In this document: in pieces, positions 1 to 64,000 of the stretch | Layout of the letters: each line of letters opens with the position of its first letter | How positions within the stretch are numbered: position 1 is the first letter of the stretch | Assembly (NCBI GenBank): GCA_003164785.1 | Contig: PLUE01000016.1 | Coordinates: 124,001-188,000, forward strand | Length of the DNA stretch: 64,000 nucleotides | Source: Gammaproteobacteria bacterium | GTDB taxonomy: Bacteria > Pseudomonadota > Gammaproteobacteria > Steroidobacterales > Steroidobacteraceae | Reading direction: 5' to 3' | Position numbers and translations under genes: made by a program | The notes under the pieces: model-generated | Databases searched by the model: none | Told to the model about the DNA's origin: nothing | The model's input: only the letters and a program-made list of their open reading frames with translations

Positions 1-744
1 CGGTTTTTGCAGGGCTGCCATCCGCTCGAACAGAGTGCGCTGGGTTTCCTTGTCGAAATAGATGACGACATTGCGGCAGAAAATCACGTCGAATGGACCT
101 TTCATGGGCCACGGATTCAAAAGATTCAATTGACGGAACGTAATCAACGATTTTAGTTCGGGGGACGCCACGCCTTGATCCGGCTGCCCGGCCGGTGACG
201 GAAACCAGCGCTTGACGCGGTCGGCCGACATCCCTTTGAAGCGGTCGCTCCGATATGAGCCCGCCTGCGCCGTGGCCACTACCTTGGAATCGATGTCCGT
301 CGCGAGCAGCTTGACATCCCAGTCGCGGCTGGCGGCCAAGGCCTCGCGCAGGGTGATGGCGATGGAGTAGGGTTCCTCTCCGGTCGAACATCCGGCGGAC
401 CAGACGCGAAGACGGCGCCGATTGTCCGCCGCCCGCTGCATCGGCGGCAGCACCTCGGCGGCAAGTTGCTCGAAGTGGTGCTTCTCCCGAAAAAACGACG
501 TCAGGTTGGTCGTGATGGCATTGGTCAGTTCCTGCAGTTCGTCGGAGGGAGCGCCTTCGAGCATGCCGCAATACTCACTGAACGAGGACATACCCAGGCT
601 GCGCAAACGTTTCGAGAGCCGTCCGTAGACGAGTTCGCGCTTCGCGTCCGACAGTGCGATTCCCGTGTGTTTATAGACCAGGCCGCGCAGCCGACTGAAC
701 TCCGCGTCCGACAAATCATAGTCCCGTGCCGCTCCGGTCATCAT
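1..744 (-). CDS. cheR: CheR chemotaxis protein methyltransferase (partial, C-terminus outside window)
   Basis: S-adenosylmethionine-dependent methyltransferase that methylates glutamates on chemoreceptors for adaptation in the cytoplasm. 248 residues are visible; the C-terminus lies beyond base 1. The N-terminal all-alpha domain (about residues 1-85) is followed by the Rossmann fold with the SAM loop VWSAGCSTGEEPYS near residue 115 and the CheR signature FDVIFCRNVVIYFD near residue 225. The start at 744 gives an ATGA overlap with the stop of the upstream CheZ-like gene, so translation is probably coupled. It is the last visible gene of the cheY-cheA-receptor-cheW operon; cheD or cheB may follow outside the window. 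Confidence 0.95.
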   Translation of the reverse strand, partial: MMTGAARDYDLSDAEFSRLRGLVYKHTGIALSDAKRELVYGRLSKRLRSLGMSSFSEYCGMLEGAPSDELQELTNAITTNLTSFFREKHHFEQLAAEVLPPMQRAADNRRRLRVWSAGCSTGEEPYSIAITLREALAASRDWDVKLLATDIDSKVVATAQAGSYRSDRFKGMSADRVKRWFPSPAGQPDQGVASPELKSLITFRQLNLLNPWPMKGPFDVIFCRNVVIYFDKETQRTLFERMAALQKP

Positions 745-1244
745 CGCGATTCCGCCAGATCGTCGGTGAACAGTTCGATCGCATCCGCGGTTTCCTCGAT
801 GCGGTGGGCTTGCGAGAAACCGGCATCCGTACCGGCAAACAACATCCGCTCGTCCCTCATCGTAAACGCCTGCATGCGTTCCGTTGAGAGGGATTCCCAT
901 GCGGCACTCGAGGTCGCGCGCCGCGGATCACCCAAGTGAGCGTTGATGGCGCGAAGCGATTCGGCGACATGGGTCAGCTGTTGGATCAATCGATCGTGGA
1001 ATTGCACGGCAACGATCACCGACGCCAGCTCGTCATCGAGAGACCTGTCGGCCGCACCTGATGCGCGTGCGGCCGACAGCAGACCATCGATGGACGAAAG
1101 CAGCGTGACGCACGCCACACTGTCCCGGGCCAGGCACTCATCGACTTGAATCGCAATGCAGTCCAGCCACGCCCGGCTGTACTCAATGGCGACCCCGTGG
1201 GCGCTGCCGGCCGACTCCGGCGCAATCTCAGGCAGGCGCATCAT
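741..1244 (-). CDS. Chemotaxis-operon protein with CheZ-like helix (unassigned)
   Basis: A protein of about 167 residues that I cannot assign to a named family with certainty. It is predicted alpha-helical, and near residue 90 has AVQFHDRLIQQLTHV, which resembles the FQDLTGQ helix region of CheZ phosphatases. The STAS stop lies 14 nt inside this gene (overlap 1228-1244), and its own stop overlaps the cheR start, so it belongs to the operon. A GGAAG ribosome-binding site lies just upstream of the ATG at 1244. No CheZ is seen elsewhere near cheY, so a role in CheY-P dephosphorylation or receptor-array signalling is a reasonable but unproven inference. Confidence 0.6.
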   Translation of the reverse strand: MMRLPEIAPESAGSAHGVAIEYSRAWLDCIAIQVDECLARDSVACVTLLSSIDGLLSAARASGAADRSLDDELASVIVAVQFHDRLIQQLTHVAESLRAINAHLGDPRRATSSAAWESLSTERMQAFTMRDERMLFAGTDAGFSQAHRIEETADAIELFTDDLAESR

Positions 1245-1530
1245 TGCTTCCGTTGCCGAGTTCCAGGAACCCTGCCACACCCAGCAGTGTTGCCGTGCGC
1301 CGCAGCGGCACCGATGCGCTGCTCCAACGGCACGGTATGGTGCGCTCCGTGCACGTACGCCAAAGGCTGACCAGCAATTGAACGACGGCGGTATCGATCT
1401 CATCGACGTCGCCGCCGTCGATCACGATTTCCCGGCTGTCAGCGACCGCCGCCGACAAGCGGACGTGCAACGCCGCGGCACCCGAAATATCCTGGCGTTC
1501 CACGAGCGCGATCGACGTAATCGTGCTCAT
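1228..1530 (-). CDS. STAS-domain protein (anti-anti-sigma/MlaB-like)
   Basis: A single-domain STAS protein of 100 residues. The strand-helix signature IVIDGGDVDEIDTAVVQLLV near residue 40 matches the STAS core, but the position that is often a phosphorylatable serine is a threonine (DTAVVQ). STAS proteins bind partners such as serine kinases or scaffold proteins; STAS genes are known inside chemotaxis operons beside cheW and cheA, where their role is poorly defined. The start overlaps the cheW stop (ATGA) and its 3' end overlaps the CheZ-like gene by 17 nt, so it is tightly coupled in the operon. Cytoplasmic, no signal peptide. Confidence 0.8.
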   Translation of the reverse strand: MSTITSIALVERQDISGAAALHVRLSAAVADSREIVIDGGDVDEIDTAVVQLLVSLWRTCTERTIPCRWSSASVPLRRTATLLGVAGFLELGNGSNDAPA

Positions 1531-2045
1531 GCAGCGACCATCGCCGGTGCGGCGTCATCCACGATGCTGTTGCCTATCAGTCGGTCTATATCGAGCAAGA
1601 TGAGCATCTTCTCCTCCACGGTGGCCAGTGCCTTGACGAAGATCGTCTCCACGCTGCCGCAGACGTCGGGCGGCGGTTTGGTGTCGGCCACATCCACGTT
1701 ATAAACCTCCGACACGGCGTCCACGACCATGCCGACGGTGCGCTCGGTGCGGGCGCCGGCCACTTTCACCACGATGACGACGGTGGTGGGGCCGAAGGCG
1801 ATCGTTTCCAGGCCGAATCGACGGCGGAGGTCGAGGATCGGGACCACCGTGCCGCGCAGGTTGATCACGCCGAGCACGAACTCCGGCGTGTGCGGAATCC
1901 GCGTCACCTTGTCCCATCCCTTGATCTCTTGAACTCGCAGAATGTCGACGCCATATTCTTCACCGGCCAACATGAACGTCAGATACTGTTCGCTCGTTGC
2001 CGAGGACGAGCGGTCCGCTCCAGCTGCTGCTTTTGCTGTACTCAT
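1527..2045 (-). CDS. cheW: CheW coupling protein
   Basis: Scaffold that links chemoreceptors to the CheA kinase at the membrane-proximal or cytoplasmic array. 172 residues, typical length. The CheW/SH3-like domain starts near residue 20 with QYLTFMLAGEEYGVDILRVQ, followed by the conserved VLGVINLRGTVVPILDLRRR segment near residue 58 that contacts CheA and the receptor tip, and ends with LILLDIDRLI. A polar, low-complexity N-terminus (about 18 residues) precedes the domain. AAGGAAAT lies before the ATG. It follows the receptor gene by 26 nt and overlaps the STAS gene, consistent with one transcript. Confidence 0.95.
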   Translation of the reverse strand: MSTAKAAAGADRSSSATSEQYLTFMLAGEEYGVDILRVQEIKGWDKVTRIPHTPEFVLGVINLRGTVVPILDLRRRFGLETIAFGPTTVVIVVKVAGARTERTVGMVVDAVSEVYNVDVADTKPPPDVCGSVETIFVKALATVEEKMLILLDIDRLIGNSIVDDAAPAMVAA

Positions 2046-2071
2046 GATTTATTTCCTTCAGTGGGCCGCGT

Positions 2072-3940
2072 CTAGAACTCGCTCCATGAGCTGTCGTCGC
2101 CGACGGCCTTGCGCGGCGCCGCGACCTTCCTGTCCGGCACACGGGCTGCCGGTTTGGCGGCGACCGCTTTCAGCTTCGCGGGCTTCAAAGCGGGTCTGGA
2201 CAGGAGGGTATCAACCGCGGAGGCAGAATATTCCTTGTCCCCGGTATCGAACGTTTCCATGAGTCCGGTCAGGCGGTTCGACTGCTCCTGCAGGGATTCG
2301 GCGGCAGCGGCCGCTTCTTCCACGAGAGCCGCGTTCTGCTGAACCGTCTCGTCGATTTGCGTGACGGCCTTGTTGATCTGGTCGATTCCGGTCGATTGTT
2401 CCTCGGACGCAGCGGCGATCTCGGCAATGATGTCGTTGACCTTTTTGACGGAAAGAACGATCGCCTCGAGGGTCGTTCCTGATTCATTGACGAGTCGCGA
2501 ACCTTCGGAGACCTTTTCGACGCTGTCGTTGATCAGACTCTTGATTTCCTTGGCCGCCGTGGCCGAGCGTTGCGCAAGGTTCCGAACCTCGGTCGCGACG
2601 ACGGCAAAGCCGCGGCCTTGCTCCCCCGCGCGCGCGGCCTCGACCGCAGCGTTCAGCGCCAGCAGATTGGTCTGGAAGGCGATCTCGTCGATCACGCCGA
2701 TGATGTCGGCGATCTTTTTGCTCGACGCGTTGATTCCTTGCATCGCCGTGACGGCGCTGGAGACGACCGCGCCGCCCTTTTCCGCGTGCTCTCGTGCACC
2801 CTTGGCAACCTGGCTCGCCTGACGCGCATTCTCGGCATTCTGCTTCACGGTCGCCGTCATTTCCTCGACGCTGGCCGCGGTTTCCTCCAGCGACGAAGCT
2901 TCCTCCTGGCTGCGCGATGAGAGATCATTGTTGCCCTGAGCAATCTGCGTCGACGCGCTGGCGACCGAAACCGCAGCGGCGCGAATTTCGGTGACCACAT
3001 CCTTCAGACGGTCCGTGCATCCATTGACCGACTCGCTGAGCTTGGCGTATTCACCCGTGTACACGCCTTCCATGCGTGTGGTGAGATCGCCGCCCGCCAT
3101 CGCCGTCATGACGCGGGCGGTTTCGGCGAGAACATTCTCGAGCTCGAACGCGGCAAACTTCTGGGCGGTGATGTTGGTGGCGTATTTGACGACCTTGAAC
3201 GGCCGGTTGCTCGCATCCAGGATCGGGTTGTAGCTGGCTTCGAGCCAGAGTTCCTTGCCGCCCTTGCCGATGCGCTTGTATTGACCGGCGTCATATTCGC
3301 CGCGGCCGAGCTTGGTCCAGAACGCGCGATATTCGCCGCTGTCGCGATAGGCGGGCTCCACGAACAGGCTATGGTGCTTGCCGCGGACTTCGTCGGCGGA
3401 ATAGCCGACGGTGGCCAGAAAATTCTCGTTGGCCGTGATGATGGTGCCGTCGAGCTGGAACTCGATCACGGCCTGAGCCTTGCTGATCGCCGACAACTGA
3501 CCGTTGACATCGGCCTCGCGAACCTTGGCGGCGGTGATGTCGGTGGCGTATTTAACGACCTTGAATGGCCGGCCGCCGGCATCGAGGATGGGGTTGTAGC
3601 TCGCTTCGAGCCACAGTTCCTTGCCGCCCTTGCCGATGCGCTTGTACTGACCAGCATCGTATTCGCCCCGGCCGAGCTTCGTCCAGAACGCCCGATACTC
3701 GCCGCTGTCACGGTGGGCGGGCTCCACGAAGAGGCTGTGGTGCTTGCCGCGGACTTCGTCGAGTGAATAGCCGATGGCCGCCAGGAAATTGTCGTTGGCG
3801 GTGATGACGGTGCCGTCCAGTTGGAACTCGATCACCGCCTGTGCCTTGCCGATCGCAGACAACTGCCCCTCGAGATCGACCAGACGGCTCGTTGACTTCT
3901 TGGCCGCTGGCTTCGGCTTCGTTGATTTGCGCGATTTCAT
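2072..3940 (-). CDS. Soluble methyl-accepting chemotaxis protein with two PAS domains
   Basis: Cytoplasmic chemoreceptor, 622 residues, with no transmembrane segment. Order: Lys-rich N-terminus (1-20), PAS-1 (about 26-138), PAS-2 (about 148-260), a HAMP-like linker (about 270-320) and an MCP signalling domain with the hairpin tip [20 protein letters not shown] near residue 430. The two PAS domains are almost identical, pointing to a recent internal duplication. PAS domains of this kind usually bind flavin, haem or small ligands (redox or energy sensing); the ligand cannot be read from the sequence. The last five residues, SWSEF, fit the xWxxF tether pentapeptide that recruits CheR or CheB. 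AAGGA precedes the ATG. It sits between cheA and cheW and is probably the receptor these components serve. Confidence 0.93.
3161..3865 (-). repeat. Internal tandem duplication of a PAS-domain coding unit
   Basis: Two copies of a roughly 340-nt unit (3527-3865 and 3161-3499) are spaced 366 nt apart in frame within the receptor gene. The encoded domains share runs such as [30 protein letters not shown] and [18 protein letters not shown]. The near-identity suggests recent duplication or gene conversion, and makes the locus prone to unequal recombination. Confidence 0.85.
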
Positions 3941-3972
3941 ATGGATCCTTGTGAGTGACTCTTGATTGTTGG

Positions 3973-4007
3973 TGAATGAATGAATGAATGACTAACTAAC
4001 TAACTAA
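3973..4007. repeat. Two adjacent tetranucleotide repeats between cheA and receptor gene
   Basis: On the plus strand four TGAA units (3973-3988) are followed by TGA and then four CTAA units (3992-4007). The tract covers the cheA stop codon (TAG, 4004-4006) and lies in the 63-nt spacer before the receptor ATG. On the coding strand the TTAG units place stop codons in succession. Length change by slippage would not alter either protein but could change spacing or mRNA structure between the two genes. Confidence 0.9.
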
Positions 4008-6076
4008 GCTGCTGCGAGCGCGGTCGCGGTGCCGGGATGCGGCCCCGCGACGGAGCGGATCAGGCCCGGCACATCGATGATGAGGGCGACGGTCCCATCA
4101 CCGAGAATCGTGGCTCCGGCAAGGCCCGGCACCGCCTTGAAGTTCGATTCGAGACTCTTGATGACGACTTGCTGTTGCGCCAGAAGATCATCCACGAGCA
4201 CGCCAACGCGCTTTCCATCCGCCTCGACGATGACCAGCAAGCCGCTCTCGGCGCTCCTGCTGTCCGGTTCCACGCCGAAGTGGTCGTAAAGCTTGAGAAC
4301 CGGCAGATACTCGTCCCGCAGTCGAAAGACCTCGGTCCGCCCCGCGACCGTGTTCAGCCGCTCGCGTTTTATCTGAATCGTTTCGACAATGGACAGCAGC
4401 GAGATGATGTAGACCTCGTCGCCGACGCGGACGAGCTGTCCGTCGAGTATGGCCAGGGTGAGCGGCAGTCGGATGCGAATGCGGCTGCCTTCGCCCTGTT
4501 TGGAGAAGATCTGCACCTGCCCGCCCAAATCATTGATGTTTCGGCGGACGACGTCCATGCCGACGCCGCGGCCCGATACGTCGCTGATCTGGTCGGCGGT
4601 CGAGAATCCGGGAACGAAGATGAGGTTGTCGATCTGCTCGTCCGACATCTCCTGGTCGGCCGAGACGAGCGACCGCTCGCGCGCCTTTTGCAGAATCTTG
4701 GCCTTGTTGAGGCCTGCCCCATCATCGCGTACCTCGATGATAATGTTGCCCCCCTCGTGGAAGGCCACCAATTCCAGCTTGCCAGTCTCGTCCTTTCCGG
4801 ATGCAATGCGCCGTTCCGGGGTTTCGAGTCCATGGTCTAGCGCGTTTCGCACCAGGTGGACAAGCGGATCGCTGATTTTCTCGAGTACGGTCTTGTCCAG
4901 TTCGGTGCTCTCACCGATGAACCTCAGATCGACTTTCTTGCCCAGCTTCTGCGACAAGTCGTGCACCAAACGGGGCACCCGATTGAAGGCAAAGCTGATC
5001 GGCAGCATGCGGATCTGCATGACGCTTTCCTGCAGCTCCCGCGTGTTGCGAGCGAGCTGCGACAATCCCTGCCGCAGGCGTTCCAGATCGCTAGGATCGA
5101 TGCCGTCCGCAAAGCCGCACAACATCGATTGCGTGATGAGAAGCTCGCCGACCAAATTGATGATTCCGTCGATTTTCTCCGTGGCAACGCGAATCGATCC
5201 GGGCTCCGATGAAGCTCGTTGCGATTGGATCGGTGCCGTTGCGCTGGAACGTATGCTGTCGGGCGGCACTGCAGCAGAGGCGACGATCGTGCCGGTGTCC
5301 GGTTCTGCGACCGTCACGGCCGCGACCATTACGTCCGCCGCCAACGGGATCAGTTGCAGGACACAACCGGCATCCACCCAATCAAAAATCTCCGTGACCT
5401 TGGCCTTCGCAATATCGCCCGTCACCGTGAGATCCCACGTGATGTAGCAACCCTCCGGGTCGAGCGTATCCAGCATCGGCACTCGCGACACGTCCGCACG
5501 GGAGGTGAGCCCGCCCAAACTTCCGAGTTCACCGAACATGCGCACCGGTTCGTTGCGGAGCCGTAGCAGATCGGCGACGGGTTCGAACAAGATCCGCCAA
5601 CCGCCTGCGCCGGCGGCGACCGATCCCCCGGCCCGCGCGGCGGGCGGCGCCGGCCCGGGCACCGCAGCGGCAAGCGCCGCCGGTCTATCGCGGATCATCC
5701 GCTCGATCTCGCCCGTCAGGGATTCGATGCGCGCCTCGTCGAACGGTTGCTCGAACTCGGTTGCCCGAATCATCTCGCGCAGACAATCGCACGACTGCAG
5801 CAGCAATGCGATTGCCGCCGGTACGATGGCACGAATGCCGCCGCGCATCTCATCGAGCAGCGTTTCCATGCCGTGCGTAAACTTGGCCACCGGGGAGAAT
5901 CCAAAGGTCGCCGAACCTCCCTTGATCGAGTGCGCGGCGCGAAATATGGTGTTTATGTTCTCGCCGTCGGCGCGCGCATCGAGCGTGAGCAGGCCGGACT
6001 CCATGATGTCGAGTCCTTCGCGCGCCTCTTCGAAGAAGACCTTGGCTATCTCCGCCATGTCGAGATCGAGTGTCAT
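4004..6076 (-). CDS. cheA: CheA chemotaxis histidine kinase
   Basis: Receptor-coupled autokinase that phosphorylates CheY. 690 residues from the ATG at 6076, chosen because an upstream extension would overlap cheY and because GAGGAT lies just before this ATG. Order: HPt domain (about 1-110) with the phospho-accepting His49 in FRAAHSIKGGSATFGF; a linker rich in Ala and Pro; a P2-like domain (about 180-260); dimerisation domain starting TEKIDGIINLVGELLITQS; HATPase with N box LVRNALDHGLE, G1 VRDDGAGL and G2 GRGVGMDVV; C-terminal CheW-like domain to the end. All catalytic boxes look intact. It follows cheY by 13 nt. Confidence 0.96.
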   Translation of the reverse strand: MTLDLDMAEIAKVFFEEAREGLDIMESGLLTLDARADGENINTIFRAAHSIKGGSATFGFSPVAKFTHGMETLLDEMRGGIRAIVPAAIALLLQSCDCLREMIRATEFEQPFDEARIESLTGEIERMIRDRPAALAAAVPGPAPPAARAGGSVAAGAGGWRILFEPVADLLRLRNEPVRMFGELGSLGGLTSRADVSRVPMLDTLDPEGCYITWDLTVTGDIAKAKVTEIFDWVDAGCVLQLIPLAADVMVAAVTVAEPDTGTIVASAAVPPDSIRSSATAPIQSQRASSEPGSIRVATEKIDGIINLVGELLITQSMLCGFADGIDPSDLERLRQGLSQLARNTRELQESVMQIRMLPISFAFNRVPRLVHDLSQKLGKKVDLRFIGESTELDKTVLEKISDPLVHLVRNALDHGLETPERRIASGKDETGKLELVAFHEGGNIIIEVRDDGAGLNKAKILQKARERSLVSADQEMSDEQIDNLIFVPGFSTADQISDVSGRGVGMDVVRRNINDLGGQVQIFSKQGEGSRIRIRLPLTLAILDGQLVRVGDEVYIISLLSIVETIQIKRERLNTVAGRTEVFRLRDEYLPVLKLYDHFGVEPDSRSAESGLLVIVEADGKRVGVLVDDLLAQQQVVIKSLESNFKAVPGLAGATILGDGTVALIIDVPGLIRSVAGPHPGTATALAAA

Positions 6077-6089
6077 TCCATATCCTCGG

Positions 6090-6452
6090 TCAGATGACCC
6101 TGGCGACGGTGGCGAGCAGTTGCGGTGGATTGAACGGTTTGATGATCCAACCGGTCGCGCCCGCACGTTTGCCATCCATCTTCTTCTCCTGACTGGATTC
6201 GGTCGTCAGCATGAGCATCGGGACGAACTTGTAGTCCGGCAGTTCGCGAAGCTCGCGTACCAAGGTGATGCCGTCCATGTTCGGCATGTGTACATCGGTC
6301 AACACGAGATCCACCACTCCCTTCCTGGCCATGGCAAGAGCCTCTACGCCGTCACTGGCTTGCAGCACGTCGTATCCCGCTTGCTTCAGCGTGAACAGGA
6401 CCATCTGACGCATCGACGCCGAATCATCGACCGCGAGAATCTTTTTTGTCAT
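6090..6452 (-). CDS. cheY: CheY response regulator
   Basis: Single receiver domain, 120 residues from the ATG at 6452, which has GGAG nine nt upstream; a longer reading from 6476 is possible but lacks a better site. Acid pocket DD (9-10), phospho-acceptor Asp53 in LTDVHMPNMDG, conserved Thr/Thr in MLTTESS, and Lys in IIKPFNPP are all present. Phosphorylated CheY binds the flagellar switch (FliM/FliN, encoded at 33-34.6 kb) to change rotation. First gene of the minus-strand chemotaxis operon, with a FliA-type promoter about 80-105 nt upstream of its start. Confidence 0.95.
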   Translation of the reverse strand: MTKKILAVDDSASMRQMVLFTLKQAGYDVLQASDGVEALAMARKGVVDLVLTDVHMPNMDGITLVRELRELPDYKFVPMLMLTTESSQEKKMDGKRAGATGWIIKPFNPPQLLATVARVI

Positions 6453-6529
6453 CGAACAGCTCTCCACATAATTCACGTCGTTTTCTGCGACTTGCTGCGC
6501 TTTCGCGGCGATGTCCAGCCGAGGAAGTT

Positions 6530-6556
6530 CTATCGTCTACGTATGAGCAAACTTTA
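6530..6556 (-). promoter_or_regulatory. Sigma-28 (FliA) promoter of the cheY-cheA operon
   Basis: On the minus strand a -35 TAAAGTTT (8 of 8 to the FliA consensus) is followed after exactly 11 nt by GACGATAG (6 of 8 to GCCGATAA). The predicted start is near 6523, leaving a leader of about 70 nt to cheY. Match and spacing are strong, and FliA itself is encoded at 42.2 kb. Confidence 0.85.
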
Positions 6557-7119
6557 TGAATCATTGCAAGCGACATATTAAAAACTGCATCAGTCAACAG
6601 CGCAGAGAAGCCCCCTGCGGAGCAGCGAAGGGGCGAGGAGCGTCCATGCGATAAGTTGTGAAAAACAGGGGAAGTCGTCGCAAAAGTCGAGCAAACACGA
6701 CCGAGTGGCGTGTGTAAACTGCCCGCGATCGATCCCGGTGCGCATGCGATCAATTGGGGTTTGAATTAAGACGCGCGCCGCGGGCAAAAGGTGAAGTGGT
6801 GCGCATGCATGCGAATTTTCGGGTGACGCATGCCTCATCGAGGTTTGCCCACCGCCGGTAGCCGTATCGTCATCGAGCCAAGACGGCGGCGTTGTTTGTC
6901 GGACACGGCGGTGGCCCGAAATGCGCGACGCCGAAGGCATGCAAGACTGGGATCATGGTGCGAGAACACCGGCGACGGAATAAATGCGCCACCGTGGAAC
7001 TGGCCTACGAATCGGGCTGTATTTCGTCGGACACGCTAATTTCAACTTTCGCGCGATAGACCGTGGGTCTCACGAAGGCGGGGACATGCGGTAGTTGATA
7101 TGACGCTCGCGCGGATGCG
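6557..7119. other. Divergent intergenic stretch without a recognised gene
   Basis: About 560 nt between the two FliA-type promoters of cheY (minus) and the EAL gene (plus). Short reading frames exist on both strands but none resembles a known protein or has convincing start signals. A GCCCC/GGGGC pairing near 6612-6637 could form a weak stem. I see no RNA gene or mobile element. Confidence 0.5.
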
Positions 7120-7146
7120 TTAAGTTTTACGGGATTTCGGCGATAG
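7120..7146 (+). promoter_or_regulatory. Sigma-28 (FliA)-type promoter of the GAF-EAL gene
   Basis: TTAAGTTT (7 of 8 to TAAAGTTT) is followed after 11 nt by GGCGATAG (6 of 8 to GCCGATAA). The predicted start near 7153 lies about 45 nt before the ATG at 7198, with GGAGG at 7186-7190 in between. Confidence 0.75.
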
Positions 7147-7197
7147 TTCGAGCGGAGAGGATTTATTCCGGGTCTTTAATATGTTGGAGGTCGAAAT

Positions 7198-8580
7198 ATG
7201 GAAGTGAGGGCCAGCGTGCGTTCGAATGATGCGGCGCGGATTGCAGCGCCGCCGGAGCGGCTATTGAACGAGAAGGAACGAGCGCGGATCGCTGCGCTTC
7301 GTTCGTATCACATCATCGATACGCGTCCGGAAGAGGTGTTCGATGAATTGGCGCGATTCGCAGCATCGATTGTCACGGCACCCATCGCGGTGATATGCCT
7401 GATGGATGAGGGGCGGCAATGGTTCAAAGCCAAGGTCGGCCTGCAGGGCGCCGACGCGCAATTCGATTTGGCTGAGCTTTGTGCCTGCACGATCAGCGGC
7501 TCCGACATTTTCGTGGTAACGGACTTGATGGAGAACAGTCGTTTCGCCGGCAGCGCGCTGGTCAGCGGCGGCGTGAATATGCGCTTCTACGCGGGAGTGC
7601 CGTTGATCAACGCGGAGGGTCATGCGCTTGGCGTGCTCTGCGTCATCGACCAAGTACCGCGTGAGTTGGCCGCGGAGCACGAGGCTGCGCTACGAACATT
7701 GAGCCGACACGCCATGGCGCAGCTGGAACTTCGCCGTCAGTTATCGCTGTTCATCTGCGGCGGCAAGGCGAATCAAGGGCATTATTCGGCGTTACGCCAT
7801 GCTGCGCGCGCCGGTGAGTTCGTGGTCCGCTATCAGCCAAAGGTCGATCTCGGAAGCGGCAGGGTGGTGGGTCTCGAGGCATTGCTTCGATGGGATCGGC
7901 CGGGGCACGGCCTCGTCATGCCGTCGGAATTCATTCCGCTGTTGGAGGAGTCCGGCTTGATACTCGAAGTGGGTGCCTGGGTCCTGCAGCAAACCGCCGA
8001 TCGCTATTCGGACTGGAGGCGCAAGGGCATCGATACGCCGCGTATCGCGGTCAATGTGTCGCCGTGTCAGATCAGGCAGTCCGATTTTCTCGATGTCTTC
8101 GAGCGCGCCATCGCCGCTGATCCGCGCGACGGTGGCGGCTTGGATATCGAGATCACCGAAGGCGTACTCATGGAGAACACCGAGGACATCATCCGGAAGC
8201 TGCGGCTCATACGAGACAAAGGTGTGCGCATCGCCATCGATGACTTCGGCACGGGTTATTCGTCGCTGCGATACCTGAGCGGATTGCCGATCGATACGCT
8301 GAAGGTCGACACGTCGTTCATTGCCGCCATGACTGAAAGTGCGGAGGGCATGGCCATCGTGTCGACCATCATCGCTCTCGCGCACGTGCTCAAGCTGACC
8401 GTCGTCGCGGAGGGCGTCGAGACCCAGGAGCAGCGAAAATTACTGAGGTTGCTGCGCTGTGACCAAATTCAAGGCTATATATTCAGCGAGCCACTGACCA
8501 GCCGCGAGACGGAAAATCTGTTGACCGGCGTGTCGCCGCTTGAAAGAGTCGAACTGTCTGCACGCTCGGCGGGATCGTGA
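7198..8580 (+). CDS. GAF-EAL cyclic-di-GMP phosphodiesterase
   Basis: Predicted cytoplasmic enzyme of 460 residues that hydrolyses c-di-GMP to pGpG. A GAF sensor domain (about 30-180) is followed by an EAL domain (about 200-445). Catalytic and metal-binding motifs are intact: EALLRW near 226, NVSPCQ near 284, EITEG near 317, DDFGTGYS near 348, LKVDTSF near 366 and EGVET near 405, so activity is expected. No GGDEF domain. The start has GGAGG eight nt upstream. The FliA-type promoter and the neighbouring chemotaxis operon suggest it lowers c-di-GMP when flagella are complete, favouring swimming; this role is inferred. Confidence 0.92.
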   Translation: MEVRASVRSNDAARIAAPPERLLNEKERARIAALRSYHIIDTRPEEVFDELARFAASIVTAPIAVICLMDEGRQWFKAKVGLQGADAQFDLAELCACTISGSDIFVVTDLMENSRFAGSALVSGGVNMRFYAGVPLINAEGHALGVLCVIDQVPRELAAEHEAALRTLSRHAMAQLELRRQLSLFICGGKANQGHYSALRHAARAGEFVVRYQPKVDLGSGRVVGLEALLRWDRPGHGLVMPSEFIPLLEESGLILEVGAWVLQQTADRYSDWRRKGIDTPRIAVNVSPCQIRQSDFLDVFERAIAADPRDGGGLDIEITEGVLMENTEDIIRKLRLIRDKGVRIAIDDFGTGYSSLRYLSGLPIDTLKVDTSFIAAMTESAEGMAIVSTIIALAHVLKLTVVAEGVETQEQRKLLRLLRCDQIQGYIFSEPLTSRETENLLTGVSPLERVELSARSAGS

Positions 8581-8626
8581 ATCCAGGACAGGCGCGTTCC
8601 CGTGCCGATTCGAGGAATGAACGGCC

Positions 8627-8646
8627 GCTCGAGCTCCGGCTCGAGC
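8627..8646 (+). terminator. Hairpin downstream of the GAF-EAL gene
   Basis: A perfect 8-bp stem GCTCGAGC/GCTCGAGC with a TCCG loop lies 47 nt after the EAL stop. There is only a weak T-rich tail, so it may be a terminator or an RNA-stabilising stem. Confidence 0.45.
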
Positions 8647-8768
8647 CGCTTGTATTGTGAAGCCGCTGGCCACATTGTGACGATCATGAAATAGCGTGGC
8701 ATCCGGCGACGGGAATGCAGGCGGGATCACCGCGGCCGGTGCCGGTTTGGTTTCTGTATGATCCTCAC

Positions 8769-8864
8769 ATGACGCAAGTTCCAACTTTTGGACATTCGGA
8801 CTACGCGCGGGAGGTATTGCGCAAGGCTGATGGGGTGATCGCGACGGTCGGGCTCGAGGAATGA
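8769..8864 (+). CDS. Possible 31-residue small protein
   Basis: A short frame starting [17 protein letters not shown] and ending ATVGLEE, upstream of yaiI. I do not recognise it. It has no clear ribosome-binding site and may be a relic or chance frame in the 320-nt gap between the EAL gene and yaiI. Its codons look like local coding DNA, the only argument for it. Confidence 0.2.
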
Positions 8865-8907
8865 GCGCGCCCGGATAACCGCGGCGCGGCAGGTGTATCA
8901 TCGCGCC

Positions 8908-9366
8908 ATGCGCGCGAGAATCTGGGTCGATGCGGATGCCTGCCCAAACGTCATCAAACAGATCCTGTTTCGTGCGGCGGAGCGTACGGGCGTCATCGTG
9001 ACGCTGGTCGCCAATCAGCCGTTGCAGACTCCGCGCATACCGAGCGTGAAGACCTTGCTGGTGTCGTCGGGTTTCGACGTGGCGGACGGCGAAATCGTCA
9101 AGCAGGTCACGGCTGGCGATCTGGTGGTGACGTCGGATATTCCGCTCGCGGCGGAAGTGATCGCCAAAGGCGGCGAGGCATTGAATCCACGTGGCGAGCT
9201 GTACTCCCCGGACACCATCCGCGCGGTTCTGACACTGCGCGATCTCATGGATACCATGCGCTCGAGCGGCAACATCGGCGGTGGTCCCCCGCCGTTGACC
9301 CAGGCCGATCGCAATGCATTCGCCGGGCATCTCGATACCTGGCTCGCGCGTCGGGTGGCGGCGTAG
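8908..9366 (+). CDS. yaiI: YaiI/YqxD family protein (UPF0178)
   Basis: A 152-residue member of the YaiI/YqxD (DUF188) family, probable PIN-like nuclease fold, physiological role unknown. The family start [15 protein letters not shown] (Asp-rich active-site-like cluster) is at residue 4, VVTSDIPLA near 80 and the GGGPPPLT loop near 125. A GTG at 8893 could add five residues, but the conserved N-terminus fits the ATG at 8908. It abuts yheU by 0 nt, so the two are cotranscribed. Cytoplasmic. Confidence 0.9.
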
Positions 9367-9618
9367 ATGGAGGAGTTGCCCGCCGAGCCGGTCATCGTGC
9401 CGCACACGGAGCTGGCGGCGGACGTGCTACGTGCGGTCATCGAGTCGTTCGTGCTGCGCGAGGGGACCGACTATGGGGAACATGAATTTTCCCTCGATCA
9501 GAAAGTGTCCAAAGTGGTTCGACAACTGGAACGCGGTGAAGCGCAGATCCTGTTCGACCCGGATTCCGAGAGCGTGGCCATCGTGGTGGTCACGGCGTCG
9601 GCGAGGCGCGCGCGCTAG
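9367..9618 (+). CDS. yheU: YheU family protein (UPF0270)
   Basis: An 83-residue protein of the YheU family; function unknown. The family block ESFVLREGTDYGEHEFSLDQ is near residues 26-45 and is followed by a conserved basic helix and QILFDPDSESV. It starts immediately after the yaiI stop. E. coli YheU is of similar size (about 72), with a few extra N-terminal residues here. Nothing odd apart from the short basic tail. Confidence 0.9.
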   Translation: MEELPAEPVIVPHTELAADVLRAVIESFVLREGTDYGEHEFSLDQKVSKVVRQLERGEAQILFDPDSESVAIVVVTASARRAR

Positions 9619-9767
9619 CGCATCGGCTCGTTCCGCTGGAGCTTCTCGGTGTAGAACAATTTCGCGACCGTCGTATCCGAGACGGGAACGGCAATGGTGT
9701 CGATGCCCGTTAGTTTCATCTGCTTAAGACCTCGAGTATTTGCGGCGATTCTCACGTCTGCGAAGAA

Positions 9768-9783
9768 TGGCACGCAGCTTGCA
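9768..9783 (+). promoter_or_regulatory. Consensus sigma-54 promoter of fliK
   Basis: TGGCACGCAGCTTGCA matches the -24/-12 consensus TGGCACG-N4-TTGCA at every fixed position. Counting from the -12 C at 9782 puts transcription start near 9794, about two nt before the fliK ATG at 9796. Confidence 0.85.
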
Positions 9784-9795
9784 ATCTCCTCCGCC

Positions 9796-11511
9796 ATGAA
9801 CGCATCAAATCTCGTATTGCAGCCCTCCGGCCATCCCGATATTAGTCCATCCACATCTGCCGGTGCAGCTGCCGCAAATCCTACAAGTTCGGGCGGTGAC
9901 GGGACGACCTTCGCCGGCGCCCTGAGGAACGCGAACTCGAAACCTGCCCGCAAGTCTGCCTCGTCCAAGTCGTCCGACGATTCGGACTCCGGCGGGAACT
10001 TGCCGGCCGCTGGCAATGCGTCGCCGCCCGTGCCGGTGGTGGTCACGCCTGTCGCATTGCATCCTGTGCCGGCGGCAGCGGCCAGTTCGCCGGCCGCCGC
10101 CAAGGGCACGGGCGGCACGGTGACCGGAGCGCCCAATGTCGCGACGCAAACCGGCGCCACGACCGCGGCGTCTTCAACGGCCAGGGTACCCCCGGACACT
10201 GCCGGGAACTCCGGACAATCGGCGGCGAAGGTCGTGAATGCGTTCAACAACTTGCTGTCGGCCGCCGGTGGCGAGGAGGGAGACGATAGTGCTCCCGACA
10301 TGGCAACCACCGCCGTCGCTGGCGAGGCGCCGGCCCAGCCCGCGACCGCTCGGGTGGCGAGTGTCCCGGTTCAGACGTCGGTCCCGGTGACGCCCAGCCC
10401 AGCGGCGGCCAGCGCCGTGGTCCCCACGGGGGCGGCGACGGCATCTGCAGCGACATCGGCGGGGACGGGGGCGGCGGCGACCGCGGCGGCATCTGCATTT
10501 GCATCGGCGGCGGCGACCGCGGCGGCATCGACATCGGTCGCGGCGTCGGCGGGGAAGGGCGCAGCGAAAGCGCCGGTCGCCACCGCACGGGCCGCCTCGA
10601 ACATCCGGACGCCAAACACCGCGGACTCGACGACTGCCCCGAGTGTGGCGGCGGATGTAGCGGATGCCGCGGATTCTGCCAGTGCGTCCGGCACGGCGTC
10701 ATCGGGTAGCGACCCTGCCGCCGCGCTCGCTGCGGCGGCACAGGCAGCCAATGCCGCGGGGGCCAGTTCGGCCAATTCGGGCGCAGCCGATGCCTTGGAT
10801 GGCTCAGGCGCTGCGGGAGTCGGGTCAGCCGTCGCGGGCACCGCGATCGCCGGAGCGGCGGTCGCCGCATCAGCCAAGGCCCTCGCTGCCGTGCGGACGG
10901 TCCTGAGCGCAGCCAGCGCCTACGACGCGTCCGCCACCGATAAAGCTGGAACGTCGGCGGCTGCGGCGGATTCGACGGCGGCCGCGGCGGAAGGCGCCGA
11001 CGCGGCCGCCGGGTTGTCCCAGTTGACTGGACCATCCGCAGCGAACAGCAGCGCGGACGCGACCGCCAGCGCCACACCGAGCTTGCGCATCCACGCCAGC
11101 GTGGATGGCGCGGAGTTCGCACAAGGGCTCTCGGATCGTGTTTCCTGGATGGTCGGCAACAGCCTGAACGGCGCCAAGCTTCAAGTGAATCCGCCGGCGC
11201 TGGGGCCGATTGAATTGCGCATTGCGGTGGAAGGCGATCATGCGCAGGTGTGGATGAGCACGCACAGCGCGGTGACGCGCGATGCGCTCGAAGCGAGTTC
11301 GTCGAAGCTAAAAGAGATGCTGGGCGCACAGGGGTTCGGACAGGTCAGCGTGGATATCTCACAGCGCTCCTTTCAAGACCGGTCTGCCTATTCGCAACCT
11401 TATGAGCAAACCTCGACCGCCAAACGCAGCGCCGCAGCCGTCACAGCGGTGACGGCGGCCGGCGCCTCGACGTCGCGCTCGGCGTTGGGGGGGCTGGACG
11501 CGTACGCCTGA
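9796..11511 (+). CDS. fliK: FliK flagellar hook-length control protein
   Basis: Secreted molecular ruler that sets hook length and switches export specificity through FlhB. 571 residues from the ATG at 9796. The N-terminal two-thirds (about 1-430) is Ala/Ser/Thr/Pro-rich low-complexity sequence, as in many FliK proteins; the conserved C-terminal domain (about 445-545) carries LQVNPPALGPIELRIAVEG and the following LGAQGFGQVSVDI. No Shine-Dalgarno precedes the ATG (the preceding bases are CTCCTCCGCC) and the sigma-54 promoter predicts an almost leaderless mRNA. A longer frame opening at 9694 would start upstream of that promoter and is not chosen. Other hook/rod genes are not in the window. Confidence 0.9.
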   Translation: MNASNLVLQPSGHPDISPSTSAGAAAANPTSSGGDGTTFAGALRNANSKPARKSASSKSSDDSDSGGNLPAAGNASPPVPVVVTPVALHPVPAAAASSPAAAKGTGGTVTGAPNVATQTGATTAASSTARVPPDTAGNSGQSAAKVVNAFNNLLSAAGGEEGDDSAPDMATTAVAGEAPAQPATARVASVPVQTSVPVTPSPAAASAVVPTGAATASAATSAGTGAAATAAASAFASAAATAAASTSVAASAGKGAAKAPVATARAASNIRTPNTADSTTAPSVAADVADAADSASASGTASSGSDPAAALAAAAQAANAAGASSANSGAADALDGSGAAGVGSAVAGTAIAGAAVAASAKALAAVRTVLSAASAYDASATDKAGTSAAAADSTAAAAEGADAAAGLSQLTGPSAANSSADATASATPSLRIHASVDGAEFAQGLSDRVSWMVGNSLNGAKLQVNPPALGPIELRIAVEGDHAQVWMSTHSAVTRDALEASSSKLKEMLGAQGFGQVSVDISQRSFQDRSAYSQPYEQTSTAKRSAAAVTAVTAAGASTSRSALGGLDAYA

Positions 11512-11811
11512 GCGGCCGCACCGGTAGTCGGCCGGGCCCATCCGGCCGCGCGTGTTCATCATGAATCCCAGCATCGCGGATTGCGGATGGTCGAACCCCG
11601 AGCGGCGGATCGCAACTTTGAGCAGCGGTCGGAGGACTTTGACGCTCGCCAAACCGAAGGCGATCACCAGCGTCACTCGCAGCGCGAAGTCTGCGGCGAC
11701 GCAGTTGCTGACCGCCAGCGTGGTGATGAGCGCCAGTTCCAGCAGCGTGTAGAACAACATCAGTTCGTTTCTGTGAGTTCCCACCATTGCCATGGATCCT
11801 GACGTACTCAT
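11359..11811 (-). pseudogene. Membrane-protein remnant at the end of the aryl polyene operon
   Basis: An open frame starting one nt after the ketoreductase stop and running antisense into the fliK 3' end. Residues about 18-72 are hydrophobic (MLFYTLLELALITTLAVSN and later VTLVIAFGLASVKVL) and end in GFMMNTRGRM, which recalls the MNTRG motif of cation:proton antiporters. Beyond this the translation becomes Arg/Gly-rich and overlaps fliK on the other strand, so only the first part looks like real protein. It is best read as a truncated gene; a small functional membrane protein cannot be excluded. Confidence 0.4.
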
Positions 11812-11812
11812 C

Positions 11813-12541
11813 TCAATACATCCCGCCGTTGATGGAAATGACCTGCCCGGTGATGTAGCCGGCCTCTCGCGATGCAAGAAATCCTACCAGACTCGCGACT
11901 TCCTGGGAGGTCCCGGCGCGCTTCATCGGCACCAGATCCGCTATGGTCGCTGCGTCGAACGTCGTGCCGGTCATCCCGGTCGAGATGATGCCGGGCGCGA
12001 CCGCATTGACCGTGATGCCGCGGCTCGCCACCTCGAGGCTCAATGCCTTGGTCGCGGCGTTCAGCGCGCCCTTGGCGGCAGCATAGTTGACCTGCCCGCG
12101 ATTTCCCGACAACGCGGTGACCGACGTGATGTTGATGATCCGGCCCCAGCGCGTGCGGATCATGGGCATCATCAGCGGATGCGTGACATTGTAGAATCCG
12201 TCGAGCGCCACATCGATCACGCGGTGCCATTGCGCCGCGCGCATGCCGGGAAACACGGCGTCGTCGTGGACTCCGGCATTGTTCACCAGGATCTGCACCG
12301 GCGCCTCTTCCAGGATCGCCTCCAGAGCCGCGCGACTGGCGCCGGCGTCGGTGACATCGAAGCCGAGCGTGCGCGCTCGACCGCCCGCGGCCACGATCTC
12401 GCCGACCACCGCATCGGCTGCGGCCAGGCCCCGGTTCGCATGCACGTAGACGAAATGGCCGGCGGCACCCAGCTGCTTGCAAATGGCCGCACCGAGGGCG
12501 CCGCTGCCGCCCGTCACGAGGGCCCGAATCTGATCGCTCAT
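11813..12541 (-). CDS. 3-ketoacyl-ACP reductase (FabG-like, ApeQ equivalent)
   Basis: SDR enzyme of 242 residues that reduces the beta-keto group during polyene chain elongation. NADPH loop VTGGSGALG near residue 8, NNAG near 86, catalytic Ser and Tyr-x3-Lys (SVTALSG, then YAAAKGAL) near 135-155, and the FabG-type C-terminus YITGQVISINGGMY. The ATG at 12541 overlaps the dehydratase stop (ATGA). It is the last intact gene of the long minus-strand aryl polyene operon beginning at 23650. Closest role: ApeQ of E. coli-type loci; a fatty-acid FabG is unlikely given the neighbours. Confidence 0.88.
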   Translation of the reverse strand: MSDQIRALVTGGSGALGAAICKQLGAAGHFVYVHANRGLAAADAVVGEIVAAGGRARTLGFDVTDAGASRAALEAILEEAPVQILVNNAGVHDDAVFPGMRAAQWHRVIDVALDGFYNVTHPLMMPMIRTRWGRIINITSVTALSGNRGQVNYAAAKGALNAATKALSLEVASRGITVNAVAPGIISTGMTGTTFDAATIADLVPMKRAGTSQEVASLVGFLASREAGYITGQVISINGGMY

Positions 12542-13020
12542 AGTTTCAACCGTCGGTTGCCATCGAGTACCACCGTGGCCCTGCCGCTCAGCAAGCACAC
12601 CGCCTGGGCGCGGAGTTCGAATTCATACAGAGCGCTGGCGCCATCACCGGCCACCCGTACAGCCTGACAGATCAGGTCGCCCGGGACATCATCCAGCCGT
12701 GGCGCGTGGAGCCTCACGCTGCGCACGCCGGCCAGGAAACCCGAAGCGGGTTTGCCAGCGAGAGGTTCGCCTGCGCTGGACGTGCCCGATTCGGCGGTGC
12801 CGGCGACGAGTGCTCCGTGCACCGCCATGGCCTGCGCGGCGTATTCGATGCCGCAGGCGATTCCCAGCCGACCATGGGCAATGAGCGGATGATCGGCATC
12901 ACGGTGGGTGGTGGCGCGGCAACGAATGCGTTCCGCATCCCAGTCGAGAACTTCCTCCAGCAGACACATGCGTCCCTGGTGCGGAATATGGCGCTCGATC
13001 CAGACGCGGCCTAGATGCAC
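12538..13020 (-). CDS. 3-hydroxyacyl-ACP dehydratase (ApeP-like hotdog)
   Basis: Hotdog-fold dehydratase of 160 residues that removes water from the 3-hydroxyacyl-ACP to create each double bond. It starts with GTG at 13020, overlapping the CLF stop by 10 nt. The FabZ/FabA-like active-site segment PHQGRMCLLEEV has the catalytic His near residue 14, followed by the central helix IEYAAQAMAVHGAL near 60. In characterised aryl polyene systems ApeP works as a complex with a second hotdog protein, ApeI; a likely partner is encoded at 21034-21354. Confidence 0.85.
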   Translation of the reverse strand: MHLGRVWIERHIPHQGRMCLLEEVLDWDAERIRCRATTHRDADHPLIAHGRLGIACGIEYAAQAMAVHGALVAGTAESGTSSAGEPLAGKPASGFLAGVRSVRLHAPRLDDVPGDLICQAVRVAGDGASALYEFELRAQAVCLLSGRATVVLDGNRRLKL

Positions 13021-13808
13021 GGTTCGACTTGCAGCGCCACGCGCGAAACGTCCAGATACTCGAGCACGATTCTGCCCGGTGCGCCGAGCGCCATCTGGCG
13101 CAACAGCGGCAGGCAGCGTGCCGCCGGTATCGCCTGGCGCATGGCTTCGAGTTGCGGGTCGGCGAGGGTGTCGTGGGCCGCCTCATCGAGCGTCAGTTCG
13201 ATACGGGCGAGCGACGTGGGTGTCCGGCAGGGGGTAAGCACCAGAGCGGTGCCGAAGGCGTCGGGGATCGGACGCTTGGCATGAATGGGCTCGGGGTATT
13301 CGGTGTCGTAGGTCACGAGCAAAACGGATTCGCCCTCGACATTCACGTAGGTCATCGCTTCGAGCAGTCCGGCGCAGAAACTCGCGTCGAATGCGCACAG
13401 CACACTCGACTCGAGTTTCGAACCGGTGGCAATGCTCCAGTATCCGGCGGCGGCGTTATGCACCGAGTTGGCGAACTTGGTCGGTGAAATCTCCCGCCCT
13501 TCGAGTGCGAGCGCCTGGCACAGTTCGTGACAATTGTCTCCATCGCCGCCGGAGGATGAGAACACGCTTGCCAATTGCGCGGAATTCGCACCGGCGCGGG
13601 ATGTCGCTTCCAATGCGACGGCAAGCGCCAGCTTCACCACGCGTCCCGTGCGCCGGCGCTCCGCGGACGGCAGGAGCGTCGGCACGTGCAGGACCGTGCG
13701 CGCGGGCGAATAGGCGACGCGCCCGATCAAGACCTCGGCGGCTGCTTCCCAATTGGCCAGGCCGGGCCCAAGCACCCCTATGCCACCCACAAAGGCGGAT
13801 AGCGTCAT
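13011..13808 (-). CDS. Beta-ketoacyl synthase-like chain-length factor (ApeC equivalent)
   Basis: A 265-residue protein of the ketoacyl-synt_2 family, shorter than an active ketosynthase. It has the thiolase-fold N-terminal half (FSSSGGDGDNCHELC near 100, FANSVHNAAAGYWSIATG near 135) but lacks the KS Cys-His-His triad. In aryl polyene assembly such proteins pair with the active KS as a chain-length factor. The start overlaps the KS stop (ATGA), which supports an obligate KS/CLF pair. Cytoplasmic. Confidence 0.8.
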   Translation of the reverse strand: MTLSAFVGGIGVLGPGLANWEAAAEVLIGRVAYSPARTVLHVPTLLPSAERRRTGRVVKLALAVALEATSRAGANSAQLASVFSSSGGDGDNCHELCQALALEGREISPTKFANSVHNAAAGYWSIATGSKLESSVLCAFDASFCAGLLEAMTYVNVEGESVLLVTYDTEYPEPIHAKRPIPDAFGTALVLTPCRTPTSLARIELTLDEAAHDTLADPQLEAMRQAIPAARCLPLLRQMALGAPGRIVLEYLDVSRVALQVEPCI

Positions 13809-14998
13809 TGCGCGCGGGTGAAGATCAGGCTGCAATTCGTTCCGCCGAAACCGAACGAATTGCTCAATACGCGCGTCATGGGAGAACGGCGATTCTCCCG
13901 GATATAGAAGGTGGTGAGGGTTGGATCGATCTGCGTGGTATGTACCCCGCCCGGCATCAGGCCGCTTTGCAGGCCGATGGCGCTGATGACGGCCTCCAGA
14001 GCGCCGGCGGCTCCCAGCGTATGACCCGTGGCTCCCTTGGTCGAGCTGCTGGGCGTGGTCGGGCCGAAAACGCTGGTCACCGCATGGCTCTCGGAACGAT
14101 CGTTGCTCGGCGTCCCGGTGCCATGCAGGTTGATGTAGTCGATCGACCCCGGATCGAGATCGGCCGCGACGAGAGCGGCTTGCATGGCGCGGCGAGCACC
14201 GTGACCTTCCGGATGCGGTGCCGACATGTGATAGGCATCGCTCGACTCGCCGATACCGGTGAGCAGGATATCGTCGGCGTCGAGACTGGGGGGCGGGCGC
14301 TCGAGCAGCGCAAAGGCCGCAGCTTCGCCGATGGAAATGCCGTCCCGGGTCAGGTCGAATGGCCGGCATGGCGCCGTGGAGGACAGCTGCAGTGAATGAA
14401 AACCGTAGAGCGTCGTCAAACACAGGGAGTCCACGCCGCCCACCAGGGCGGCGTCGATGAGACCGGCTTCGATCATGCGCCGCGCCGAGCTGAAGACCTT
14501 TGCACTGGAGGCGCAGGCGCAGGACACCGCCACCGCGGGCCCCTCGAGTTGCAGCCGCTGACGCAGATAATCCGCAACCGAGAAGGAGTTGTGGGTGGCG
14601 CCGTACTCGAAGGCCGCGGGCAACGCGCCGGTGACGAGATCGCGTTCGCGGTAGGCGAGTTCGGTCTGCAGGATGCCCGCGGTGCTGGTGCCGATGAAGA
14701 CACCGATGCGCTTGCGGCCCCAGCGCGCCACCGCGCTCCGGGCGGCGTCCAGGAAACCATCCTGCCGCAACGCCAGTTCCGCGAGTCGATTGTTCCGGCA
14801 GTCGAAGCGAGCCAGTTCGCCCGGCAGGCGCACGTCGTCAACCCCGGCGACCTCGCCGATATGCGTATCGATCTTGACGGTCTCGAAATCACAGCGCTTC
14901 AGACCGCTCCGTTGCGCCAGCAGTGATGCGAGCGTCGGCCCCAGCCCAAGTCCGATGCAGCTCGACGCCGTGAAACTCTCGAGAAGGAGTGGCTTCAT
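13805..14998 (-). CDS. Beta-ketoacyl-ACP synthase (ApeO-like)
   Basis: Condensing enzyme of 397 residues that extends the aryl polyene with malonyl units. The catalytic triad is intact: Cys162 in SCACASSA, His292 in LHGTGTPSNDRSE and His326 in STKGATGHTLGAAG; the C-terminal NSFGFGGTNCSLI is typical of FabF. It overlaps the CLF gene downstream and the methyltransferase gene upstream by 4 nt each. The locus shows no second full KS (ApeR type). Confidence 0.9.
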   Translation of the reverse strand: MKPLLLESFTASSCIGLGLGPTLASLLAQRSGLKRCDFETVKIDTHIGEVAGVDDVRLPGELARFDCRNNRLAELALRQDGFLDAARSAVARWGRKRIGVFIGTSTAGILQTELAYRERDLVTGALPAAFEYGATHNSFSVADYLRQRLQLEGPAVAVSCACASSAKVFSSARRMIEAGLIDAALVGGVDSLCLTTLYGFHSLQLSSTAPCRPFDLTRDGISIGEAAAFALLERPPPSLDADDILLTGIGESSDAYHMSAPHPEGHGARRAMQAALVAADLDPGSIDYINLHGTGTPSNDRSESHAVTSVFGPTTPSSSTKGATGHTLGAAGALEAVISAIGLQSGLMPGGVHTTQIDPTLTTFYIRENRRSPMTRVLSNSFGFGGTNCSLIFTRAQ

Positions 14999-15663
14999 CG
15001 TGGCGTGGCAACGATCAAGACATTGGCGAAGGGCACGCCCGCGCTCATCGAAATGGTTTCGCAGTCGAAGCCGAGCGTCGCGAGCAGCTCACGCCACTGC
15101 ATCGTCGAGCGACAATGTAATCGTTGCAATCCACGCCCACTGGCGAGCAGTACCATTTGATCCACCCAATTCCCCAACTTGAAACCAAGGCCGCCGTCGG
15201 CATCGCCCACGCGCAACAACAACACCCCGTCGGCGACCAGCGCCTGTCGCACGCGCTCGAGCACGCTGCGTTGGTCAGCGTAATCAATGTAATGAAGCAC
15301 GTCGAGGATGACGATTCCATCGGCACGGCCAAAATCCGTCCTGCGCATGTCGCCCTCGGTGAACTCGGCCTGCGATCCCAGTGCGCACCGCGCCCGTTCA
15401 ATGCACCGTTGCACGCAATCGACGCCCCGAAACACCCAGGGCGGAGGCGACGCACCATGCGCTGCCAGCAGCCACGCGGCCAGCAAGCCCTGACCGCATC
15501 CCAGGTCGAGTATCTGCCTGCGGTTTTCGAGCAGCCTCCTCGAGCGGATCACCTCGAAGATCGGATCGCCCTGCAACTTTCCCCGGGCAAAGTGATACGC
15601 AAACCGGCCAGCATCGCGGTACCTTTCGCTCGCCGCTTTGACGAGATTGGCGGATGGGCTCAC
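14995..15663 (-). CDS. Class I SAM-dependent methyltransferase in aryl polyene operon
   Basis: A 222-residue methyltransferase with the SAM-binding motif ILDLGCGQGLLAAWLL near residue 52 and a post-motif VILDVLHYIDY near 118. It could O- or C-methylate the aryl head group, as many aryl polyenes carry methylated rings; the substrate is inferred from context. Starts with GTG at 15663 in a GTGA overlap with the deacetylase stop; ends overlapping the KS start. No membrane segment. Confidence 0.75.
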   Translation of the reverse strand: MSPSANLVKAASERYRDAGRFAYHFARGKLQGDPIFEVIRSRRLLENRRQILDLGCGQGLLAAWLLAAHGASPPPWVFRGVDCVQRCIERARCALGSQAEFTEGDMRRTDFGRADGIVILDVLHYIDYADQRSVLERVRQALVADGVLLLRVGDADGGLGFKLGNWVDQMVLLASGRGLQRLHCRSTMQWRELLATLGFDCETISMSAGVPFANVLIVATPR

Positions 15664-16478
15664 GCCAATGCGTCGCGCAAGGTGACCGGCGTCAACTGGC
15701 GCTCCTGAAAGCTCTCGAGCAGGGGCGGCAGCACGTCGAGAATGACCGGACGACCCGTCATGCCGGCGGCCGCATTACCGTCGTGGAGCAGAAGGATATC
15801 ACCGCCGCGCAGCGATTTCGTCAGCCGTCGCAGGACGACGTCCGCGTCCCGGTTGACGGTGTCGAAGCCGCGCCTCGTCCAGCTCGCCAGCCGAAGGCCA
15901 AGGCTGTTCAACACTGGATCGAGAAACGGGTTGCGGAGCCCGGCGGGGGCACGAAAAAACCGCGGCACGCTGCCGGTGACCCCGGAAATGCCTTCTTGCG
16001 CACGTGCGATCTCCGCCCGCATTCCGGCTGGTCCGAGCAGCGAGAAGTTGTGCCGATGCCGCTGGCTGTGATTCTCGATCGTATGCCCCTGGCGGACGAT
16101 TTCGCGAGCCAGTTCCGCATGGCGTTCGACGCGTTCGCCGACGCAAAAAAAACTCGCTTTGGCGTTATATTCGGCCAGCTGCGCCAACACGAAGGGCGTC
16201 ACCCGAGGGTCGGGGCCATCGTCGATGGTGATCGCGACGGCGCCGGCCGCGGCGCTGGCGGCGGGCAGGCGGGTCCAATTCGGACCCAACAACCGGCTCC
16301 TCGGCCACAAGCCGGCGGTGGTCAACACCACGTGATTGGCGGCGACGGCGCCGAGCGCCCAGGGCCATGCGCCCGCATGCACCACGACCGCGGCAGCTGC
16401 GCCCACATGAACGGCCGCAGAGGCGGCAACGCTCGGCGACGAGAAGATGCCACTGCGGCGGTGCTCAGGTTGGGTCAT
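15660..16478 (-). CDS. Polysaccharide deacetylase (NodB) family protein
   Basis: A 272-residue protein with a hydrophobic N-terminal region (about 12-55, probable membrane anchor) and a NodB homology domain: AITIDDGPDPRVTP near 88 provides the catalytic and metal Asp pair and HTIENHSQRH near 145 the metal His motif. Such hydrolases sit in several aryl polyene clusters; the substrate is unknown, perhaps an acetylated sugar or lipid carrier of the pigment. The ATG at 16478 overlaps the upstream hydrolase gene by 14 nt; a longer start at 16550 would overlap it further and is disfavoured. Confidence 0.75.
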   Translation of the reverse strand: MTQPEHRRSGIFSSPSVAASAAVHVGAAAAVVVHAGAWPWALGAVAANHVVLTTAGLWPRSRLLGPNWTRLPAASAAAGAVAITIDDGPDPRVTPFVLAQLAEYNAKASFFCVGERVERHAELAREIVRQGHTIENHSQRHRHNFSLLGPAGMRAEIARAQEGISGVTGSVPRFFRAPAGLRNPFLDPVLNSLGLRLASWTRRGFDTVNRDADVVLRRLTKSLRGGDILLLHDGNAAAGMTGRPVILDVLPPLLESFQERQLTPVTLRDALA

Positions 16479-17136
16479 GTCGGTCACGCGGCGTCCCGAA
16501 AGTGGAGTCCAGAAAGTTATCCCAAAGCACGGTCCACGTGCGCCAGTCATGGCCGCCGCGCACGATGTCGACGGCCTCCGGGGGCAGAGCCTCTGCCATC
16601 AATCGATGCGCGGCGGCGAATCGATCTTCGCGGCCGAACCCCAAGTACAAAAGCCTCGAGCGCTCGGACTGGGCCTGCAGAAAGTGCCATATTCGACGTT
16701 CTTCATCCGCATCCGCAACATCTTCCGCGGCCCAGGCACCCAGACCGGGGGCGGCTGCGATCTCGGCGGTCAACATGCGATTCCCCAGGTAGGGCGCGAG
16801 CGCGCAAACACCGTCGAGGTCACCTGGATTCGAGGCTGCATAGTCCAGGGCGATGAAGGCGCCGAGCGAGATGCCGGCGAACCACAGGGATCGACAGCCC
16901 GATTGGCGTGCCGGCAGCACGATCTCGTGCTTCAGTCGCTCGAGTGCACGGCGGTCTCCCAGGTGCTGCATGTCGACGTCGACGAACAGCAGATCGATGG
17001 GCAGGTTTCGCGTGCGCACGCTCTTGTCGAAGCCGGCAGCCAGGAAATCCTCGGCCGTGTGATAGGCCCCGGGCAGGCAGACGATCCGGGTGGGCGCGAC
17101 GGCGCCGGCCGCCGCCGCATGCAACACGCTACGCAC
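16465..17136 (-). CDS. Alpha/beta hydrolase in aryl polyene operon
   Basis: A 223-residue alpha/beta hydrolase. The nucleophile elbow is FAGISLGAFIALDYA near residue 92 (Ser in G-I-S-L-G), an acid is likely in YLGFGREDRFA near 172 and the His in VRGGHDWRTW near 202. It may act as a thioesterase or esterase for release or transfer of the polyene, inferred from context. GTG start at 17136 overlaps the exporter stop by 8 nt. No signal peptide, so probably cytoplasmic. Confidence 0.7.
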   Translation of the reverse strand: MRSVLHAAAAGAVAPTRIVCLPGAYHTAEDFLAAGFDKSVRTRNLPIDLLFVDVDMQHLGDRRALERLKHEIVLPARQSGCRSLWFAGISLGAFIALDYAASNPGDLDGVCALAPYLGNRMLTAEIAAAPGLGAWAAEDVADADEERRIWHFLQAQSERSRLLYLGFGREDRFAAAHRLMAEALPPEAVDIVRGGHDWRTWTVLWDNFLDSTFGTPRDRHDPT

Positions 17137-19519
17137 GATCGAAGCCCTCCGGCGCCCGTGAGGTCAGCAGAGCGGAGAGCAGCAGGGCAAGAAATGCCCC
17201 GGGCGCGACCGTCGTTCCCAGGGCTTCGAGCACCGGGACCTGGGAGAACGACAGCAGGCCGAAGCCGATCACCGTGCTGACGTTGGCAACGGCCAATGAC
17301 GCCAAGGTCAGGGGTCCGGCGCCAGGCTCCTGACTTCCCTCATGATCGAAGAACAACGCGTAGTTCGAACCCACCGCGACGATCAGCAACATACCGACCA
17401 AGTGCAGGATGGTCAATTGTTGCCCGAGGCCGGCCAGGGTCGCCGCGACGATGAGGACGGCAAGCGCGAGCGGTGCGAGAACGCGCACCACCCTCGATAT
17501 CGAACGCAGGGTGATGCAGAGGAGCAGGACGATGAGCACGAACCCGGCGAGCGACAGTCGCATCGCCTCATGCAGATAACCGGCGTAGAGGGCGTCCGTC
17601 TGACCTTTCAGGTCGAGGACCTGGGTGTTGCTCAAATTGGCCGCCGTCAGCGCAGCGTCGACCCGTGCGAGATCGACATCGGGCATCGCGGGCGCCGCGG
17701 CCTTCGTTGCCGGCGCATGCAGCGGCAGCAAGGCGCTCCAATGGTCGGACTGATGCAGGACCAGAGCGCCGAAACCTGCGGCAAGCGACGTGCCCCGCAA
17801 GTCCTCTGCGGTCAGCAAAGCACCACCTCGAGCGGCCTCGACCTCGTCGACGAACGGGGCGAGCTCGGCATCCTCGAGGGCCGTGCCGGCGGTGGCCTGG
17901 CGCACGGAGTCTCGCAGCGCGCGCTCGTCCGGGAGGGCGTCGCGGCGAGCTCGTTGTGCGGCCAGACTCGGCAGGTAATTCGTGGGGCTGTCGTAATCGC
18001 TGATCACCTGGGCGTCGATGAGAGATTGCAACGCGCCGCCGGCGCGTTCGGCGCCGCGCAGAACCGCCTCCAGGGTGGGGCCGGAAACGATGACCAGATC
18101 GAGAACGTCCGCGGCGCCGAGGTCGGAGCGGAGTTCTGCGTCATAGCGCTGCTCCTGGATCGAGATGGGACTCAACGACGACAGCTCGCGATTCCACAGC
18201 GTGCCGCGATGCAGGTACAAAATCGACAGCGCGAGCACTGCCAGTGCGAATGCCGCCATCGCGATCCTGCGGTCACCGACATGGCGCCCTGCATCCCGCC
18301 ATCTGCGCAGCCTCACTCCAAGAGGTGCAACGTCGCGGATGGTGAACCCGCGAGGCATGCACTGCGGCAGCACGAAGCGGGTGACCAGCGCTGCGGCAAG
18401 GAGTCCGCTGATGGAGTAGAGACCCAGCTGGGCCAGTCCGGGAAAACCCGACGGCAGCAATGAGGCGAATCCGCAGACGGACGTGAGCATCCCCAGACGC
18501 ACCGTCGGCCAGAGGGTGCGCTGCCACGTCGCGGTGTCGGCGTTCCGGCGCAGCGATTGAACGAAGAAATAAATCGAATAATCCACCGACTCGCCGATCA
18601 AGGTGATTCCGAAGCCCAACGTGATGCCATGGACCACGCCGAACCCCAGCGCGACCGCGGCGATGCCCGCCAACGCGCCGGTCGCCACCGGCAGCAGCCC
18701 GAGCGCCAAGGCGACGAGGGACCGATATACCGCGAGCAGCACGCAGACGACCAAGATGCTGCTGATGATGGACAGGCGCATTGCCGCCCGTTTGATCTTG
18801 GCGCGGGCGGCCACGGCAAAGACGCCGGGCCCGCTCAACCTCAGCTGGATCCTCGACGCCGCCGGCACGGCCGCGGCAAATGCCGACCGGATCGCATCGA
18901 GCGCCAATTCCTGGCCGTCGGTATCGGATCCGGCCGCCGTGGTCTGGGCAACCAGCAGGGTGCGCGCGCCGTCGGCCGACAACCAGACGCCGTCCAGGGT
19001 CCGCGGCCCCTGGGCGTGCGCAAGCTGGTCGATGATGTGCAGCGTCTCGCCGGTGGGATCGTGCGGCACCAGCGATTTCAACATGAGGCCGCTCGACGTG
19101 GCGAGGTTCTCGATGGTTTCGCCGACGGCGGCCCGCAAGCCGGGCGTGGAAAAGCGCCCGGCCGACACCTGGTCGCTCAGCAGGTAGCGGTGTCGAAACA
19201 GAAAATCGCGATCGAGCTCGGCCGTGAGCGGTTCGCCGTTGTCGACGCTCGTGAACCGGGGGTTCGCGCGCAACCGATGCGCCATGCTCGTGGAGAGCGC
19301 GGCGCGAGCCGCCGTGTCGCCGTTCTCCAAGGCGACGAGGATCAATCGCGACGCGGGTCCATCGCGCAGCTGATCGACCAGCACTCGTTGCATGGGCGTG
19401 GGCTTCGACGGCAGAAAGGCGGACAGATCGGTGACGTAGTTGGCGTGCGCCACGATGGCGATGGCCGCCGCGATGGCGATCAACCACAGCGCGAGGATCC
19501 GCGCGCGGCGCGACATCAT
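17129..19519 (-). CDS. MMPL/RND-type lipid exporter (ApeM-like)
   Basis: Inner-membrane transporter of 796 residues with two homologous halves, each a transmembrane helix followed by a large periplasmic domain and a bundle of helices. First helix ILALWLIAIAAAIAIVAHA at about residue 8; helices near 255-420 include the family motif GESVDYSIYFFVQSL, and the second bundle lies near 655-790. Probably moves the finished aryl polyene ester toward the outer membrane, with the LolA-like protein next door. The start at 19519 gives an ATGA overlap with the LolA-like gene. Confidence 0.85.
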   Translation of the reverse strand: MMSRRARILALWLIAIAAAIAIVAHANYVTDLSAFLPSKPTPMQRVLVDQLRDGPASRLILVALENGDTAARAALSTSMAHRLRANPRFTSVDNGEPLTAELDRDFLFRHRYLLSDQVSAGRFSTPGLRAAVGETIENLATSSGLMLKSLVPHDPTGETLHIIDQLAHAQGPRTLDGVWLSADGARTLLVAQTTAAGSDTDGQELALDAIRSAFAAAVPAASRIQLRLSGPGVFAVAARAKIKRAAMRLSIISSILVVCVLLAVYRSLVALALGLLPVATGALAGIAAVALGFGVVHGITLGFGITLIGESVDYSIYFFVQSLRRNADTATWQRTLWPTVRLGMLTSVCGFASLLPSGFPGLAQLGLYSISGLLAAALVTRFVLPQCMPRGFTIRDVAPLGVRLRRWRDAGRHVGDRRIAMAAFALAVLALSILYLHRGTLWNRELSSLSPISIQEQRYDAELRSDLGAADVLDLVIVSGPTLEAVLRGAERAGGALQSLIDAQVISDYDSPTNYLPSLAAQRARRDALPDERALRDSVRQATAGTALEDAELAPFVDEVEAARGGALLTAEDLRGTSLAAGFGALVLHQSDHWSALLPLHAPATKAAAPAMPDVDLARVDAALTAANLSNTQVLDLKGQTDALYAGYLHEAMRLSLAGFVLIVLLLCITLRSISRVVRVLAPLALAVLIVAATLAGLGQQLTILHLVGMLLIVAVGSNYALFFDHEGSQEPGAGPLTLASLAVANVSTVIGFGLLSFSQVPVLEALGTTVAPGAFLALLLSALLTSRAPEGFDRA

Positions 19520-20085
19520 GGCGATGCCTGGGTCCGCAGCGTCATGAGCGAGCGGTCGCCGTCGGCCGAGCGGATTTCGATCTTGATCAGATCGTCGCGC
19601 ATTCCATCGATCCGCACCTGGGCGATGCTCTTCGCGACTTGGGGCTCCAGCGGCACCAACAGCAATGTCCACCGCGCCAGATCCCCGGAAAACTCCAGCC
19701 TGAAAACCCGCTCGAGTGCGCCGCGGTCGCCCGCCAGCGTCGCGCGAATGCTTTCCACGAATGGGACGATCTGGGGATAGGACTTCAAGTCGAGCACGTG
19801 GCTGCGACGGCCGCGCTGAACCGTGAGCACGTCGTCGACGAGAAGCAGACTCTCCAGGTGAGGTTCGAGCGTGCGCTTCTCCAGCCGATTCGGCGCGTCG
19901 TAGATCAGCTCGCCGGAGGACTCCACGGGTCGTTTCAGCATCGCCAGGAACTGCTGTTCGACGAAGCTCACCTCCCCGTGATGCCGGTCGGCGAGCAGGT
20001 GCATGACCCGGTCCAGATCATCGTTCGCCGCGCGCGCCGAGAGGCTCGCCAGAACCAGCAGGGCAACGAGTGCGCGCCCTCTCAC
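19516..20085 (-). CDS. Outer-membrane lipoprotein carrier (LolA)-like protein
   Basis: A 189-residue periplasmic protein with signal peptide RALVALLVLASLSARAA and a LolA-like body (SFVEQQFLAMLKRPVESSG, then LIYDAPNRLEKRT). Start is GTG at 20085 in a GTGA overlap with the upstream acyltransferase stop. In aryl polyene loci this family is thought to shuttle the lipid-like pigment across the periplasm, next to the MMPL exporter; direct evidence here is only the gene order. Confidence 0.8.
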   Translation of the reverse strand: MRGRALVALLVLASLSARAANDDLDRVMHLLADRHHGEVSFVEQQFLAMLKRPVESSGELIYDAPNRLEKRTLEPHLESLLLVDDVLTVQRGRRSHVLDLKSYPQIVPFVESIRATLAGDRGALERVFRLEFSGDLARWTLLLVPLEPQVAKSIAQVRIDGMRDDLIKIEIRSADGDRSLMTLRTQASP

Positions 20086-21044
20086 GGCTTCGACCCGCGC
20101 GCGGATTTTTCCGCCGGCTTGCGCCAAAAATCGAAGAAGTTGAACCAGTTGAACGGATCGAGGCGGCAATGTTTGTCGAGCAACCCGGCGTAGCGCTCGA
20201 CCGCCGCACGCACTGCGGCGTCGCGCGACGCCGCCGTCGCGCAGGAGAAATCCGCGATGGGCTCGAAAACGACGTGGTAGCGGTTGCGTCCACGGTACAG
20301 TCCCACCATGAAGATCACCGACCGGCGCAGGATCGCCGCCGCGCGCATCGGACCTGTGGGTAGATAGGCAGGCTCGCCGAGAATCATGACCTGATGCACG
20401 GGTTCTTCGCCCAACGTGCGATCGCCCAGCATGCCGACGAAAGCGCCGTGGTCGAGCCGCTCAGCGATTCGCAACATGGCGTCGATGTGGCCTAGAGAGA
20501 TGATGTCGGGCTTTGCATTCGGGTTGATGGCGGCAAGAATGGTGTTGATCTTGCGCGCGTTGTCCTCGTACATGGCCATCGAGACCTGCAATCCGGGCTG
20601 GCGGCGGCCTATGCTGCCGATGACCTCGAAGCTGCCCATGTGCGCCCCCATCAGGAAGGCGCCTTTGCCCAACGCCACCTGCGCCTGCATCAGGGACTCG
20701 CCGTCGATGGTGATCTTGAACGTGTCGAACTGCTCGTTGATGAGATAGACGCGATCATGAATCGTGGTCGCGAAGTTCAGCACGTGGCGAAAGCGGTCGA
20801 CGGCGGTCGGCTCCCGGCCCAGTGCGCGGCGCAGATAGCGCCGCGATTGGCGGCGCGCCGTCGGCGCAAACAGGAAAAAATAGATGGCAATCCAATAAAG
20901 CGGGATCCGGCTGAAAGTCCTGCCGAGCCGCAGGGAAAGATACGCCATCAGACGCAGCAGCGCGGTGCTGCCACGTTCGCGATGCCCTATCCATTCGGCG
21001 GCTTTCGGCGGTGCCCCGGCCAGATTCCGGGGTTCAAGCGCCAT
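20082..21044 (-). CDS. LpxL/HtrB-type lysophospholipid acyltransferase (ApeK-like)
   Basis: A 320-residue inner-membrane acyltransferase. An N-terminal hydrophobic segment (PLYWIAIYFFLFAP near 50) precedes the LABLAT-type domain, with the HX4E catalytic motif HMGSFE near residue 138. It probably attaches the ACP-bound polyene acyl chain to a lipid or glycolipid acceptor. Stop-start overlap with the LolA-like gene and an 11-nt overlap with the hotdog gene upstream. Confidence 0.82.
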   Translation of the reverse strand: MALEPRNLAGAPPKAAEWIGHRERGSTALLRLMAYLSLRLGRTFSRIPLYWIAIYFFLFAPTARRQSRRYLRRALGREPTAVDRFRHVLNFATTIHDRVYLINEQFDTFKITIDGESLMQAQVALGKGAFLMGAHMGSFEVIGSIGRRQPGLQVSMAMYEDNARKINTILAAINPNAKPDIISLGHIDAMLRIAERLDHGAFVGMLGDRTLGEEPVHQVMILGEPAYLPTGPMRAAAILRRSVIFMVGLYRGRNRYHVVFEPIADFSCATAASRDAAVRAAVERYAGLLDKHCRLDPFNWFNFFDFWRKPAEKSARGSKP

Positions 21045-21354
21045 CCGCTTCCTCCGGCGTCGCGCTCAGCGCTGACAGGAGGCCGGACGCGACCGTTCCC
21101 TGCGTATTGCGGATCGCGAAACGAATGCTGGCGCCGTTGGGCGCGTCGTGTTCGAGCGTCAGCGAATGACCGGGCTGCACGATGCCGAGAAATTTGACGG
21201 AGGAGACCTGCCATCGCAGCAGATCGAGGTTCCGCGCGCGTGCGATTTCGTGCAGCACTTCGTCGAGCAGCACGGCTCCCGGCAAAACGGGAAACCCTGG
21301 AAAATGCCCGGCATAGGCGCCGTGATCCCGTGCGATCTTCAGTTCCGTGATCAT
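21034..21354 (-). CDS. FabA/FabZ-like thioester dehydrase (ApeI-like)
   Basis: A hotdog protein of 106 residues with the FabA/FabZ active-site motif HFPGFPVLPGAVLLDEV near residues 17-33. It most likely forms the dehydratase complex with the ApeP-like protein. The start overlaps the ligase stop by 4 nt (ATGA) and its end overlaps the acyltransferase start. Short for a FabZ (about 150), as expected for ApeI homologues. Confidence 0.82.
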   Translation of the reverse strand: MITELKIARDHGAYAGHFPGFPVLPGAVLLDEVLHEIARARNLDLLRWQVSSVKFLGIVQPGHSLTLEHDAPNGASIRFAIRNTQGTVASGLLSALSATPEEADGA

Positions 21355-22706
21355 GGTTGCGGCCCCCCTGCCTTGAGTTGGCGCTCCGCGAAAGAGAGCA
21401 GCGCCTGCTCGGGTAGTTTACCCGTTGCGTTGCGCGGCAATTGGTCCACGAGCAGGAGCGGACGCGGCAGGAAAACGGGGTCGATGCGGCGGCGCAGCTG
21501 TGCGGATAATTGCGCGGCGTTCAAGCCGGGTGCGACGACGACCGCGGCCAAGCGTGCGATCCCTGTCTGGCCGCTCCCGGCGGCTTCGCGGAGAAAAAAT
21601 ACGCCGTCGACGACGCCGGGAATGGCGTTCAGCTGCATGTTCAAATAGGCGAACGAGCTGCGCTTGCCGGCGACGTTGACCAGGTCGGCGGTGCGGCCGA
21701 GCAGCAAGAACTCTTCGTCACTCGTGATTTCGATGACATCGCATAGGGTCGTCCTCTGCTCCACGTGGCCACCCTGCGCGAATACCTGGTCGCCTTGCGC
21801 ATCGAGGCGCACACCGGGCCAGAGGCGCCAGACGGGGGATGCGGCGGTGCGGCGGGTGGCGATCTGGCCCGTCTCCGTCGAGCCGTAGATTTCGAGCAGG
21901 CGCGTCTGGCACCGAGCTTCCACAGCGCGGGCCAGGTCGAGGTCCAGCGGTGCGGTCGCGGAGACGACCAGATCGACGATGGGTAGCTCGACGCCGGCGG
22001 CCAGCAGGGTGCGCAAATGAATGGGCGTCGATATGAGCGCGCGCGGCCGCGGCACCGCCTCCAGAGTGCCGCAGATATCAGCGGGATAGAACGGTCGCTC
22101 GGCGCTGAACGCATTGCCGCTGAGCAGCGCCAGCAGTACCGTCGATTCGAAGCCGTACATGTGTTGTGCCGGCACCGTGCCGATGAGCGTATGGACCCTG
22201 CCGTCGAGCAGACCGAGAAGCGGCGCTCCATCGCGCACGCAGCGCGCGAGGCGACCCCACGTCTTCCGGTAGGGCAATGGCGTGCCGGTCGAGCCGGATG
22301 TGAAAACGATGGCCGCCAGCTGGGTGTCCGGAATCTGCGGCACGAGCCAGGGGACCGCCGCGCCGTGCATGTCCGATGGGAAAACGAACCTCGGCAAGTC
22401 GATCGTGCAGCCTGGTTCGTCCGTCAGGCAAAACGCATCCGGGGCGAACTCAAGGAGCTGGCGGATGACTTCCGGCGTGTGAGTCGATGGCAGCAAGCTC
22501 ACGCGTCGAGTCATGAGGCAGGCAGCGAGACCGACTGTGAACCGATAACGGTCCAGGCACACATTGAGCACGTGCCGGCCGGCCGGCAGCCACGACGCAA
22601 GCTCGGCGGCATCCGCCAGAAATTGCTGCGCACTGACCGGTACGCCCCTTCGATAGGCAACGACGTCGGCGGGTGCTCGATGCGTCAACAGCGGGCTCGT
22701 GTCCAT
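21351..22706 (-). CDS. AMP-forming acyl/aryl-ACP ligase (ApeH-like)
   Basis: A 451-residue ANL-superfamily enzyme that activates the aromatic starter acid by adenylation and loads it on the ACP. Motifs: A3 IVFTSGSTGTPLPYRK near 133, A5 EIYGSTETGQIATR near 270, A7-like LLGRTADLVNVAGKRSS near 335 and the catalytic Lys region LPRNATGKLPEQ near 430. No starter-making enzyme (ammonia lyase, chorismatase) is present in the window, so the aryl acid must be made elsewhere. Separated by 9 nt from the membrane-protein gene upstream. Confidence 0.85.
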   Translation of the reverse strand: MDTSPLLTHRAPADVVAYRRGVPVSAQQFLADAAELASWLPAGRHVLNVCLDRYRFTVGLAACLMTRRVSLLPSTHTPEVIRQLLEFAPDAFCLTDEPGCTIDLPRFVFPSDMHGAAVPWLVPQIPDTQLAAIVFTSGSTGTPLPYRKTWGRLARCVRDGAPLLGLLDGRVHTLIGTVPAQHMYGFESTVLLALLSGNAFSAERPFYPADICGTLEAVPRPRALISTPIHLRTLLAAGVELPIVDLVVSATAPLDLDLARAVEARCQTRLLEIYGSTETGQIATRRTAASPVWRLWPGVRLDAQGDQVFAQGGHVEQRTTLCDVIEITSDEEFLLLGRTADLVNVAGKRSSFAYLNMQLNAIPGVVDGVFFLREAAGSGQTGIARLAAVVVAPGLNAAQLSAQLRRRIDPVFLPRPLLLVDQLPRNATGKLPEQALLSFAERQLKAGGPQP

Positions 22707-22715
22707 GGGTTGGAT

Positions 22716-23351
22716 TTACGTCGGGTTGGCGAAGTAAACCCGCACCGAGGCCATGACCCCGACACGTTTGATCTGGGGCAGAACTCGCCGCCGCACCAGG
22801 TATTCGCCGACGAACATGGTCGCCACCAGCGGCATCACACAAAAATTGATGTAAATCGACCAGACACGCAGCGGTGCTCCCGCGTACAAGAGGATCGATA
22901 CGGCTGCAATTGTGAAGAAGAAAATAGCCCAGGCCGCGGTCACGCGTCGCGTGTAGGCGATTTCGGGGGACGAGAGCGGGCCATGTACTTTATCCGCCAA
23001 GTGGGTGCACAGAGCGGTCCTGTTGCGCCGCAACGAACTCGCAAAGGTCAGGCCCAGCAGGGTATAGATGCTGCTCTCCTGCACCAGGTAGAACAACGAA
23101 AAGCTCCTGGTGAGAACCGGCCAAAGATAGACAAGGACGAAAGCGAGAGCAATGGAGGCGGCCGTGGCCGGCCAGACTGGCATCGACCGCCAGGCGAAGA
23201 CCAGGAACAGCAATGTCAGCGGTGCGAGGGCGACGGCGGCGCCCAGTCCGTGGGCGTCCGTCGAATTGCAATAATGGGACAGGGCCGCATAAACGATGAC
23301 CAGCGAGCAGGCCGCAGCGGCCTGCAGCCTACGCTCCCAGCGCGTACTCAC
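22716..23351 (-). CDS. COG4648-type membrane protein (ApeG-like)
   Basis: A 211-residue inner-membrane protein with about six helices (for example SLVIVYAALSHYCN near 17 and AVALAPLTLLFLVFAW near 39). This family occurs almost only in aryl polyene loci between ACP and ligase genes, exactly the position seen here; its function is unknown. The start overlaps the ACP stop by 4 nt. Confidence 0.75.
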   Translation of the reverse strand: MSTRWERRLQAAAACSLVIVYAALSHYCNSTDAHGLGAAVALAPLTLLFLVFAWRSMPVWPATAASIALAFVLVYLWPVLTRSFSLFYLVQESSIYTLLGLTFASSLRRNRTALCTHLADKVHGPLSSPEIAYTRRVTAAWAIFFFTIAAVSILLYAGAPLRVWSIYINFCVMPLVATMFVGEYLVRRRVLPQIKRVGVMASVRVYFANPT

Positions 23352-23650
23352 TTGGTTCTCTGTACCGCAATGTACTCAGCCAGGTGCCGGAGGGAACGGA
23401 AAATCTGTTGATTTTCCTGGCTGTCGGCCCGCAATTGGATGCCATATTGCTTCGACACGATCAAAGCGACCTCGAGGATATCGATCGAGTCCAGCCCGAG
23501 ACCGTCGCCATACAGCGGTGCCTCCGGATCGATGTCCTGCGGAGCCACTTCCAAATTCAACGCCTGGACGAAGAGGGTGGCAAGTTCCCGCTGTAGACCG
23601 ACACCGGCCAAGGGCGCCGGCTGTTGCATGAGCGACGCTTTGTCGGACAT
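23348..23650 (-). CDS. Acyl carrier protein of the aryl polyene pathway
   Basis: A 100-residue carrier protein. The phosphopantetheine Ser55 lies in GDGLGLDSIDILEVAL; an N-terminal extension of about 15 residues precedes helix 1. It carries the growing polyene. Other aryl polyene loci usually encode two ACPs (ApeE and ApeF), while only one is visible here. It is the first gene of the long operon, with a good sigma-70 promoter about 60 nt upstream and a 4-nt overlap with the next gene. Confidence 0.88.
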   Translation of the reverse strand: MSDKASLMQQPAPLAGVGLQRELATLFVQALNLEVAPQDIDPEAPLYGDGLGLDSIDILEVALIVSKQYGIQLRADSQENQQIFRSLRHLAEYIAVQRTK

Positions 23651-23709
23651 AGGCTGAGCTTCGATTAGGTTTTTAAAGTATATCGGGCATCGGTCTGCCT
23701 GTTCGCGGC

Positions 23710-23737
23710 ATTATATAGGTGTAAGCCGGACCGGCAA
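23710..23737 (-). promoter_or_regulatory. Sigma-70 promoter of the long aryl polyene operon
   Basis: On the minus strand TTGCCG (4 of 6) and a perfect TATAAT are separated by 16 nt. Predicted start near 23703, giving a leader of about 53 nt before the ACP ATG at 23650. No second promoter of this quality was noticed in the operon. Confidence 0.65.
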
Positions 23738-23767
23738 CCCGCGACTGAATTCGCTATCCTGGGGGTC

Positions 23768-24505
23768 ATGCAGGCACCTCACCCTCCGTTGAAAGACTAT
23801 TACGCCCAAGAGGCGGACAGAAACGGCTGGGTCCGCGGGCTATTCGACCAGACAGCGGGTGATTACGATCGCGTCGAGCGTGCCATGGCCCTCGGTTCGG
23901 GGCCTTGGTACCGACGCCGCGCGTTGCAGCAGGCGGGCTTGCGGCCGGGGATGCGTGTCCTGGATGTCGGGGTTGGCACGGGTCTGACGGCGCGGGAGGC
24001 CGCGCGTTTGGTGGGGGCTACCGGTCAGGTCACCGGCGTGGATCCGAGCGCCGGCATGATGAAAAGTGCCATCCTGCCGGCCACCGTCAACCTTCTGCTG
24101 GGGAAGGCCGAGGCCCTGCCGGTGCCGTCCGACACGGTGGATTTCGTCTCGATGGGGTATGCGCTGCGGCACGTGGCGGACTTCTCCGTGGTGTTTCAGG
24201 AGTTCAAGCGGGTGCTGGTGCCGGGAGGGCAGATCTGCATCCTGGAGATCACCTGCCCGGAAGGGCGCTTGCAGCGCCTGCTGCTCAAAGCGTACATGCG
24301 GGGTCTGGTGCCGGTATTGGCCCGATGCATCGCCCGCCACCGTGACGTGCCCAAGCTCATGCGCTACTACTGGGACACCATCGAGGCGTGCGCGAGTCCC
24401 GACGTCATCATGGGAAAGATGCGCGACGCGGGATTCGTCGAGGTCGAACGCATCGTATCGCTCGGAATCTTCTCCGAATACCGCGCCCGAAGCCCGGTCG
24501 CCTGA
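23768..24505 (+). CDS. UbiE-like SAM-dependent methyltransferase
   Basis: A 245-residue class I methyltransferase of the UbiE/COQ5 type: SAM loop MRVLDVGVGTGLTAREAARL near residue 60, GVDPSAGMM near 94 and a UbiE-like SMGYALRHVADF near 130. It is the only plus-strand gene inside the pigment locus, divergent from the ACP operon and ending 14 nt before the end of the glycosyltransferase gene. It may methylate the aryl head group, complementing the methyltransferase at 15 kb; a separate quinone role is possible. Confidence 0.75.
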   Translation: MQAPHPPLKDYYAQEADRNGWVRGLFDQTAGDYDRVERAMALGSGPWYRRRALQQAGLRPGMRVLDVGVGTGLTAREAARLVGATGQVTGVDPSAGMMKSAILPATVNLLLGKAEALPVPSDTVDFVSMGYALRHVADFSVVFQEFKRVLVPGGQICILEITCPEGRLQRLLLKAYMRGLVPVLARCIARHRDVPKLMRYYWDTIEACASPDVIMGKMRDAGFVEVERIVSLGIFSEYRARSPVA

Positions 24506-24519
24506 TCGGCGGCCGAGGA

Positions 24520-25278
24520 TCAGCCGATCGCGCGGCGGGCCACCAGCACGGGTAATCTGAGCAGGAATCCGCAAAACAACCGGAAATGCATCCAGGTGAG
24601 CAGGACGTTGTCGCGCCAATAATGGAAGTGCGATACGCCGCCCTCGTCTGCGCGAAAATAGCGCACCGGCGCGGGCATGTTAACCGGACGCACGCCGCGC
24701 CAGCACAGCCGCACGACCGCTTCGACGTCGAAATCGAAACGCCGCATCCAGACTTGATGACGCATGACCCGGGCGAGCGCATCCATCGGATAGACCCGGA
24801 AGCCGTACAGCGAGTCGCCGATGCCGGACCAGAGCGTCTCCAGGTTGGCCCACCAGTTCGAAATCTTGCGACCTTTGACGCGCAGGCTGGGCGCGCTGGC
24901 ATCGAAGACCGGACATCCCAGCACCATGACGTCGGGTCGGCCGAGCGATGCCTCCATGAAGGGAATGATTTTTTCCGCCGGGTGCTGTCCGTCGGAATCC
25001 ATCGTGAGCGCATGGGTGAAGCCCGCGAGCAGTGCCTCGCGAATGCCATGCAGGACGGCGGCGCCCTTGCCGCGGTTCTCCGGCAAAATCAGGACACGTA
25101 AGCCGGGTTCGCGCGCCATCATTTCCTGCAACTGCTCGCCCGAGCCGTCCGAACTGCCGTCGACGACCACCCAGACCGGCGACCAGTGCGCCAGGGCGGC
25201 CCTGACTGTGTCGAATACCCTGGGTCCGGGGTTATAGCTGGGAATCAGGACGATATGGGTCGCCGACGGTGTCGCCAT
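24520..25278 (-). CDS. Family 2 glycosyltransferase
   Basis: A 252-residue GT-A glycosyltransferase of the dolichyl-phosphate-mannose synthase kind: IPSYNPGPRV near residue 12, VVDGSSDGSGEQL near 38 and the metal-binding MDSDGQHP near 90. It resembles the N-terminal half of ApeJ-type proteins (GT plus acyltransferase); here the acyltransferase is a separate upstream gene. The ATG at 25278 follows the acyltransferase stop by 5 nt. Probably glycosylates the lipid acceptor of the pigment. Confidence 0.8.
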   Translation of the reverse strand: MATPSATHIVLIPSYNPGPRVFDTVRAALAHWSPVWVVVDGSSDGSGEQLQEMMAREPGLRVLILPENRGKGAAVLHGIREALLAGFTHALTMDSDGQHPAEKIIPFMEASLGRPDVMVLGCPVFDASAPSLRVKGRKISNWWANLETLWSGIGDSLYGFRVYPMDALARVMRHQVWMRRFDFDVEAVVRLCWRGVRPVNMPAPVRYFRADEGGVSHFHYWRDNVLLTWMHFRLFCGFLLRLPVLVARRAIG

Positions 25279-25283
25279 GGCAT

Positions 25284-26048
25284 TCAACCTGGTTTCAACC
25301 ATCGCGATTGAAGGGCGCCGGCCAGTTCGACGCGATAGTAGGCGGCGAGTTCGTGAGTGAATGCGCTGACGTCCTTGGGCGGGTCAAAACGCCGACCCAG
25401 GCGCACACGGTAGGTGATCGGCAGGTGCGGTCTCTTGAACAGAGGCCACCCCTTGCTCAAGTACGGCGAGTCCGTTTCGATGAGGAGTGTTTGCACCGGC
25501 ACGTCGGCGTGTTTGGCGATGAGGCCGACACTGGCGACCAGGGGATTGATGGGCGCCCGCACGGTGCGCGTGCCTTCGGGAAACAGGAGCAACACCCCGC
25601 CGCAGCGCAGGTGCCCCACCGATTCCTTGACCATCTGCAGCGACGATTCGTTGCGCACATAACGCGCCAGACGGGATCCGGAGCCCAGGAACACGTTCCT
25701 CATCAGTTCCGCCTTCATGACGCACACGATGTTCGGATGCCGCGTCAATATGAGCAACGCATCGATCAGGCAGGGATGGTTGGGCGCGAGAATCACCGGT
25801 GGGCCGCCCTTCAGGGAATCGAGTTCGGTCAGGTCCAGGCGATAGCTGCCGGTGATCGCCAAAGACCAGGCATAGAGACGAAAACCGGCGCTGATGCCGC
25901 GGCGGCCGACGGACGTGCCCAGGTCGGGGGGCAGAATGAAGTACAGCGGCAGCGCCAGACCGCACCAAGTCAGACAGATGATCCCTAGGAGGATCAGCGA
26001 TGAATAAAGTGCGAAATATTCATAGAGAATGCGAAGCGGGCGCAGCAT
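25284..26048 (-). CDS. PlsC-type 1-acylglycerol-phosphate acyltransferase family
   Basis: A 254-residue acyltransferase with an N-terminal helix (YSSLILLGIICLTWCGLAL near 15), the HX4D motif NHPCLID near 90 and FPEGTR near 155. In aryl polyene loci such an enzyme (ApeD-like or the ApeJ C-terminal half) is thought to esterify the acceptor. Lies between the MipA/OmpV-like gene (7 nt) and the glycosyltransferase on the minus strand. A housekeeping phospholipid role is possible but the context argues for pigment assembly. Confidence 0.8.
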   Translation of the reverse strand: MLRPLRILYEYFALYSSLILLGIICLTWCGLALPLYFILPPDLGTSVGRRGISAGFRLYAWSLAITGSYRLDLTELDSLKGGPPVILAPNHPCLIDALLILTRHPNIVCVMKAELMRNVFLGSGSRLARYVRNESSLQMVKESVGHLRCGGVLLLFPEGTRTVRAPINPLVASVGLIAKHADVPVQTLLIETDSPYLSKGWPLFKRPHLPITYRVRLGRRFDPPKDVSAFTHELAAYYRVELAGALQSRWLKPG

Positions 26049-26055
26049 GACGGCC

Positions 26056-26946
26056 TCAGTCGGGAATCTCGACCATCTGCCTAGACCGGCTGATCATCCA
26101 GGCAAAACCGATACCCGCCGACCAATAGCTCTTGCGTTGCACGAGCGGGCTGTCCGCAAACGCGGCACCGGACAACGAATCGTATCGCGCGTAGGCTCCC
26201 ACCCAGTACTTGGGGAAGCGCTTCGACAAGGCGCCGATCGTCTGAGTGCCGGCGTAACCGCCGCTGGCTCGATACTCGGGCCGCTGCAATGTCGCGTATT
26301 GCGGGGCAACTGTATAGAAGTAATTGTCGTAGCGGTGATCCGCGAACAGTGGTCCCGCCAGGACCCCGGCATGCCAGCCTTGCGCACCGAGCGGATCGAC
26401 CACATCCAGGGCGAACTGCGGTGAGAAGGTCCAGCCGATGAACCTCGGCGAGGAGTCGACCGTGAGCGCGGTACGCAGCGGCATTCGCAGATCGAATTTG
26501 ATCCGCCGGTCATCGCTGCGCATGAGGTGAAAGTTGAGCGAAGGCCCCACCTCCACGGTGGATTGCAGGTCCGGCATCCCGCTGCGCTCACGATCGTTCT
26601 TGACGGGCGTGGTGGCATTGCCGCTCACGTTCAGTTCGACCCAGTCTTGGTTGAACAACGTGCCGCGCACGCCGTCGCGATCCGCCTTGAAGAACTTGCC
26701 GTTGTAGAGGAGGTAGGGGACCGGCAGCGGATAGGCGTGGGTCGTGTTGGAACCTCGATAATCCTCGAAAGCGATCGCACCCAGCCCCAGCCCGAATTCA
26801 TATAATGGCGCGTCCCGCGCAGCAGCCGTGTCGGCGAGCGACGCAGCCAACAGCGCCGTGGAGAGCAGGGCCCCCGCCAGAAGCGTCGTGTTTCGCGTCA
26901 CCGTGACATGGAACGTTCGGCCGTCGCCATTTTGCGTGCGCGTCAT
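26056..26946 (-). CDS. MipA/OmpV family outer-membrane protein
   Basis: A 296-residue outer-membrane beta-barrel with a long N-terminal signal sequence (TTLLAGALLSTALLAASLA near 20). The body alternates strands and ends in the aromatic-rich YWSAGIGFAWMISRS; MipA/OmpV features include LGLGAIAFEDYRGS near 53. May help present or anchor the pigment, or act as scaffold. The ATG at 26946 overlaps the halogenase stop (TGATG), which excludes the longer upstream reading. Confidence 0.8.
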   Translation of the reverse strand: MTRTQNGDGRTFHVTVTRNTTLLAGALLSTALLAASLADTAAARDAPLYEFGLGLGAIAFEDYRGSNTTHAYPLPVPYLLYNGKFFKADRDGVRGTLFNQDWVELNVSGNATTPVKNDRERSGMPDLQSTVEVGPSLNFHLMRSDDRRIKFDLRMPLRTALTVDSSPRFIGWTFSPQFALDVVDPLGAQGWHAGVLAGPLFADHRYDNYFYTVAPQYATLQRPEYRASGGYAGTQTIGALSKRFPKYWVGAYARYDSLSGAAFADSPLVQRKSYWSAGIGFAWMISRSRQMVEIPD

Positions 26947-28274
26947 CAGCCGCTGGTCATGCGTTCGGGCTCGACGCGGATATTCGCCGAACGACTGCGC
27001 ATCGCGCGCAGGGTCCGGCCCAGATTGGCGAACGAGATCACATAGTAGAGGACCTTGAAGGCGCGCAGCGATCCCCAGATGGGCGTCCGACCGAACAGGT
27101 CGCCGGCCAGCACCGAGAGCAATGCTTCTTCCATCCGCAGCACATTGCGGGGACCGAGAAACAACTCGCGCATCGTCGGATTGGTCACCCGATAGATGAA
27201 CCAGGAGAACTCCTTGGGGCCGTGGCGCATCAGCTTGTCGAAACGTTTCAAGGCGCTCGACGCGCGGGCCGGTGCCTGGCGGCATCGGTCGACGGTCTCC
27301 GCGGCAGCCGCGCCGCCGTGCATCGCCAGCATGACGCCGGACGAAAACACGGGGTCGATGAAAGCGAAGGCATCGCCGACCAACAAATAATTCCTTCCGT
27401 AGCTGCGGTCGCAGGCGTACGCATAGTTGCCGGTGGCTTCCACCTCCGAGGCGAGCGTGGCGCCGCTCAGACGATCCGCCAGCGGCGGACATCGCGCGAT
27501 CGTCTCGAGAAAAAATTCGCGCAATGGGCCGGTGCGCGTCTTCATGTATTGCGGCCAGACGACTGCGCCGATGCTGGTGGTGCCGTCCGCCAACGGAATG
27601 AACCAGAACCAGCCATGGTCGAACCAATAAATGCCGATGTTTCCCTCGCGCTTGCCGCAGTCACGACGTGCGCCGGTGAAATGAGCATAGAGGGCGGCGC
27701 TGTTGTGCTTCTTGTTACGACGCTTGGTCTGCAGGCGATTGCCGAGAAAGGTGTCGCGTCCCGATGCATCGATGATCTGACCGGCCGTCCAGGACTGGGT
27801 GCGTCCATCGTCATGCATCCCGGCCACGCGCACCCCCGACCCGTCCTCGAGGAATTCGACGTCTTGGACCTTGCAGCCCTCGATGACCTCGGCGCCCTGG
27901 GCCGCGGCACGCCGGATCAATATCTCGTCGAATTCGGAGCGTCGGACCTGGTACGACATGGGCTGGGATTTGTCCCAGGCGTTGGCGAATTGAAATTCCT
28001 GGCGCCGGCCATCCGAAGGCGAAACGAACTCCGCGCCCCATTTCTCCATGCCGATGGCACGAACTTTTTCGGCAACGCCGAGTCTTTCCAGCAGCGGCAC
28101 ATTAGCGGGCAGCAGGGATTCGCCGATGTGGAACCGCGGGTGGCGGGACTTTTCCAGCACGACGACCCGGTAGCCCTTCTCGGCCAGGAGGATGGCCGCC
28201 GTGGCGCCGGCCGGGCCGCCGCCGATGACCAATATGTCGTGTCCTGTCGCAGGCGTGAAGGTGTCGGGCATCAT
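26946..28274 (-). CDS. FAD-dependent halogenase-like monooxygenase
   Basis: A 442-residue flavoprotein of the tryptophan/phenol halogenase family. N-terminal dinucleotide fold ILVIGGGPAGATAA near residue 14; HIGESLLPANVPLLERLG near 50; a likely catalytic Lys in MEKWGAEF near 80; and the halogenase signature WFWFIP (WxWxIP) near 222. Xanthomonadins are halogenated aryl polyenes, so this gene probably adds bromine or chlorine to the aryl head. The ATG at 28274 is chosen over a start at 28319. It leads the short minus-strand operon halogenase-MipA-PlsC-GT2 and needs a flavin reductase encoded elsewhere. Confidence 0.82.
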   Translation of the reverse strand: MMPDTFTPATGHDILVIGGGPAGATAAILLAEKGYRVVVLEKSRHPRFHIGESLLPANVPLLERLGVAEKVRAIGMEKWGAEFVSPSDGRRQEFQFANAWDKSQPMSYQVRRSEFDEILIRRAAAQGAEVIEGCKVQDVEFLEDGSGVRVAGMHDDGRTQSWTAGQIIDASGRDTFLGNRLQTKRRNKKHNSAALYAHFTGARRDCGKREGNIGIYWFDHGWFWFIPLADGTTSIGAVVWPQYMKTRTGPLREFFLETIARCPPLADRLSGATLASEVEATGNYAYACDRSYGRNYLLVGDAFAFIDPVFSSGVMLAMHGGAAAAETVDRCRQAPARASSALKRFDKLMRHGPKEFSWFIYRVTNPTMRELFLGPRNVLRMEEALLSVLAGDLFGRTPIWGSLRAFKVLYYVISFANLGRTLRAMRSRSANIRVEPERMTSG

Positions 28275-28374
28275 GAAGTCTTCTTTATCTTTCCCTGTTG
28301 GGTCGACCCGGGCGACCATCGCCGGAGTCTAACGTGCCGACAAACAGCGGTCCAACGCCTGTAAGATATCCCGT

Positions 28375-29058
28375 ATGCACATCTTGATCGTTGAAGATGA
28401 CGAAGTCGCCCGCGACACCCTCGCAAAGGCATTGCGTGAGGTGGGTCATACGGTGGATGTCGCGACGAACGGCCTCGACGGGCTCCACATGGCGTCATCC
28501 ATCGCCGTGGACCTGGCGATCGTCGACCGCATGCTGCCGAAGCTCGACGGGCTCGCCCTGGTCCAGTCGTTGCGCGCGACCGGCCGGAAGATGCCGGTCT
28601 TGATATTGAGCGCCCTCGGCGATGTCGATGACCGCATTACCGGTCTGCGAGCCGGTGGCGATGACTATCTGACGAAGCCCTATCACATGGCGGAGCTGCT
28701 CGCGCGCATCGATGCGCTGGCGCGTCGAGGCGATTCGGGCAACGCCGAGGCCAATACCCGGTTGAAACTGGCGGATCTCGAGCTGGATCGCATGACCCGG
28801 CGCGTCGTGCGCAATGGCAAGAAGATCGAGCTGACGGCACGCGAGTTTCAGCTGCTCGAGTTCATGATGCGCCATAGCGGCCAGGTGGTCACCCGTACGA
28901 TGCTGTTGGAGGGCGTGTGGGACTATCATTTCGATCCGCAAACCAACGTCATCGACGTGCACATCAGCCGGCTGCGTCAGGCGATCGACAAGGATTTCGA
29001 CAAGCCGCTGCTGCATACGGTACGTGGTGCAGGGTACAGTCTGCGCGAAGACGAATAG
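28375..29058 (+). CDS. OmpR-family response regulator
   Basis: A 227-residue two-component regulator: receiver domain (1-120) with phospho-acceptor Asp51 in AIVDRMLP and Lys in DDYLTKPY, and a winged-helix DNA-binding domain (about 128-225) with REFQLLEFMMRH, HISRLRQAID and TVRGAGYSL. Divergent from the halogenase gene across about 100 nt, so it might regulate the pigment locus, but this is inferred only from position. Its stop overlaps the kinase GTG by one nt. Confidence 0.93.
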   Translation: MHILIVEDDEVARDTLAKALREVGHTVDVATNGLDGLHMASSIAVDLAIVDRMLPKLDGLALVQSLRATGRKMPVLILSALGDVDDRITGLRAGGDDYLTKPYHMAELLARIDALARRGDSGNAEANTRLKLADLELDRMTRRVVRNGKKIELTAREFQLLEFMMRHSGQVVTRTMLLEGVWDYHFDPQTNVIDVHISRLRQAIDKDFDKPLLHTVRGAGYSLREDE

Positions 29059-30467
29059 TGGATATCGCACTGCGGCGACCCATGAGCCCGGACCAGCGAT
29101 TTCTGGGCGTGCTCGATACCTCGCCGTTTCGCATCGCCATCGTCTATTCGGTCGTGTTCGCGTGCGGTGCCGCCGCGTTGCTCGGCGCCGTGGACTTCGC
29201 GGTATCACGGGTCGTCGATGGCAGCACCGACAACCTGATCGAGGCCGAGGTCCAGGGACTGCGTGAGCAGGTGTTGGTGCTGTCGCGCGGGGACTTCATC
29301 GAGCTCATCGAACAACGCTCGCAGGACCAGGATGTGCGTGGCGCGGTGTACCTGATGGTGGATCCGCAGCTTCGCCCGGTCGCGGGCAATGTTCCCACGT
29401 GGCCGAAGATCGCCGCCGATGAAGGCAAGTGGATCCAGTTCAAGGTGTCGGTGCCGTTCGGCGATGAAACCCGCGAGCACGAGATGCGGGCGCAACGCTT
29501 TCCCCTCCCCGGCGGCTATCGGATGCTGGTGGGGCACGACGTGCAGGAGCGCCAGGACGTCAAAAATCTGATGATGCGTGGATTGATGGCCGCCGTGGTG
29601 CTGACCTTGATGATGGGCCTGGGTGGCGGATTCTGGATGGGTCGTCGAATCCTGGCGCAGGCGGGGGCGATCTCGGCGGTGGCCACCCAGATCATGCGCG
29701 GCGACCTGTCGCAGCGACTGCCGGTGCGCAAGGCGGACGATGAGATCAACACGCTGGCGCGTGAGATCAACAGCATGTTGGACAAGATCGAACAGCTCAC
29801 GCTCGGCATGCGGACGGTTCTCGACAGTGCGGCGCACGACCTGCGCACCCCGCTCAACCGGCTGCAGGCCACCGCCGAAGGCGCGATGAGTCAATTGGTC
29901 CCCGGTTCGGTCGAGCGGCGTGTACTGGAAGGAGTCTCGACCGAGGTCGACCACATGCGCAGCACCTTGGACGCATTATTGCGGATTGCGCTCGCCGAAA
30001 CCGGCACGGTGGCACGCGAGCCGGTCGACCTGTCCGAATTGGTGGCGAGCATGGTCGAACTCTATGCGCCGGTGGGCGAAGAGCGCGGCATTGCCCTGGA
30101 GAGCGCCGTGGCGACGGGCGCTCACGTGCAGGGCAGCCGTCAACTGCTGGCGCAGGCGCTCGCCAATCTGCTCGACAATGCCATTAAATTCACCCCGGAC
30201 GGCGGCCACATCCGGGTTTCGCTGCGCGGATCGAGCACCGAGCCGGAGGTCGTCGTCGAGGACGATGGGCCGGGCATACCGGCCGACAAACGCGAGATCG
30301 TTCTGGGCCGGCGCGTGCGCCTCGACGAGGCGCGAAAATTCCCCGGGTCCGGCCTGGGCTTGTCTTTGGTGGCCGCCGTCACCAAATTGCACGGTGCGCG
30401 GCTGGTTCTCGATGATGCGCGGCCCGGATTGCTGGCGCCGGGCTTACGGGTTTCGTTAAAATTTTGA
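29058..30467 (+). CDS. Membrane sensor histidine kinase (OmpR-system partner)
   Basis: A kinase of about 469 residues, partner of the preceding regulator. TM1 near 20-42 (IAIVYSVVFACGAAALLGAV), a periplasmic sensing region of about 120 residues, TM2 near 170-195, HAMP, then dimerisation domain with phospho-His in LDSAAHDLRTPLNRLQ and an HATPase with N box LLDNAIKFTP, G1 VEDDGPGIP and G2 GSGLGLSLV. All kinase boxes intact. Start is either the GTG overlapping the regulator stop (TAGTG, chosen) or the ATG at 29082. Signal unknown. Confidence 0.9.
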   Translation: MDIALRRPMSPDQRFLGVLDTSPFRIAIVYSVVFACGAAALLGAVDFAVSRVVDGSTDNLIEAEVQGLREQVLVLSRGDFIELIEQRSQDQDVRGAVYLMVDPQLRPVAGNVPTWPKIAADEGKWIQFKVSVPFGDETREHEMRAQRFPLPGGYRMLVGHDVQERQDVKNLMMRGLMAAVVLTLMMGLGGGFWMGRRILAQAGAISAVATQIMRGDLSQRLPVRKADDEINTLAREINSMLDKIEQLTLGMRTVLDSAAHDLRTPLNRLQATAEGAMSQLVPGSVERRVLEGVSTEVDHMRSTLDALLRIALAETGTVAREPVDLSELVASMVELYAPVGEERGIALESAVATGAHVQGSRQLLAQALANLLDNAIKFTPDGGHIRVSLRGSSTEPEVVVEDDGPGIPADKREIVLGRRVRLDEARKFPGSGLGLSLVAAVTKLHGARLVLDDARPGLLAPGLRVSLKF

Positions 30468-30473
30468 GGTTTC

Positions 30474-32552
30474 ATGATCAGAAATTTGGTTGGATGTGCG
30501 GGGTTGTTGGCCATGGCAGCTTGTTCCACCGGTAACCAATTGGGGGCACCCGGCGCAGGGGCGTCCGGCGTCGGGGCACCCGGCGCAGGGGCGTCCGGTG
30601 TGGATACCGAGTATGTCGACGCCGCGGTACGGCCACAGGACGATCTCTATCGCCACTTGAACGGCAGGTGGCTGGACACCTTCCAACTGCCGCCGGACAA
30701 GGGCTCCTACGGCGCGTTCACGCACATCGACGATGAGACGCAGGATCAGCTGCGCGGCATCGTCGACGGGTTGAGCAGTCAAGGCGCCGTCACCAGCGGC
30801 GCATCGGCGGCCGACGCCCGCAAGCTGGCCGACTTATATGCGAGCTACATGGACGAACCTCATTTGGAGGCGCTGGGTCTCGCGCCGTTGAAGCCGCAGT
30901 TCGCCGCGATCGATGCGCTGACCAGCAAACGTGAGATCCCTGCCCTGATCGCGCAGTTCAACCGCACGGGTGCCGGTGCCCCCTATGACATTGATATCGA
31001 CCTCGATCCGAAGGATTCGACGCGATATGCCGTCACATTGACCCAGAGCGGGCTGGGGCTGCCCGACCGGGACTATTATCTGAAGGACGACGCCAAGCTG
31101 AAGGACGCGCGCGCAAAGTATCTGGCGCACATTGAAAAGATGCTGGGAATGGCGGGGGATGCCGATGCGCATCAGAGCGCCGCCGCCATCTTGCAGCTCG
31201 AGACCGAGCTGGCGCGGCTGCAGTGGACGAGGGTGGAGAACCGCGATCCCGAAAAGACGTACAACAAGATTGCCGTCCCGGATCTCGCGCGATTGATGCC
31301 GGACTACGATTGGCACAGTTATCTCGAGCACGGCGGAGTCGCAGACAAGATCGACTATGTGATCGTGCGCCAGCCCAGCTATTTCGGCGGCCTAGACCGG
31401 CTGTTGTCGCAGACGTCGCTCGGCACATGGAAGAGCTATTTCAAGTGGCACCAGCTGTCGGACGCGGCGCCGTACCTGTCCAAGGCCTTCGTGGACGAGC
31501 GCTTCGCCTTCACCGGAACCGTCTTGCGGGGGATTCCGGAGAACCGGCCGCGCTGGAAGCGCGGGATGGTGGTGCTGGACGGTTCGATGGGCGAGGCGCT
31601 CGGCAAGCTCTATGTGGAGAAGTACTTCCCGCCGCAGAACAAGGCGCGCATGGAGGTGCTGGTCCACAACCTGCTCGACGCATACCAGCGGGACATCGTG
31701 ACGCTCGATTGGATGAGTCCGCAAACCAAGCTCGGGGCCCAGGCGAAGCTGGCCAAGTTGGTCACCAAGATCGGCTATCCGGACCATTGGCGCGATTACG
31801 GCACCCTGTCGATCAGTCGCGACGACCTATGGGGCAATCTGCGGCGAGCGTCGGAATTCGAGTATCGGCGCGGCGTGGCCAAGCTGGGCACGCCGATCGA
31901 TCGCAGCGAATGGTTCATGACGCCGCAGACGGTCAACGCCTACTACAACCCAGTCATGAACGAGATCGTGTTTCCGGCCGCGATCTTGCAGCCGCCATTC
32001 TTCGACGCGAACGCCGACGATGCCGTGAACTACGGCGGCATCGTGGCCGTTATCGGTCACGAGGTCAGCCATGGCTTCGACGACAAGGGCAGCCAGTACG
32101 ATGCCGACGGCAACCTGCATGACTGGTTCACGAAGGAAGATCATGAAAAGTTCGCGGCCAAAACCAAGGCTTTGGTGGCGCAATACAGCGTCTACGAGCC
32201 GGTGCCCGGCTATCACGTCAACGGCGAGCTCACGCTCGGCGAGAACATCGGCGACAACTCCGGGCTCGCCATTGCCTACAAAGCATACCGGCTGGCGCTG
32301 GGGGGCAGAACTGCTCCGACCATCGACGGGCTCTCCGGCCCGCAGCGCTTTTACCTGGGGTGGGCGCAGGTGTGGCGCGGCAAGATGCGCGACGACGAAG
32401 CGATGCAGCGCACCAAGACGGATCCGCATTCGCCCGCCCAGGTGCGAGGCAACGCGACGCTCAGAAATCAGGCAGGCTTCTATGAAGCCTTCGACGTGAA
32501 GCCCGGCGACAGGATGTATCTACCGCCGGAGCAGCGCGTCACCATCTGGTAG
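30474..32552 (+). CDS. pepO: M13-family (neprilysin/PepO-like) zinc metallopeptidase lipoprotein
   Basis: A 692-residue secreted endopeptidase for short peptides. Signal peptide with a lipobox-like LLAMAACSTG (Cys near residue 17) implies anchoring in the outer membrane. After a repeated Gly/Ala linker comes the M13 N-domain, and the zinc site VIGHEVSHGFDDKG near 525 (HExxH) with the third ligand in ENIGDNSGL near 590. The C-terminus RVTIW is typical for PepO. Starts 6 nt after the kinase stop but is probably functionally separate. Confidence 0.93.
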   Translation: MIRNLVGCAGLLAMAACSTGNQLGAPGAGASGVGAPGAGASGVDTEYVDAAVRPQDDLYRHLNGRWLDTFQLPPDKGSYGAFTHIDDETQDQLRGIVDGLSSQGAVTSGASAADARKLADLYASYMDEPHLEALGLAPLKPQFAAIDALTSKREIPALIAQFNRTGAGAPYDIDIDLDPKDSTRYAVTLTQSGLGLPDRDYYLKDDAKLKDARAKYLAHIEKMLGMAGDADAHQSAAAILQLETELARLQWTRVENRDPEKTYNKIAVPDLARLMPDYDWHSYLEHGGVADKIDYVIVRQPSYFGGLDRLLSQTSLGTWKSYFKWHQLSDAAPYLSKAFVDERFAFTGTVLRGIPENRPRWKRGMVVLDGSMGEALGKLYVEKYFPPQNKARMEVLVHNLLDAYQRDIVTLDWMSPQTKLGAQAKLAKLVTKIGYPDHWRDYGTLSISRDDLWGNLRRASEFEYRRGVAKLGTPIDRSEWFMTPQTVNAYYNPVMNEIVFPAAILQPPFFDANADDAVNYGGIVAVIGHEVSHGFDDKGSQYDADGNLHDWFTKEDHEKFAAKTKALVAQYSVYEPVPGYHVNGELTLGENIGDNSGLAIAYKAYRLALGGRTAPTIDGLSGPQRFYLGWAQVWRGKMRDDEAMQRTKTDPHSPAQVRGNATLRNQAGFYEAFDVKPGDRMYLPPEQRVTIW
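30543..30602 (+). repeat. 30-bp tandem duplication in the pepO lipoprotein linker
   Basis: A 30-bp unit occurs twice in frame and encodes two copies of GAPGAGASGV just after the lipidated Cys. It lengthens a flexible linker between the membrane anchor and the peptidase; copies are nearly identical, suggesting recent expansion. Confidence 0.85.
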
Positions 32553-32565
32553 AAGCGTCAAATTA

Positions 32566-32602
32566 TCGGCGCATCGGTCGGCGGGAGTCGCCGACGCGCC
32601 GA
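32566..32602 (+). terminator. Strong hairpin between pepO and fliL
   Basis: Nested stems TCGGCGC/GCGCCGA and GTCGGCG/CGCCGAC with a GGAGT loop and a four-base bulge begin 14 nt after the pepO stop. There is no T run, so it is a candidate terminator or insulating structure upstream of the fliL sigma-54 promoter. Confidence 0.5.
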
Positions 32603-32655
32603 ACGGAATACCGTAACGTACTGAATATAAATAAGAAAATACGCTAGCTCTCGCC

Positions 32656-32671
32656 TGGCATAGATCTTGCT
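32656..32671 (+). promoter_or_regulatory. Consensus sigma-54 promoter of the fliL operon
   Basis: TGGCATAGATCTTGCT fits the -24/-12 pattern (GG and GC at the correct 10-nt distance; only one of the flanking positions differs). Predicted start near 32682, 33 nt before the fliL ATG. This excludes a TTG start at 32667. Confidence 0.85.
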
Positions 32672-32714
32672 AATTCCTGTCTGCGGCAGTCGCGCCGTGA
32701 CAGGAATCGACATC

Positions 32715-33272
32715 ATGGCCGATGCGGACGAAGCTCCTCCTCCCCCCCCGAAAAAATCGGGCGGCGTCATGGGCACGCTGATAAGCGGCGTCGGCATATT
32801 CGTGCTGACGCTGGCCGCCGTCGTGGTCGGCGGCGGCATCAACGCCAAGCTGCATCCGATGCCCGACTTCAAACTGGACAAGGACGGCAAGATCACCCCC
32901 GTCATGGGGTCATCGTCGTCGGGCGGTCACGGCGAGGGGGGCGAGGGCGGCGGCAAAGCCGCGGTGTACTACGCCATCGACCCACCCCTGGTCGTCAACT
33001 TCGAGGACGGCTCGGTGGTGCGCTTTCTACAGATCACCATGGAATTGATGGCCCACGACCCGAAAGTGATCGAGAGCGCCACCAAGAACATGCCGCTGAT
33101 CCGCAACAACCTGTTGCTGCTCATGAGCAACCGCAACTACCAATCGATGATGTCGCGCGAGGGCAAGGAGAAGCTGCGGCAGGAAGCCCTGACCGAAGTC
33201 AATGCGGTGCAGAAGAAGCAGGGCGGAGATTCGGTCGACGATCTTTTGTTCACAACCTTCGTGGTGCAGTAA
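32715..33272 (+). CDS. fliL: FliL flagellar basal-body/stator protein
   Basis: A 185-residue single-pass inner-membrane protein that supports stator function. TM segment near residues 19-40 (ISGVGIFVLTLAAVVVGGG); periplasmic FliL domain with YYAIDPPLVVNFEDGSVVRF near 80 and the final DDLLFTTFVVQ. The ATG at 32715 has AGGAA eight nt upstream and is downstream of the predicted sigma-54 start. Gly-rich linker SSSGGHGEGGEGG near 65. First gene of the fliLMNOPQR-flhBA operon; overlaps fliM by one nt. Confidence 0.92.
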   Translation: MADADEAPPPPPKKSGGVMGTLISGVGIFVLTLAAVVVGGGINAKLHPMPDFKLDKDGKITPVMGSSSSGGHGEGGEGGGKAAVYYAIDPPLVVNFEDGSVVRFLQITMELMAHDPKVIESATKNMPLIRNNLLLLMSNRNYQSMMSREGKEKLRQEALTEVNAVQKKQGGDSVDDLLFTTFVVQ

Positions 33273-34237
33273 TGGCCGCAACCGAATCAGAAGCTGCCGC
33301 CGGGATTGCGCCGGCCGCCAACGCGATCTCCGAGGAAGAAGTCTCGGCGCTGCTCGAGAAGGATCATTCCGACGCAGTGAGACCCTACGATTTCACGCTT
33401 CAGAGGATCAATCGAACCCAGCTGCCCATGCTCGAAGTCGTGGCCAAGAGCTTCGCCGATCGCATGGGCGTCTCGCTGTCGGGGCTGTTGGGGCGCGATG
33501 CCACCGTGCAGTTCACGGCGCTCGATTCGTCCAAAGCGGCGGAACTGCAGGCTGCGTTGCCGGTGCCGGCCAGTCTCGCCATCGTGCGACTCAAGCCGCT
33601 GCCCGGACTTGCGTTCGTGAGCGTCGAACCGGGGCTGCTCCTCACGCTGCTGGACGGGTTCTTCGGCGGCTCGGGTCGCGCAACCAGCGATAGTCATGCT
33701 GCCATCGCGCCGGCCGCACAACGCTTCCTGGCCCTCATGCTGCGCAGCGTCGCGGCCGACTGGACCGCGGCCTGGGTGCCCGTCGCGCCCATGGAGCTGG
33801 AGCTCGTCAAGCAGGAGACCAACCCCCGTTTGATGCAATTGGGTGGTCCGCAGGACGCCATGCTGGTGTTGAAATTCACCGTCGAATTCGGCGCACGCAG
33901 CGGCTGCATCGACTGGTTGCTGCCGGAGAGCGTCCTGGCGCCCGTCCGTGAGGCGCTCTCCTCGGAAGGCGCCAGTGCGCCGGTGCCCAAGCAGGAAGCC
34001 TGGGGCCCCAGGCTGCGGTCTGTATTGCAGGAGGCTGAACTCGAAACCCGGGCGATCCTGGCGCAGGCCAAGATCAGCCTGCGCGAACTCGTGAGCTTGA
34101 CCCCCGGCGACGTCATCCCCATCGAAGCGCCGCAGCACGTCACTTTGCTGGCGGGTGAGGTTCCGCTGTATCGAGGCCGCTTTGGCGTCTCGCAGGGACG
34201 CAACGCAATGAAAATCATCCCTGGAGGAACCGCATGA
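33272..34237 (+). CDS. fliM: FliM flagellar switch protein
   Basis: A 321-residue C-ring protein that binds phospho-CheY and reverses rotation. N-terminal CheY-binding peptide region ISEEEVSALLEKDHSD near 22, central CheC-like domain (about 40-220) and C-terminal SpoA domain with LTPGDVIPIEAPQHVTLLAG near 275. Start overlaps the fliL stop (TAATG); end overlaps fliN (ATGA). Confidence 0.94.
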   Translation: MAATESEAAAGIAPAANAISEEEVSALLEKDHSDAVRPYDFTLQRINRTQLPMLEVVAKSFADRMGVSLSGLLGRDATVQFTALDSSKAAELQAALPVPASLAIVRLKPLPGLAFVSVEPGLLLTLLDGFFGGSGRATSDSHAAIAPAAQRFLALMLRSVAADWTAAWVPVAPMELELVKQETNPRLMQLGGPQDAMLVLKFTVEFGARSGCIDWLLPESVLAPVREALSSEGASAPVPKQEAWGPRLRSVLQEAELETRAILAQAKISLRELVSLTPGDVIPIEAPQHVTLLAGEVPLYRGRFGVSQGRNAMKIIPGGTA

Positions 34238-34581
34238 GCGTAGCTGATCCCAAGAACGGCGCTGTGGCGCGGGCGCATTTCAACGATCTGGGCCCCAGCG
34301 CCGCCTCCGGCACAGGCGGCGAAATCAATCTGAACCTGATCCTCGACGTCTCGGTGACGCTCGCGCTCGAGGTGGGGCGGGCCCGGATGCCGGTGCGCGA
34401 TCTTCTGGCGCTCGCGCCCGGCGCCATCGTCGAACTCGACCGGCTCGCCGGCGAACCGCTCGACGTGCTGGTGAACGGCGTGCGCATCGCGCGGGGCGAA
34501 GTGGTCGTGGTTAACGAGAAGTTCGGCATCCGCCTGACCGAGGTGGTGAGCCCGACGGAAAGGATGGAACACGCGCGATGA
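34234..34581 (+). CDS. fliN: FliN flagellar switch protein
   Basis: A 115-residue C-ring component. The SpoA domain (about 28-105) shows the family pattern [20 protein letters not shown] near 30, [20 protein letters not shown] near 53 and [15 protein letters not shown] at the end. Coupled to fliM and fliO by 4-nt overlaps. Slightly divergent N-terminus, otherwise standard length. Confidence 0.94.
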
Positions 34582-34940
34582 CCGGCATGGCGCAACCCGC
34601 CTCGCCCTTGTCGGTGAGCAGCCTGGCACAGCTCACCTTGAGCCTGCTCGCCATCGTTGCATTGATCTTTGCCATCAGCTGGCTCTTGAAGCGCTTCAAG
34701 CTGGCGGCGCCGCGCGGGCGGGGCGACATCAGCGTCATCGATCAACTCGCCATCGGGCCGCGCGAGCGCATCGTGCTGGTCCGCGTCGGCGACAGTCAGG
34801 TGTTGGTGGGCATCGGTTCGGCGGGCATGATTGCCCTGACGCCGCTTGCCAAGCCGATCGAAGTGTCCGGGCCACCGGCGGCTCCTTTGTTCGCCGATCG
34901 CCTGCGCGAGTTCATCAAGCGGCCGGGCGGCGCGGCCTGA
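34578..34940 (+). CDS. fliO: FliO flagellar export assembly factor
   Basis: A 120-residue inner-membrane protein that helps assemble the FliP5-FliR export gate. N-terminal TM near 20-37 ([20 protein letters not shown]), then a small cytoplasmic domain with [20 protein letters not shown] near 51 and DSQVLVGIG. Overlaps fliN by 4 nt and fliP by 1 nt. Confidence 0.9.
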
Positions 34941-35686
34941 TGCTTGCGCGTCGTCGTCTGGTCGCGTTGGCGGTCCTGGCAGGATTGCCGGCATTGTCGA
35001 TGGCGCAGGCGACCCTGCCGGCCATCGCCGTCAAGACGGCGGCCGACGGTGGACAGTCCTACTCGCTGACCCTGCAGATTCTGATTCTGATGACGGTGCT
35101 GACGCTGTTGCCCGCAATCTTGCTGGCGATGACCGCGTTCACCCGCATCATCATCGTGCTGTCCATCCTGCGCCAGGCGCTCGGGATGTCGACCACGCCT
35201 TCGAACCAGGTGCTCACGGGCCTGGCGTTGTTCATGACGTTCTTCGTCATGAGCGCGACGCTCGATCAGTCCTTCTCCCGCGGGATCAAGCCCTATCTGG
35301 ATGGGCAGATTGCCGGCGAAGTGGCCCTCGATCGCACGGTGGGCCCGCTGAAAAAATTCATGCTGGCTCAGACGCGGGAAAGCGATCTGGCTCTGTTCAG
35401 CAAATTGTCCGGCAAACCGCCGTACGCGACGGCCGACGACGTGCCGCTCGTGGTGCTGCTGCCGACGTTCATGACGAGTGAACTGAAGACTGCGTTTCAA
35501 ATCGGCTTCATGGTGTTCATTCCGTTTCTGGTGATCGATCTGGTGGTGGCGAGCGTGCTGATGTCGATGGGCATGATGATGCTGTCCCCGGTGTTGGTGT
35601 CGCTGCCGTTCAAGATCATGTTGTTCGTGGTCGTCGATGGGTGGACGCTCCTGCTCGGCACGCTTGCGTCGAGCTTTCATCAATGA
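34940..35686 (+). CDS. fliP: FliP export gate protein
   Basis: A 248-residue core export-gate protein with a cleavable signal ([18 protein letters not shown]) and four TM segments. The motifs [20 protein letters not shown] near 56 and [18 protein letters not shown] near 195 are diagnostic. Pentamer of the export gate together with FliQ and FliR. Stop overlaps the fliQ start (ATGA). Confidence 0.95.
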
Positions 35687-35952
35687 CGCCGGAGACCGTC
35701 ATGGATCTGGCGCACAGCACCCTGCTGGTGACCTCGATGGTCGCGGCGCCGCTGTTGTTGATCGCCCTCATCACCGGCCTGTTGATCGGCATGCTGCAGG
35801 CGGCCACGCAGATCAACGAGTCGACCTTGAGCTTCATTCCGAAGCTCCTGATGTTGGTGCTGACGTTGTTCGCCATCGGACCCTGGATCCTGCGCGTGCT
35901 GGTCGATTTCACGCATGATCTGTATTCCAGCATTCCCAGCGTGATCGGTTAG
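35683..35952 (+). CDS. fliQ: FliQ export gate protein
   Basis: An 89-residue two-helix protein. TM1 [19 protein letters not shown] and TM2 [20 protein letters not shown], separated by the family loop [14 protein letters not shown]. Start at 35683 overlaps the fliP stop; an in-frame upstream extension would overlap fliP extensively and is rejected. Followed by fliR after 3 nt. Confidence 0.93.
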
Positions 35953-35955
35953 ACC

Positions 35956-36756
35956 ATGCAGCCCGTGGTCATCAACGCAGCCGATGTCAGCCAATGGGTG
36001 GGGAAACTCTGGTGGCCCAGCCTGCGCATCGGCGGATTCATCGCGGCGGCGCCCATCGCGAGCGAAAAAACCATCCCGAATCAGGTCAAAATCGTCCTGA
36101 CGCTGGCGTTGACGGTGTTGCTGGCGCCGCTGGCGCCGGTGCCGAGCTCCCTGTCGATATTCTCCGGTGCGGGAGTTCTGACGGCGGTGCAGGAACTCCT
36201 CATCGGCGTCGCCATCGGCATGGTCATGGAACTTGCCTTCGAGGCGCTGAACTTTGCCGGTCAGAGCATTTCCATGACCATGGGGCTGGGCTTCGCCACC
36301 CTGGTCGATCCGCAGCGTGGCGCGAGCGTGCCCGTTCTCGGTCAGTTGTTCACGATCATGGGTACGCTCACCTACCTTGCCATCAACGGTCATCTGCTGT
36401 TGCTGGGCGCATTGGCGAACAGTTTCCAGACCCTGCCGATCGGCGTGCAAAACATCGACAGGGACTTCCTGCTGTCGGTCGCGATCTGGGGAGGCCGGAT
36501 ATTCGAGACCGGCCTGTTGGTGGCGTTGCCGGCCGTGATCGCGTTGATCATCGTCAACATGGCGCTGGGCGTGGTCACCCGCGCGGCGCCGCAGCTCAAC
36601 CTGTTCGGGATCGGCTTCACCATCACGTTGATGTGCGGATTCCTGGTGCTCCTCATGGGTCTCGACGGCATCATGGTCGGCGTCACCAACCTGATCGACA
36701 CGGCACTGCGTGCCGTCGTCGAACTCGTCGGGACGCCCGCGGCGGGAGCGCACTGA
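35956..36756 (+). CDS. fliR: FliR export gate protein
   Basis: A 266-residue integral membrane protein completing the export gate. About six TM helices; family signatures RIGGFIAAAPI near 24, AFEALNFAGQSISMTMGLGF near 95 and ITLMCGFLVLLMGLDG near 217. The last base of its stop is the first base of the flhB ATG. Confidence 0.94.
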   Translation: MQPVVINAADVSQWVGKLWWPSLRIGGFIAAAPIASEKTIPNQVKIVLTLALTVLLAPLAPVPSSLSIFSGAGVLTAVQELLIGVAIGMVMELAFEALNFAGQSISMTMGLGFATLVDPQRGASVPVLGQLFTIMGTLTYLAINGHLLLLGALANSFQTLPIGVQNIDRDFLLSVAIWGGRIFETGLLVALPAVIALIIVNMALGVVTRAAPQLNLFGIGFTITLMCGFLVLLMGLDGIMVGVTNLIDTALRAVVELVGTPAAGAH

Positions 36757-37886
36757 TGGCCGAATCCGAGTCGGGTGGTGAAAAGACCGAAGAACCAACA
36801 GCGAAACGTCTGCAGCAGGCGCGCGAGCGCGGCCAGGTGCTGCGCTCGCGCGAACTGGTCAATTTCGCCACCATGGTGGGCGGCAGCGCGACGCTGATCG
36901 CCGTCGGGGGCAGCCTGGCCGCCCGCATGTCGCACATCATGCGCAGCTTTCTGTCCGTCGATCCGGAGCGGCTGCGCGATACCGCGTCGATGACGGCATC
37001 GCTGGGCGAGGCAGCGACGAGTTCCGTGCTTGCCCTGTTGCCGATATTCGGCAGTCTGACCGTACTGGTGGTGCTGGCGTCGGTGGCGCTCGGCGGATGG
37101 AATTTCAGCCCCGAGGCCATGATCCCGAATTTCGCCCGCATGAGTCCGCTGGCCGGCCTCGGGCGCCTGTTCGGTTTCCACGGGGTCTCGGAACTCGGCA
37201 AGGCGTTGCTCAAATGCGCGGTCGTGGGCGGCGTCTGCGCCGGCGTCGTGTCCTGGATGTTCAAGGACGTGATGGCCCTGGGGCACATGCCGCTGCACGC
37301 GGCCGTCGGTCACGGCGCAAGCCTTCTGGGGTGGTCCTTCGTGTGGCTGTGCGCCTCGCTCGCGGTCGTGGCCGCGATCGACGTGCCGCTGCAGATGTTT
37401 CAGTACAACCGCAACCTGAAGATGACGCGCCAAGAGGTGCGGGACGAGTCCAAGGAGTCGGACGGCCGCCCCGAAACCAAGCAACGAATTCGTCAGATGC
37501 AGCAGCAGCTGGCGAGACGCCGCATGATGCACAAGGTGCCGACGGCGGACGTGGTCATCGTCAACCCCACCCACTTCGCGGTGGCATTGAAGTATGACCC
37601 GAAGAACATGGGTGCTCCGCGCGTGCTGGCCAAGGGCGTGGACCTGGTTGCGGCCAACATCCGCCGCATCGCCGAAGAGCACCGGGTGCCGGTGTTCGAG
37701 GCGCCGAAACTGGCGCGTGCGCTCTACAAGTCGACCGACCTCAACAAGGAGATTCCGGCGGGATTGTACGTGGCGGTCGCGCAGGTGCTGTCGTACGTCT
37801 TCCGTGTCCGGACCCTGAACCCGACCATCGCGGCGCGCGTGGCGCGACCCAACCCCACCGTGGGGGATGAGTACGCCGACGTATGA
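36756..37886 (+). CDS. flhB: FlhB export specificity switch
   Basis: A 376-residue protein with four TM helices (about 30-210) and a cytoplasmic domain containing the autocleavage site NPTH in VIVNPTHFAVALKY near residue 268. Cleavage changes export from rod/hook to filament substrates, under control of FliK (gene at 9.8 kb). N-terminal GGEKTEEPTAKRLQQARERG is diagnostic. Starts overlapping the fliR stop, ends overlapping flhA. Confidence 0.95.
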   Translation: MAESESGGEKTEEPTAKRLQQARERGQVLRSRELVNFATMVGGSATLIAVGGSLAARMSHIMRSFLSVDPERLRDTASMTASLGEAATSSVLALLPIFGSLTVLVVLASVALGGWNFSPEAMIPNFARMSPLAGLGRLFGFHGVSELGKALLKCAVVGGVCAGVVSWMFKDVMALGHMPLHAAVGHGASLLGWSFVWLCASLAVVAAIDVPLQMFQYNRNLKMTRQEVRDESKESDGRPETKQRIRQMQQQLARRRMMHKVPTADVVIVNPTHFAVALKYDPKNMGAPRVLAKGVDLVAANIRRIAEEHRVPVFEAPKLARALYKSTDLNKEIPAGLYVAVAQVLSYVFRVRTLNPTIAARVARPNPTVGDEYADV

Positions 37887-39967
37887 ACGGACGCGCCGCC
37901 CTGGCCAGCTTCGGAGACTTCGCGCGCACCGGCCTCGGCGTGCCGGTGCTGGTGATGGCCGTCATCGCCATGATGGTGTTGCCACTGCCGGCGTTCCTGC
38001 TCGACATCTTCTTCACATTCAACATCTCGCTGTCGCTCATCATCCTGCTGGCCGTCATCTATGTGCGGCGCGCGCTCGAATTCGCGACGTTTCCGACGGT
38101 GCTCCTGGGCGCAACCCTGCTGCGCCTGGGACTCAACGTGGCGTCGACCCGCATCGTGCTGATGAACGGCCATACCGGCGGGCATGCGGCGGGACACGTC
38201 ATCGCCGCCTTCGGACAGTTCGTAGTCGGCGGCAACTACGCCGTGGGCATGGTGGTGTTCATCGTGTTGGTCATCATCAACTTCGTCGTGATCACCAAGG
38301 GCGCCGGCCGCATCTCCGAGGTGAGCGCGCGCTTCACCCTGGACGCCATGCCCGGCCGGCAGATGGCGATCGACGCGGACCTGAACGCAGGCATCATCAC
38401 GCAGGCGGAGGCCATCGTGCGTCGCCAGGAAGTGCGCGAGGAGGCGGATTTCTACGGTGCGATGGACGGCGCCAGCAAGTTCGTGCGCGGCGATGCGATC
38501 GCGGGCATTCTCGTCGTGTTCATCAATTTGTTCGGTGGCACCATCATCGGCGCCGCTCAGCATGGCATGTCGCTCGCGGACGCCGGCAGAACCTATGCGC
38601 TGCTCACCATCGGCGATGGTCTGGTGGCGCAGATACCGGCGCTGCTCTTGTCCGTGGCGGTGGCGATCCTGGTGACCCGGGTCTCGCGATCGCACGACAT
38701 GAGCCAGCAGATCATGTCGCAGATGTTGGGCCAGCCACGCGCACTCGGCGTCACCGGCGGAATCCTGGCACTGCTCGGCATCATTCCCGGCATGCCGAAC
38801 CTGGTGTTCCTGTGCATGGCCGCAGGCTGCGGCCTGGGCGCGTACTTTCTGAGCAAGCAGCGCGCGACGGAGAGGAAAGTCGCCGCCGCCAAGCCGGTCG
38901 CCGCGGCCGCCACGCCGCTGGAGCAGCGCGAGCTGTCGTGGGACGATGTCGAGCCCGTCGACCTGATCGGGCTCGAGGTCGGCTATCGCTTGATTCCGTT
39001 GGTCGACCGCAACCAGGGCGGCGAATTGATGGGCCGCATCAAGGGTGTGCGCAAGAAGCTGTCGGAGGAACTGGGCTTCCTGGTGCAGGCGGTGCACATC
39101 CGCGACAATCTGGAGCTGGGCCCGAATTCCTACCGCATCACCATTCTGGGTGCACCCGTCGGCGAATCCGAGGTGTTTCCCGATCGGGAACTCGCCATCA
39201 ATCCAGGCCAGGTGTCGGGAGCATTGCCGGGTTCACCCACCAAGGATCCCGCGTTCGGCCTGGATGCCATCTGGGTGGAAAAGTCGCGGCGCGAACAGGC
39301 GCAGGCGCAGGGCTATACCGTGGTCGACGCGAGCAGCGTGATCGCCACGCATTTGAGTCATCTGCTCCAGTCGCACGCGCACGAACTGTTGGGCCATGAA
39401 GAAGTGCAGCAGCTGCTCAATCGGTTGGGCAAGACGGCGCCGAAGTTGATCGAGGACCTGGTGCCGAAACTCCTGCCGATGAGCGTCGTCGTGAAGGTGC
39501 TGCAATACCTGTTGTTGGAGCGCGTCCCGATACGCAATCTGCGTACGGTGTGCGAGGCGCTGGCGGAGCTCGCGCCGAGGAGCCAGGATCCGCTCGCGCT
39601 GGTGGCGGGCGTGCGCGTCGCCCTGGGACGCAGCATCGTGCAAAGCATCGGTGGTCTTCGCGAGGAGCTGCCCGTCATCACGTTGGATCCGCAGCTCGAG
39701 CAGCTGTTGCAGGATTCTATGGCCGGCGGCGGCGGCGAAGCGCCCGGTTTCGAACCGGGCCTTGCCGATCGCGTTCAGACCGCGCTTTTCGACAGCACGC
39801 GCAAGCAGGAAGCAGCGGGTGAGCCGGCGGTGCTGCTGGTGGCGCCGAAGATCCGGCCGTGGGTCGCGCGCTTGATGCGCTACTCCACCCCCACGCTATC
39901 CGTTCTGGCTTACAACGAGATTCCCGAAAACCGCCGCATTCGTGTCATTGCGGCGGTCGGTCGCTAG
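37883..39967 (+). CDS. flhA: FlhA flagellar export protein
   Basis: A 694-residue export component: N-terminal membrane half (about 1-330, eight helices; MMVLPLPAFLLDIFFTFNIS near 30) with the FHIPEP-type loop (KFVRGDAIAGILVVFINLFG near 198), and a C-terminal cytoplasmic domain (about 355-694) that docks chaperones and substrates. Energises export with the proton motive force. Overlaps flhB by 4 nt; 43 nt precede flhF. Confidence 0.95.
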   Translation: MNGRAALASFGDFARTGLGVPVLVMAVIAMMVLPLPAFLLDIFFTFNISLSLIILLAVIYVRRALEFATFPTVLLGATLLRLGLNVASTRIVLMNGHTGGHAAGHVIAAFGQFVVGGNYAVGMVVFIVLVIINFVVITKGAGRISEVSARFTLDAMPGRQMAIDADLNAGIITQAEAIVRRQEVREEADFYGAMDGASKFVRGDAIAGILVVFINLFGGTIIGAAQHGMSLADAGRTYALLTIGDGLVAQIPALLLSVAVAILVTRVSRSHDMSQQIMSQMLGQPRALGVTGGILALLGIIPGMPNLVFLCMAAGCGLGAYFLSKQRATERKVAAAKPVAAAATPLEQRELSWDDVEPVDLIGLEVGYRLIPLVDRNQGGELMGRIKGVRKKLSEELGFLVQAVHIRDNLELGPNSYRITILGAPVGESEVFPDRELAINPGQVSGALPGSPTKDPAFGLDAIWVEKSRREQAQAQGYTVVDASSVIATHLSHLLQSHAHELLGHEEVQQLLNRLGKTAPKLIEDLVPKLLPMSVVVKVLQYLLLERVPIRNLRTVCEALAELAPRSQDPLALVAGVRVALGRSIVQSIGGLREELPVITLDPQLEQLLQDSMAGGGGEAPGFEPGLADRVQTALFDSTRKQEAAGEPAVLLVAPKIRPWVARLMRYSTPTLSVLAYNEIPENRRIRVIAAVGR

Positions 39968-40010
39968 ACCCTAAGTCGCTGGTGAATTGCTTGATTCATG
40001 GAGGTCCTAG

Positions 40011-41339
40011 ATGAAGATTAAACGATACATGGCCGTCAGCATGCGCGCTGCGCTCGCGCAGGTGCGTGCGGAGCAGGGGCCTGAGGCGGTGATCCTATCC
40101 AGCCGCCGGGTCGAGGAGGGCATCGAAGTCATCGCGGCCGTCGATTACGATGAGGCGCTGTTCGCCGACGCAACGTCGCGGCGCGCGCCCATCGCCGCGC
40201 CGGAAGCCGTCGAGAAGCCCGGGGAGCTCGGGATTCCGACGCTCACGGTGACTCCGACGGCGGCCCCGAGTCCCACCGTGAGAACGCCGGGGCCGATGCG
40301 TCCATCGCCGGAGCCCGACCGGAACATCGCGAGGATCGTTGCCGGCATGGCGGCCGAACCCGCCGCTGCCACGCCGGGGCCGGTAACGGTGCGCCCGCAG
40401 GACGATGGGTTTCTTGCAATGCAACAGGAGGTCCGGGACCTGCGAGTCCTGTTGCAGGGTGAACTCGCGCACATGTCGTGGAACGACAAGCGCCTGCGCG
40501 AGCCTTTGAAGGCGCGCGTTCTGGAGGAACTCACGGCCTTGGACATCGCGCCGGATGTTGCGATGGCGCTGGCGGCGCTGGCACCGCGAAATACGAGTCT
40601 CGAGAACCCATCGCATATTCCACTGGCGATGCTGGTGCGACACTTGCCGGTGGTCGACAAGCTGAGCACGGTCAACGGCGGGGTGATTGCGCTGGTGGGT
40701 CCGACCGGGGCGGGAAAGACCACCACCATCGCCAAGCTTGCCGCGCGCTGGAGCATGCAGCACGGGCCTGAGGATCTGGCGCTGGTGAGCACAGACGGGT
40801 ACCGCATCGGGGCCCGCGAGCAGCTGATGACCTATGCGCGCATCCTGGGCGCGCCGATGCACATCGCGAACAGCGGAAAGGAATTGGCAAAAGTGCTGGA
40901 CCGTCTCAAGTCCAAGAAATTGGTTTTGATCGATACTGCAGGCATGGGACCACGCGACGTACGGCTATCCGAACAGCTCGCCGCCCTGCAACTGGGCGCC
41001 GCACGCGCGCGTGTGCTGCTGGCGCTGCCGGCGCACGGCGAGGCGAACGCACTCGAGGAGATCGTCAAGTCATTCGCCCGGGTGTCCCCCGTCGCCTGCG
41101 TCCTGACCAAGGTGGACGAGGCGGCGAGCCTGGGCGCCGCCATTTCGACGACATTGCGTCACAAGCTCCGCATCGCCTATCTGTGCACCGGCCAACGGGT
41201 GCCGGAAGATCTGCATGCGGCGCACGAACGCCGCTTGTGGTTGATACGCGTCGCGTTGAAATTGAAGGAGAGGGCGCCGTCTCGCGCGAACGAAGGCTAT
41301 CTTGCCCGCAACTTCGGCCGAGCGTCCGCCCATGCGTGA
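40011..41339 (+). CDS. flhF: FlhF SRP-type GTPase (flagellum placement)
   Basis: A 442-residue GTPase that positions the polar flagellum. N-terminal B domain (1-75, KIKRYMAVSMRAALAQVRAE), a Pro-rich linker, and an SRP-type NG domain with G1 LVGPTGAGKTTTIAKLAARW near 229, G2/G3 STDGYRIGAREQL and LIDTAGMGPRD near 308, and G4 TKVDEAASLG. GGAGG precedes the ATG. Overlaps flhG. Confidence 0.94.
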   Translation: MKIKRYMAVSMRAALAQVRAEQGPEAVILSSRRVEEGIEVIAAVDYDEALFADATSRRAPIAAPEAVEKPGELGIPTLTVTPTAAPSPTVRTPGPMRPSPEPDRNIARIVAGMAAEPAAATPGPVTVRPQDDGFLAMQQEVRDLRVLLQGELAHMSWNDKRLREPLKARVLEELTALDIAPDVAMALAALAPRNTSLENPSHIPLAMLVRHLPVVDKLSTVNGGVIALVGPTGAGKTTTIAKLAARWSMQHGPEDLALVSTDGYRIGAREQLMTYARILGAPMHIANSGKELAKVLDRLKSKKLVLIDTAGMGPRDVRLSEQLAALQLGAARARVLLALPAHGEANALEEIVKSFARVSPVACVLTKVDEAASLGAAISTTLRHKLRIAYLCTGQRVPEDLHAAHERRLWLIRVALKLKERAPSRANEGYLARNFGRASAHA

Positions 41340-42219
41340 TACACGACTGTCGCGCAGCCAGGCGGAAACGATCGAGGAGATGAACGCTTCCCGTCCCGTG
41401 AAGGTCATCGCCGTCACCGGCGGCAAAGGTGGTGTGGGCAAGACCACGATATCCGCCAATCTGGCGGTATCCATCGCGTCGCAAGGCCGCGACGTCATGC
41501 TGGTCGACGCCGATCTCGGCATGGCCAACGTGGACGTGGTCCTCGGGTTGCATACCCGCTTTCACCTCGGGCACGTGGTCAAGGGCGAGTGCACGTTGGA
41601 GGATGCCATCGTCACCGGTCCGCACGGACTGCAAATCGTACCGGCCGCATCCGGCATCAAACGCATGGCGAATCTGTCCGAAGCCGAGCAGGCCGGCATC
41701 ATTCGTGCCTTCAGTGACCTATATCACCGCGTGGAGGTGCTGGTGGTGGACACCGCGGCCGGTCTGCACGACAGCGTGCTCACTTTCAGCCAGGCCGCGC
41801 ACCATGTGGTCGTGGTGGTGTGCGACGAACCCGCGTCCATCACCGACGCATATGCGCTCATCAAGGTTCTGAGTCGCGAGCATGGTGTGCAGAGGTTTCA
41901 GATCCTCGCGAATCAGACGCGCCGTTCGGGCGAAGGCCCCGACTTGTTCCAGAAAATTTCCAAGGTATGTGACCGGTTTCTCAATGTGCACCTTGAGTTT
42001 GCGGGCTCGATACCGTTCGACGATTATCTGCGGCGCGCAGTGCAGCGGCAGACCGCCGTCGTCGAGGCATATCCGGCCTCGATTTCATCCGTGGCGCTCA
42101 AGAATCTGGCGACGAAGGCCGATAAGTGGTCTGTGCCCCAGGGTGCACGAGGTCACCTGGAGTTCTTCGTTGAACGGATGGTGGGGGCCCGGATCGGTCC
42201 TTCGACGGTATTGCAATGA
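41332..42219 (+). CDS. flhG: FlhG/FleN MinD-like ATPase (flagellar number control)
   Basis: A 295-residue MinD-type ATPase that limits flagellar number and, in Pseudomonas, restrains the sigma-54 activator FleQ. Deviant Walker A VTGGKGGVGKTTISANLAV near residue 29, Walker B VLVVDTAAGLHDSVL near 140, and DADLGMANVDVVLG near 60. A 17-residue N-terminus carries a FleN-type SQAETIEEM segment before the fold. Overlaps flhF by 8 nt and fliA by 4 nt. Confidence 0.93.
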   Translation: MRDTRLSRSQAETIEEMNASRPVKVIAVTGGKGGVGKTTISANLAVSIASQGRDVMLVDADLGMANVDVVLGLHTRFHLGHVVKGECTLEDAIVTGPHGLQIVPAASGIKRMANLSEAEQAGIIRAFSDLYHRVEVLVVDTAAGLHDSVLTFSQAAHHVVVVVCDEPASITDAYALIKVLSREHGVQRFQILANQTRRSGEGPDLFQKISKVCDRFLNVHLEFAGSIPFDDYLRRAVQRQTAVVEAYPASISSVALKNLATKADKWSVPQGARGHLEFFVERMVGARIGPSTVLQ

Positions 42220-42998
42220 GAGCAAGCACACAGTATTCAGATACGCAGAAGCGGAGCCGGAAGCCGATAGCGGACGATGGCGTTCCGGTCGGCGAGGTTC
42301 CGCAACAAGAATTGGTAATCAAACATGCCGATTTGGTCAAACGTATTGCCTATCATTTGGTCAGCCGCATGCCTCCCAACGTGGAAGTCGATGACTTGAT
42401 TCAAGCCGGCATGATCGGCCTTTTGGATGCGGCGAAGCATTACTCCGCCACGAAGGGCGCCAATTTCGAGACCTACGCCGGCATCCGCGTTCGCGGCGCG
42501 ATGCTCGACGAGGTGCGCAAGTCCGATTGGACGCCCCGGTCGGTGCATCGAAACATGCGGGAGATGGCCGACGTCATCCGCAGGATCGAGAATGCCAAGG
42601 GCCAGGACGCGAATCCGACGGACATTGCCCTGGGCCTCGGGGTGACCATCGAGGAATACCACAAGCTGGTCCAGGATGCGGCCAGTTGCCGCTTGTTCAG
42701 CTTCGATCAGCTCGGTGCCGGCGATGATGAATCGAGTCCCGCGGATCATGCGCGCGACGAGGGGCCGGGGCCTTTCGATCACATCGAGGACGCCGGTTTT
42801 CGGGATGCGATGGCGGGCGCGATCAACCTGCTTCCCGAGCGCGAGAAACTCGTGCTCTCGCTCTATTACGATGAGGATATGAATCTGCGCGAGATCGGCG
42901 CGGTTCTCGACGTGTCCGAATCGAGAGTGTGTCAAATTCATGGCCAGGCGTTGGTTCGATTACGCGCGCGGCTTGCGGAGTGGCTAACGCCGGATTGA
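42216..42998 (+). CDS. fliA: FliA flagellar sigma factor (sigma-28)
   Basis: A 260-residue class 3 flagellar sigma factor. Region 2 VKRIAYHLVSRMPPNVEVDD near 36 and LIQAGMIGLLDAAKHY, region 3 (about 100-170) and region 4 LPEREKLVLSLYYDEDMNLR near 205 with the helix-turn-helix VLDVSESRVCQIHGQAL. Expected to recognise the FliA-type promoters seen at 6.5 and 7.1 kb. Its ATG overlaps the flhG stop. Confidence 0.95.
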   Translation: MRASTQYSDTQKRSRKPIADDGVPVGEVPQQELVIKHADLVKRIAYHLVSRMPPNVEVDDLIQAGMIGLLDAAKHYSATKGANFETYAGIRVRGAMLDEVRKSDWTPRSVHRNMREMADVIRRIENAKGQDANPTDIALGLGVTIEEYHKLVQDAASCRLFSFDQLGAGDDESSPADHARDEGPGPFDHIEDAGFRDAMAGAINLLPEREKLVLSLYYDEDMNLREIGAVLDVSESRVCQIHGQALVRLRARLAEWLTPD

Positions 42999-43002
42999 AC
43001 GT

Positions 43003-43746
43003 ATGGATATTCTCAGCATCGTTGGAATCATTCTGGCCTTGATCGCGATCATCGGCGGCGCCATTTTGAAAGGCAGCAGCGCGGGCGCCCTGGTGGGCAG
43101 CGCCGCATTCGTGATCGTGGTGGTCGGCACACTGGCCGCGAGTCTGGTGCAGACGCCGATGGCGACGTTTTTGCGTGCATGGAAAATCGTGGCGTGGGTG
43201 TTCATGCCGCCGGCGAACAATCCGGCCGCGATGATCGAGAAGATCGTCGAGTGGAGCAACATCGCCCGCAAGCAGGGATTGTTGGGATTGGAATCGGCCG
43301 TCGAAGGGGAAAAGGACAATTTTCTCAAGAAGGGTCTGCAGTCGTTGGTCGACGGCGGCGAGCCCGAGGCCATCCGTGCGAGCATGGAGATCGAACTCGA
43401 CACCATGGAGCATTTCGACAACCAGGCGGCCAAGGTCTTCGAGGCCATGGGCATCTATTCTCCCACGCTCGGCATCATCGGCGCGGTCATGGGCCTCATG
43501 GCCGTCATGCAGAACCTGGCCGATCCGTCCAAACTTGGCCACGGCATCGCCGCGGCATTCATCGCGACGATCTACGGCATCGCCTTCGCCAATCTTCTGT
43601 TCCTGCCCATGGGCAACAAGTTGAAGGCGGTGATCCACGGCCAGACCCAGGTCCGCACCATGGTGATCGAGGGCATCATCGCGATCGCGCAGGGCGAGAA
43701 TCCGCGCAATATCGAGTCGAAGCTGCAGGGTTATTTTCACCATTGA
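43003..43746 (+). CDS. motC: MotC-type flagellar stator protein (MotA family)
   Basis: A 247-residue stator subunit with four TM helices. N-terminus MDILSIVGIILALIAIIGGA, then VGTLAASLVQTPMATF near 46, and the MotA/TolQ segment MGIYSPTLGIIGAVMGLMAV near 150. Overall it is closer to the Pseudomonas MotC pattern than to enteric MotA (size 247 rather than about 295). Begins 4 nt after fliA; pairs with motD 12 nt downstream. Confidence 0.92.
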   Translation: MDILSIVGIILALIAIIGGAILKGSSAGALVGSAAFVIVVVGTLAASLVQTPMATFLRAWKIVAWVFMPPANNPAAMIEKIVEWSNIARKQGLLGLESAVEGEKDNFLKKGLQSLVDGGEPEAIRASMEIELDTMEHFDNQAAKVFEAMGIYSPTLGIIGAVMGLMAVMQNLADPSKLGHGIAAAFIATIYGIAFANLLFLPMGNKLKAVIHGQTQVRTMVIEGIIAIAQGENPRNIESKLQGYFHH

Positions 43747-43758
43747 GCCACCGGTAGC

Positions 43759-44763
43759 ATGGCGCGCAAAAAGAAACACGAAGAGCATGTGAACGCGGAG
43801 GCCTGGGCGATTCCCTACGGCGATCTGGTCACGCTGTTGTTCGCGTTGTTCACCGTCATGTACGCGATGTCGTCGGTGAACGAGGGCAAATTTCGGGTGC
43901 TGTCGGACTCGATGATCGCCGCGTTCCATGGCGCGCCGAAGAGCATGCAGCCCGTCAACATCGGCGAGAAGCAGGCTGGCAAGGGTGGCGACAAGCCCCT
44001 GGTCGGCGTGACGCCGACGGCCTTGATGAAGATCAAGGATCAAAGAGCTCCCCAGGGGGGCGACCTCACGCCGCGGGACCCGACCCAGGCCACCGGCTAC
44101 GCGCACGAGGATGCGCCCGGCGCGCTGATCCGCATGGAGCGTCAGGTGCAGAACGCCATGCAGGCGTTGATCGACGCCAAGATGGTCTCGGTGAAACGAG
44201 AGAACATGTGGCTCGAGATCGAGATCAACACCGACATTCTGTTTCCGAGCGGCGCCGGCGAGTTCTCGGCGGCGGCGGAGCCTGTACTCGACAAACTGGC
44301 AGAGGTGTTGAAGCCCTTTCCGAACCCCATCCGGGTGGAGGGCCATACCGACAACCGCCCGATCCGCACCGCCGCCTTCGCGTCCAATTGGGAGTTGTCG
44401 GCGACGCGCGCAGCCAGCGTCGTGCATGAATTCACCAAAGCGGGCATCGATCCGTTGCGCCTCGAAATCGTGGGGTTCGGCGAGTTTCGCCCGCGCGAAT
44501 CGAACGACACCGTCGAAGGACGCAACGCCAATCGGCGCGTCGCCGTGCTGGTTTTGGAGCAAGTCGCGCCGGGGGAAGCCGTGACGGCGATCGCCACGGA
44601 TCAGACGCCGAAGCAAGCCGCGCCAGGGGTGCAGACGGCGGATTCGGGCAGCGCCGCAAATCGGTTACTATGGCGTGTACCGCCTGGCGACATCGAGAAG
44701 ACGGTATTGGTGAAGAGTCCGGAAAAACCTGCAGCGCAGGAGCCGCCGCCGCTGCCGAATTAG
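43759..44763 (+). CDS. motD: MotD-type flagellar stator protein (MotB family)
   Basis: A 334-residue stator subunit with one TM. The TM carries the ion-binding Asp22 in AIPYGDLVTLLFALFTVMYA; Lys/Glu-rich N-terminus (RKKKHEEH). The periplasmic OmpA-like peptidoglycan-binding domain lies near 165-270 with RVEGHTDNRPIRTA. A Pro/Ala-rich C-terminal tail of about 60 residues is unconserved. Last gene of the continuous operon before the IS605-like element end. Confidence 0.92.
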   Translation: MARKKKHEEHVNAEAWAIPYGDLVTLLFALFTVMYAMSSVNEGKFRVLSDSMIAAFHGAPKSMQPVNIGEKQAGKGGDKPLVGVTPTALMKIKDQRAPQGGDLTPRDPTQATGYAHEDAPGALIRMERQVQNAMQALIDAKMVSVKRENMWLEIEINTDILFPSGAGEFSAAAEPVLDKLAEVLKPFPNPIRVEGHTDNRPIRTAAFASNWELSATRAASVVHEFTKAGIDPLRLEIVGFGEFRPRESNDTVEGRNANRRVAVLVLEQVAPGEAVTAIATDQTPKQAAPGVQTADSGSAANRLLWRVPPGDIEKTVLVKSPEKPAAQEPPPLPN

Positions 44764-44774
44764 CGAGGTGCCCC

Positions 44775-44900
44775 TTGATATCCTCCCACGCCCTAAAGGA
44801 CGCGGATTCCTGGATTCAGCGTTCGATGTCCCGAACGGACGGAAGTGTGTTCCGTCTTACCCGACGTACCATCCCAGTTTGCAACCGGCTGGCCGTCGCA
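44775..44900 (-). ncRNA. Orphan IS605-like right end / possible TnpB omegaRNA scaffold
   Basis: On the minus strand the segment ends with the stem-loop CGCGTCC-TTTA-GGGCGTG followed by GGAGGATATCAA, closely recalling the 3' ends of IS200/IS605 elements that template the TnpB omegaRNA. The upstream piece GACATCGAACGCTGAATCC also fits this class. No tnpA or tnpB is present, so it is a remnant end or a lone guide-RNA-like scaffold; the guide would be the sequence after TCAA, which here is the motD 3' flank. The 5' boundary is approximate. Confidence 0.45.
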
Positions 44901-45002
44901 CGCACCGACTTTAGGTGCGCCGCTTTGAAATCGTATCTATTCGAAGTGCTGGCGCGTGCCCGCGTAACCCAACACAGCTATTTTAACTTCGGAGAAATCG
45001 AC

Positions 45003-45068
45003 ATGCAACAAGACACCGGACCCGTCTACCTCACCGCCATCAATGGCGGGGTTTCGCGGGGGTTCTGA
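45003..45068 (+). CDS. 21-residue small ORF coupled to the DUF2802 gene
   Basis: MQQDTGPVYLTAINGGVSRG plus a final Phe, preceded by a good GGAG ribosome-binding site nine nt upstream. Its stop TGA shares a base with the ATG of the DUF2802 gene (TGATG), which has a poorer site of its own. It may be a translational-coupling leader or a genuine microprotein; no homologue is recognised. Confidence 0.45.
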   Translation: MQQDTGPVYLTAINGGVSRGF

Positions 45069-45469
45069 TGAACCTGAACACCTTTCTGAGCGTCGGCGGC
45101 GCGTGTTTGGCGCTGGCAGCACTGTTGCTGGCGGTCGGCGCGAAGCAAGCCGCGCAACGTTGGCGGGCCCGCTGCGAGTCTCTCGAGGCAAGCGTTGCCT
45201 CCCTGCATCGAGAGGTGGAGCTGGTCGCGTCGATCAGCGTCAAGACCGGCCGACGGGTGCAGCGCGTCGAAAGTGAATTTTCCGGGGTTGCTGACCGGGT
45301 CGACGTGGTCGAGTCGCGGGCTCCGGTGTCGGGGGCCGACTCGCTCGATCTGGCGATCGAATGGGCGCGTCAGGGCGCCGATACGGACAAGCTGAGCGAA
45401 CAGTTCGGCTTGAGCAGCGGCGAGGCGGAGTTGGTGGCGCGTCTGCACGGCGGGAAGAAAAGGGCCTGA
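45068..45469 (+). CDS. DUF2802 protein, flagellar/chemotaxis locus
   Basis: A 133-residue membrane-anchored protein. N-terminal TM (VGGACLALAALLLAVGAKQA near residue 8), a coiled coil near 35-85, and the conserved C-terminal DUF2802 helix pair DLAIEWARQGADTDKLSEQF and GEAELVARLHGG. The family is typical downstream of motCD/cheW in polar flagellar loci of Gammaproteobacteria; precise function unknown. Coupled to the 21-residue ORF. Confidence 0.85.
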   Translation: MNLNTFLSVGGACLALAALLLAVGAKQAAQRWRARCESLEASVASLHREVELVASISVKTGRRVQRVESEFSGVADRVDVVESRAPVSGADSLDLAIEWARQGADTDKLSEQFGLSSGEAELVARLHGGKKRA

Positions 45470-45532
45470 GGCTCGGGGGTGAATGGCCGTTGCGGCCAAG
45501 CGCTGCCCCGACTGTCGATAACGAGGTGCCAG

Positions 45533-45730
45533 GTGAGCGAAGTTTATCGCTTGAGCAAATCGAGATATGCGGGGCTCCTCCTGCTGGCTGCCTGCTGTGT
45601 GGGATACACCGCATCGGCCAACATCCCCCTGGTTTTTCGGCTCGGCGGCGGGTTTGGCCCCGGCCCTGGCGGAAGGCCTTCCGCGTGGGGTGTCGGCGCG
45701 CGAGGCCGCCGCGAATTCGCTGGCGGTTGA
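45533..45730 (+). CDS. Possible small exported protein (65 residues)
   Basis: A GTG-start frame with a convincing signal peptide (YAGLLLLAACCVGYTASA) followed by a short Gly/Arg-rich tail ending GRREFAGG. AGGTGCC lies close upstream. I do not recognise it. It sits between the flagellar and catabolic regions, where gene remnants are common, so it may be functional, or the N-terminus of a lost gene. Confidence 0.35.
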   Translation: MSEVYRLSKSRYAGLLLLAACCVGYTASANIPLVFRLGGGFGPGPGGRPSAWGVGARGRREFAGG

Positions 45731-45807
45731 GTCAGTCTGCGTGCTGGGTGGAGTGACTCGACCGGCCTTCAGGTCCCATACGCTGCAATCCTGGGGAGTC
45801 GAAGACA

Positions 45808-45900
45808 ATGCGTGCCGCCATCTATCATGGAAACCGGGACCTCCGGCTCGAGTCCGTTCCGGAGCCTCAGCCCGGTAGCGGCGACGTGGGGTCGGCGTGA
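45808..45900 (+). pseudogene. Truncated zinc-type alcohol dehydrogenase (N-terminal 30 residues)
   Basis: MRAAIYHGNRDLRLESVPEP continuing QPGSGDV is the classic N-terminus of medium-chain zinc alcohol dehydrogenases (butanediol dehydrogenase type), but the frame ends after 30 residues in GSA-stop. A GGAG site remains upstream. Its TGA overlaps the GTG start of the SDR gene, so a deletion has fused an ADH start to the SDR and translation may now be coupled. Confidence 0.65.
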
Positions 45901-46727
45901 AGCCCCAGGAGCTGTTCAAGGTCGAGGGCTACGGCGTCATCGTCACCGGCGGCGCCAGCGGCCTGGGGCTGGGCTATGCGGAAGCGCTGGCGGAGAATGG
46001 CGCGCAGGTGACCATCCTCGACGTCGACTCCAGCCGCGTCGATCAAGAAACCCAGCGGCTCGGGAATCTGGGCTACGCGGTCCGCGGTGAAGTGGTCGAT
46101 GTGCGGGATCACGCTGCCATCGATCGTGCCTTCGACGCGGCGTTGGCCGCTCATGGCCGCCTGGACGTGGTGTTCGCCAATGCGGGGATCGACCCGGGAC
46201 CGGGATTCGTGGGCAGCTGGGTGGGGGCGGAGCGGCCGAGAAACCCGGCGGGGGCTTTGGAAAGCTACACGGACGAGCGCTGGAACCGGGTCATCGACAT
46301 CAATCTGAACGGTATTTTCGCGACCCTGAGAGCCGGGGCGCGCCTCATGCGCCCGCAGCGCTCGGGCCGCATGATCGTCACGACATCGGTCGCCGCCTAT
46401 CAATGCGAGCCTGCCATCGGCGCGGCCTACATGACGGCGAAGGCCGGCGCCGCCCACTTGATGCGGTCGGTTGCGTTGGAGCTTGCGGCGTACCAGATCA
46501 CGGTCAATGCGATCGCTCCGGGATTCTTCGCCACCAACATCGGCGGCGGACATGCGAAGCAGCCGCAGGTGCAGGAGGCGATGAGCAAAGCCATTCCGAT
46601 GCACCGCGTGGGGTTTCCCGACGACATGAAAGGATTGGCGCTGTTCCTCGCGTCGCCCGCGTCGTCCTATATTACCGGGCAGCAGATTTCGATCGATGGG
46701 GGCTGGACGCTGGGGGTCGCCGACTGA
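45897..46727 (+). CDS. Short-chain dehydrogenase/reductase
   Basis: A 276-residue SDR from the GTG at 45897. NAD(P) loop VIVTGGASGLGLGYAEALAE near 14, Asp near 40 in ILDVDSS suggesting NAD, ANAGIDPG near 96, and the catalytic Ser/Tyr/Lys (TSVAAYQ, then YMTAKAG) near 162-185; C-terminal ITGQQISIDGGW. Substrate unknown; the region suggests aromatic or alcohol catabolism. It starts inside the truncated ADH remnant and is convergent with the decarboxylase. Confidence 0.85.
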   Translation: MKPQELFKVEGYGVIVTGGASGLGLGYAEALAENGAQVTILDVDSSRVDQETQRLGNLGYAVRGEVVDVRDHAAIDRAFDAALAAHGRLDVVFANAGIDPGPGFVGSWVGAERPRNPAGALESYTDERWNRVIDINLNGIFATLRAGARLMRPQRSGRMIVTTSVAAYQCEPAIGAAYMTAKAGAAHLMRSVALELAAYQITVNAIAPGFFATNIGGGHAKQPQVQEAMSKAIPMHRVGFPDDMKGLALFLASPASSYITGQQISIDGGWTLGVAD

Positions 46728-46760
46728 TCGGGGCCTCAGCCAGCCCGGCCGGCGCGGCGT

Positions 46761-48326
46761 TTACGTGACCCGAACCTCGAGCAGCATCGGCACGTCGGCC
46801 GAGAATATCTCGCGCAGCGCCGCGTCGAGGTCTTCGCAGCGCTCGACCCGCATGCTCCTGACGCCCTGCCCCGTGGCCAGCGCACAGAAATCGAGATGCG
46901 GAAGTTTGACGCCGGGCAGCGCGTCGATGGCGAAATGGCGGCCGAATTCCTCGAGCGCGCGATAGCTCGAATTATTGATGACGATGAAGGCGACGGGTAA
47001 TCCGAGTTCCGCGGCGCTCCACAGGCCTTGGATGGAATACATGGCCGAGCCGTCGCCGAGCAAGCCGATGACTTTACGGCCCGGACGCGCCAAGGCGACG
47101 CCGACCGCCGCGGGCAATCCGTGGCCCAAGCCGCCGCTCGCGCAGGTGTGAAAGGTTTCGCGTTCGAGGATGGGCAGATGATCGTGCATGGGTCCGCGGC
47201 TGCTCGGTGCTTCCTCGACGATGATGCTGTCGGCGGGCCGTAGCGCCGCGATCTGCTGCAACAGATAGCAGTCGGTCAGGCGATCGGCCGGCACCTGCGC
47301 CGCGCGCGCAGGCAGAGCCGGCGCCGCACGCGTCTCCCTCGGTTGGGAGGCGAGCAATGCGGCCACGCCGAGCTTCAAATTCGTGACGATGGATGTGCCG
47401 ACGGGGGCCCAGGCCGCGGCGGCCGGGTCGTCGGTGAGCTGCACCAGCGTCGAGCCGGCGGGGATGTGCGGTCCGTGTCCCTCGACGTGATACGTGAACA
47501 CCGGGGCGCCCAGCACCAGGATGAAGTCGGCGCCCTCGAGCAGTTTGACGATCGCCGTGCGGTTCGCCGGCAGGAAGCCGGCGAACAGCGGGTGCCGTTC
47601 GGGAAAGCTGTTGCGCGCCGACATGGGACTGACCCAAACGGCAGCTTGATGTCGTTCGGCGAGGGCGATGGTTTCGTCCCACGCATCGTCTCGTGCGACG
47701 GATGCGCCGACCACGATCACCGGTTTGCGGGCCGCGCCGAGCGCGGCGCCGGCGCGCCGGAGAAGCTCGGGATCGCCGGCCAGGGTTCGGCTCGCGATGC
47801 GGGCCGCCACCGGCAGGCAAAGGCGGTCCCAATCGTCCACCGGGATCGACACCAGGGTGGGACCCCGCGGCGGCTGCATCGCCACGTAGTACGCGCGCGC
47901 CAGGGCGGCAGGGACATCCTCGGCCCGCGCCGGCTCGACGCTCCATTTGATGTAGGGTTTGGGCAACTGCGCGGCCTGCTCGGAATACAAGAACGGCTCG
48001 AACGGCAGGATGGAGCGCGCCTGTTGGCCGGCGGTGATTACGAGCGGTGTCTGGTTCTTGAAAGCGGTGAAAATGCTGCCGAGCGCATGGCCGACGCCCA
48101 CCGCAGAATGCAGGTTGATGAGCGCGGCATCGTTGCGTGCTTGCGCGAAACCGTCGGCCATGGCGACGACCACCGATTCCTGCAATCCCAGCACGTAGCG
48201 GAAATCTTCCGGAAACTCGCGAAACATCGGCAACTCCGTGGAACCAGGGTTGCCGAATATCGTGGTCAGGCCGAACTCCCGCAGCAATGCGTGGACCGCC
48301 TCGCGAACCGGCATCTCGCCGCTCAC
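46761..48326 (-). CDS. mdlC: Benzoylformate decarboxylase-like ThDP enzyme
   Basis: A 521-residue thiamine-diphosphate enzyme closely following Pseudomonas benzoylformate decarboxylase. FGNPGSTELPMFREFPEDFR near 24 (active-site Ser), the ThDP Glu in LQESVVVAMADGFAQA near 47, catalytic His in INLHSAVGVGHALG near 70, and another conserved His in VFTYHVEGHGPHI near 278. ThDP motif LLGDGSAMYSIQGLW near 428. Would decarboxylate an aromatic 2-oxo acid to an aldehyde. GTG start at 48326 overlaps the reductase stop. Confidence 0.82.
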   Translation of the reverse strand: MSGEMPVREAVHALLREFGLTTIFGNPGSTELPMFREFPEDFRYVLGLQESVVVAMADGFAQARNDAALINLHSAVGVGHALGSIFTAFKNQTPLVITAGQQARSILPFEPFLYSEQAAQLPKPYIKWSVEPARAEDVPAALARAYYVAMQPPRGPTLVSIPVDDWDRLCLPVAARIASRTLAGDPELLRRAGAALGAARKPVIVVGASVARDDAWDETIALAERHQAAVWVSPMSARNSFPERHPLFAGFLPANRTAIVKLLEGADFILVLGAPVFTYHVEGHGPHIPAGSTLVQLTDDPAAAAWAPVGTSIVTNLKLGVAALLASQPRETRAAPALPARAAQVPADRLTDCYLLQQIAALRPADSIIVEEAPSSRGPMHDHLPILERETFHTCASGGLGHGLPAAVGVALARPGRKVIGLLGDGSAMYSIQGLWSAAELGLPVAFIVINNSSYRALEEFGRHFAIDALPGVKLPHLDFCALATGQGVRSMRVERCEDLDAALREIFSADVPMLLEVRVT

Positions 48327-49339
48327 AGCCGGATCACGATCTTGCCGAAATGGGAGGCGCTCTCCATATGCCGGAAGGCGGCCGGTGCGTCGTCGAAGCC
48401 GAATTCCCGATCGACGATGGGCTCGAGTCGCTGTGTCGCGATGGCGGCGTTCATGCGCTCGAACGTGCCGCGCGAGCCGACGAACACCCCGTGCAGGCTC
48501 GCTTGCTTGCCGAGCAACCCATACGGGCTGCCTGCCGCGCCCACGCCGGTGATGACACCGATCATGGTCACCTTGCCGCCGACCGCGACGGCACCGATGG
48601 ATCGGCTAAGCGTATCGGCACCCCCGACGTCCAGAACGTGATCTGCTCCTTGGCCGTCGGTGAGTTGCAGGACCTCGCGATCCCAATCCGGCGTGAGGCG
48701 GTAATTGACGCCGGCGAAGGCGCCGAATGAACGCGCCCGTTCCAATTTCGTGTTGCTCGATGAGGTGACGATCACGCGGGCGCCCGCCATGTGGGCGAAT
48801 TGCAACGCGAACATGGACACGCCGCCCGTGCCGAGCAGCAGCACGGTCTGGCCCGGCGCGATGCCGCCGATGTCGACCAAGGAACGCCATGCGGTGACCG
48901 CCGCGCACGGCAGCGTCGCGGCTTGCGCCCATGACAGATGTTCGGGGACCGCGACGGCATCGCGTTCATCGAACAGGGCGAATTCGGCCAGCACGCCGTC
49001 GGTGGGCGGCGCCCCCAGGGCGACCAATGGCTGCCGCGGCGGCGCGCCGTCGAGCCATCCGCGAAAGAACGTGCCGCACACCCGTGCACCGACCTTGAAA
49101 CGGGTGACCGAGTCACCCACCGCGACGACTTCGCCCGCGCCGTCGGATATCGGGATGATATTGGTCTTCCCGGGGCCGCCCATGTAGTGGCCGCGCGCGA
49201 TCAGCAGATCTCTGAAATTGAGGGAGGCCGCATGCACGCGGACCAGGATTTCGTTCGATGACGGGGCCGGGTCCGGACGCTCGCAGCGACGCAGGCCGTC
49301 GAGTGAGCTGCTGCCGGCGACGATTTCATATGCGCGCAT
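48323..49339 (-). CDS. Zinc-independent MDR NAD(P)-dependent oxidoreductase
   Basis: A 338-residue medium-chain reductase of the quinone-oxidoreductase/ADH type without the structural zinc Cys set. N-terminal GroES-like domain with SLNFRDLLIARGHYM near 39; Rossmann loop VLLLGTGGVSMFALQFA near 167; DGQGADHVLDVGG near 230. GAGGAAGGA precedes the ATG. First gene of the two-gene operon with the decarboxylase; its promoter faces the LigF-like gene. Substrate unknown. Confidence 0.85.
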   Translation of the reverse strand: MRAYEIVAGSSSLDGLRRCERPDPAPSSNEILVRVHAASLNFRDLLIARGHYMGGPGKTNIIPISDGAGEVVAVGDSVTRFKVGARVCGTFFRGWLDGAPPRQPLVALGAPPTDGVLAEFALFDERDAVAVPEHLSWAQAATLPCAAVTAWRSLVDIGGIAPGQTVLLLGTGGVSMFALQFAHMAGARVIVTSSSNTKLERARSFGAFAGVNYRLTPDWDREVLQLTDGQGADHVLDVGGADTLSRSIGAVAVGGKVTMIGVITGVGAAGSPYGLLGKQASLHGVFVGSRGTFERMNAAIATQRLEPIVDREFGFDDAPAAFRHMESASHFGKIVIRL

Positions 49340-49390
49340 TGTCCTTCCTCACAGATTAATGTTTCATTTGAACCGAAGAGTGCTCGTCGC

Positions 49391-49420
49391 GATCGACTGT
49401 AACCGAATCCGCAGTCGATC
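49391..49420. promoter_or_regulatory. Dyad operator candidate 1 (9-bp arms)
   Basis: Perfect inverted repeat GATCGACTG/CAGTCGATC with a 12-nt spacer in the divergent region between the MDR reductase (minus) and the LigF-like gene (plus), 52 nt upstream of the reductase ATG. The symmetry suits a dimeric regulator. No regulator gene is adjacent. Confidence 0.6.
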
Positions 49421-49447
49421 CGCAGGGAAGCGGTCGATTTTTTTCCG

Positions 49448-49470
49448 CAACGCAGGCGCGGGCTGCGTTG
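49448..49470. promoter_or_regulatory. Dyad operator candidate 2 (8-bp arms)
   Basis: Perfect inverted repeat CAACGCAG/CTGCGTTG with a 7-nt spacer, just upstream of the TATAAAA hexamer at 49474-49480. It overlies the expected -35 box, which is poor, so an activator could be needed there. The LigF-like ATG is at 49539. Confidence 0.6.
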
Positions 49471-49538
49471 TCCTATAAAATGGCGAATCAAGGCGGTGCG
49501 TCGCCAACCTCGAGTCCCCTCACCTCACGAGATGTCCC

Positions 49539-50300
49539 ATGCTAAAGCTGTATCACGCTGAACCGGTCGCGAACTCCCTGAAATCCCTGATCCCGTTGCA
49601 CGAGAAGGGTCTGGAGTTCGAAAGCATCTACGTGGACCTGCATAAGTTCGAGCAGCATCAGCCGTGGTTCGTTGCGCTGAATCCGGAAGGTCAGGTTCCT
49701 GTCCTGGATCATGATGGCGTGATCATTACGCATACGACGGTCATCAACGAATACCTCGACGACGCGTTTCCCGATTCTCCGCCGCTGCGTCCCGCCGACG
49801 CGGTCGGCAAGGCGCGCATGCGTTATTGGAACAAGTTCGTCGACGAGCATGTGATGAATTATGTTTCCATGTGGGGCTGGCACCGGATGGTCGGCGTCAT
49901 CGCCCGCAGCGTCGACAGCGGCGAATTCGAGAAGCTGCTCGAGCGCATCCCCCTGCATGAGCAGCGCGAGAAATGGCGGACGGCACGCTCCGGCTTCAGT
50001 GAAGCGGACCTCGCGAACGCCACGCGAAAAATCGAAGTGGCCGCGGCCAAGGTGGAGAAGCAACTGGGCGAATTCCCGTGGATCGCGGGCGATACGTTCA
50101 GCCTTGCCGACGCGAATTTCTTCAGCCATTGCGGAATGATGCTCGAACGCATGTTTCCCGCGATCGGCAACCAGCAGTCGACTCCCCGGCTTCTCGACTG
50201 GGTTGCGCGGATGCGCGCCCGCCCCGGTGTGGCCAAGGCGCTTGCGGGCCCGGACAAGACCAATCCAGCGTTGCGCACGTTCACGGGCCACGTTCACTAA
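49539..50300 (+). CDS. LigF-like glutathione S-transferase (beta-etherase candidate)
   Basis: A 253-residue GST. N-terminal thioredoxin fold: LKLYHAEPVANSLKSLIPLH (the N-S-L-K block of LigF), EKGLEFESIYVDLHKFEQHQ near 22, NPEGQVPVLDHDG near 50 and VINEYLDDAFPDSPPLRPAD near 67, then the helical domain with MRYWNKFVDEHVM near 96. This follows the Sphingobium LigF pattern, a glutathione-dependent enzyme that splits beta-aryl ethers after oxidation of the alpha-carbinol. First gene of a three-gene operon with GMC and SDR enzymes. Substrate to be tested; other GST roles are possible. Confidence 0.8.
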   Translation: MLKLYHAEPVANSLKSLIPLHEKGLEFESIYVDLHKFEQHQPWFVALNPEGQVPVLDHDGVIITHTTVINEYLDDAFPDSPPLRPADAVGKARMRYWNKFVDEHVMNYVSMWGWHRMVGVIARSVDSGEFEKLLERIPLHEQREKWRTARSGFSEADLANATRKIEVAAAKVEKQLGEFPWIAGDTFSLADANFFSHCGMMLERMFPAIGNQQSTPRLLDWVARMRARPGVAKALAGPDKTNPALRTFTGHVH

Positions 50301-50327
50301 AGACGGGTTTCAAGAAGGAGTCGCTCG

Positions 50328-51962
50328 GTGGCCAATGCGTCGATCAAGAAATTTGATTACGTCATCGTCGGTGCGGGTTCCGCGGGATGCGTTCTCGCCA
50401 ATCGCCTGACGCAGGAGGCGAATACGGTGCTCCTGCTCGAAGCAGGGGGGCGCGCGACCGGGCTTTTCAAAGACATGCCGATGGCATTTCCGAAATACGT
50501 ACTGCGGCGGGATCTGAATTGGAATTTCGTGAGCGAGCCGGAGCCCCATTGCAACGGCAGGCGGATCGACATCCCTCGCGGCAAGGGACTCGGCGGTTCG
50601 TCGATGATCAACGGCATGGTCTATGCGCGCGGTCACCGCAGGGACTACGATCAATGGGCGGAGCAGGGGATGGCCGGATGGGGCTACGCCGACGTGCTGC
50701 CGTATTTCCGCAAGTCCGAGAAGAGCTGGCTGGGCGACGGCCCGTACCATGGGGACTCCGGCGAACTGCATGTCGTGGTCCCCGAGACCAACATGCTGTA
50801 TGACGAGATTCGCGCCGCCACCATTGCCGCCGGCTATCCGGCGACGCAGGACTATCACGGCGAGGAAACGGAAGGATTTCAGCGCAGCGAGATGACCATC
50901 GTCGGCGGCCGGCGCGCGAACAACGCGCGCATTTTCTTGAAGCCGGCGATGGGCCGCGGCAATCTGACGGTCGAAACGAGAGCGCTCGCCAGCCGCATCC
51001 GTATCGAGGCAGGGCGCGCGGTGGGCGTGGACTATTTGCAGGGTGGCCAAGCCTTCACGGCCATGGCCAACCGTGAAGTCATCCTCGCCGGCGGGGTGTA
51101 TGGATCGCCGCAGTTGCTCATGCTGTCCGGCGTCGGCCCCGCAGATCATCTTCGTACCCAGGGCATCAAGCCGCTCCTCGATTTACCGGGAGTCGGCAAG
51201 AATCTCGTCGAACATCCCTTCCTGTTCATAGGGTGGAACCTGCGCCACGGCGCGTTTCGCAGCGAGTTGCGCGTCGATCGCGCGACGACGTGGGTCATGC
51301 AGTGGGGTCTGCGAGGCAAGGGCTTGTTCGCCACCAACGGCGCTGCCGGCAATTTGTTCATTCGGACGGATCCGCGCCTGGACCGGCCCGACATGCAATA
51401 CACCTGCATGTCGGGTGAGATCAGTGCGCGCGAGCTATGGTTCCCGTTCTTCGGCAAGAAGCCGGCACACAGTCTCGGCGTCGGCATTTCGATGATCAAG
51501 CAGGACAGCCGGGGAGAGGTCACGCTGCGCTCCCCTGATCCCCAGGTTGCGCCCCGCATCTTGTTCAATCTGTTCAAGGAGCGATCCGATATGGAGCGCG
51601 CCATTCGCGGTTTGAAGGCCATCCGCGACATCTATCATCGTGAGCCGTTGCGCGATTTGATCACCAGCGAAATCGTGCCCGGCGAGGCCGTGGCCTCGGA
51701 CGCCGATCTCGAGAAGTTCATCCGCGCGACCGGCGCGATCACGCAGCACGCGGTGGGCACCTGCAAGATGGGGATCGACACGGATCCGCACGCCGTGGTC
51801 GACGGGTCCTTGAGGGTGCGCGGTCTGGAGGGGCTGCGTGTCATCGATGCGTCGATCATGCCGGACGTGCCCGGGGGCAATACGAATGCTCCCGCGATCA
51901 TGATCGCGGAGAAAGGCGCCGACATCATCCGCGGGCGCAGCTTGCCCCGCGCAACGGTCTGA
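50328..51962 (+). CDS. GMC-family FAD oxidoreductase (HpvZ-like role possible)
   Basis: A 544-residue flavin oxidoreductase. FAD motif DYVIVGAGSAGCVLANRLTQ near 10, GMC signature RGKGLGGSSMINGMVYARG near 84, second signature AGGVYGSPQLLMLSGVGP near 250, and catalytic His-Asn region HAVGTCKMG near 470 with NTNAPAIMIAEKGAD near 515. No signal peptide. In Sphingobium, the GMC enzyme HpvZ oxidises the alcohol that LigF releases; position next to the LigF-like gene makes the same role plausible here. An alcohol/choline dehydrogenase role is the alternative. Confidence 0.88.
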   Translation: MANASIKKFDYVIVGAGSAGCVLANRLTQEANTVLLLEAGGRATGLFKDMPMAFPKYVLRRDLNWNFVSEPEPHCNGRRIDIPRGKGLGGSSMINGMVYARGHRRDYDQWAEQGMAGWGYADVLPYFRKSEKSWLGDGPYHGDSGELHVVVPETNMLYDEIRAATIAAGYPATQDYHGEETEGFQRSEMTIVGGRRANNARIFLKPAMGRGNLTVETRALASRIRIEAGRAVGVDYLQGGQAFTAMANREVILAGGVYGSPQLLMLSGVGPADHLRTQGIKPLLDLPGVGKNLVEHPFLFIGWNLRHGAFRSELRVDRATTWVMQWGLRGKGLFATNGAAGNLFIRTDPRLDRPDMQYTCMSGEISARELWFPFFGKKPAHSLGVGISMIKQDSRGEVTLRSPDPQVAPRILFNLFKERSDMERAIRGLKAIRDIYHREPLRDLITSEIVPGEAVASDADLEKFIRATGAITQHAVGTCKMGIDTDPHAVVDGSLRVRGLEGLRVIDASIMPDVPGGNTNAPAIMIAEKGADIIRGRSLPRATV

Positions 51963-51988
51963 ATCATCAATCCAAGGGCTGGAGCGCA

Positions 51989-52876
51989 ATGAAGAATCTC
52001 AAAGGCAAGGTCGCGTTCGTCACGGGCGGTAGCAGCGGCATCGGACTGGGCATCGTCAAGGTGCTCGCCGCGGAAGGCATGAAGGTGGCGTTCAGCTACC
52101 GCCGCCAGGACCACTTGGATGAGACCATGGCCTATTTCCGTGACAGGCCCGACCAGCAGGTGCATCCGGTCAAGGTCGACGTGACGGATCGCCCGGGTCT
52201 GGCGGCTGCCAAGCTCGAGATCGAGGGCGCCTTGGGTCCGGTGCAGGTGCTGGTCAACAATGCGGGGGTCGGCATTCAGGGTCCCATCGAGCAGGCCAGC
52301 TTCAGCGATTGGGATTGGATCATGAGCGTGAATGTGGGCGGTGTGGTCAATGGCGTGGTCACGTTTCTGCCCGGAATGATCGCGAGTGGGAAGGAGGCCC
52401 ACATCGTCAACGTGTCCTCCATGGGTGGCATCGCGGCATTGGGTTCGGCGGGTTTGTACACGACGACGAAATTCGCCGTGGTGGGTCTGTCGGAGGCTCT
52501 GCGGACGGACCTGATCGGCCGCAACGTCGGCGTTTCGGTCTACTGCCCCGGTACGGTCAAGTCCAACATCGGCGAGGGCGGCAAGATGCGCCACGAACAA
52601 TACAAGGATACGGGCTACACGCCGCGCGCAGCGCCGGCGCCGGAGGAGGTGCACTTCATGAACCTGGCCATGGACGCCGTGGAGGCGGGCGGCCATGTCT
52701 TGAGAGGCATACAGGAGAATCAACTCTTCATCATCAGCCACCCCGAGTTCCGGGATGTGCTGCGCACACGTCATGCGAAGATCGAGGCCTCGATCAGCCG
52801 CGAGCCGATCAATGAGGAACGGGCGGAATCGGTCCGTTTCATCCTGTCGAACGAGATTTACACCCGCGACGCGTGA
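51989..52876 (+). CDS. LigD/LigL-like C-alpha dehydrogenase (SDR)
   Basis: A 295-residue SDR. NAD loop VAFVTGGSSGIGLGIVKVLA near 8, NNAGVGIQGPIEQ near 92, catalytic Ser and Tyr-x3-Lys (NVSSMGGIAALGSAGLYTTTK) near 147-165. The stretch DWDWIMSVNVGGVVNGVVTF near 107 and GVSVYCPGTVKSNIGEGG near 182 follow the Sphingobium LigD/LigL pattern, enzymes that oxidise the alpha-hydroxyl of beta-aryl ethers and so prepare them for LigF-type cleavage. Follows the GMC gene by 26 nt. Confidence 0.82.
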   Translation: MKNLKGKVAFVTGGSSGIGLGIVKVLAAEGMKVAFSYRRQDHLDETMAYFRDRPDQQVHPVKVDVTDRPGLAAAKLEIEGALGPVQVLVNNAGVGIQGPIEQASFSDWDWIMSVNVGGVVNGVVTFLPGMIASGKEAHIVNVSSMGGIAALGSAGLYTTTKFAVVGLSEALRTDLIGRNVGVSVYCPGTVKSNIGEGGKMRHEQYKDTGYTPRAAPAPEEVHFMNLAMDAVEAGGHVLRGIQENQLFIISHPEFRDVLRTRHAKIEASISREPINEERAESVRFILSNEIYTRDA

Positions 52877-52901
52877 CCGGCAGGTTCGGAACGCAGGGGG
52901 C

Positions 52902-53198
52902 TCAGCTCCAGCGCGACGAGGTCACCACATCTGCATGCGGATTCTCGGCCTCGGAGGCGCCGCTCACCGTGCTCCTGGCATGGGCAACGACGATGTCGTC
53001 CGTCATCCCGGTCATGCCGGCCAAGCCGCGCAGCACGTGGACGGCAAGGCGCTTCTGGTAGCCCCATTCGACTTCACCCGATAGAGTGGCCCATCCATCC
53101 GCGACGACGACGCGAATTTCGTTGCGCCGCCAGTAGCCGCTCCACCAAAGCATGTTTTCAATTGTCCGGGCGATCTCGCAATCGATTCGAATACTCAT
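52902..53198 (-). CDS. BON-domain protein
   Basis: A 98-residue protein with a single BON domain: IRVVVADGWATLSGEVEWGY near 27, QKRLAVHVLRGLAGMTGMTD near 48. BON domains bind phospholipid or other ligands; most are exported, but this one shows no signal peptide, so it is probably cytoplasmic (YgaU-like) or a partial copy of a multi-BON protein. Convergent with the LigD-like gene; isolated, unknown role. Confidence 0.75.
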   Translation of the reverse strand: MSIRIDCEIARTIENMLWWSGYWRRNEIRVVVADGWATLSGEVEWGYQKRLAVHVLRGLAGMTGMTDDIVVAHARSTVSGASEAENPHADVVTSSRWS

Positions 53199-53411
53199 CG
53201 GATGATCGCCTCCATCGCAAGCGAGTGATTATCGGGTAAGTTCCAGAGTGGCGCACACGATGAGTTGGTTCTGTGCGGTACCTGACGCTCGCGCAGATGG
53301 GGGGCGGGAAATTGGCCGCCGGATGGGGTAGGCGCTGGCCTACAAACATGAGGGAGAACGACTTGACGACCGAACTCAGGATGCTGGGCCGGCGATTACA
53401 GGCTGCCCTCT

Positions 53412-54023
53412 TTAGGGAGTACTCAAGTTCATGTCGACCTGGATGCTCACGGCGTCGGACTGGGTCGCCAGACCCAGTATATGCAACCGCTCGATGCGCA
53501 CCGGCAACCCGCCGCTCGACACCACTTGCCTTTGCAGCAGGTCGACGACGTCGATACTCGCCGTGCGAGGCATGGCTTGCGGCGCGATCTGCAGGGCGAG
53601 CGTGAGCGCGCTGCGGGTAGCCTCGTCCTCCACATGGTCGATGCGAATGTCGTCCAACACGAGCTTGCGGTCCGTAGCCCGTAGTTTTCCGGACAATGTG
53701 ACATTCGACGCAAAGTTCGCGCCGACGCAGGCATCGCCCACGCGTTGCCCGAGGCGCGACGTCAGGCGCGCGTTCATCACGAGACGATCTCCCTCGAGTC
53801 GGGTGTGCGGCGACTGAAGATAGGCATAACAGATACCGCCGTCGTCGATGAGATACCAGCGACCGCCCTTGTTGAACAATTGCCCGGCGATCAGCGATTC
53901 GATCCCGCGCGGTCCCAGCGACAGCATGGATGCGGCCGATGCCCCGGGGATCAGAATAAAGTTGGCGATCAGGGCGGATGCCGCCGTGGCCACGGCCAGC
54001 AGCGCGAGTGGATGTTTTTTCAT
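53412..54023 (-). CDS. Exported protein of unknown function
   Basis: A 203-residue protein with a signal peptide (HPLALLAVATAASALIANFI) and an Ala-rich cleavage region. The body alternates hydrophilic and hydrophobic strands (LVMNARLTSRLGQRVGDACV near 80, HVEDEATRSALTLALQIAPQ near 130), weakly recalling DUF1439/YceB-type lipid-binding lipoproteins, though no lipobox is present. Starts with ATG at 54023. No operon partner; divergent from the YSC84-like gene. Confidence 0.6.
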   Translation of the reverse strand: MKKHPLALLAVATAASALIANFILIPGASAASMLSLGPRGIESLIAGQLFNKGGRWYLIDDGGICYAYLQSPHTRLEGDRLVMNARLTSRLGQRVGDACVGANFASNVTLSGKLRATDRKLVLDDIRIDHVEDEATRSALTLALQIAPQAMPRTASIDVVDLLQRQVVSSGGLPVRIERLHILGLATQSDAVSIQVDMNLSTP

Positions 54024-54223
54024 TCGGCAGTATACCGCCGTCGTCCCAGAGGGGCGCGAGCGGTACCCGCCGCCGCGCGATGGATCATCCGGTCGCACCG
54101 TGCACTGACTCCAACAGGTGGTCTGGTCCTACACGGTCCCCGCCGCCCGGGGCCCATCCTGACGGAGTGTTACCAATTCTGACCAGAGGCTCCCGAGCGC
54201 CTCGACTCTTGTTTGGGGGAATC

Positions 54224-54802
54224 ATGAAAAGAATGACTCGTTTGTTGACCCTGGCCCCTGCGCTGCTGCTGGCTGCAAACTTCGCCTACGCAGGCAAGTA
54301 TTCGGACACGGTCGCGCTCTTCAAGAATGCCGGTGACAGTGCTGCTTTCTTCGCCAACAGCTATGGCTATGCGGTATTCCCTACCGTGGGCGAAGCTGGA
54401 TTCATCGTCGGCGGAGCGCTCGGCAAGGGCCACGTCTACGTGCATGGAAAGCACGTCGGCGACACGACGATGTCGCAGCTGAGCGCCGGATTCCAGGCGG
54501 GCGGAAAAGCGTACAGCCAGATCATTTTCTTCGAGGATAAGCGTGCGCTCGATGAATTCGAGTCGGGCTCATTCGAATTCTCGGCCGGGGTGAGCGCCAT
54601 CGCGGTCACGGCGGGTGCTTCGGCGAGCGCCGGCACGGCGGGTGCCACCTCCAGCGCCAGCGGCGGAATGAAGGATGCCACCACGGCCAGCGGTGGCTTT
54701 CAAAAGGGAATGGCCATATTCACGATCGCCAAAGGTGGGCTGATGTACACGGCCGCGGTCGCCGGCCAGAAATTCAGCTACACCCCGCTCGGCGAGGGAT
54801 AG
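54224..54802 (+). CDS. YSC84/SYLF-type lipid-binding exported protein
   Basis: A 192-residue protein with a signal peptide (TLAPALLLAANFAYAG) and a YSC84-related core: FANSYGYAVFPTVGEAGFIV near 45, GGALGKGHVYVHGKHVG and FTIAKGGLMYTAAVAGQKFS near the end. An Ala/Ser/Gly-rich insert (GASASAGTAGATSSASGG) divides the domain. Bacterial members are exported proteins of unknown role. GGGGGA precedes the ATG. Confidence 0.82.
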   Translation: MKRMTRLLTLAPALLLAANFAYAGKYSDTVALFKNAGDSAAFFANSYGYAVFPTVGEAGFIVGGALGKGHVYVHGKHVGDTTMSQLSAGFQAGGKAYSQIIFFEDKRALDEFESGSFEFSAGVSAIAVTAGASASAGTAGATSSASGGMKDATTASGGFQKGMAIFTIAKGGLMYTAAVAGQKFSYTPLGEG

Positions 54803-54824
54803 CGCATCGGCATCCACGCCCTTC

Positions 54825-55535
54825 ATGGAAATGTCTCCCGCCCCGGATGACTTCGTTCCCTCGGCTCTCGGAAGCGAATGCGAGCTTACCGCCGTCGTCG
54901 CTCATCTTCATGGCGCCATGGAGGCCGAGCGAGTTCAGTTGTCACGCGTCCTGCACGACGACCTGGGCGGGCTTCTGGTGTCGGCGCTCATGGATCTTGG
55001 ATGGGTCGACCAACATCGCTCCGGGGCTGATCTGCACGATCGTTTGAACCGCGTGCGCACGGCTCTCGGTGCGGCCATCGATTTGAAGCGAAACATCATC
55101 GAGGGGTTGCGCCCCTCGCTGCTGGACAACTTCGGGCTGTCCGCCGCCTGCCGCTGGTACGTCGCGCACCGGGCGAAGGAGGCAGGCGTCGTCTGCGTCG
55201 AGAAATATCTGGGAATCGAGCCGGCTTGGCGGCCGGAGGCTCTTGCGCCCCTGTTCCGACTGGTCCAGGACTTCGTCACGGTGATCCTGGCGGAACCTTG
55301 CGTGACCACGATTAAGATCGAGTTTGCGGTCGAGGGAAGCGCGCTCCTGCTCGATGTCGCCCACGCGCACAGCGTCTGCGAAACGATCGACACATTCGAG
55401 CATTTTCCGGTTCAGATGAGCGCAATCGGCCAACGCATCAATTCTCTCGGCGGCGCACTCGCTGTCGAGCGCATGCCGGCGGGGGTGGCCATGCACATGC
55501 GCTTTCCCGTCGATCGTGTGATGCTGCCCGGCTAG
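54825..55535 (+). CDS. Degenerate histidine-kinase-like protein (HisKA_3)
   Basis: A 236-residue cytoplasmic protein with a NarX-type dimerisation domain (ERVQLSRVLHDDLGGLLVSA near 37, potential phospho-His) and LRPSLLDNFGLSAACRWYVA near 102. The ATPase half is degraded: the N-box region reads LVQDFVTVILAEPCVTT without the usual Asn, and no G1/G2 glycine boxes are visible, so it probably cannot bind ATP. It may act as a phosphotransfer or decoy partner. 22 nt after the YSC84-like gene. Confidence 0.65.
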   Translation: MEMSPAPDDFVPSALGSECELTAVVAHLHGAMEAERVQLSRVLHDDLGGLLVSALMDLGWVDQHRSGADLHDRLNRVRTALGAAIDLKRNIIEGLRPSLLDNFGLSAACRWYVAHRAKEAGVVCVEKYLGIEPAWRPEALAPLFRLVQDFVTVILAEPCVTTIKIEFAVEGSALLLDVAHAHSVCETIDTFEHFPVQMSAIGQRINSLGGALAVERMPAGVAMHMRFPVDRVMLPG

Positions 55536-55541
55536 CACGCG

Positions 55542-55952
55542 CTACGTCGGGTCGCGCACGTTGATTTCAACCTTGATGCCGTTCGGATCATTCAAAAAGA
55601 GCTGCCTCAGTCCGATCGTTGGAATCTCGTTCACTTGGAATTTGATGCCGCGGGCGGTGAGGGTGGCCATGATGTCCTTGCTGTCGACACCGTTGAATGC
55701 GATGTGGTCGACGGGACCTGTCCCCGGGGCGCGCGTCGACACGTCGATCCCGAGCGCCTCCGAATAGGTTCGATAGCTCCGCCATTCGGCGATGTGGATG
55801 CATGGAATCTCGCCGACATAGACCCAGTAGCCCGGGAAGCCCAGCGGCGGCCGCGGCCCCACGCGCATGCCGAGCGCGAGCGCATAGAAGTCGCGCGTGC
55901 CCTCGAGATCATCGGTGAGCACCAGATAGTGCTCGAGCTGAGTCAGTGGCAT
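55542..55952 (-). CDS. VOC (glyoxalase/extradiol dioxygenase-like) protein
   Basis: A 136-residue VOC protein with paired beta-alpha-beta-beta-beta modules: LEHYLVLTDDLEGTRDFYAL near 6 and VDHIAFNGVDSKDIMATL near 81; possible metal His/Glu residues (H8, H82, E129 region) are in place. Substrate unknown; may be a dioxygenase or isomerase of the neighbouring catabolic pathway. Convergent with the HisKA_3 gene, 31 nt from the isomerase gene on the same strand. Confidence 0.85.
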   Translation of the reverse strand: MPLTQLEHYLVLTDDLEGTRDFYALALGMRVGPRPPLGFPGYWVYVGEIPCIHIAEWRSYRTYSEALGIDVSTRAPGTGPVDHIAFNGVDSKDIMATLTARGIKFQVNEIPTIGLRQLFLNDPNGIKVEINVRDPT

Positions 55953-55983
55953 GGTGCCGCCGCAGGATTGGCGCGCGCCGCTC

Positions 55984-56838
55984 TCATGTCGGGAATTGCG
56001 CGCGGGTGGTCGCGAAGGCGCGCGGCGCGATCTGATCCGGCGGCAATTGGCGCAGATCCTCGTTCAGAACCTCGATTCCCCACGGCCCTCGGTAGCCGGC
56101 CTCCAGCATCGTGGCGACGAAGCCGCGCACGTCGAATTCGCCTTCCCCACAAAGCCGCCGGTGATTGATCGTGTCCTCAAACAGGCTCCACGGGGCCGTG
56201 AAAGTGCCGTCGTTGATCTCGATGCCGCCGATATATTGCATGGGAAAACGCGCGGCCGCTTCGTAGGAGATGCCGAGCTTCACGAGGTGCCAGAGGTCGA
56301 ACACGATGCCGCCGTTCGCGGCGTCCACCGCGGTGACCAGATCGAGCGCGTCCTCGAGCGTGTTGATCCGTGCAAAAGGCATGAGCTCGAAAAGCACGCG
56401 GGTGCCATGTTCGCGTGCATCGAGGCAGAGTGCGGCAAATCCGTCGATGAGCTCGGGCATTTCCACGGGGCTGTTGAACAGATCGCCGACCTTGACGTGG
56501 CGTGCGCCGAGCACCCTCGCCGCGTCGAACAGCCTGCGCCTGGAGGCATCGCTCGCCGCGCGTCGTTCGCCGGGCTCGAGCCACCAATCGCTCAGGAACT
56601 CGATTTCGACGTGCTTGATGCCGTTATCATCGAGAATGTGGCGCATATCGTCGAGCGACAGGGTGCGCAGCGTCTGGTCCAGGTCGGCATGCCAGATGCC
56701 GAAGCCTTTGAATCCGGCGCGTGCCGCCGCCACCACGCGGTCCGCGAACGGGGACGAACTGTGTTCATGGTCCGAATGCGGAGCCGCGCCCGACGCCATC
56801 GTCCAATACGAGGCCAATAGATCGATTTGCTGGGTCAT
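55984..56838 (-). CDS. Sugar-phosphate isomerase/epimerase-type TIM barrel protein
   Basis: A 284-residue AP-endonuclease-2-like TIM barrel. Metal-ligand motifs: GFKGFGIWHADLDQTLR near 40, HVKVGDLFNSPVEMPELIDG near 110, GTRVLFELMPFARINTLEDA near 142, IVFDLWHLVKLGISYEA near 176 and GIEVLNEDLRQLPP near 262. Divalent-metal isomerases/epimerases or dehydratases share this fold; substrate unknown. Same strand as the MFS gene with a 10-nt gap, so it probably handles the transported compound. Confidence 0.82.
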   Translation of the reverse strand: MTQQIDLLASYWTMASGAAPHSDHEHSSSPFADRVVAAARAGFKGFGIWHADLDQTLRTLSLDDMRHILDDNGIKHVEIEFLSDWWLEPGERRAASDASRRRLFDAARVLGARHVKVGDLFNSPVEMPELIDGFAALCLDAREHGTRVLFELMPFARINTLEDALDLVTAVDAANGGIVFDLWHLVKLGISYEAAARFPMQYIGGIEINDGTFTAPWSLFEDTINHRRLCGEGEFDVRGFVATMLEAGYRGPWGIEVLNEDLRQLPPDQIAPRAFATTRAQFPT

Positions 56839-56848
56839 GGATGTCCTC

Positions 56849-58072
56849 TCAGCCGGCCAACGCAGGCGCGGTTCGTTGTGCGAGCCGCGCAGGTGCGGTC
56901 TCTGTCAGGTAAAGCGCGAGGCAGGCGGCGATCAACGCACATCCGGCCTCCATATAAAGGGGTACCCTCAAGCTGTAGAGATCGGCGGCCCATCCCGCGA
57001 TGGCGGGGGCGCTCACGCCCCCCAATACCTCCCCCAGCCCCATGACGATGCCCAGCGCGGTCGCGACGTAGCGCGCCGGAATCGTTTCGGAGGGTATGGT
57101 TCCCATCATCAGCGGCATCGTGCCGCTGGCCGACCAGCCGACGAACACCAGCGCGGCGAGTGCGTACGGCGAGCCGGTGAAATAGAGCGCGGCCAGCGGC
57201 ACGAGCACCCCCACCAGATTGAAGGCGATGACCACGGGACGTCGACCGAGGCGGTCCGACAGACCGGGCACGATGAAACTGAAGAATGCCGCCGAGAGCC
57301 CGAGCACGCTCATGAGGAGGCTCATTTGCTGGGCCGAGTAATGTTTCACCTGGATGTAGTATAACGGCAGAAACGACCACCCGAGAACCATCCATGCGAC
57401 CATCACGATGCTCATGAGTATGCACAGCCACATGTTGCGATGCTTGAGCATGTCGGCGGCCCGGATGCGGGAATCGGCGGTCTTGACCATCGCCCCGAGG
57501 GTGTGAACCTTGGGCTCCTTGACGTATTTGACGATGAGCGCCGCCATCAGCAGACCCGGAATTCCGGCAATGAAAAATGCGGTGCGCCACGTGTAAAACG
57601 ACGCGATCGCCACCAATGCCAGCGGTGCGACAAACGAACCCAGCAGGTTGCTGCCAAAATTTTGCATGACTCCCATGTTGTAGCCGCGGCGCCCGTCGGC
57701 GGATTCGAACGCCACCAATGACTGGGACACCGGCAGGATCGGGCCTTCCGCGACTCCCATGAGCAGCCTCGACAGGAACAGGGTCAGGAACGAGACCGCG
57801 ACTCCCGAGAGGAACGAGCACACGGAAAACGCCACCACCGCGGCCACGAGAATCTTCTTGCGATAGGCGGTGCGATCCGCGAGCGCCCCACCGAGAAAGC
57901 CGGCGATCGCCCATGTCAAGGACAGCGCCGAGGCGATGAGACCGATCTGGCCATTGGAGAAGCGCAAGTCGGCGGTGATGAACGGCATGAGGAAATTGAC
58001 CGCGTTGCGATCGAAAAACACGAAGCCGAACGTGATCCCCAACACCCAGATGAGGCGGGTTTCATATTTCAT
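56849..58072 (-). CDS. MFS transporter
   Basis: A 407-residue transporter with 12 predicted helices. LIWVLGITFGFVFFDRNAVN near residue 6 and NGQIGLIASALSLTWAIAGF near 39, loop motif GGALADRTAYRKK near 60, and GLSDRLGRRPVVIAF near 225. Best fits the anion:cation symporter (organic acid) branch, e.g. for aromatic acids. The ATG at 58072 is preferred over a start at 58090; GGGGAAAG lies upstream. First gene of an operon with the isomerase and perhaps the VOC gene. Confidence 0.85.
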   Translation of the reverse strand: MKYETRLIWVLGITFGFVFFDRNAVNFLMPFITADLRFSNGQIGLIASALSLTWAIAGFLGGALADRTAYRKKILVAAVVAFSVCSFLSGVAVSFLTLFLSRLLMGVAEGPILPVSQSLVAFESADGRRGYNMGVMQNFGSNLLGSFVAPLALVAIASFYTWRTAFFIAGIPGLLMAALIVKYVKEPKVHTLGAMVKTADSRIRAADMLKHRNMWLCILMSIVMVAWMVLGWSFLPLYYIQVKHYSAQQMSLLMSVLGLSAAFFSFIVPGLSDRLGRRPVVIAFNLVGVLVPLAALYFTGSPYALAALVFVGWSASGTMPLMMGTIPSETIPARYVATALGIVMGLGEVLGGVSAPAIAGWAADLYSLRVPLYMEAGCALIAACLALYLTETAPARLAQRTAPALAG

Positions 58073-58280
58073 TTTTTTTGCTTTCCCCAAGCCCGGTGAG
58101 CCCTCTCGACTGTACTAGACGAAACTGCCGGACGCATGCGCTCTACGTGGATGCAAATTTCTCTTTGAGTCGAGAAGTACAGTGGGGCGAGAGAGACGCT
58201 GCGTCAAACAAAGATTGCAGTGCAACGTGTCGCGGACCTGCAACGAGAATGATGACGGCAACGGCGATGGGCAAACGAAT

Positions 58281-58409
58281 ATGACCTACAAAGCACCCGG
58301 GCGCGTTTGGCAGTTCACTGTGGGTGGAACCAAGCTCACCGACAAGCGGTATGTTGTGTTCGGACAGAATCAGAGCGGGGCCGCCATGGTCGATGCGTCC
58401 GGACGTTGC
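58281..58409 (+). pseudogene. TonB-dependent receptor C-terminal remnant
   Basis: This short frame reads TYKAPGRVWQFTVGGTKLTD followed by KRYVVFGQNQSGAAMVD, the pattern of the last strands of a TonB-dependent receptor, with no plug or barrel before it. The rest of the receptor has been lost. The remainder of the 400-nt gap between the MFS and E1alpha genes holds an 8-bp ACTGTACT/AGTACAGT pair (58109, 58176) and nothing else I recognise. Confidence 0.6.
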
Positions 58410-58470
58410 GGTATAACATGGGCGGCAGCGGCGCGAAGTGAGTCTCAGTGACCTGTAACCGGAGTGCCAA

Positions 58471-59451
58471 ATGAAGCCGAGCGTCGAACAACGTATTTGG
58501 ATGTATGAAGCCATGTATCGCAGCCGGCGTCTGGACGACGCCGTGCTCGCGGCCTACATGGAAGGGAAAACGCCGGTGTTCAACATGGGCAAGGGTCCGT
58601 TGCCGGGAGAAATGCACCAGTCCTTCGGGCAGGAACCGTGTGCGGTCGGCGTGTGCGCGCACCTAGGCAAGGACGATGCGGTGGGCGCCGGCCATCGGCC
58701 GCATCACGTCGCGGTGGCGAGGGGTGTGCACCTCAATCGAATGGTGGCCGAACTGTTCGGCAAAAAGACCGGACTGTCCGGCGGACGCGGCGGCCACATG
58801 CATTTGTACGACGCGGAGGTGAACTTCTTCTCCAGCGGCATCATCGCCGAGGGCATGGGGCCGGGCGCCGGCATGGCGCTCGCCCGCAAAATGCAGGGCA
58901 AGCCCGGCATCGCCGTGGCCTTCATCGGCGATGGCGCCGCCAATCAAGGGGCGTTCCACGAGGTGCTGAACATGGTCGGGCTGTGGAAGCTTCCCTTCAT
59001 CTGTGTGATCGAAGACAACAAGTACGGCGTGTCGGTCCACAAGAAGGACTCGACCGCGATCGATCGCAACTCCGATCGCGCCCCGGCTTACGCGCTCGCG
59101 GGCGAATACGTGCCGGGCAACGATCCCGACCTCATTTTCGAGGCGGCCGGTCGCGCCGTGGAGCGTGCGCGCAGCGGCCTGGGCGGTACGATTCTCGAGC
59201 TGGAAACCGAGCGATTGCACGGGCATTTCATCGGCGACAGCGGAGCTTATCGTCCGGAGCCCGAACGCAAGGCGATGCAGGACCCCGTGCCGACATACCG
59301 CCAGCGGCTGTTAGCCGAGAACGTCATCTCGGCGGCGGCGATGACGGCCCTCGAGGCAACCGTGCAGCAACAAGTCGATGAAGCAATGAAGTTCGGCCGC
59401 GACAGCGCGTATCCGGATGCAACCGAGGCGCTGCAGCGCCTGTACGCCTGA
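58471..59451 (+). CDS. 2-oxoacid dehydrogenase E1 alpha subunit (AcoA/PDH-like)
   Basis: A 326-residue ThDP enzyme subunit. Phosphate-loop-like FGKKTGLSGGRGGHMHLYDA near 98, the ThDP motif IAVAFIGDGAANQGAFHEVL near 149 and FICVIEDNKYGVSVHKK near 178. Closest to acetoin-dehydrogenase or pyruvate/2-oxoacid dehydrogenase E1alpha. Pairs with the E1beta gene 14 nt downstream. No signal. GGAG precedes the start. The substrate is not indicated by the sequence. Confidence 0.88.
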   Translation: MKPSVEQRIWMYEAMYRSRRLDDAVLAAYMEGKTPVFNMGKGPLPGEMHQSFGQEPCAVGVCAHLGKDDAVGAGHRPHHVAVARGVHLNRMVAELFGKKTGLSGGRGGHMHLYDAEVNFFSSGIIAEGMGPGAGMALARKMQGKPGIAVAFIGDGAANQGAFHEVLNMVGLWKLPFICVIEDNKYGVSVHKKDSTAIDRNSDRAPAYALAGEYVPGNDPDLIFEAAGRAVERARSGLGGTILELETERLHGHFIGDSGAYRPEPERKAMQDPVPTYRQRLLAENVISAAAMTALEATVQQQVDEAMKFGRDSAYPDATEALQRLYA

Positions 59452-59465
59452 CGGAGAATTCGACA

Positions 59466-60515
59466 ATGGCCCAACCTTTACCCGCTGCCGCTCCCGGCTC
59501 CGAACGCACGCTCACCATGGCGCGCGCCGGACGCGAGGCCGTGTTCAGCGAGATGCGCAAGAATCCGAACATGTTCGTCATCGGCGAAGACGTCGCCAAA
59601 CTGGGCGGCGTGTTCGGCACCACGGTCGGCATGGCCGAGGAGTTCGGCGACGCCCGCGTCATCGACACCCCGATTTCCGAGACCGGTTTCATCGGCATTG
59701 CCACGGGCGCGGCGATGGCGGGCATGCGTCCCGTCGTCGAGATCGCGTTCGTCGACTTCATCGGCGTGTGCTTCAATCAGATCTACAACTTCGCCGCGAA
59801 GACCCACTACATGTCGGGCGGCCAGTTCAAGGTGCCGTTGACCTTCATGATCGGCTACGGCGGCGGCTACAATGATGCCGCGCAGCATTCCCAAGTGTTG
59901 TTCGCGACGTTGGGTCACGTGCCCGGGATCAAAATCGTCACGCCGGCAGATGCCTACGACGCCAAAGGATTGATGGCTTCGTGCCTGCAGGACGACAACG
60001 TCACGATCTGGATGGTGCACAAACGTTTGTGGGGTTTGGGCTGGCTCGGCTTCCCGTTGCCCAAGGCTCTGGCGACGGTACCGGAGCACGACTACACGAT
60101 CCCCTTCGGGCAATCGCGAATCTGGCGCGAAGGCAGCGACGTGACCATCGTCGGCCTGGGGCTGACCGTGCACAACGCGATGCAGGCCGCGGAACAGCTG
60201 GCCGGCGAAGGCATCTCCGCCGAAGTGCTCGACTTGCGCAGCGTCGTGCCGCTGGATCGCGACGGGATATTCAAATCGGTGGCGAAGACCGGACGCCTCG
60301 TGGTGGCAGATGAGGACTACATGAGCTTTGGGGTGACCTCCGAAGTTCTGGCGGTGGTGGCCGAGCGTGATCCGTCGGTGCTCAAATCGCCCGCGGTTCG
60401 AGTGGCCTATCCCGATGTCCCGGTGCCGTTCTCCCGGCCGATGGAGGATTTCTGCCTGCCCAATGTGGAGCGGATCGTCACCGCGGTGAAGGCGACCATG
60501 AAGGCAAGGAAGTGA
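59466..60515 (+). CDS. 2-oxoacid dehydrogenase E1 beta subunit (AcoB/PDH-like)
   Basis: A 349-residue transketolase-fold subunit. FVIGEDVAKLGGVFGTTVGM near 36, DTPISETGFIGIATGAAMAG near 63, KIVTPADAYDAKGLMASCLQ near 157 and the C-terminal PVPFSRPMEDFCLPNVERIV. An N-terminal Ala/Pro extension (about 15 residues) precedes the fold. The stop overlaps the lipoyl protein start (GTGA). With E1alpha forms the heterotetramer that decarboxylates a 2-oxo acid. Confidence 0.88.
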   Translation: MAQPLPAAAPGSERTLTMARAGREAVFSEMRKNPNMFVIGEDVAKLGGVFGTTVGMAEEFGDARVIDTPISETGFIGIATGAAMAGMRPVVEIAFVDFIGVCFNQIYNFAAKTHYMSGGQFKVPLTFMIGYGGGYNDAAQHSQVLFATLGHVPGIKIVTPADAYDAKGLMASCLQDDNVTIWMVHKRLWGLGWLGFPLPKALATVPEHDYTIPFGQSRIWREGSDVTIVGLGLTVHNAMQAAEQLAGEGISAEVLDLRSVVPLDRDGIFKSVAKTGRLVVADEDYMSFGVTSEVLAVVAERDPSVLKSPAVRVAYPDVPVPFSRPMEDFCLPNVERIVTAVKATMKARK

Positions 60516-60751
60516 GCGTCGATATCGTGGTGCCCCAGGACATGTGGGGCGAGAGTCTCGAGGGCGTGGTCGTGACCTGGATCTACCAGAACGGCGCCAT
60601 CGTGACCCAGGGAAAGCCCATTGCCGAAATCATGGTCGAGAAGGCCCAGCTGGAAATCACCGCGCCGGCCTCCGGCAAGCTGACCATCTTGGCCGTGCCG
60701 GAAACCGTGATTGGCCGCGATCAGGTCGTGGGCCGGATCGATCCCGCGTAA
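60512..60751 (+). CDS. Stand-alone lipoyl/biotinyl-attachment domain
   Basis: A 79-residue domain with a single hybrid motif fold: VVPQDMWGESLEGVVVTWIY and the attachment Lys44 in IMVEKAQLEITAPASG. E2 proteins usually carry this domain plus a catalytic core; the core and a PSBD are missing here, and no full E2 or E3 is in the window. It could pass acyl groups to an E2 elsewhere, or act as a substitute carrier. GTG start overlaps the E1beta stop. Confidence 0.85.
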   Translation: MSVDIVVPQDMWGESLEGVVVTWIYQNGAIVTQGKPIAEIMVEKAQLEITAPASGKLTILAVPETVIGRDQVVGRIDPA

Positions 60752-61296
60752 TGTCGGAGGCGGCCAACCTGTCGGAGGCGGCAGTGGCTCTGGGCCGCCG
60801 ACGATTCGTGCAGGTTGTCACCGCGGTGTTGAGCGGTGTGCTGACGGGGCTCGATCGTGCGTGGGCGGTCGAGCTGCATTCGTTGTCGCCGGATCAGTCG
60901 AGCACGCTGCTCGCGATGATTCATACCATCGCGCCGCATGACGGGTTGGACGACGCGGCCTACGCACTCGTCGCGGCGTCGCTGGACGCCGACGCCGCTT
61001 CGTCTGCCGAGAGTCGACGGGTGCTGACCGAGGGACTCGCCGGTCTCGGCGTCGAATTCGCGCACGATCCGGAGCCGGTCCGTGTGCGCAGACTCCAGGC
61101 GGTCGAGCCTTCGCCATTCTTTCAGTCGGTGCGGATCAAGACACTGCTGGTGCTCTACAACAATCCCATTGCGTGGACGCATTTCGGCTACGAGGGCGAG
61201 GCGTTCTCGAAGGGTGGTTATTTGTTGCGGGGATTCAATGACCTGAAGTGGCTGCCCGACGTTCCGATCGCGGCGGCTGGTCGCATGCCGGTATGA
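60751..61296 (+). CDS. Gluconate 2-dehydrogenase subunit 3-like Tat protein
   Basis: A 181-residue protein with a twin-arginine signal (LGRRRFVQVVTAVLSGVLTG near residue 14). The body matches the small subunit of membrane FAD dehydrogenases: LSPDQSSTLLAMIHTIAPHD near 44 and FFQSVRIKTLLVLYNNPIAW near 123. The partner flavin subunit would be the GMC protein next door. The usual cytochrome c subunit is absent. Starts overlapping the lipoyl gene stop (TAATG). Confidence 0.75.
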   Translation: MSEAANLSEAAVALGRRRFVQVVTAVLSGVLTGLDRAWAVELHSLSPDQSSTLLAMIHTIAPHDGLDDAAYALVAASLDADAASSAESRRVLTEGLAGLGVEFAHDPEPVRVRRLQAVEPSPFFQSVRIKTLLVLYNNPIAWTHFGYEGEAFSKGGYLLRGFNDLKWLPDVPIAAAGRMPV

Positions 61297-62861
61297 GCAA
61301 ATTCGATCTCACGGACAGCGATGTCGTCGTCGTGGTCGGATCGGGCGCAGGGGGTGGAACCATGGCTCACGAGCTGACCCGGCGTGGCTTGCGGGTCGTT
61401 CTGTTCGAGGCCGGGCGCCGCGAGACGCTCGCGAGCTTTTCCCAGAATCCCGGCACGGCGTATGCTCAACTGACCTGGCTGGAGCCCCGCTCGCAGACCG
61501 GCACCTGGGATCCGGTCAAGAACTCGCCGAATCAGCCTGCCTGGCATTGCCGCACGGTCGGCGGGACGACGGTGCACTGGACCGGCGCGACGCCGCGCCT
61601 GCGGCGCTACGAGATGCAGGCACGCACGACCTATGGTGACGTGCCGGGCACGTCGTTGGCCGATTGGCCCATCGACTACGAGGAACTCAAGCGCTGGTAT
61701 CTCGTGGCCGAAAGGCGCCTCTGCGTCACGCGGCGCAACGGCAACCCGGGCATGCCGGCATCGAATAATTTCAAGGTGATGTACAACGGCGCGAAGCGGC
61801 TGGGCTACAAGCGGGTCCACACCAATTATCTGGCCATCAACTCGCGGGCCCAGGACGGGCGCGGCTTTTGCATCCAGCAGGGCTTCTGCGTGCAGGGTTG
61901 CAAGGTCGGCGCAAAGTGGAGCACGCTTTACACGGAGATTCCACGGGCGGAGGCCACCGGGCGTCTGGACCTGCGTACCGAATGCTTCGTCACGCGCATC
62001 GAACACGATGCGTCCGGTCGCGCGACCGGGGTGATCTATCGGGACGCAGCGGGGCAAGAGCAGCGCCAGAAGGCGCGCATCATCTGCGTCGCGGGCAATG
62101 CGATCGAGACGGCCCGCTTGCTGCTGCTGTCGGAATCCGCGCGTTTTCCGCAGGGGCTCGCCAACACGTCGGGCCAGGTGGGGCGCAACTACTGCCACCA
62201 TCTGACAGGATTCGTCTGGGGAATATTCGACGAGCCGGTCAATGCCACCCGGGGCGTGGTGCTCGGCGGCGTCGTGGAGGACGAGAATGTCCACGATCCG
62301 AGGCGCGGGTTCGTGGGCGGTTATCACCTGGAACTCGCTTCCCTGGATCTTCCGACACTGCCCCTCGTCGGTCTGCCCTATGGTTGGGGCCGGGATTTCG
62401 CGTCGATCATGGACAACTATCGCAACATGGCCGGCATACTCATCAACGGCGAGGATATGCCGCGATCCGACAATCGGATCACATTGTCCAGGACGCTCAA
62501 AGATCCGCATGGTTTGCCGGTCGCGCACGTCAATTGCGAGGAGCACCCGAACGACATTGCGCTGCGATCACATGCGCAAAGGCAGGCGCGGCGCATGTAC
62601 GAAGCGGTCGGCGCCAAGCGCACGCTGTCGAGCGCGACGCCGCCTGCGACGCATCAAATGGGCACCGCGCGGATGAGCAAGGACCCCGGGCACGGCGTGA
62701 CGACTCCTTTCGGGCGTACGCACGACATTTCAAACCTGTTCATCTCGGACGGCAGCGTTCAGACTACTGCAGGCGCCGCGAATCCCACGTTGACCATCGT
62801 GGCATTGGTGCTCCGGCAGGCGGATTACATCGGTCGGGAGATCTCCGCCGGCAGGCTCTGA
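61293..62861 (+). CDS. GMC-family flavin dehydrogenase (gluconate-dehydrogenase-like large subunit)
   Basis: A 522-residue FAD enzyme: VVVVGSGAGGGTMAHELTRR near residue 11, CRTVGGTTVHWTGATPRLRR near 86, the catalytic His region TPPATHQMGTARMSKDPGHG near 445 and AANPTLTIVALVLRQADYI near the end. No signal of its own; it is probably exported with the Tat-bearing small subunit. Oxidises an alcohol or sugar acid, electron acceptor unknown. The ATG at 61293 overlaps the small subunit stop (ATGA). Confidence 0.85.
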   Translation: MSKFDLTDSDVVVVVGSGAGGGTMAHELTRRGLRVVLFEAGRRETLASFSQNPGTAYAQLTWLEPRSQTGTWDPVKNSPNQPAWHCRTVGGTTVHWTGATPRLRRYEMQARTTYGDVPGTSLADWPIDYEELKRWYLVAERRLCVTRRNGNPGMPASNNFKVMYNGAKRLGYKRVHTNYLAINSRAQDGRGFCIQQGFCVQGCKVGAKWSTLYTEIPRAEATGRLDLRTECFVTRIEHDASGRATGVIYRDAAGQEQRQKARIICVAGNAIETARLLLLSESARFPQGLANTSGQVGRNYCHHLTGFVWGIFDEPVNATRGVVLGGVVEDENVHDPRRGFVGGYHLELASLDLPTLPLVGLPYGWGRDFASIMDNYRNMAGILINGEDMPRSDNRITLSRTLKDPHGLPVAHVNCEEHPNDIALRSHAQRQARRMYEAVGAKRTLSSATPPATHQMGTARMSKDPGHGVTTPFGRTHDISNLFISDGSVQTTAGAANPTLTIVALVLRQADYIGREISAGRL

Positions 62862-62935
62862 GATTCTTGCTGAACCCTCCGTTCCACGGGGAATCAAACC
62901 CCGCGATGGTACCCAATTTCAAAGGACGGGCAGCT

Positions 62936-63535
62936 ATGAGCAATGAACGTGTTGAAAAAGACATGCAGGAGTCACCGACCCGCCCTCCACCAAATTCGCT
63001 GTCGGAACACATCGGCCAGAATATCGAGAGTGTGGTTGCTCTGCAGCGGCGCGAGTGGGAGATGACCAGCCTGTCGCAACGCCGGGTCGAACGTGTCGGC
63101 CGGTTCATCGGGCGGCCGGCTTATCTCGTCGGCCTTCTGGTCTTCGTGGCCATTTGGATTGCGGTGAATCTGGGGCTGGTGTCGTCGGGCAGGACACCCT
63201 GGGATCCCCTGCCATTCGAGTTGCTTGCCGGATTGCTGACGCTGATCGCGCTGCTCACGACGACCATCGTCTTGATCTCACAAAATCGGCAGAGCCACCT
63301 CGAGCAGCAACATACTCATCTGGGGCTGCAGGTCAATCTTCTGACGGAGCAGAAGGTGACGAAGCTGATCCATCTGATGGAGGAGCTTCGCAAGGACCTA
63401 CCGATGGTCAAAAATCGCGTCGACCCTCAAGCGATGGCGATGCAGGAACGCGCTGACGCCAGTCAGGTCATCACGGCCATCGAAGAGGTGGGATTGGCCA
63501 ATGACACCGAGGTTCCACCGGAACAGAGATCTTAG
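62936..63535 (+). CDS. DUF1003 membrane protein
   Basis: A 199-residue protein of the DUF1003 family. Two TM segments (YLVGLLVFVAIWIAVNLGLV near 63 and ELLAGLLTLIALLTTTIVLI near 96) followed by a cytoplasmic coiled region (VNLLTEQKVTKLIHLMEELR near 137) and a short acidic tail. Function unknown. The ATG at 62936 has GGACGG upstream. Probably unrelated to the preceding dehydrogenase operon; convergent with the pseudouridine synthase gene. Confidence 0.85.
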   Translation: MSNERVEKDMQESPTRPPPNSLSEHIGQNIESVVALQRREWEMTSLSQRRVERVGRFIGRPAYLVGLLVFVAIWIAVNLGLVSSGRTPWDPLPFELLAGLLTLIALLTTTIVLISQNRQSHLEQQHTHLGLQVNLLTEQKVTKLIHLMEELRKDLPMVKNRVDPQAMAMQERADASQVITAIEEVGLANDTEVPPEQRS

Positions 63536-64000
63536 CCAGCCGCCGCAGGACGGTGCTTCTGACCCGCTCCTGCGGCGGAACTCTGGCGGGGCACCGCGGC
63601 GATTTCCTGTTCCGTGAGGGCGCGCCATTCGCCCTTCGGAAGATCGCCCAGCCGTAGCGTGCCCACTGCCACCCTGACGAGGCGCAGGACCGAGGCATCG
63701 AACGCGGCCAACAAGCGACGTATCTGGCGGTTGCGGCCCTCTTCCAGCACGATCTCGAGCCATGCATTCCTGCCGCCCATCCGCAGACAGCGGGCGCTCC
63801 TGGCGCCGAGATGTTCGCCGTCGACGTGGACGCCGCGCTCGAGCGAGGCGAGAAAATCGTCATCCGGCAGCCTGTCGACCTGTACGTGATAAGTCTTCTC
63901 GGGACCGGAGCCGGGATCCGTGACCCGGGCCGCCCATTCGGGATCATTGCTGAACAACAGCAGCCCCTCGCTCGCCTTGTCCAACCTCCCAACGGGCGCC
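63532..64000 (-). CDS. rRNA pseudouridine synthase, RsuA/RluB family (partial, N-terminus outside window)
   Basis: 156 residues of the C-terminal catalytic half. The family catalytic motif GRLDKASEGLLLFSND at the window edge has the nucleophilic Asp; EEGRNRQIRRLLAAF near residue 85 and the C-terminal LRLVRVAVGTLRLGDLPKGE are typical for RluB/RluE/RsuA. Converts a uridine of rRNA to pseudouridine. The S4-like N-terminal domain lies beyond base 64000. C-terminal Ala/Gly/Pro tail. Its stop overlaps the DUF1003 end by 4 nt on the other strand. Confidence 0.9.
   Translation of the reverse strand, partial: APVGRLDKASEGLLLFSNDPEWAARVTDPGSGPEKTYHVQVDRLPDDDFLASLERGVHVDGEHLGARSARCLRMGGRNAWLEIVLEEGRNRQIRRLLAAFDASVLRLVRVAVGTLRLGDLPKGEWRALTEQEIAAVPRQSSAAGAGQKHRPAAAG

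Follow-up and report, generated by a model that had tools for sequence, protein, structure and literature searches.

The glutathione-dependent β-O-4 route has, according to the papers cited here, been worked out in sphingomonads. The closest described systems are LigF of SYK-6, whose Glu65-Ser66 pair is γ-glutamyl-binding (PMC4777856), and NaLigF2 (Saro_2865), a published β(S)-etherase that is also annotated as DesD, an enzyme of syringate breakdown. By locus number NaLigF2 is close to the heterodimeric β-etherase BaeAB (Saro_2872/2873; PMC6369299). In the Cα-dehydrogenases an Asp at the end of β2 favours NAD (PMC4858972, also our source for the assignment of PDB codes to Lig enzymes). A gammaproteobacterial LigF sequence from Voss et al. 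2020 (OGT78215.1) is employed in PMC8312274, and PMC8027834 likewise belongs to the literature on LigF, Gammaproteobacteria and etherases; in Klebsiella, β-etherase activity has been ascribed to general GSTs as a proposal (PMC7755216). The preliminary description of the DNA studied here had called such a gene set unusual in a gammaproteobacterium; a LigF-type enzyme as such is already known from that class. A literature search on Steroidobacter, lignin and etherase found no work; that on Steroidobacteraceae with β-aryl ether, or Steroidobacter with aryl ether, led to an expressed enzyme that is a laccase, and one Steroidobacteraceae genome has been 13C-lignin-labelled in a study that mentions neither etherases nor glutathione in its main text (PMC9296663).

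The locus and its genomic setting

The window, meaning the whole 64,000-nucleotide stretch that was analysed, covers positions 124,001 to 188,000 of a contig (PLUE01000016.1, here C34) from a genome of the Steroidobacteraceae, which belong to the Gammaproteobacteria. It contains, as first observed, three adjacent and closely packed plus-strand open reading frames (Table 1), and their family-level names are correct: Pfam assigns GST_N/GST_C to the GST, GMC_oxred_N to the GMC protein and adh_short to the SDR. The genes are separated by 27 nt (GST–GMC) and 26 nt (GMC–SDR), and AAGGAG stands immediately 5' of the GTG start of the GMC gene. A scan of the divergent intergenic region for sigma-70-like promoters returned 0 sites, against 0.9 in shuffles. 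Relatives of the divergent dehydrogenase (46–50% identity) adjoin LigF2 or lie at most about 1.2 kb from it in several other loci (L052/L190, L182, L183, L186, L188). An amidohydrolase also adjoins LigF2 in relatives, and its sole structural match is an uncharacterised structure.

Table 1. Features of the locus and of candidate pathway genes on its contig. Plain coordinates count from the first base of the window, those prefixed C34 along the contig.
Feature	Coordinates	Strand	Details
Zinc-type quinone-oxidoreductase-like dehydrogenase, divergent neighbour	48323..49339	-	
Divergent intergenic region, expected promoter site	49340..49538	.	199 bp
LigF2/DesD-class glutathione transferase	49539..50300	+	253 aa; GSH thiol: N12, S13; γ-glutamyl site: H65-T66
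GMC-family (choline-dehydrogenase-like) flavoprotein, outside HpvY clade	50328..51962	+	544 aa, GTG start
SDR, distant LigO/LigD/LigL relative	51989..52876	+	295 aa; NADP-type cofactor motif SYRRQ (LigO: ADIRQ); catalytic N-S-Y-K kept
YfcG-like GST	C34:207193-207867		outside window
Two NAD-type Cα-dehydrogenase-like SDRs	C34:208039-209852		outside window
BaeA/BaeB-like pair	C34:218007-219552		outside window
LigM	C34:229297-230685		outside window

The assembly has a listed contamination of 6.45%. A MotB-like gene, named by reading its sequence, lies 5 kb upstream of the GST gene. When 18 genomes of the genus were searched, 11 had a match to it at 62–83% identity; the contig therefore belongs to the genus despite the listed contamination, and an origin as sphingomonad contamination was rejected.

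Affiliation of the three proteins

In a search of structure chains, the best solved relative of the GST is LigF (4xt0; E 2.2e-57, 197 bits), 125 bits ahead of the runner-up (72 bits, E 4.5e-19); every NCBIfam profile match remained under its cut-off. The GST tree comprised 95 rows, all except SYK-6 LigF picked from 222 non-redundant rows after those below 190 aa or 75 bits had been dropped, with BaeA, BaeB and four YfcG-like rows as the only other GSTs. Like all trees used here it was a quick search with SH-aLRT support on rows collected by similarity or neighbourhood rather than at random, and the GST and SDR trees raised long-branch warnings that left the window rows unaffected. The window GST falls within a 26-row LigF2 clade (support 99) with members from Novosphingobium and Steroidobacteraceae, which is joined to the LigF1 clade at support 82. 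It is 71–76% identical to three Novosphingobium proteins positioned like NaLigF2, and through these orthologues, which have the same neighbours, NaLigF2 itself would belong to the same clade. With SYK-6 LigF, a member of the LigF1 subclade that is 46% identical, it shares the family and most GSH-site residues (Q39, H40, Q52, V53, Q142, W146 and the two LigF-type residues next to the thiol, N12 and S13), whereas Glu65-Ser66 is replaced by H65-T66. Both H65-T66 and N12-S13 are found in the three Novosphingobium proteins standing in for NaLigF2, and residue 65 separates the subclades, being His or Gln in all 26 LigF2 rows and Glu in all 14 LigF1 rows. Judged by its sequence, the window GST belongs to the LigF lineage, as had been claimed, and is no ordinary detoxification GST.

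The best solved relatives of the SDR are LigO (4ya6, 236 bits), 3ioy (205), LigL (4yae, 191) and LigD (4y98, 177), with identities of 46% to LigO and 36% each to LigD and LigL; LigO and LigD are 42% identical. The protein retains the catalytic N-S-Y-K tetrad of these enzymes but forms its own clade apart from them in a tree of 105 rows, built under the simpler model LG+G4 after two fragments had been removed from the 107 collected. Their cofactor Asp is replaced by Tyr followed by Arg, and is also replaced in the eight clade mates. Since this NAD-selecting residue has given way to Tyr-Arg, the window SDR is probably NADPH-type, and its identification as an NAD-type LigD/LigL enzyme oxidising the α-carbinol was rejected. 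The GMC and SDR genes are adjacent in only four of the nine SDR clade members, namely this genome and three others.

The GMC protein, previously regarded as HpvZ-type, was compared by way of HpvY (Saro_RS19130), which is of the same family and 43% identical but sits in a different clade. Two of the 17 GMC matches in the genome, both on contig C15, cluster with HpvY and are closer to it than the window GMC, which is therefore not the HpvY orthologue; its assignment as an HpvY-type enzyme is not supported.

Pathway candidates on the contig and in relatives

Candidates for the missing steps, a LigW-like decarboxylase among them, lie some 33–56 kb downstream on the contig, outside the window. The BaeA/BaeB-like pair resembles BaeAB in its overlapping genes and in an Asn next to the thiol that A has and B lacks, and its members fall in the BaeA and BaeB clades (supports 99 and 96). 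The A protein is 65% identical to the BaeA-like protein of S. xenophagum and the B protein only 30% to the BaeB-like one, short of the 50% identity threshold of Kontur et al. The pair is 45 kb from LigF2 and not clustered with it, as against about 8 kb at the NaLigF2 locus, from which the window locus also differs in its lack of a DesC neighbour and in its operon partners, GMC and SDR. The YfcG-like GST is under both NCBIfam cut-offs and scores higher against unnamed GSTs (about 325 bits) than against YfcG (169) or 5uun (138), and for these reasons its proposed function as a glutathione lyase is the least secure part of the scheme. YfcG and YghU are Nu-class GSTs. The likely Cα-dehydrogenases, β(R)-etherase and glutathione-removing GST are thus encoded beyond the window, elsewhere on this contig. 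The β-aryl-ether route originally proposed has candidates for most steps in this genome.

Among the candidates scored (at most 12 per genome, counted by hand from tables), 10 of 217 Steroidobacteraceae genomes have a LigF-like GST and a BaeA/BaeB-like pair no more than 10 kb apart. The fetched stretches of these ten clusters include a YfcG-like GST in eight, two LigD/L/O-like SDRs in eight and both in seven; in seven, LigF2 accompanies the BaeA/BaeB-like pair as the sole LigF-type protein among the matches listed per genome. In the genus of Novosphingobium mathurense, a near full-length GST match (63–77%) was counted by hand in 46 of 149 genomes among the candidates scored, which were part of the first-look candidates per genome; 18 of these 46 also have a 38–41% match 7.1–8.6 kb away, BaeA-like in the three loci fetched. 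Because route candidates are present on the contig and clusters recur in the family, we interpret the region as a gammaproteobacterial lignin-aromatics region with a LigF2-GMC-SDR operon.

Possible roles of the operon

We favour, at a probability of about 55%, the reading that the LigF2-GMC-NADP-type SDR operon is one module of a ~57-kb lignin-aromatics-rich stretch in a Steroidobacteraceae bacterium. As far as sequence comparison goes, gene identities, clades, residues and co-location are established, and the catalytic roles are proposed. The α-alcohol of β-O-4 dimers would be oxidised by the downstream NAD-dependent SDRs; the window GST would then direct a GSH thiolate at the β-carbon of the β(S) ketone, freeing the phenol, and the BaeA/BaeB-like heterodimer would cleave the β(R) counterpart. 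The YfcG-like GST may take off glutathione, the HpvY-like GMCs of contig C15 together with aldehyde dehydrogenases may oxidise the freed side chain, and LigM may demethylate the acid. As for the GMC and SDR of the operon, they could be partners specific to this lineage, oxidising side-chain alcohols and ketones of related phenylpropanoids and, when supplied with NADPH, reducing them.

A possible but clearly less probable alternative is that the GST is a functional DesD that serves syringate breakdown by acting on the 3-O-methylgallate ring-cleavage product, either CHMOD itself or the compound formed from it by hydrolysis, with β-etherase activity as a side reaction and the GMC and SDR handling other monomers. 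Saro_2865 is listed as desD next to desC (Table 1 of PMC12997858) and was deleted along with Saro_2864 in a PDC-accumulating strain (PMC8091115). DesC adjoins LigF2 in all three Novosphingobium loci fetched, the His/Gln65 signature is peculiar to the LigF2 clade and common to those three proteins, and LigM is on the same contig. However, in the remaining 26 LigF2 loci (some genomes counted twice, some loci short) no DesC match exceeds 100 bits, and the best match in this genome is 40% over 120 aa. Since an unrelated esterase could serve, as it does for the DesC step in Pseudomonas NGC7 (PMC12314914), the missing DesC is inconclusive. The association of LigF2 with BaeA/BaeB-like pairs in most family clusters also speaks against a DesD role, and the DesD reaction is termed predicted in PMC12314914. 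These data cannot separate the two roles of the GST. The preliminary description had not considered the DesD annotation of the LigF2 clade.

Its interpretation as a whole is partly supported; its version of the operon was a self-contained set of Cα-dehydrogenase, β-etherase and HPV oxidase. All three genes do match at family level, and the SDR is closer to LigO than LigO is to LigD, but the loss of the cofactor Asp throughout the SDR clade, the placement of SDR and GMC outside the LigD/L/O and HpvY clades, and the better candidates elsewhere in the genome make it very improbable. No more credible is a general detoxification or xenobiotic-conjugation GST beside two housekeeping oxidoreductases by chance: all three families are large, as the number of GMC matches in the genome illustrates, and LigF-like GSTs of 27–34% identity also occur on plasmids of various soil bacteria, yet the bit-score gap to the next GST structure, the LigF2 clade membership, the GMC-SDR adjacency in three other genomes and the lignin-aromatics candidates in the surroundings stand against it.

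More tentatively, and beyond the favoured module reading, Steroidobacteraceae might constitute a second, gammaproteobacterial home of the complete β-O-4 pathway, in many cases gathered in a single compact cluster (two Cα-dehydrogenases, BaeAB, LigF1 or LigF2, a YfcG/Nu-type GST and LigM). In the window lineage LigF2 might have been relocated beside a GMC and an NADPH-type SDR, giving a new operon that adds an undescribed side-chain step, for example stereoinversion or aryl-ketone reduction. The GSH-site signature of the LigF2 clade renders the choice between etherase and DesD directly testable, and a gammaproteobacterial family in which relatives of these genes form compact clusters would offer a natural second system for β-O-4 cleavage.

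The probable three-gene operon and its surroundings

The GST, GMC oxidoreductase and SDR genes are present on the plus strand where the preliminary description had placed them, separated by 27 and 26 nt and with an AAGGAG motif directly 5' of the GMC start (see table). Most likely they are transcribed together from the 199-bp intergenic region that separates them from a divergent zinc-type oxidoreductase gene; a scan of this region for sigma-70-like promoters found none. The predicted benzoylformate decarboxylase, 1.2 kb from the GST, may use aryl-oxoacids as substrates. In two other loci, one of them from the same genus (L064) and the other L091, a LigF-like GST likewise has parts of the downstream module no more than a few kb away. 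In another same-genus genome, a LigF-like fragment with a stop lies ~7 kb from a MotB-like gene, and is possibly a remnant at the site equivalent to that of the window GST.

Features in the window, which spans C34:124001–188000, elsewhere on contig C34 and on contigs C15 and C53 of the same genome, and in one relative
Feature	Position	Evidence
GST (LigF2)	window 49539–50300 (+); C34:173.5 kb	
GMC	window 50328–51962 (+)	
SDR	window 51989–52876 (+)	
Benzoylformate decarboxylase equivalog	window 46761–48326 (−)	NCBIfam 782 bits, cut-off 493
TIM-barrel isomerase-like gene, MFS, PDH-like E1 alpha/beta, second atypical GMC	window 55984–62861	
YfcG-like GST	C34:207.2 kb	NCBIfam 185 and 175 bits, below cut-offs 325 and 332; solved relatives: unnamed GSTs at about 325 bits, YfcG at 169, 5uun at 138
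Two Calpha-dehydrogenase-like SDRs	C34:208039–209852	
Tandem BaeA/BaeB-like GST pair	C34:218.0–219.6 kb	8-nt overlap
5-carboxyvanillate decarboxylase-like protein	C34, further along from the GST	match to 4icm, 5.9e-112
MFS and aldehyde dehydrogenase genes	C34, further along	
FeaR-like regulator	C34, further along	under its NCBIfam cut-off
LigM	C34, further along	NCBIfam 812 bits, cut-off 580; PDB 5tl4
Second, divergent BaeA/BaeB-like overlapping GST pair	C15:184153–185695 (fetched stretch L037, 9154–10696)	
Second tandem of Calpha-dehydrogenase-like SDRs	C53:150548–152586 (L198)	NADP-type GYR motif
LigF-like fragment, same-genus genome	G018:C291:14259–14522 (L020)	stop

Lineage and probable role of the GST

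The LigF lineage of the GST is supported by both a sequence search of solved chains and phylogeny. Among all solved chains LigF is the top match (2.2e-57, 197 bits), the next being a plant-type GST at 72 bits, and in a 95-row tree the protein falls within a 26-row clade (SH-aLRT 99); this clade and that of LigF1, which includes SYK-6 LigF, are united at support 82. Three Novosphingobium members of this clade, 71–76% identical to the window GST, have an adjoining alpha/beta hydrolase and a BaeA/BaeB-like pair several kb away. These neighbours match the locus numbering reported for NaLigF2 (Saro_2865) and BaeAB (Saro_2872/2873; Kontur et al., PMC6369299) and for DesC (Saro_2864; PMC8091115), and from these neighbours we infer that the clade is LigF2. 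Among the matches listed, 60 of 149 genomes of that Novosphingobium genus have a GST match at E <= 1e-15, and 46 of 149 a near full-length one (63–77%).

NaLigF2 has been described as a beta(S)-etherase, and its locus, Saro_2865, is also tabled as desD, in syringate breakdown (2026 review, PMC12997858, Table 1); the DesD reaction is termed predicted elsewhere (PMC12314914). No DesC match above 100 bits was found at 26 further LigF2 loci (0/26, some from the same genome twice and some short), nor a close DesC relative in the window's own genome. Of the glutathione-site residues of LigF, the GST retains Asn and Ser on the thiol side and most of the contacts; the position of LigF Glu65 is His or Gln in all 26 clade rows, Glu being present in SYK-6 LigF, 14/14 LigF1 rows and 16/16 BaeA rows. 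Judged from sequence, the role leans towards beta-etherase over DesD, without certainty.

The SDR and GMC partners

Assignment of the SDR as an NAD-type LigD/LigL enzyme is not borne out. The protein shares 46% identity with LigO and 36% with both LigD and LigL, and retains the catalytic tetrad. The NADH preference of LigL, LigD and LigO has been ascribed to Asp36, Asp37 and Asp38, respectively (Pereira et al., PMC4858972); here Tyr followed by Arg occupies this position, which is Tyr in seven and Trp in one of its eight clade mates, and this 9-row clade (support 100) stands apart from LigD, LigO and LigL. The two SDRs at C34:208039–209852 retain the Asp. By analogy with LdpB/LdpC, which have a reductive role (PMC12997858), one might guess that the window SDR is reductive.

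The GMC, proposed as an HPV oxidase, was compared with HpvY of N. aromaticivorans (Saro_RS19130, sequence from plasmid pNL2; function from PMC11837543). HpvY is 43% identical to it and 54% to a GMC on C15, and in a 23-row tree two C15 GMCs group with HpvY instead (support 97), the window GMC clustering with those of L044, G009 and G240 (support 100). A GMC of this type adjoins the SDR in these four of the nine SDR clade members; in L065 and L201–L204 no GMC lies beside the SDR in the fetched stretch. The L044 pair lies ~6 kb from a LigF2 with 83% identity.

Related genes in the genome and the family

The genome encodes five LigF/BaeA/BaeB-like GSTs and has eight LigB-type dioxygenase matches. 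Among the matches listed, 35 of 217 Steroidobacteraceae genomes, in 13 of 25 genera, have a GST match at E <= 1e-15; in a class-wide draw, 2/369 genomes match at E <= 1e-40, this genome being one of the two. A LigF-like GST and a BaeA/BaeB-like pair lie no more than 10 kb apart in ten of the 217 (G011, G217, G222, G223, G250, G257, G269, G295, G310 and G355; again among the matches listed), whose fetched stretches contain a YfcG-like GST (8/10), two LigD/L/O-like SDRs (8/10) or both (7/10). The order in G222 is BaeA, BaeB, YfcG-like GST, amidohydrolase, LigF2, oxidoreductase and LigM, followed by two SDRs; LigF1 takes the place of LigF2 in G250 and G257. Genomes of one genus of the family, g2 (G023, G326), have up to 12 LigF/BaeA/BaeB-like GST matches each among the matches listed.

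A gammaproteobacterial LigF-type enzyme has already been cited, after Voss et al. 2020 (PMC8312274). Searches of the open-licence literature that paired etherase or aryl ether with the names Steroidobacter or Steroidobacteraceae yielded no report of the pathway. Within the scope of these searches, the Steroidobacteraceae clusters, the LigF2-GMC-SDR operon and the glutathione-site signature of the LigF2 clade are new.

What the first reader, a model, noticed from the sequence alone, without database searches (positions are those of the whole stretch)
49539..52876. Candidate lignin beta-aryl-ether operon: LigF-like GST, GMC oxidoreductase, LigD/LigL-like SDR
Three adjacent plus-strand genes follow the logic of the sphingomonad route: an SDR that oxidises the alpha-carbinol, a glutathione-dependent beta-etherase, and a GMC enzyme that can oxidise the released primary alcohol (HpvZ-type). 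The GST and SDR match LigF and LigD/LigL in diagnostic stretches, not only in fold. Finding such a set in a gammaproteobacterium with a polar flagellum would be unusual, and the compact GST-GMC-SDR order is not one I know as a described operon.
Basis: partly seen in the sequence, partly recalled or inferred. Interest (0 to 1): 0.85.

Follow-up and report, generated by a model that had tools for sequence, protein, structure and literature searches.

The report
LigF2/DesD-like GST beside GMC–SDR pair
A gammaproteobacterium carries a three-gene set that probably helps break down lignin fragments: one enzyme belongs to a known lignin-enzyme class with two reported jobs, and its two oxidoreductase partners look different from the textbook enzymes.

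Summary
The three genes are real, tightly spaced, co-directional ORFs. The GST is not a general detoxifier. It falls in the LigF2 clade (100/99) and is 72% identical to the Novosphingobium subterraneum counterpart of Saro_2865. That protein is reported both as beta(S)-etherase NaLigF2 and as DesD, a subunit of the syringate-route isomerase DesCD. The SDR belongs to the C-alpha-dehydrogenase superfamily but forms its own 100/100 clade. It has Ser-Tyr-Arg-Arg where LigL has its NAD-binding Asp36, so it is probably NADP(H)-dependent. The GMC is no closer to HpvY than five other GMCs of this genome. GMC–SDR is the conserved unit; linkage of the GST to it was seen only in one GST subclade. The same contig carries BaeA/BaeB-like GSTs, a Nu-class GST, an Asp36-bearing SDR pair, a lignostilbene dioxygenase and LigM. 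The lignin-catabolic setting is well supported; the substrate is not. Beta(S)-etherase is most likely and DesD-type isomerase the main rival. A gammaproteobacterial LigF was already in print.

The parts
49539..50300 (+). GST, LigF2/DesD class (Saro_2865 type), 253 aa; active-site Asn12-Ser13 correspond to LigF Asn13-Ser14 of PMC6369299
50328..51962 (+). GMC flavoprotein oxidoreductase (choline-dehydrogenase-like), 544 aa; conserved partner of the SDR
51989..52876 (+). SDR of the C-alpha-dehydrogenase superfamily, own clade, predicted NADP(H)-preferring (S36-Y37-R38-R39), 295 aa
48323..49339 (-). Zinc-type alcohol dehydrogenase / quinone-oxidoreductase-like gene, divergent from the GST; a homologue lies within 1.6 kb of the LigF2/DesD gene in 10 of 80 related loci; membership in the unit is uncertain

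Best explanation
The three genes are one transcription-unit-like part of a lignin-aromatics catabolic island in a gammaproteobacterium. The GST most likely makes glutathione attack the beta carbon of an alpha-keto beta-aryl ether of S configuration, releasing a phenol and a GS-phenylpropanone. It would complement the BaeA/BaeB-like pair (beta-R) and the Nu-class GST (glutathione lyase) encoded 33-45 kb downstream. The GMC flavoprotein most likely oxidises an alcohol of the same C3 side chain, for example the gamma-CH2OH of the released hydroxypropiovanillone. The SDR most likely interconverts a C-alpha alcohol and ketone with NADP(H), while the NAD-type LigD/L/O step is done by the SDR pair at C34:208.0-209.9 kb. 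Shown here by sequence: class of the GST, its catalytic Asn-Ser, its clade, the distinct SDR clade and cofactor motif, the GMC-SDR linkage, and the pathway homologues on the contig. Inferred: every substrate, the cofactor preference, and co-transcription.
For: GST inside the LigF2 clade, 100/99, sister to LigF1 (94/85). The Asn-Ser pair is kept; PMC6369299 reports it in the LigF homologues shown to have etherase activity and in BaeA. NaLigF2 is among the enzymes that paper lists as cleaving beta(S)-MPHPV. Own contig C34: overlapping BaeA/BaeB-like genes (BaeA 60% to N. subterraneum BaeA and in the BaeA clade 100/95), Nu-class GST with Thr-Pro-Asn, Asp36-bearing SDR pair, lignostilbene dioxygenase above the NCBIfam cut-off (848 against 800), LigM above cut-off (812 against 580; 0 of 14 control genomes over cut-off). 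None of the 13 own GSTs placed in the tree (of 14 found with PF02798) falls in the LigF1 clade, so this GST is the best beta(S)-etherase candidate. A family member, G177, has SDR-SDR-LigF2-amidohydrolase-GSTNu-BaeB-BaeA in about 6 kb.
Against: Saro_2865 is also DesD: PMC8612281 says desD loss abolished growth on syringate and DesCD made OMA in vitro (passage). 61 of 80 related loci carry LigM or DesC in the stretch held, so most of the clade sits in syringate/vanillate contexts. The GST-GMC-SDR arrangement is rare: of 120 listed GST relatives, 5 share a longest-contig length with a listed GMC relative, and only 3 of these are long contigs from matching sources. G117 has GMC-SDR but no LigF-class GST at E<=1e-60, with 9 of 17 candidates scored. 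The BaeB candidate is only 30% identical to BaeB and lacks its Ala-Ser. Substrates were not testable.
Confidence: 0.5

Rival explanations
1. The GST is a DesD: a glutathione-dependent isomerase subunit that turns the 3-O-methylgallate ring-fission product CHMOD towards 4-oxalomesaconate in syringate catabolism; etherase activity is a side activity.
For: Table 1 of PMC12997858 equates Saro_2865 with desD and SARO_RS14525 with desC. N. subterraneum L051 has GST, alpha/beta hydrolase, PurU-like gene, LigM, MetF-like gene in a row. The finding's GST is 72% identical to that GST. LigM in 52 of 80 loci and DesC within 1.6 kb in 38 of 80. Own genome has two LigM-family genes over cut-off and three LigB-type class III extradiol dioxygenase genes over the NF009903 cut-off.
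Against: The finding's GST lies in a subclade outside the 76-row group that holds all 61 DesC/LigM-context rows (branch 86/93). No DesC homologue on contig C34 or in the held pieces of C53, C15 and C70; the rest of the genome was not searched for DesC. A gallate dioxygenase over its equivalog cut-off (492 against 412) offers a route without DesCD.
Confidence: 0.3
2. The GMC and SDR form their own module and the GST is a neighbour. The SDR is an NADPH-dependent C-alpha ketone reductase (LdpB/LdpC-like in logic) that inverts stereochemistry of diarylpropane or other dimers before stilbene formation and cleavage by the on-contig lignostilbene dioxygenase. Not exclusive of the other readings of the GST.
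For: GMC-SDR adjacency read in own genome, G009 and G117 and L009. 28 of 120 listed SDR relatives share a longest-contig length with a listed GMC relative; one of these, 2467 bases, is too short to hold both genes. SYRR motif invariant in 22 of 22 aligned rows, the finding included. LdpB/LdpC are SDR-family C-alpha reductases. Lignostilbene dioxygenase at C34:190348-191808.
Against: No LdpB/LdpC sequence was available to compare. LdpA (NTF2 family) was not searched for. In the GST subclade OWN, P0002, P0003, P0006, L009 the GST does keep company with GMC or SDR.
Confidence: 0.3
3. General detoxification GST, choline/alcohol dehydrogenase and housekeeping SDR with no lignin role.
For: GMC and SDR families are large and promiscuous; the GMC's best NCBIfam hits are choline dehydrogenase models below their cut-offs.
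Against: GST placement, lignin-catabolic genes on the same contig, patchy occurrence (GST-class matches in 6 of 60 relatives, and 8 of 296 in the order).
Confidence: 0.07

Closest known systems
NaLigF2 / DesD (Saro_2865), Novosphingobium aromaticivorans
   Same: Same clade (100/99); 72% identity to the N. subterraneum counterpart; same Asn-Ser; same His-Thr in place of LigF Glu65-Ser66
   Different: Subclade outside the group with DesC/LigM neighbours; sits with GMC and SDR instead of DesC.
LigF (SYK-6) and LigF1 homologues
   Same: Best PDB hit; 46% identity over 236 aligned positions; active-site Asn-Ser
   Different: LigF1 is a separate sister clade; GSH gamma-glutamyl motif Glu-Ser is His-Thr here
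LigD / LigL / LigO C-alpha-dehydrogenases
   Same: SDR superfamily, Asn-Ser-Tyr-Lys tetrad and Pro188 kept; 36-46% identity
   Different: Separate 100/100 clade; Tyr instead of Asp36; predicted NADP(H)
LdpB / LdpC C-alpha ketone reductases (SYK-6)
   Same: Same broad SDR family, and a reductase role would fit the cofactor motif
   Different: No sequence comparison was possible
HpvZ / HpvY (beta-HPV oxidases)
   Same: GMC family; 42.8% identity to HpvY over 549 aligned positions
   Different: Not specific: five other own GMCs are 41.6-44.6% identical to HpvY
BaeAB heterodimeric beta(R)-etherase
   Same: Homologues on the same contig at C34:218.0-219.6 kb as overlapping BaeA-then-BaeB genes
   Different: Not part of the three-gene unit; BaeB partner is divergent (30%)

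Membership tests
LigF2/DesD GST class | Falls in the LigF2 clade, apart from LigF1, BaeA and BaeB | tested here: met
   (100/99)
LigF2/DesD GST class | Active-site Asn and Ser of LigF/BaeA | tested here: met
   residues from PMC6369299
LigF beta-etherase | Cleaves (beta-S)-MPHPV with GSH | not testable with these tools
   needs assay
DesD (DesCD isomerase) | Adjacent or present DesC partner | tested here: inconclusive
   absent from contig C34 and held pieces of C53, C15, C70; rest of genome not searched
DesD (DesCD isomerase) | Within the subclade that has DesC/LigM neighbours | tested here: not met
   all 61 such rows in a 76-row group (86/93) that excludes it; many loci are short contigs
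LigD/L/O C-alpha-dehydrogenase | Nests with one of the characterised SYK-6 enzymes | tested here: not met
   own clade 100/100; backbone unresolved
LigD/L/O C-alpha-dehydrogenase | NAD-binding Asp36 of LigL at the end of beta2 | tested here: not met
   Tyr in the finding; 10 Tyr and 1 Trp of 11 clade rows; S36-Y37-R38-R39 in 22 of 22
LigD/L/O C-alpha-dehydrogenase | Asn-Ser-Tyr-Lys tetrad | tested here: met
HpvZ/HpvY oxidase | Stands out among own GMCs by likeness to HpvY | tested here: not met
   42.8%, against 44.6% for C70:472; 6 of 17 own GMCs validly compared. HpvZ itself was not available
SYK-6-type beta-aryl-ether pathway in the genome | C-alpha-DH, etherases of both stereo types, GS lyase, O-demethylase, ring-fission dioxygenase | tested here: met
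   by homologues only:
Known GST-GMC-SDR operon | Described in print | tested here: inconclusive
   no description seen in the listings of paper searches of an open-licence library; Voss 2020 not held

The most novel reading that the evidence does not exclude
A branch of LigF2/DesD-like GSTs in Gammaproteobacteria has left the syringate operon and become tied to a GMC flavoprotein and an NADP(H)-type C-alpha oxidoreductase. Together they form a compact route for lignin dimers (ether cleavage with redox editing or stereo-inversion of the side chain) that has not been described in sphingomonads.
Probability: 0.2. Interest if true: 0.7.

Novelty: new variant of a known kind. Interest (0 to 1): 0.45.

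Why it matters
Bacterial beta-aryl-ether catabolism is characterised mainly in sphingomonads. This genome and some of its family members show lignin-dimer gene sets in Gammaproteobacteria, with parts divided differently. The GST subclade also poses a clean test of which of the two reported jobs of Saro_2865, etherase or CHMOD isomerase, is older and which is derived. An SDR with a switched cofactor motif beside it would tell whether the redox steps run in the usual direction.

Tried and rejected
General detoxification: rejected by the GST tree and context. GST as a BaeA or BaeB: rejected, those are separate clades and separate own genes. SDR as LigD/LigL: downgraded by tree and cofactor motif. 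GMC as HpvZ: downgraded, not specific. Transfer signal from base composition: GC of the region (about 0.63) is like the 30-64 kb part of the window (0.60-0.68), so no signal. Two AlphaFold models came out weak (GST mean pLDDT 63.6; SDR 52.6) and were neither searched nor used as evidence. Rfam scan of the window: no match. LigE was not tested, because no LigE sequence was fetched. LdpA/LdpB/LdpC and VceA were not tested.

Limits and dropped rows: one own GST (C38:110.7) and one G009 GST with an in-frame stop were left out of the GST tree; one of ten non-own SDR loci (L132) was left out of the SDR tree. One search read six minus-strand loci in the wrong strand; redid them. In one search four GMC loci (C15:136, C15:85, C9:22, C15:25) gave a wrong ORF and are not counted, and seven own GMCs were not tried. 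The relatives, order and class searches score only part of the candidates in many genomes, so misses are possible. Contig-length coincidence is a proxy for linkage, and the short coincident lengths (1869 and 3785 for GST–GMC; 2081, 2810 and 1609 for GST–SDR; 2467 for SDR–GMC) are chance or unresolved. Many related loci are short contigs, so neighbour counts are lower bounds.
Full report
What is there. The window is G000:C34:124001-188000 of a 5.85-Mb, 75-contig genome (99.7% complete, 6.45% contaminated). GST 49539-50300, GMC 50328-51962 and SDR 51989-52876 are co-directional, 27 and 26 bp apart, with coding-like third-position GC. Pfam places them as GST, GMC and SDR; none of the NCBIfam families shown for them is over its cut-off.

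Which GST. LigF (4xt0) is the best PDB hit by a wide margin (E 2e-57 against 5e-19). Kontur et al. (PMC6369299; abstract, sections 6, 8, 10, 11 and part 1 of the Discussion read) divide this class into LigF1, LigF2 (Saro_2865, about 40% to LigF1), BaeA and BaeB. I anchored these names in N. subterraneum DSM 12447. SYK-6 LigF finds three proteins there at E<=1e-15, at 64%, 44% and 39%. The last two lie on one contig in the order reported for Saro_2873, 2872 and 2865, and the BaeA and BaeB candidates carry Asn14-Ser15 and Ala13-Ser14 at exactly the published positions. In a 50-row tree the finding's GST is inside LigF2 (100/99), with LigF1 as sister (94/85). It keeps Asn-Ser and shares with N. 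subterraneum LigF2 a His-Thr in place of LigF Glu65-Ser66 (LigF contacts from PMC4777856, passages).

Two names for one protein. A 2026 review (PMC12997858, sections 3 and 4 and passages) lists Saro_2865 as desD and SARO_RS14525 as desC. PMC8612281 (passages) states that NaLigF2 is a beta-etherase, that the same gene product was proposed as DesD, that desD loss abolished syringate growth with CHMOD accumulation, and that DesCD makes OMA in vitro. PMC12314914 (passages) calls DesC and DesD CHMOD methylesterase and counts desD as not essential for syringate catabolism, which is at odds with that. PMC8091115 (passages) gives the deletion strains. N. subterraneum L051 shows GST, alpha/beta hydrolase, PurU-like, LigM and MetF-like genes in a row. 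So class membership alone cannot decide between etherase and isomerase.

Subclade and context. Across the 80 related loci kept of the 127 found, LigM is in 52, DesC within 1.6 kb in 38, BaeA in 30 and a homologue of the window's ADH within 1.6 kb in 10. In a 95-row tree all 61 rows with DesC or LigM in the held stretch fall in one 76-row group (86/93). The finding's GST sits outside it, with P0001, P0002, P0003, P0006 and L009 (85/90). None of the six locus rows outside the 76-row group has that context. L009 has GMC–SDR within about 6 kb of the GST, on the other strand. P0002, P0003 and P0006 share longest-contig lengths of 17-46 kb with listed GMC relatives, and the first two also with listed SDR relatives. 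This is a proxy, not a reading of those contigs.

The SDR. Its four best PDB hits include the three SYK-6 C-alpha-dehydrogenase sequences, but in a 61-row tree it forms its own clade (100/100, 11 rows), and the backbone among the LigD-, LigL- and LigO-type rows is unresolved. PMC4858972 (passages) gives LigL Asp36 as the contact to the adenosine ribose 2'- and 3'-hydroxyls and N115-S144-Y158-K162 as the tetrad. The tetrad is kept. Asp36 is Tyr in 10 and Trp in 1 of the 11 clade rows, and S36-Y37-R38-R39 is invariant in 22 of 22 aligned rows. Loss of this Asp with an Arg next to it is, from general knowledge of SDRs, a sign of NADP(H) use. The own pair at C34:208039-208959 and 208956-209852 keeps Asp; the own C53 pair has Tyr. 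LigL Asp95 and Arg222 are absent here, but they are also absent from the LigD and LigO sequences, so that test says nothing.

The GMC. It is 42.8% identical to HpvY (SARO_RS19130; HpvY function from PMC11837543, passages). Five other own GMCs are 41.6-44.6% (6 of 17 own GMCs validly compared). GMC–SDR adjacency was read in four of five genomes with this SDR type (own; L009; G009 and G117; not in G023). Of 120 listed SDR relatives, 28 share a longest-contig length with a listed GMC relative (27 without a 2467-base one too short for both genes). Of 120 listed GST relatives, 5 do, of which 3 are long contigs from matching sources.

The island. Downstream on C34: lignostilbene-alpha,beta-dioxygenase equivalog 190348-191808 (848 against 800), GMCs and aldehyde dehydrogenases, PQQ-alcohol dehydrogenase 204943-207129 (51% to one in the N. 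subterraneum cluster), Nu-class GST 207193-207867 (the Thr-Pro-Asn motif is described in PMC5892560, passages), the SDR pair, a BaeA gene 218785-219552 overlapping a BaeB-like gene 218007-218792, and LigM 229309-230685 (812 against 580). Elsewhere: a second LigM-family gene on C70 (634 against 580), LigB-type class III extradiol dioxygenase genes over the NF009903 cut-off on C70, C75 and C15, and a gallate dioxygenase on C47. Family member G177 has a compact SDR-SDR-LigF2-amidohydrolase-GSTNu-BaeB-BaeA cluster. G264 (L165) adds a LigB-type dioxygenase, OMA tautomerase and LigM, each over cut-off. BaeA-upstream-of-BaeB with overlap is the published arrangement.

Distribution. GST-class matches at E<=1e-60: 6 of 60 relatives, 8 of 296 in the order, 2 of 369 in the class sample, own genome included each time. 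SDR of the finding's type: G000, G009 and G023 among 60, G000 and G117 among 296. Three of these four genomes have a LigF-class GST in those searches; for G117 none was found, with 9 of 17 candidates scored.

Literature. PMC8312274 (passages) used a LigF from a Gammaproteobacterium, OGT78215.1, taken from Voss et al. 2020, which was not held. PMC8027834 (passages) reports ligF1 among lignin-induced transcripts. PMC9296663 (passages) reports a 13C-lignin-labelled Steroidobacteraceae genome; 'beta-etherase' and 'glutathione' do not occur in its text. PMC5863372 (passages) reports LigF orthologues at 26-93% identity in a consortium and GST-domain hits in alpha- and betaproteobacterial bins. PMC9241852 (passages) reports a weak LigF match in Sodalis (45.8 bits). 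PMC10866074 (passages) notes that hpvZ is lacking in MBES04. I saw no description of a GST–GMC–SDR operon in the listings of searches.

Verdict. The beta-ether assignment is probable, not shown. The SDR and GMC labels were too specific, and the dual DesD/LigF2 identity of the GST class is the key point that was missed.

Noticed in passing
window 46761-48326 (-): Benzoylformate decarboxylase equivalog (NF005485, 782 against cut-off 493) between an SDR and the ADH just upstream of the finding; a possible aromatic alpha-keto-acid step.
   Followed up: no
window 55542-58090 (-): VOC protein, xylose-isomerase-like TIM barrel and MFS transporter, kept in the same order in genus member G009 (L168) at 66-76% identity, with GMC2 and lignostilbene dioxygenase homologues nearby.
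   Followed up: partly
window 58471-60515 (+): Two genes resembling 2-oxoacid dehydrogenase E1 alpha and beta (recognised by eye), followed by a small subunit-like gene and a second GMC (61248-62861).
   Followed up: no
window about 11800-28300: Run of ketosynthase-, acyl-carrier-, acyltransferase- and methyltransferase-like ORFs that looks like an aryl-polyene-type lipid cluster (by eye).
   Followed up: no
window about 32700-44800: Flagellar and motor gene block directly upstream of the catabolic region (by eye).
   Followed up: no
G000:C15:184675-185659 (L098, L102, L198): A second tandem GST pair: one BaeA-like (50% to own BaeA) and one with Ala-Thr at the BaeB-like active-site positions, whose tree position is unsure.
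   Followed up: partly
L117, L118, L123 (G026, G023): A further LigF-like GST clade outside LigF1 and LigF2 (98/96) with no characterised member among the rows.
   Followed up: no
L165 (same contig as L079), G264: A gammaproteobacterial MAG contig of 19.6 kb with LigB-type dioxygenase, OMA tautomerase, BaeA, LigF2, LigM and LigD/L-like SDR genes together; the BaeB-like gene and the Nu-class GST were read on L079.
   Followed up: partly
L116 (G009:C71:16589-17338): A 55%-identical GST with one in-frame TGA, perhaps a decaying copy.
   Followed up: no
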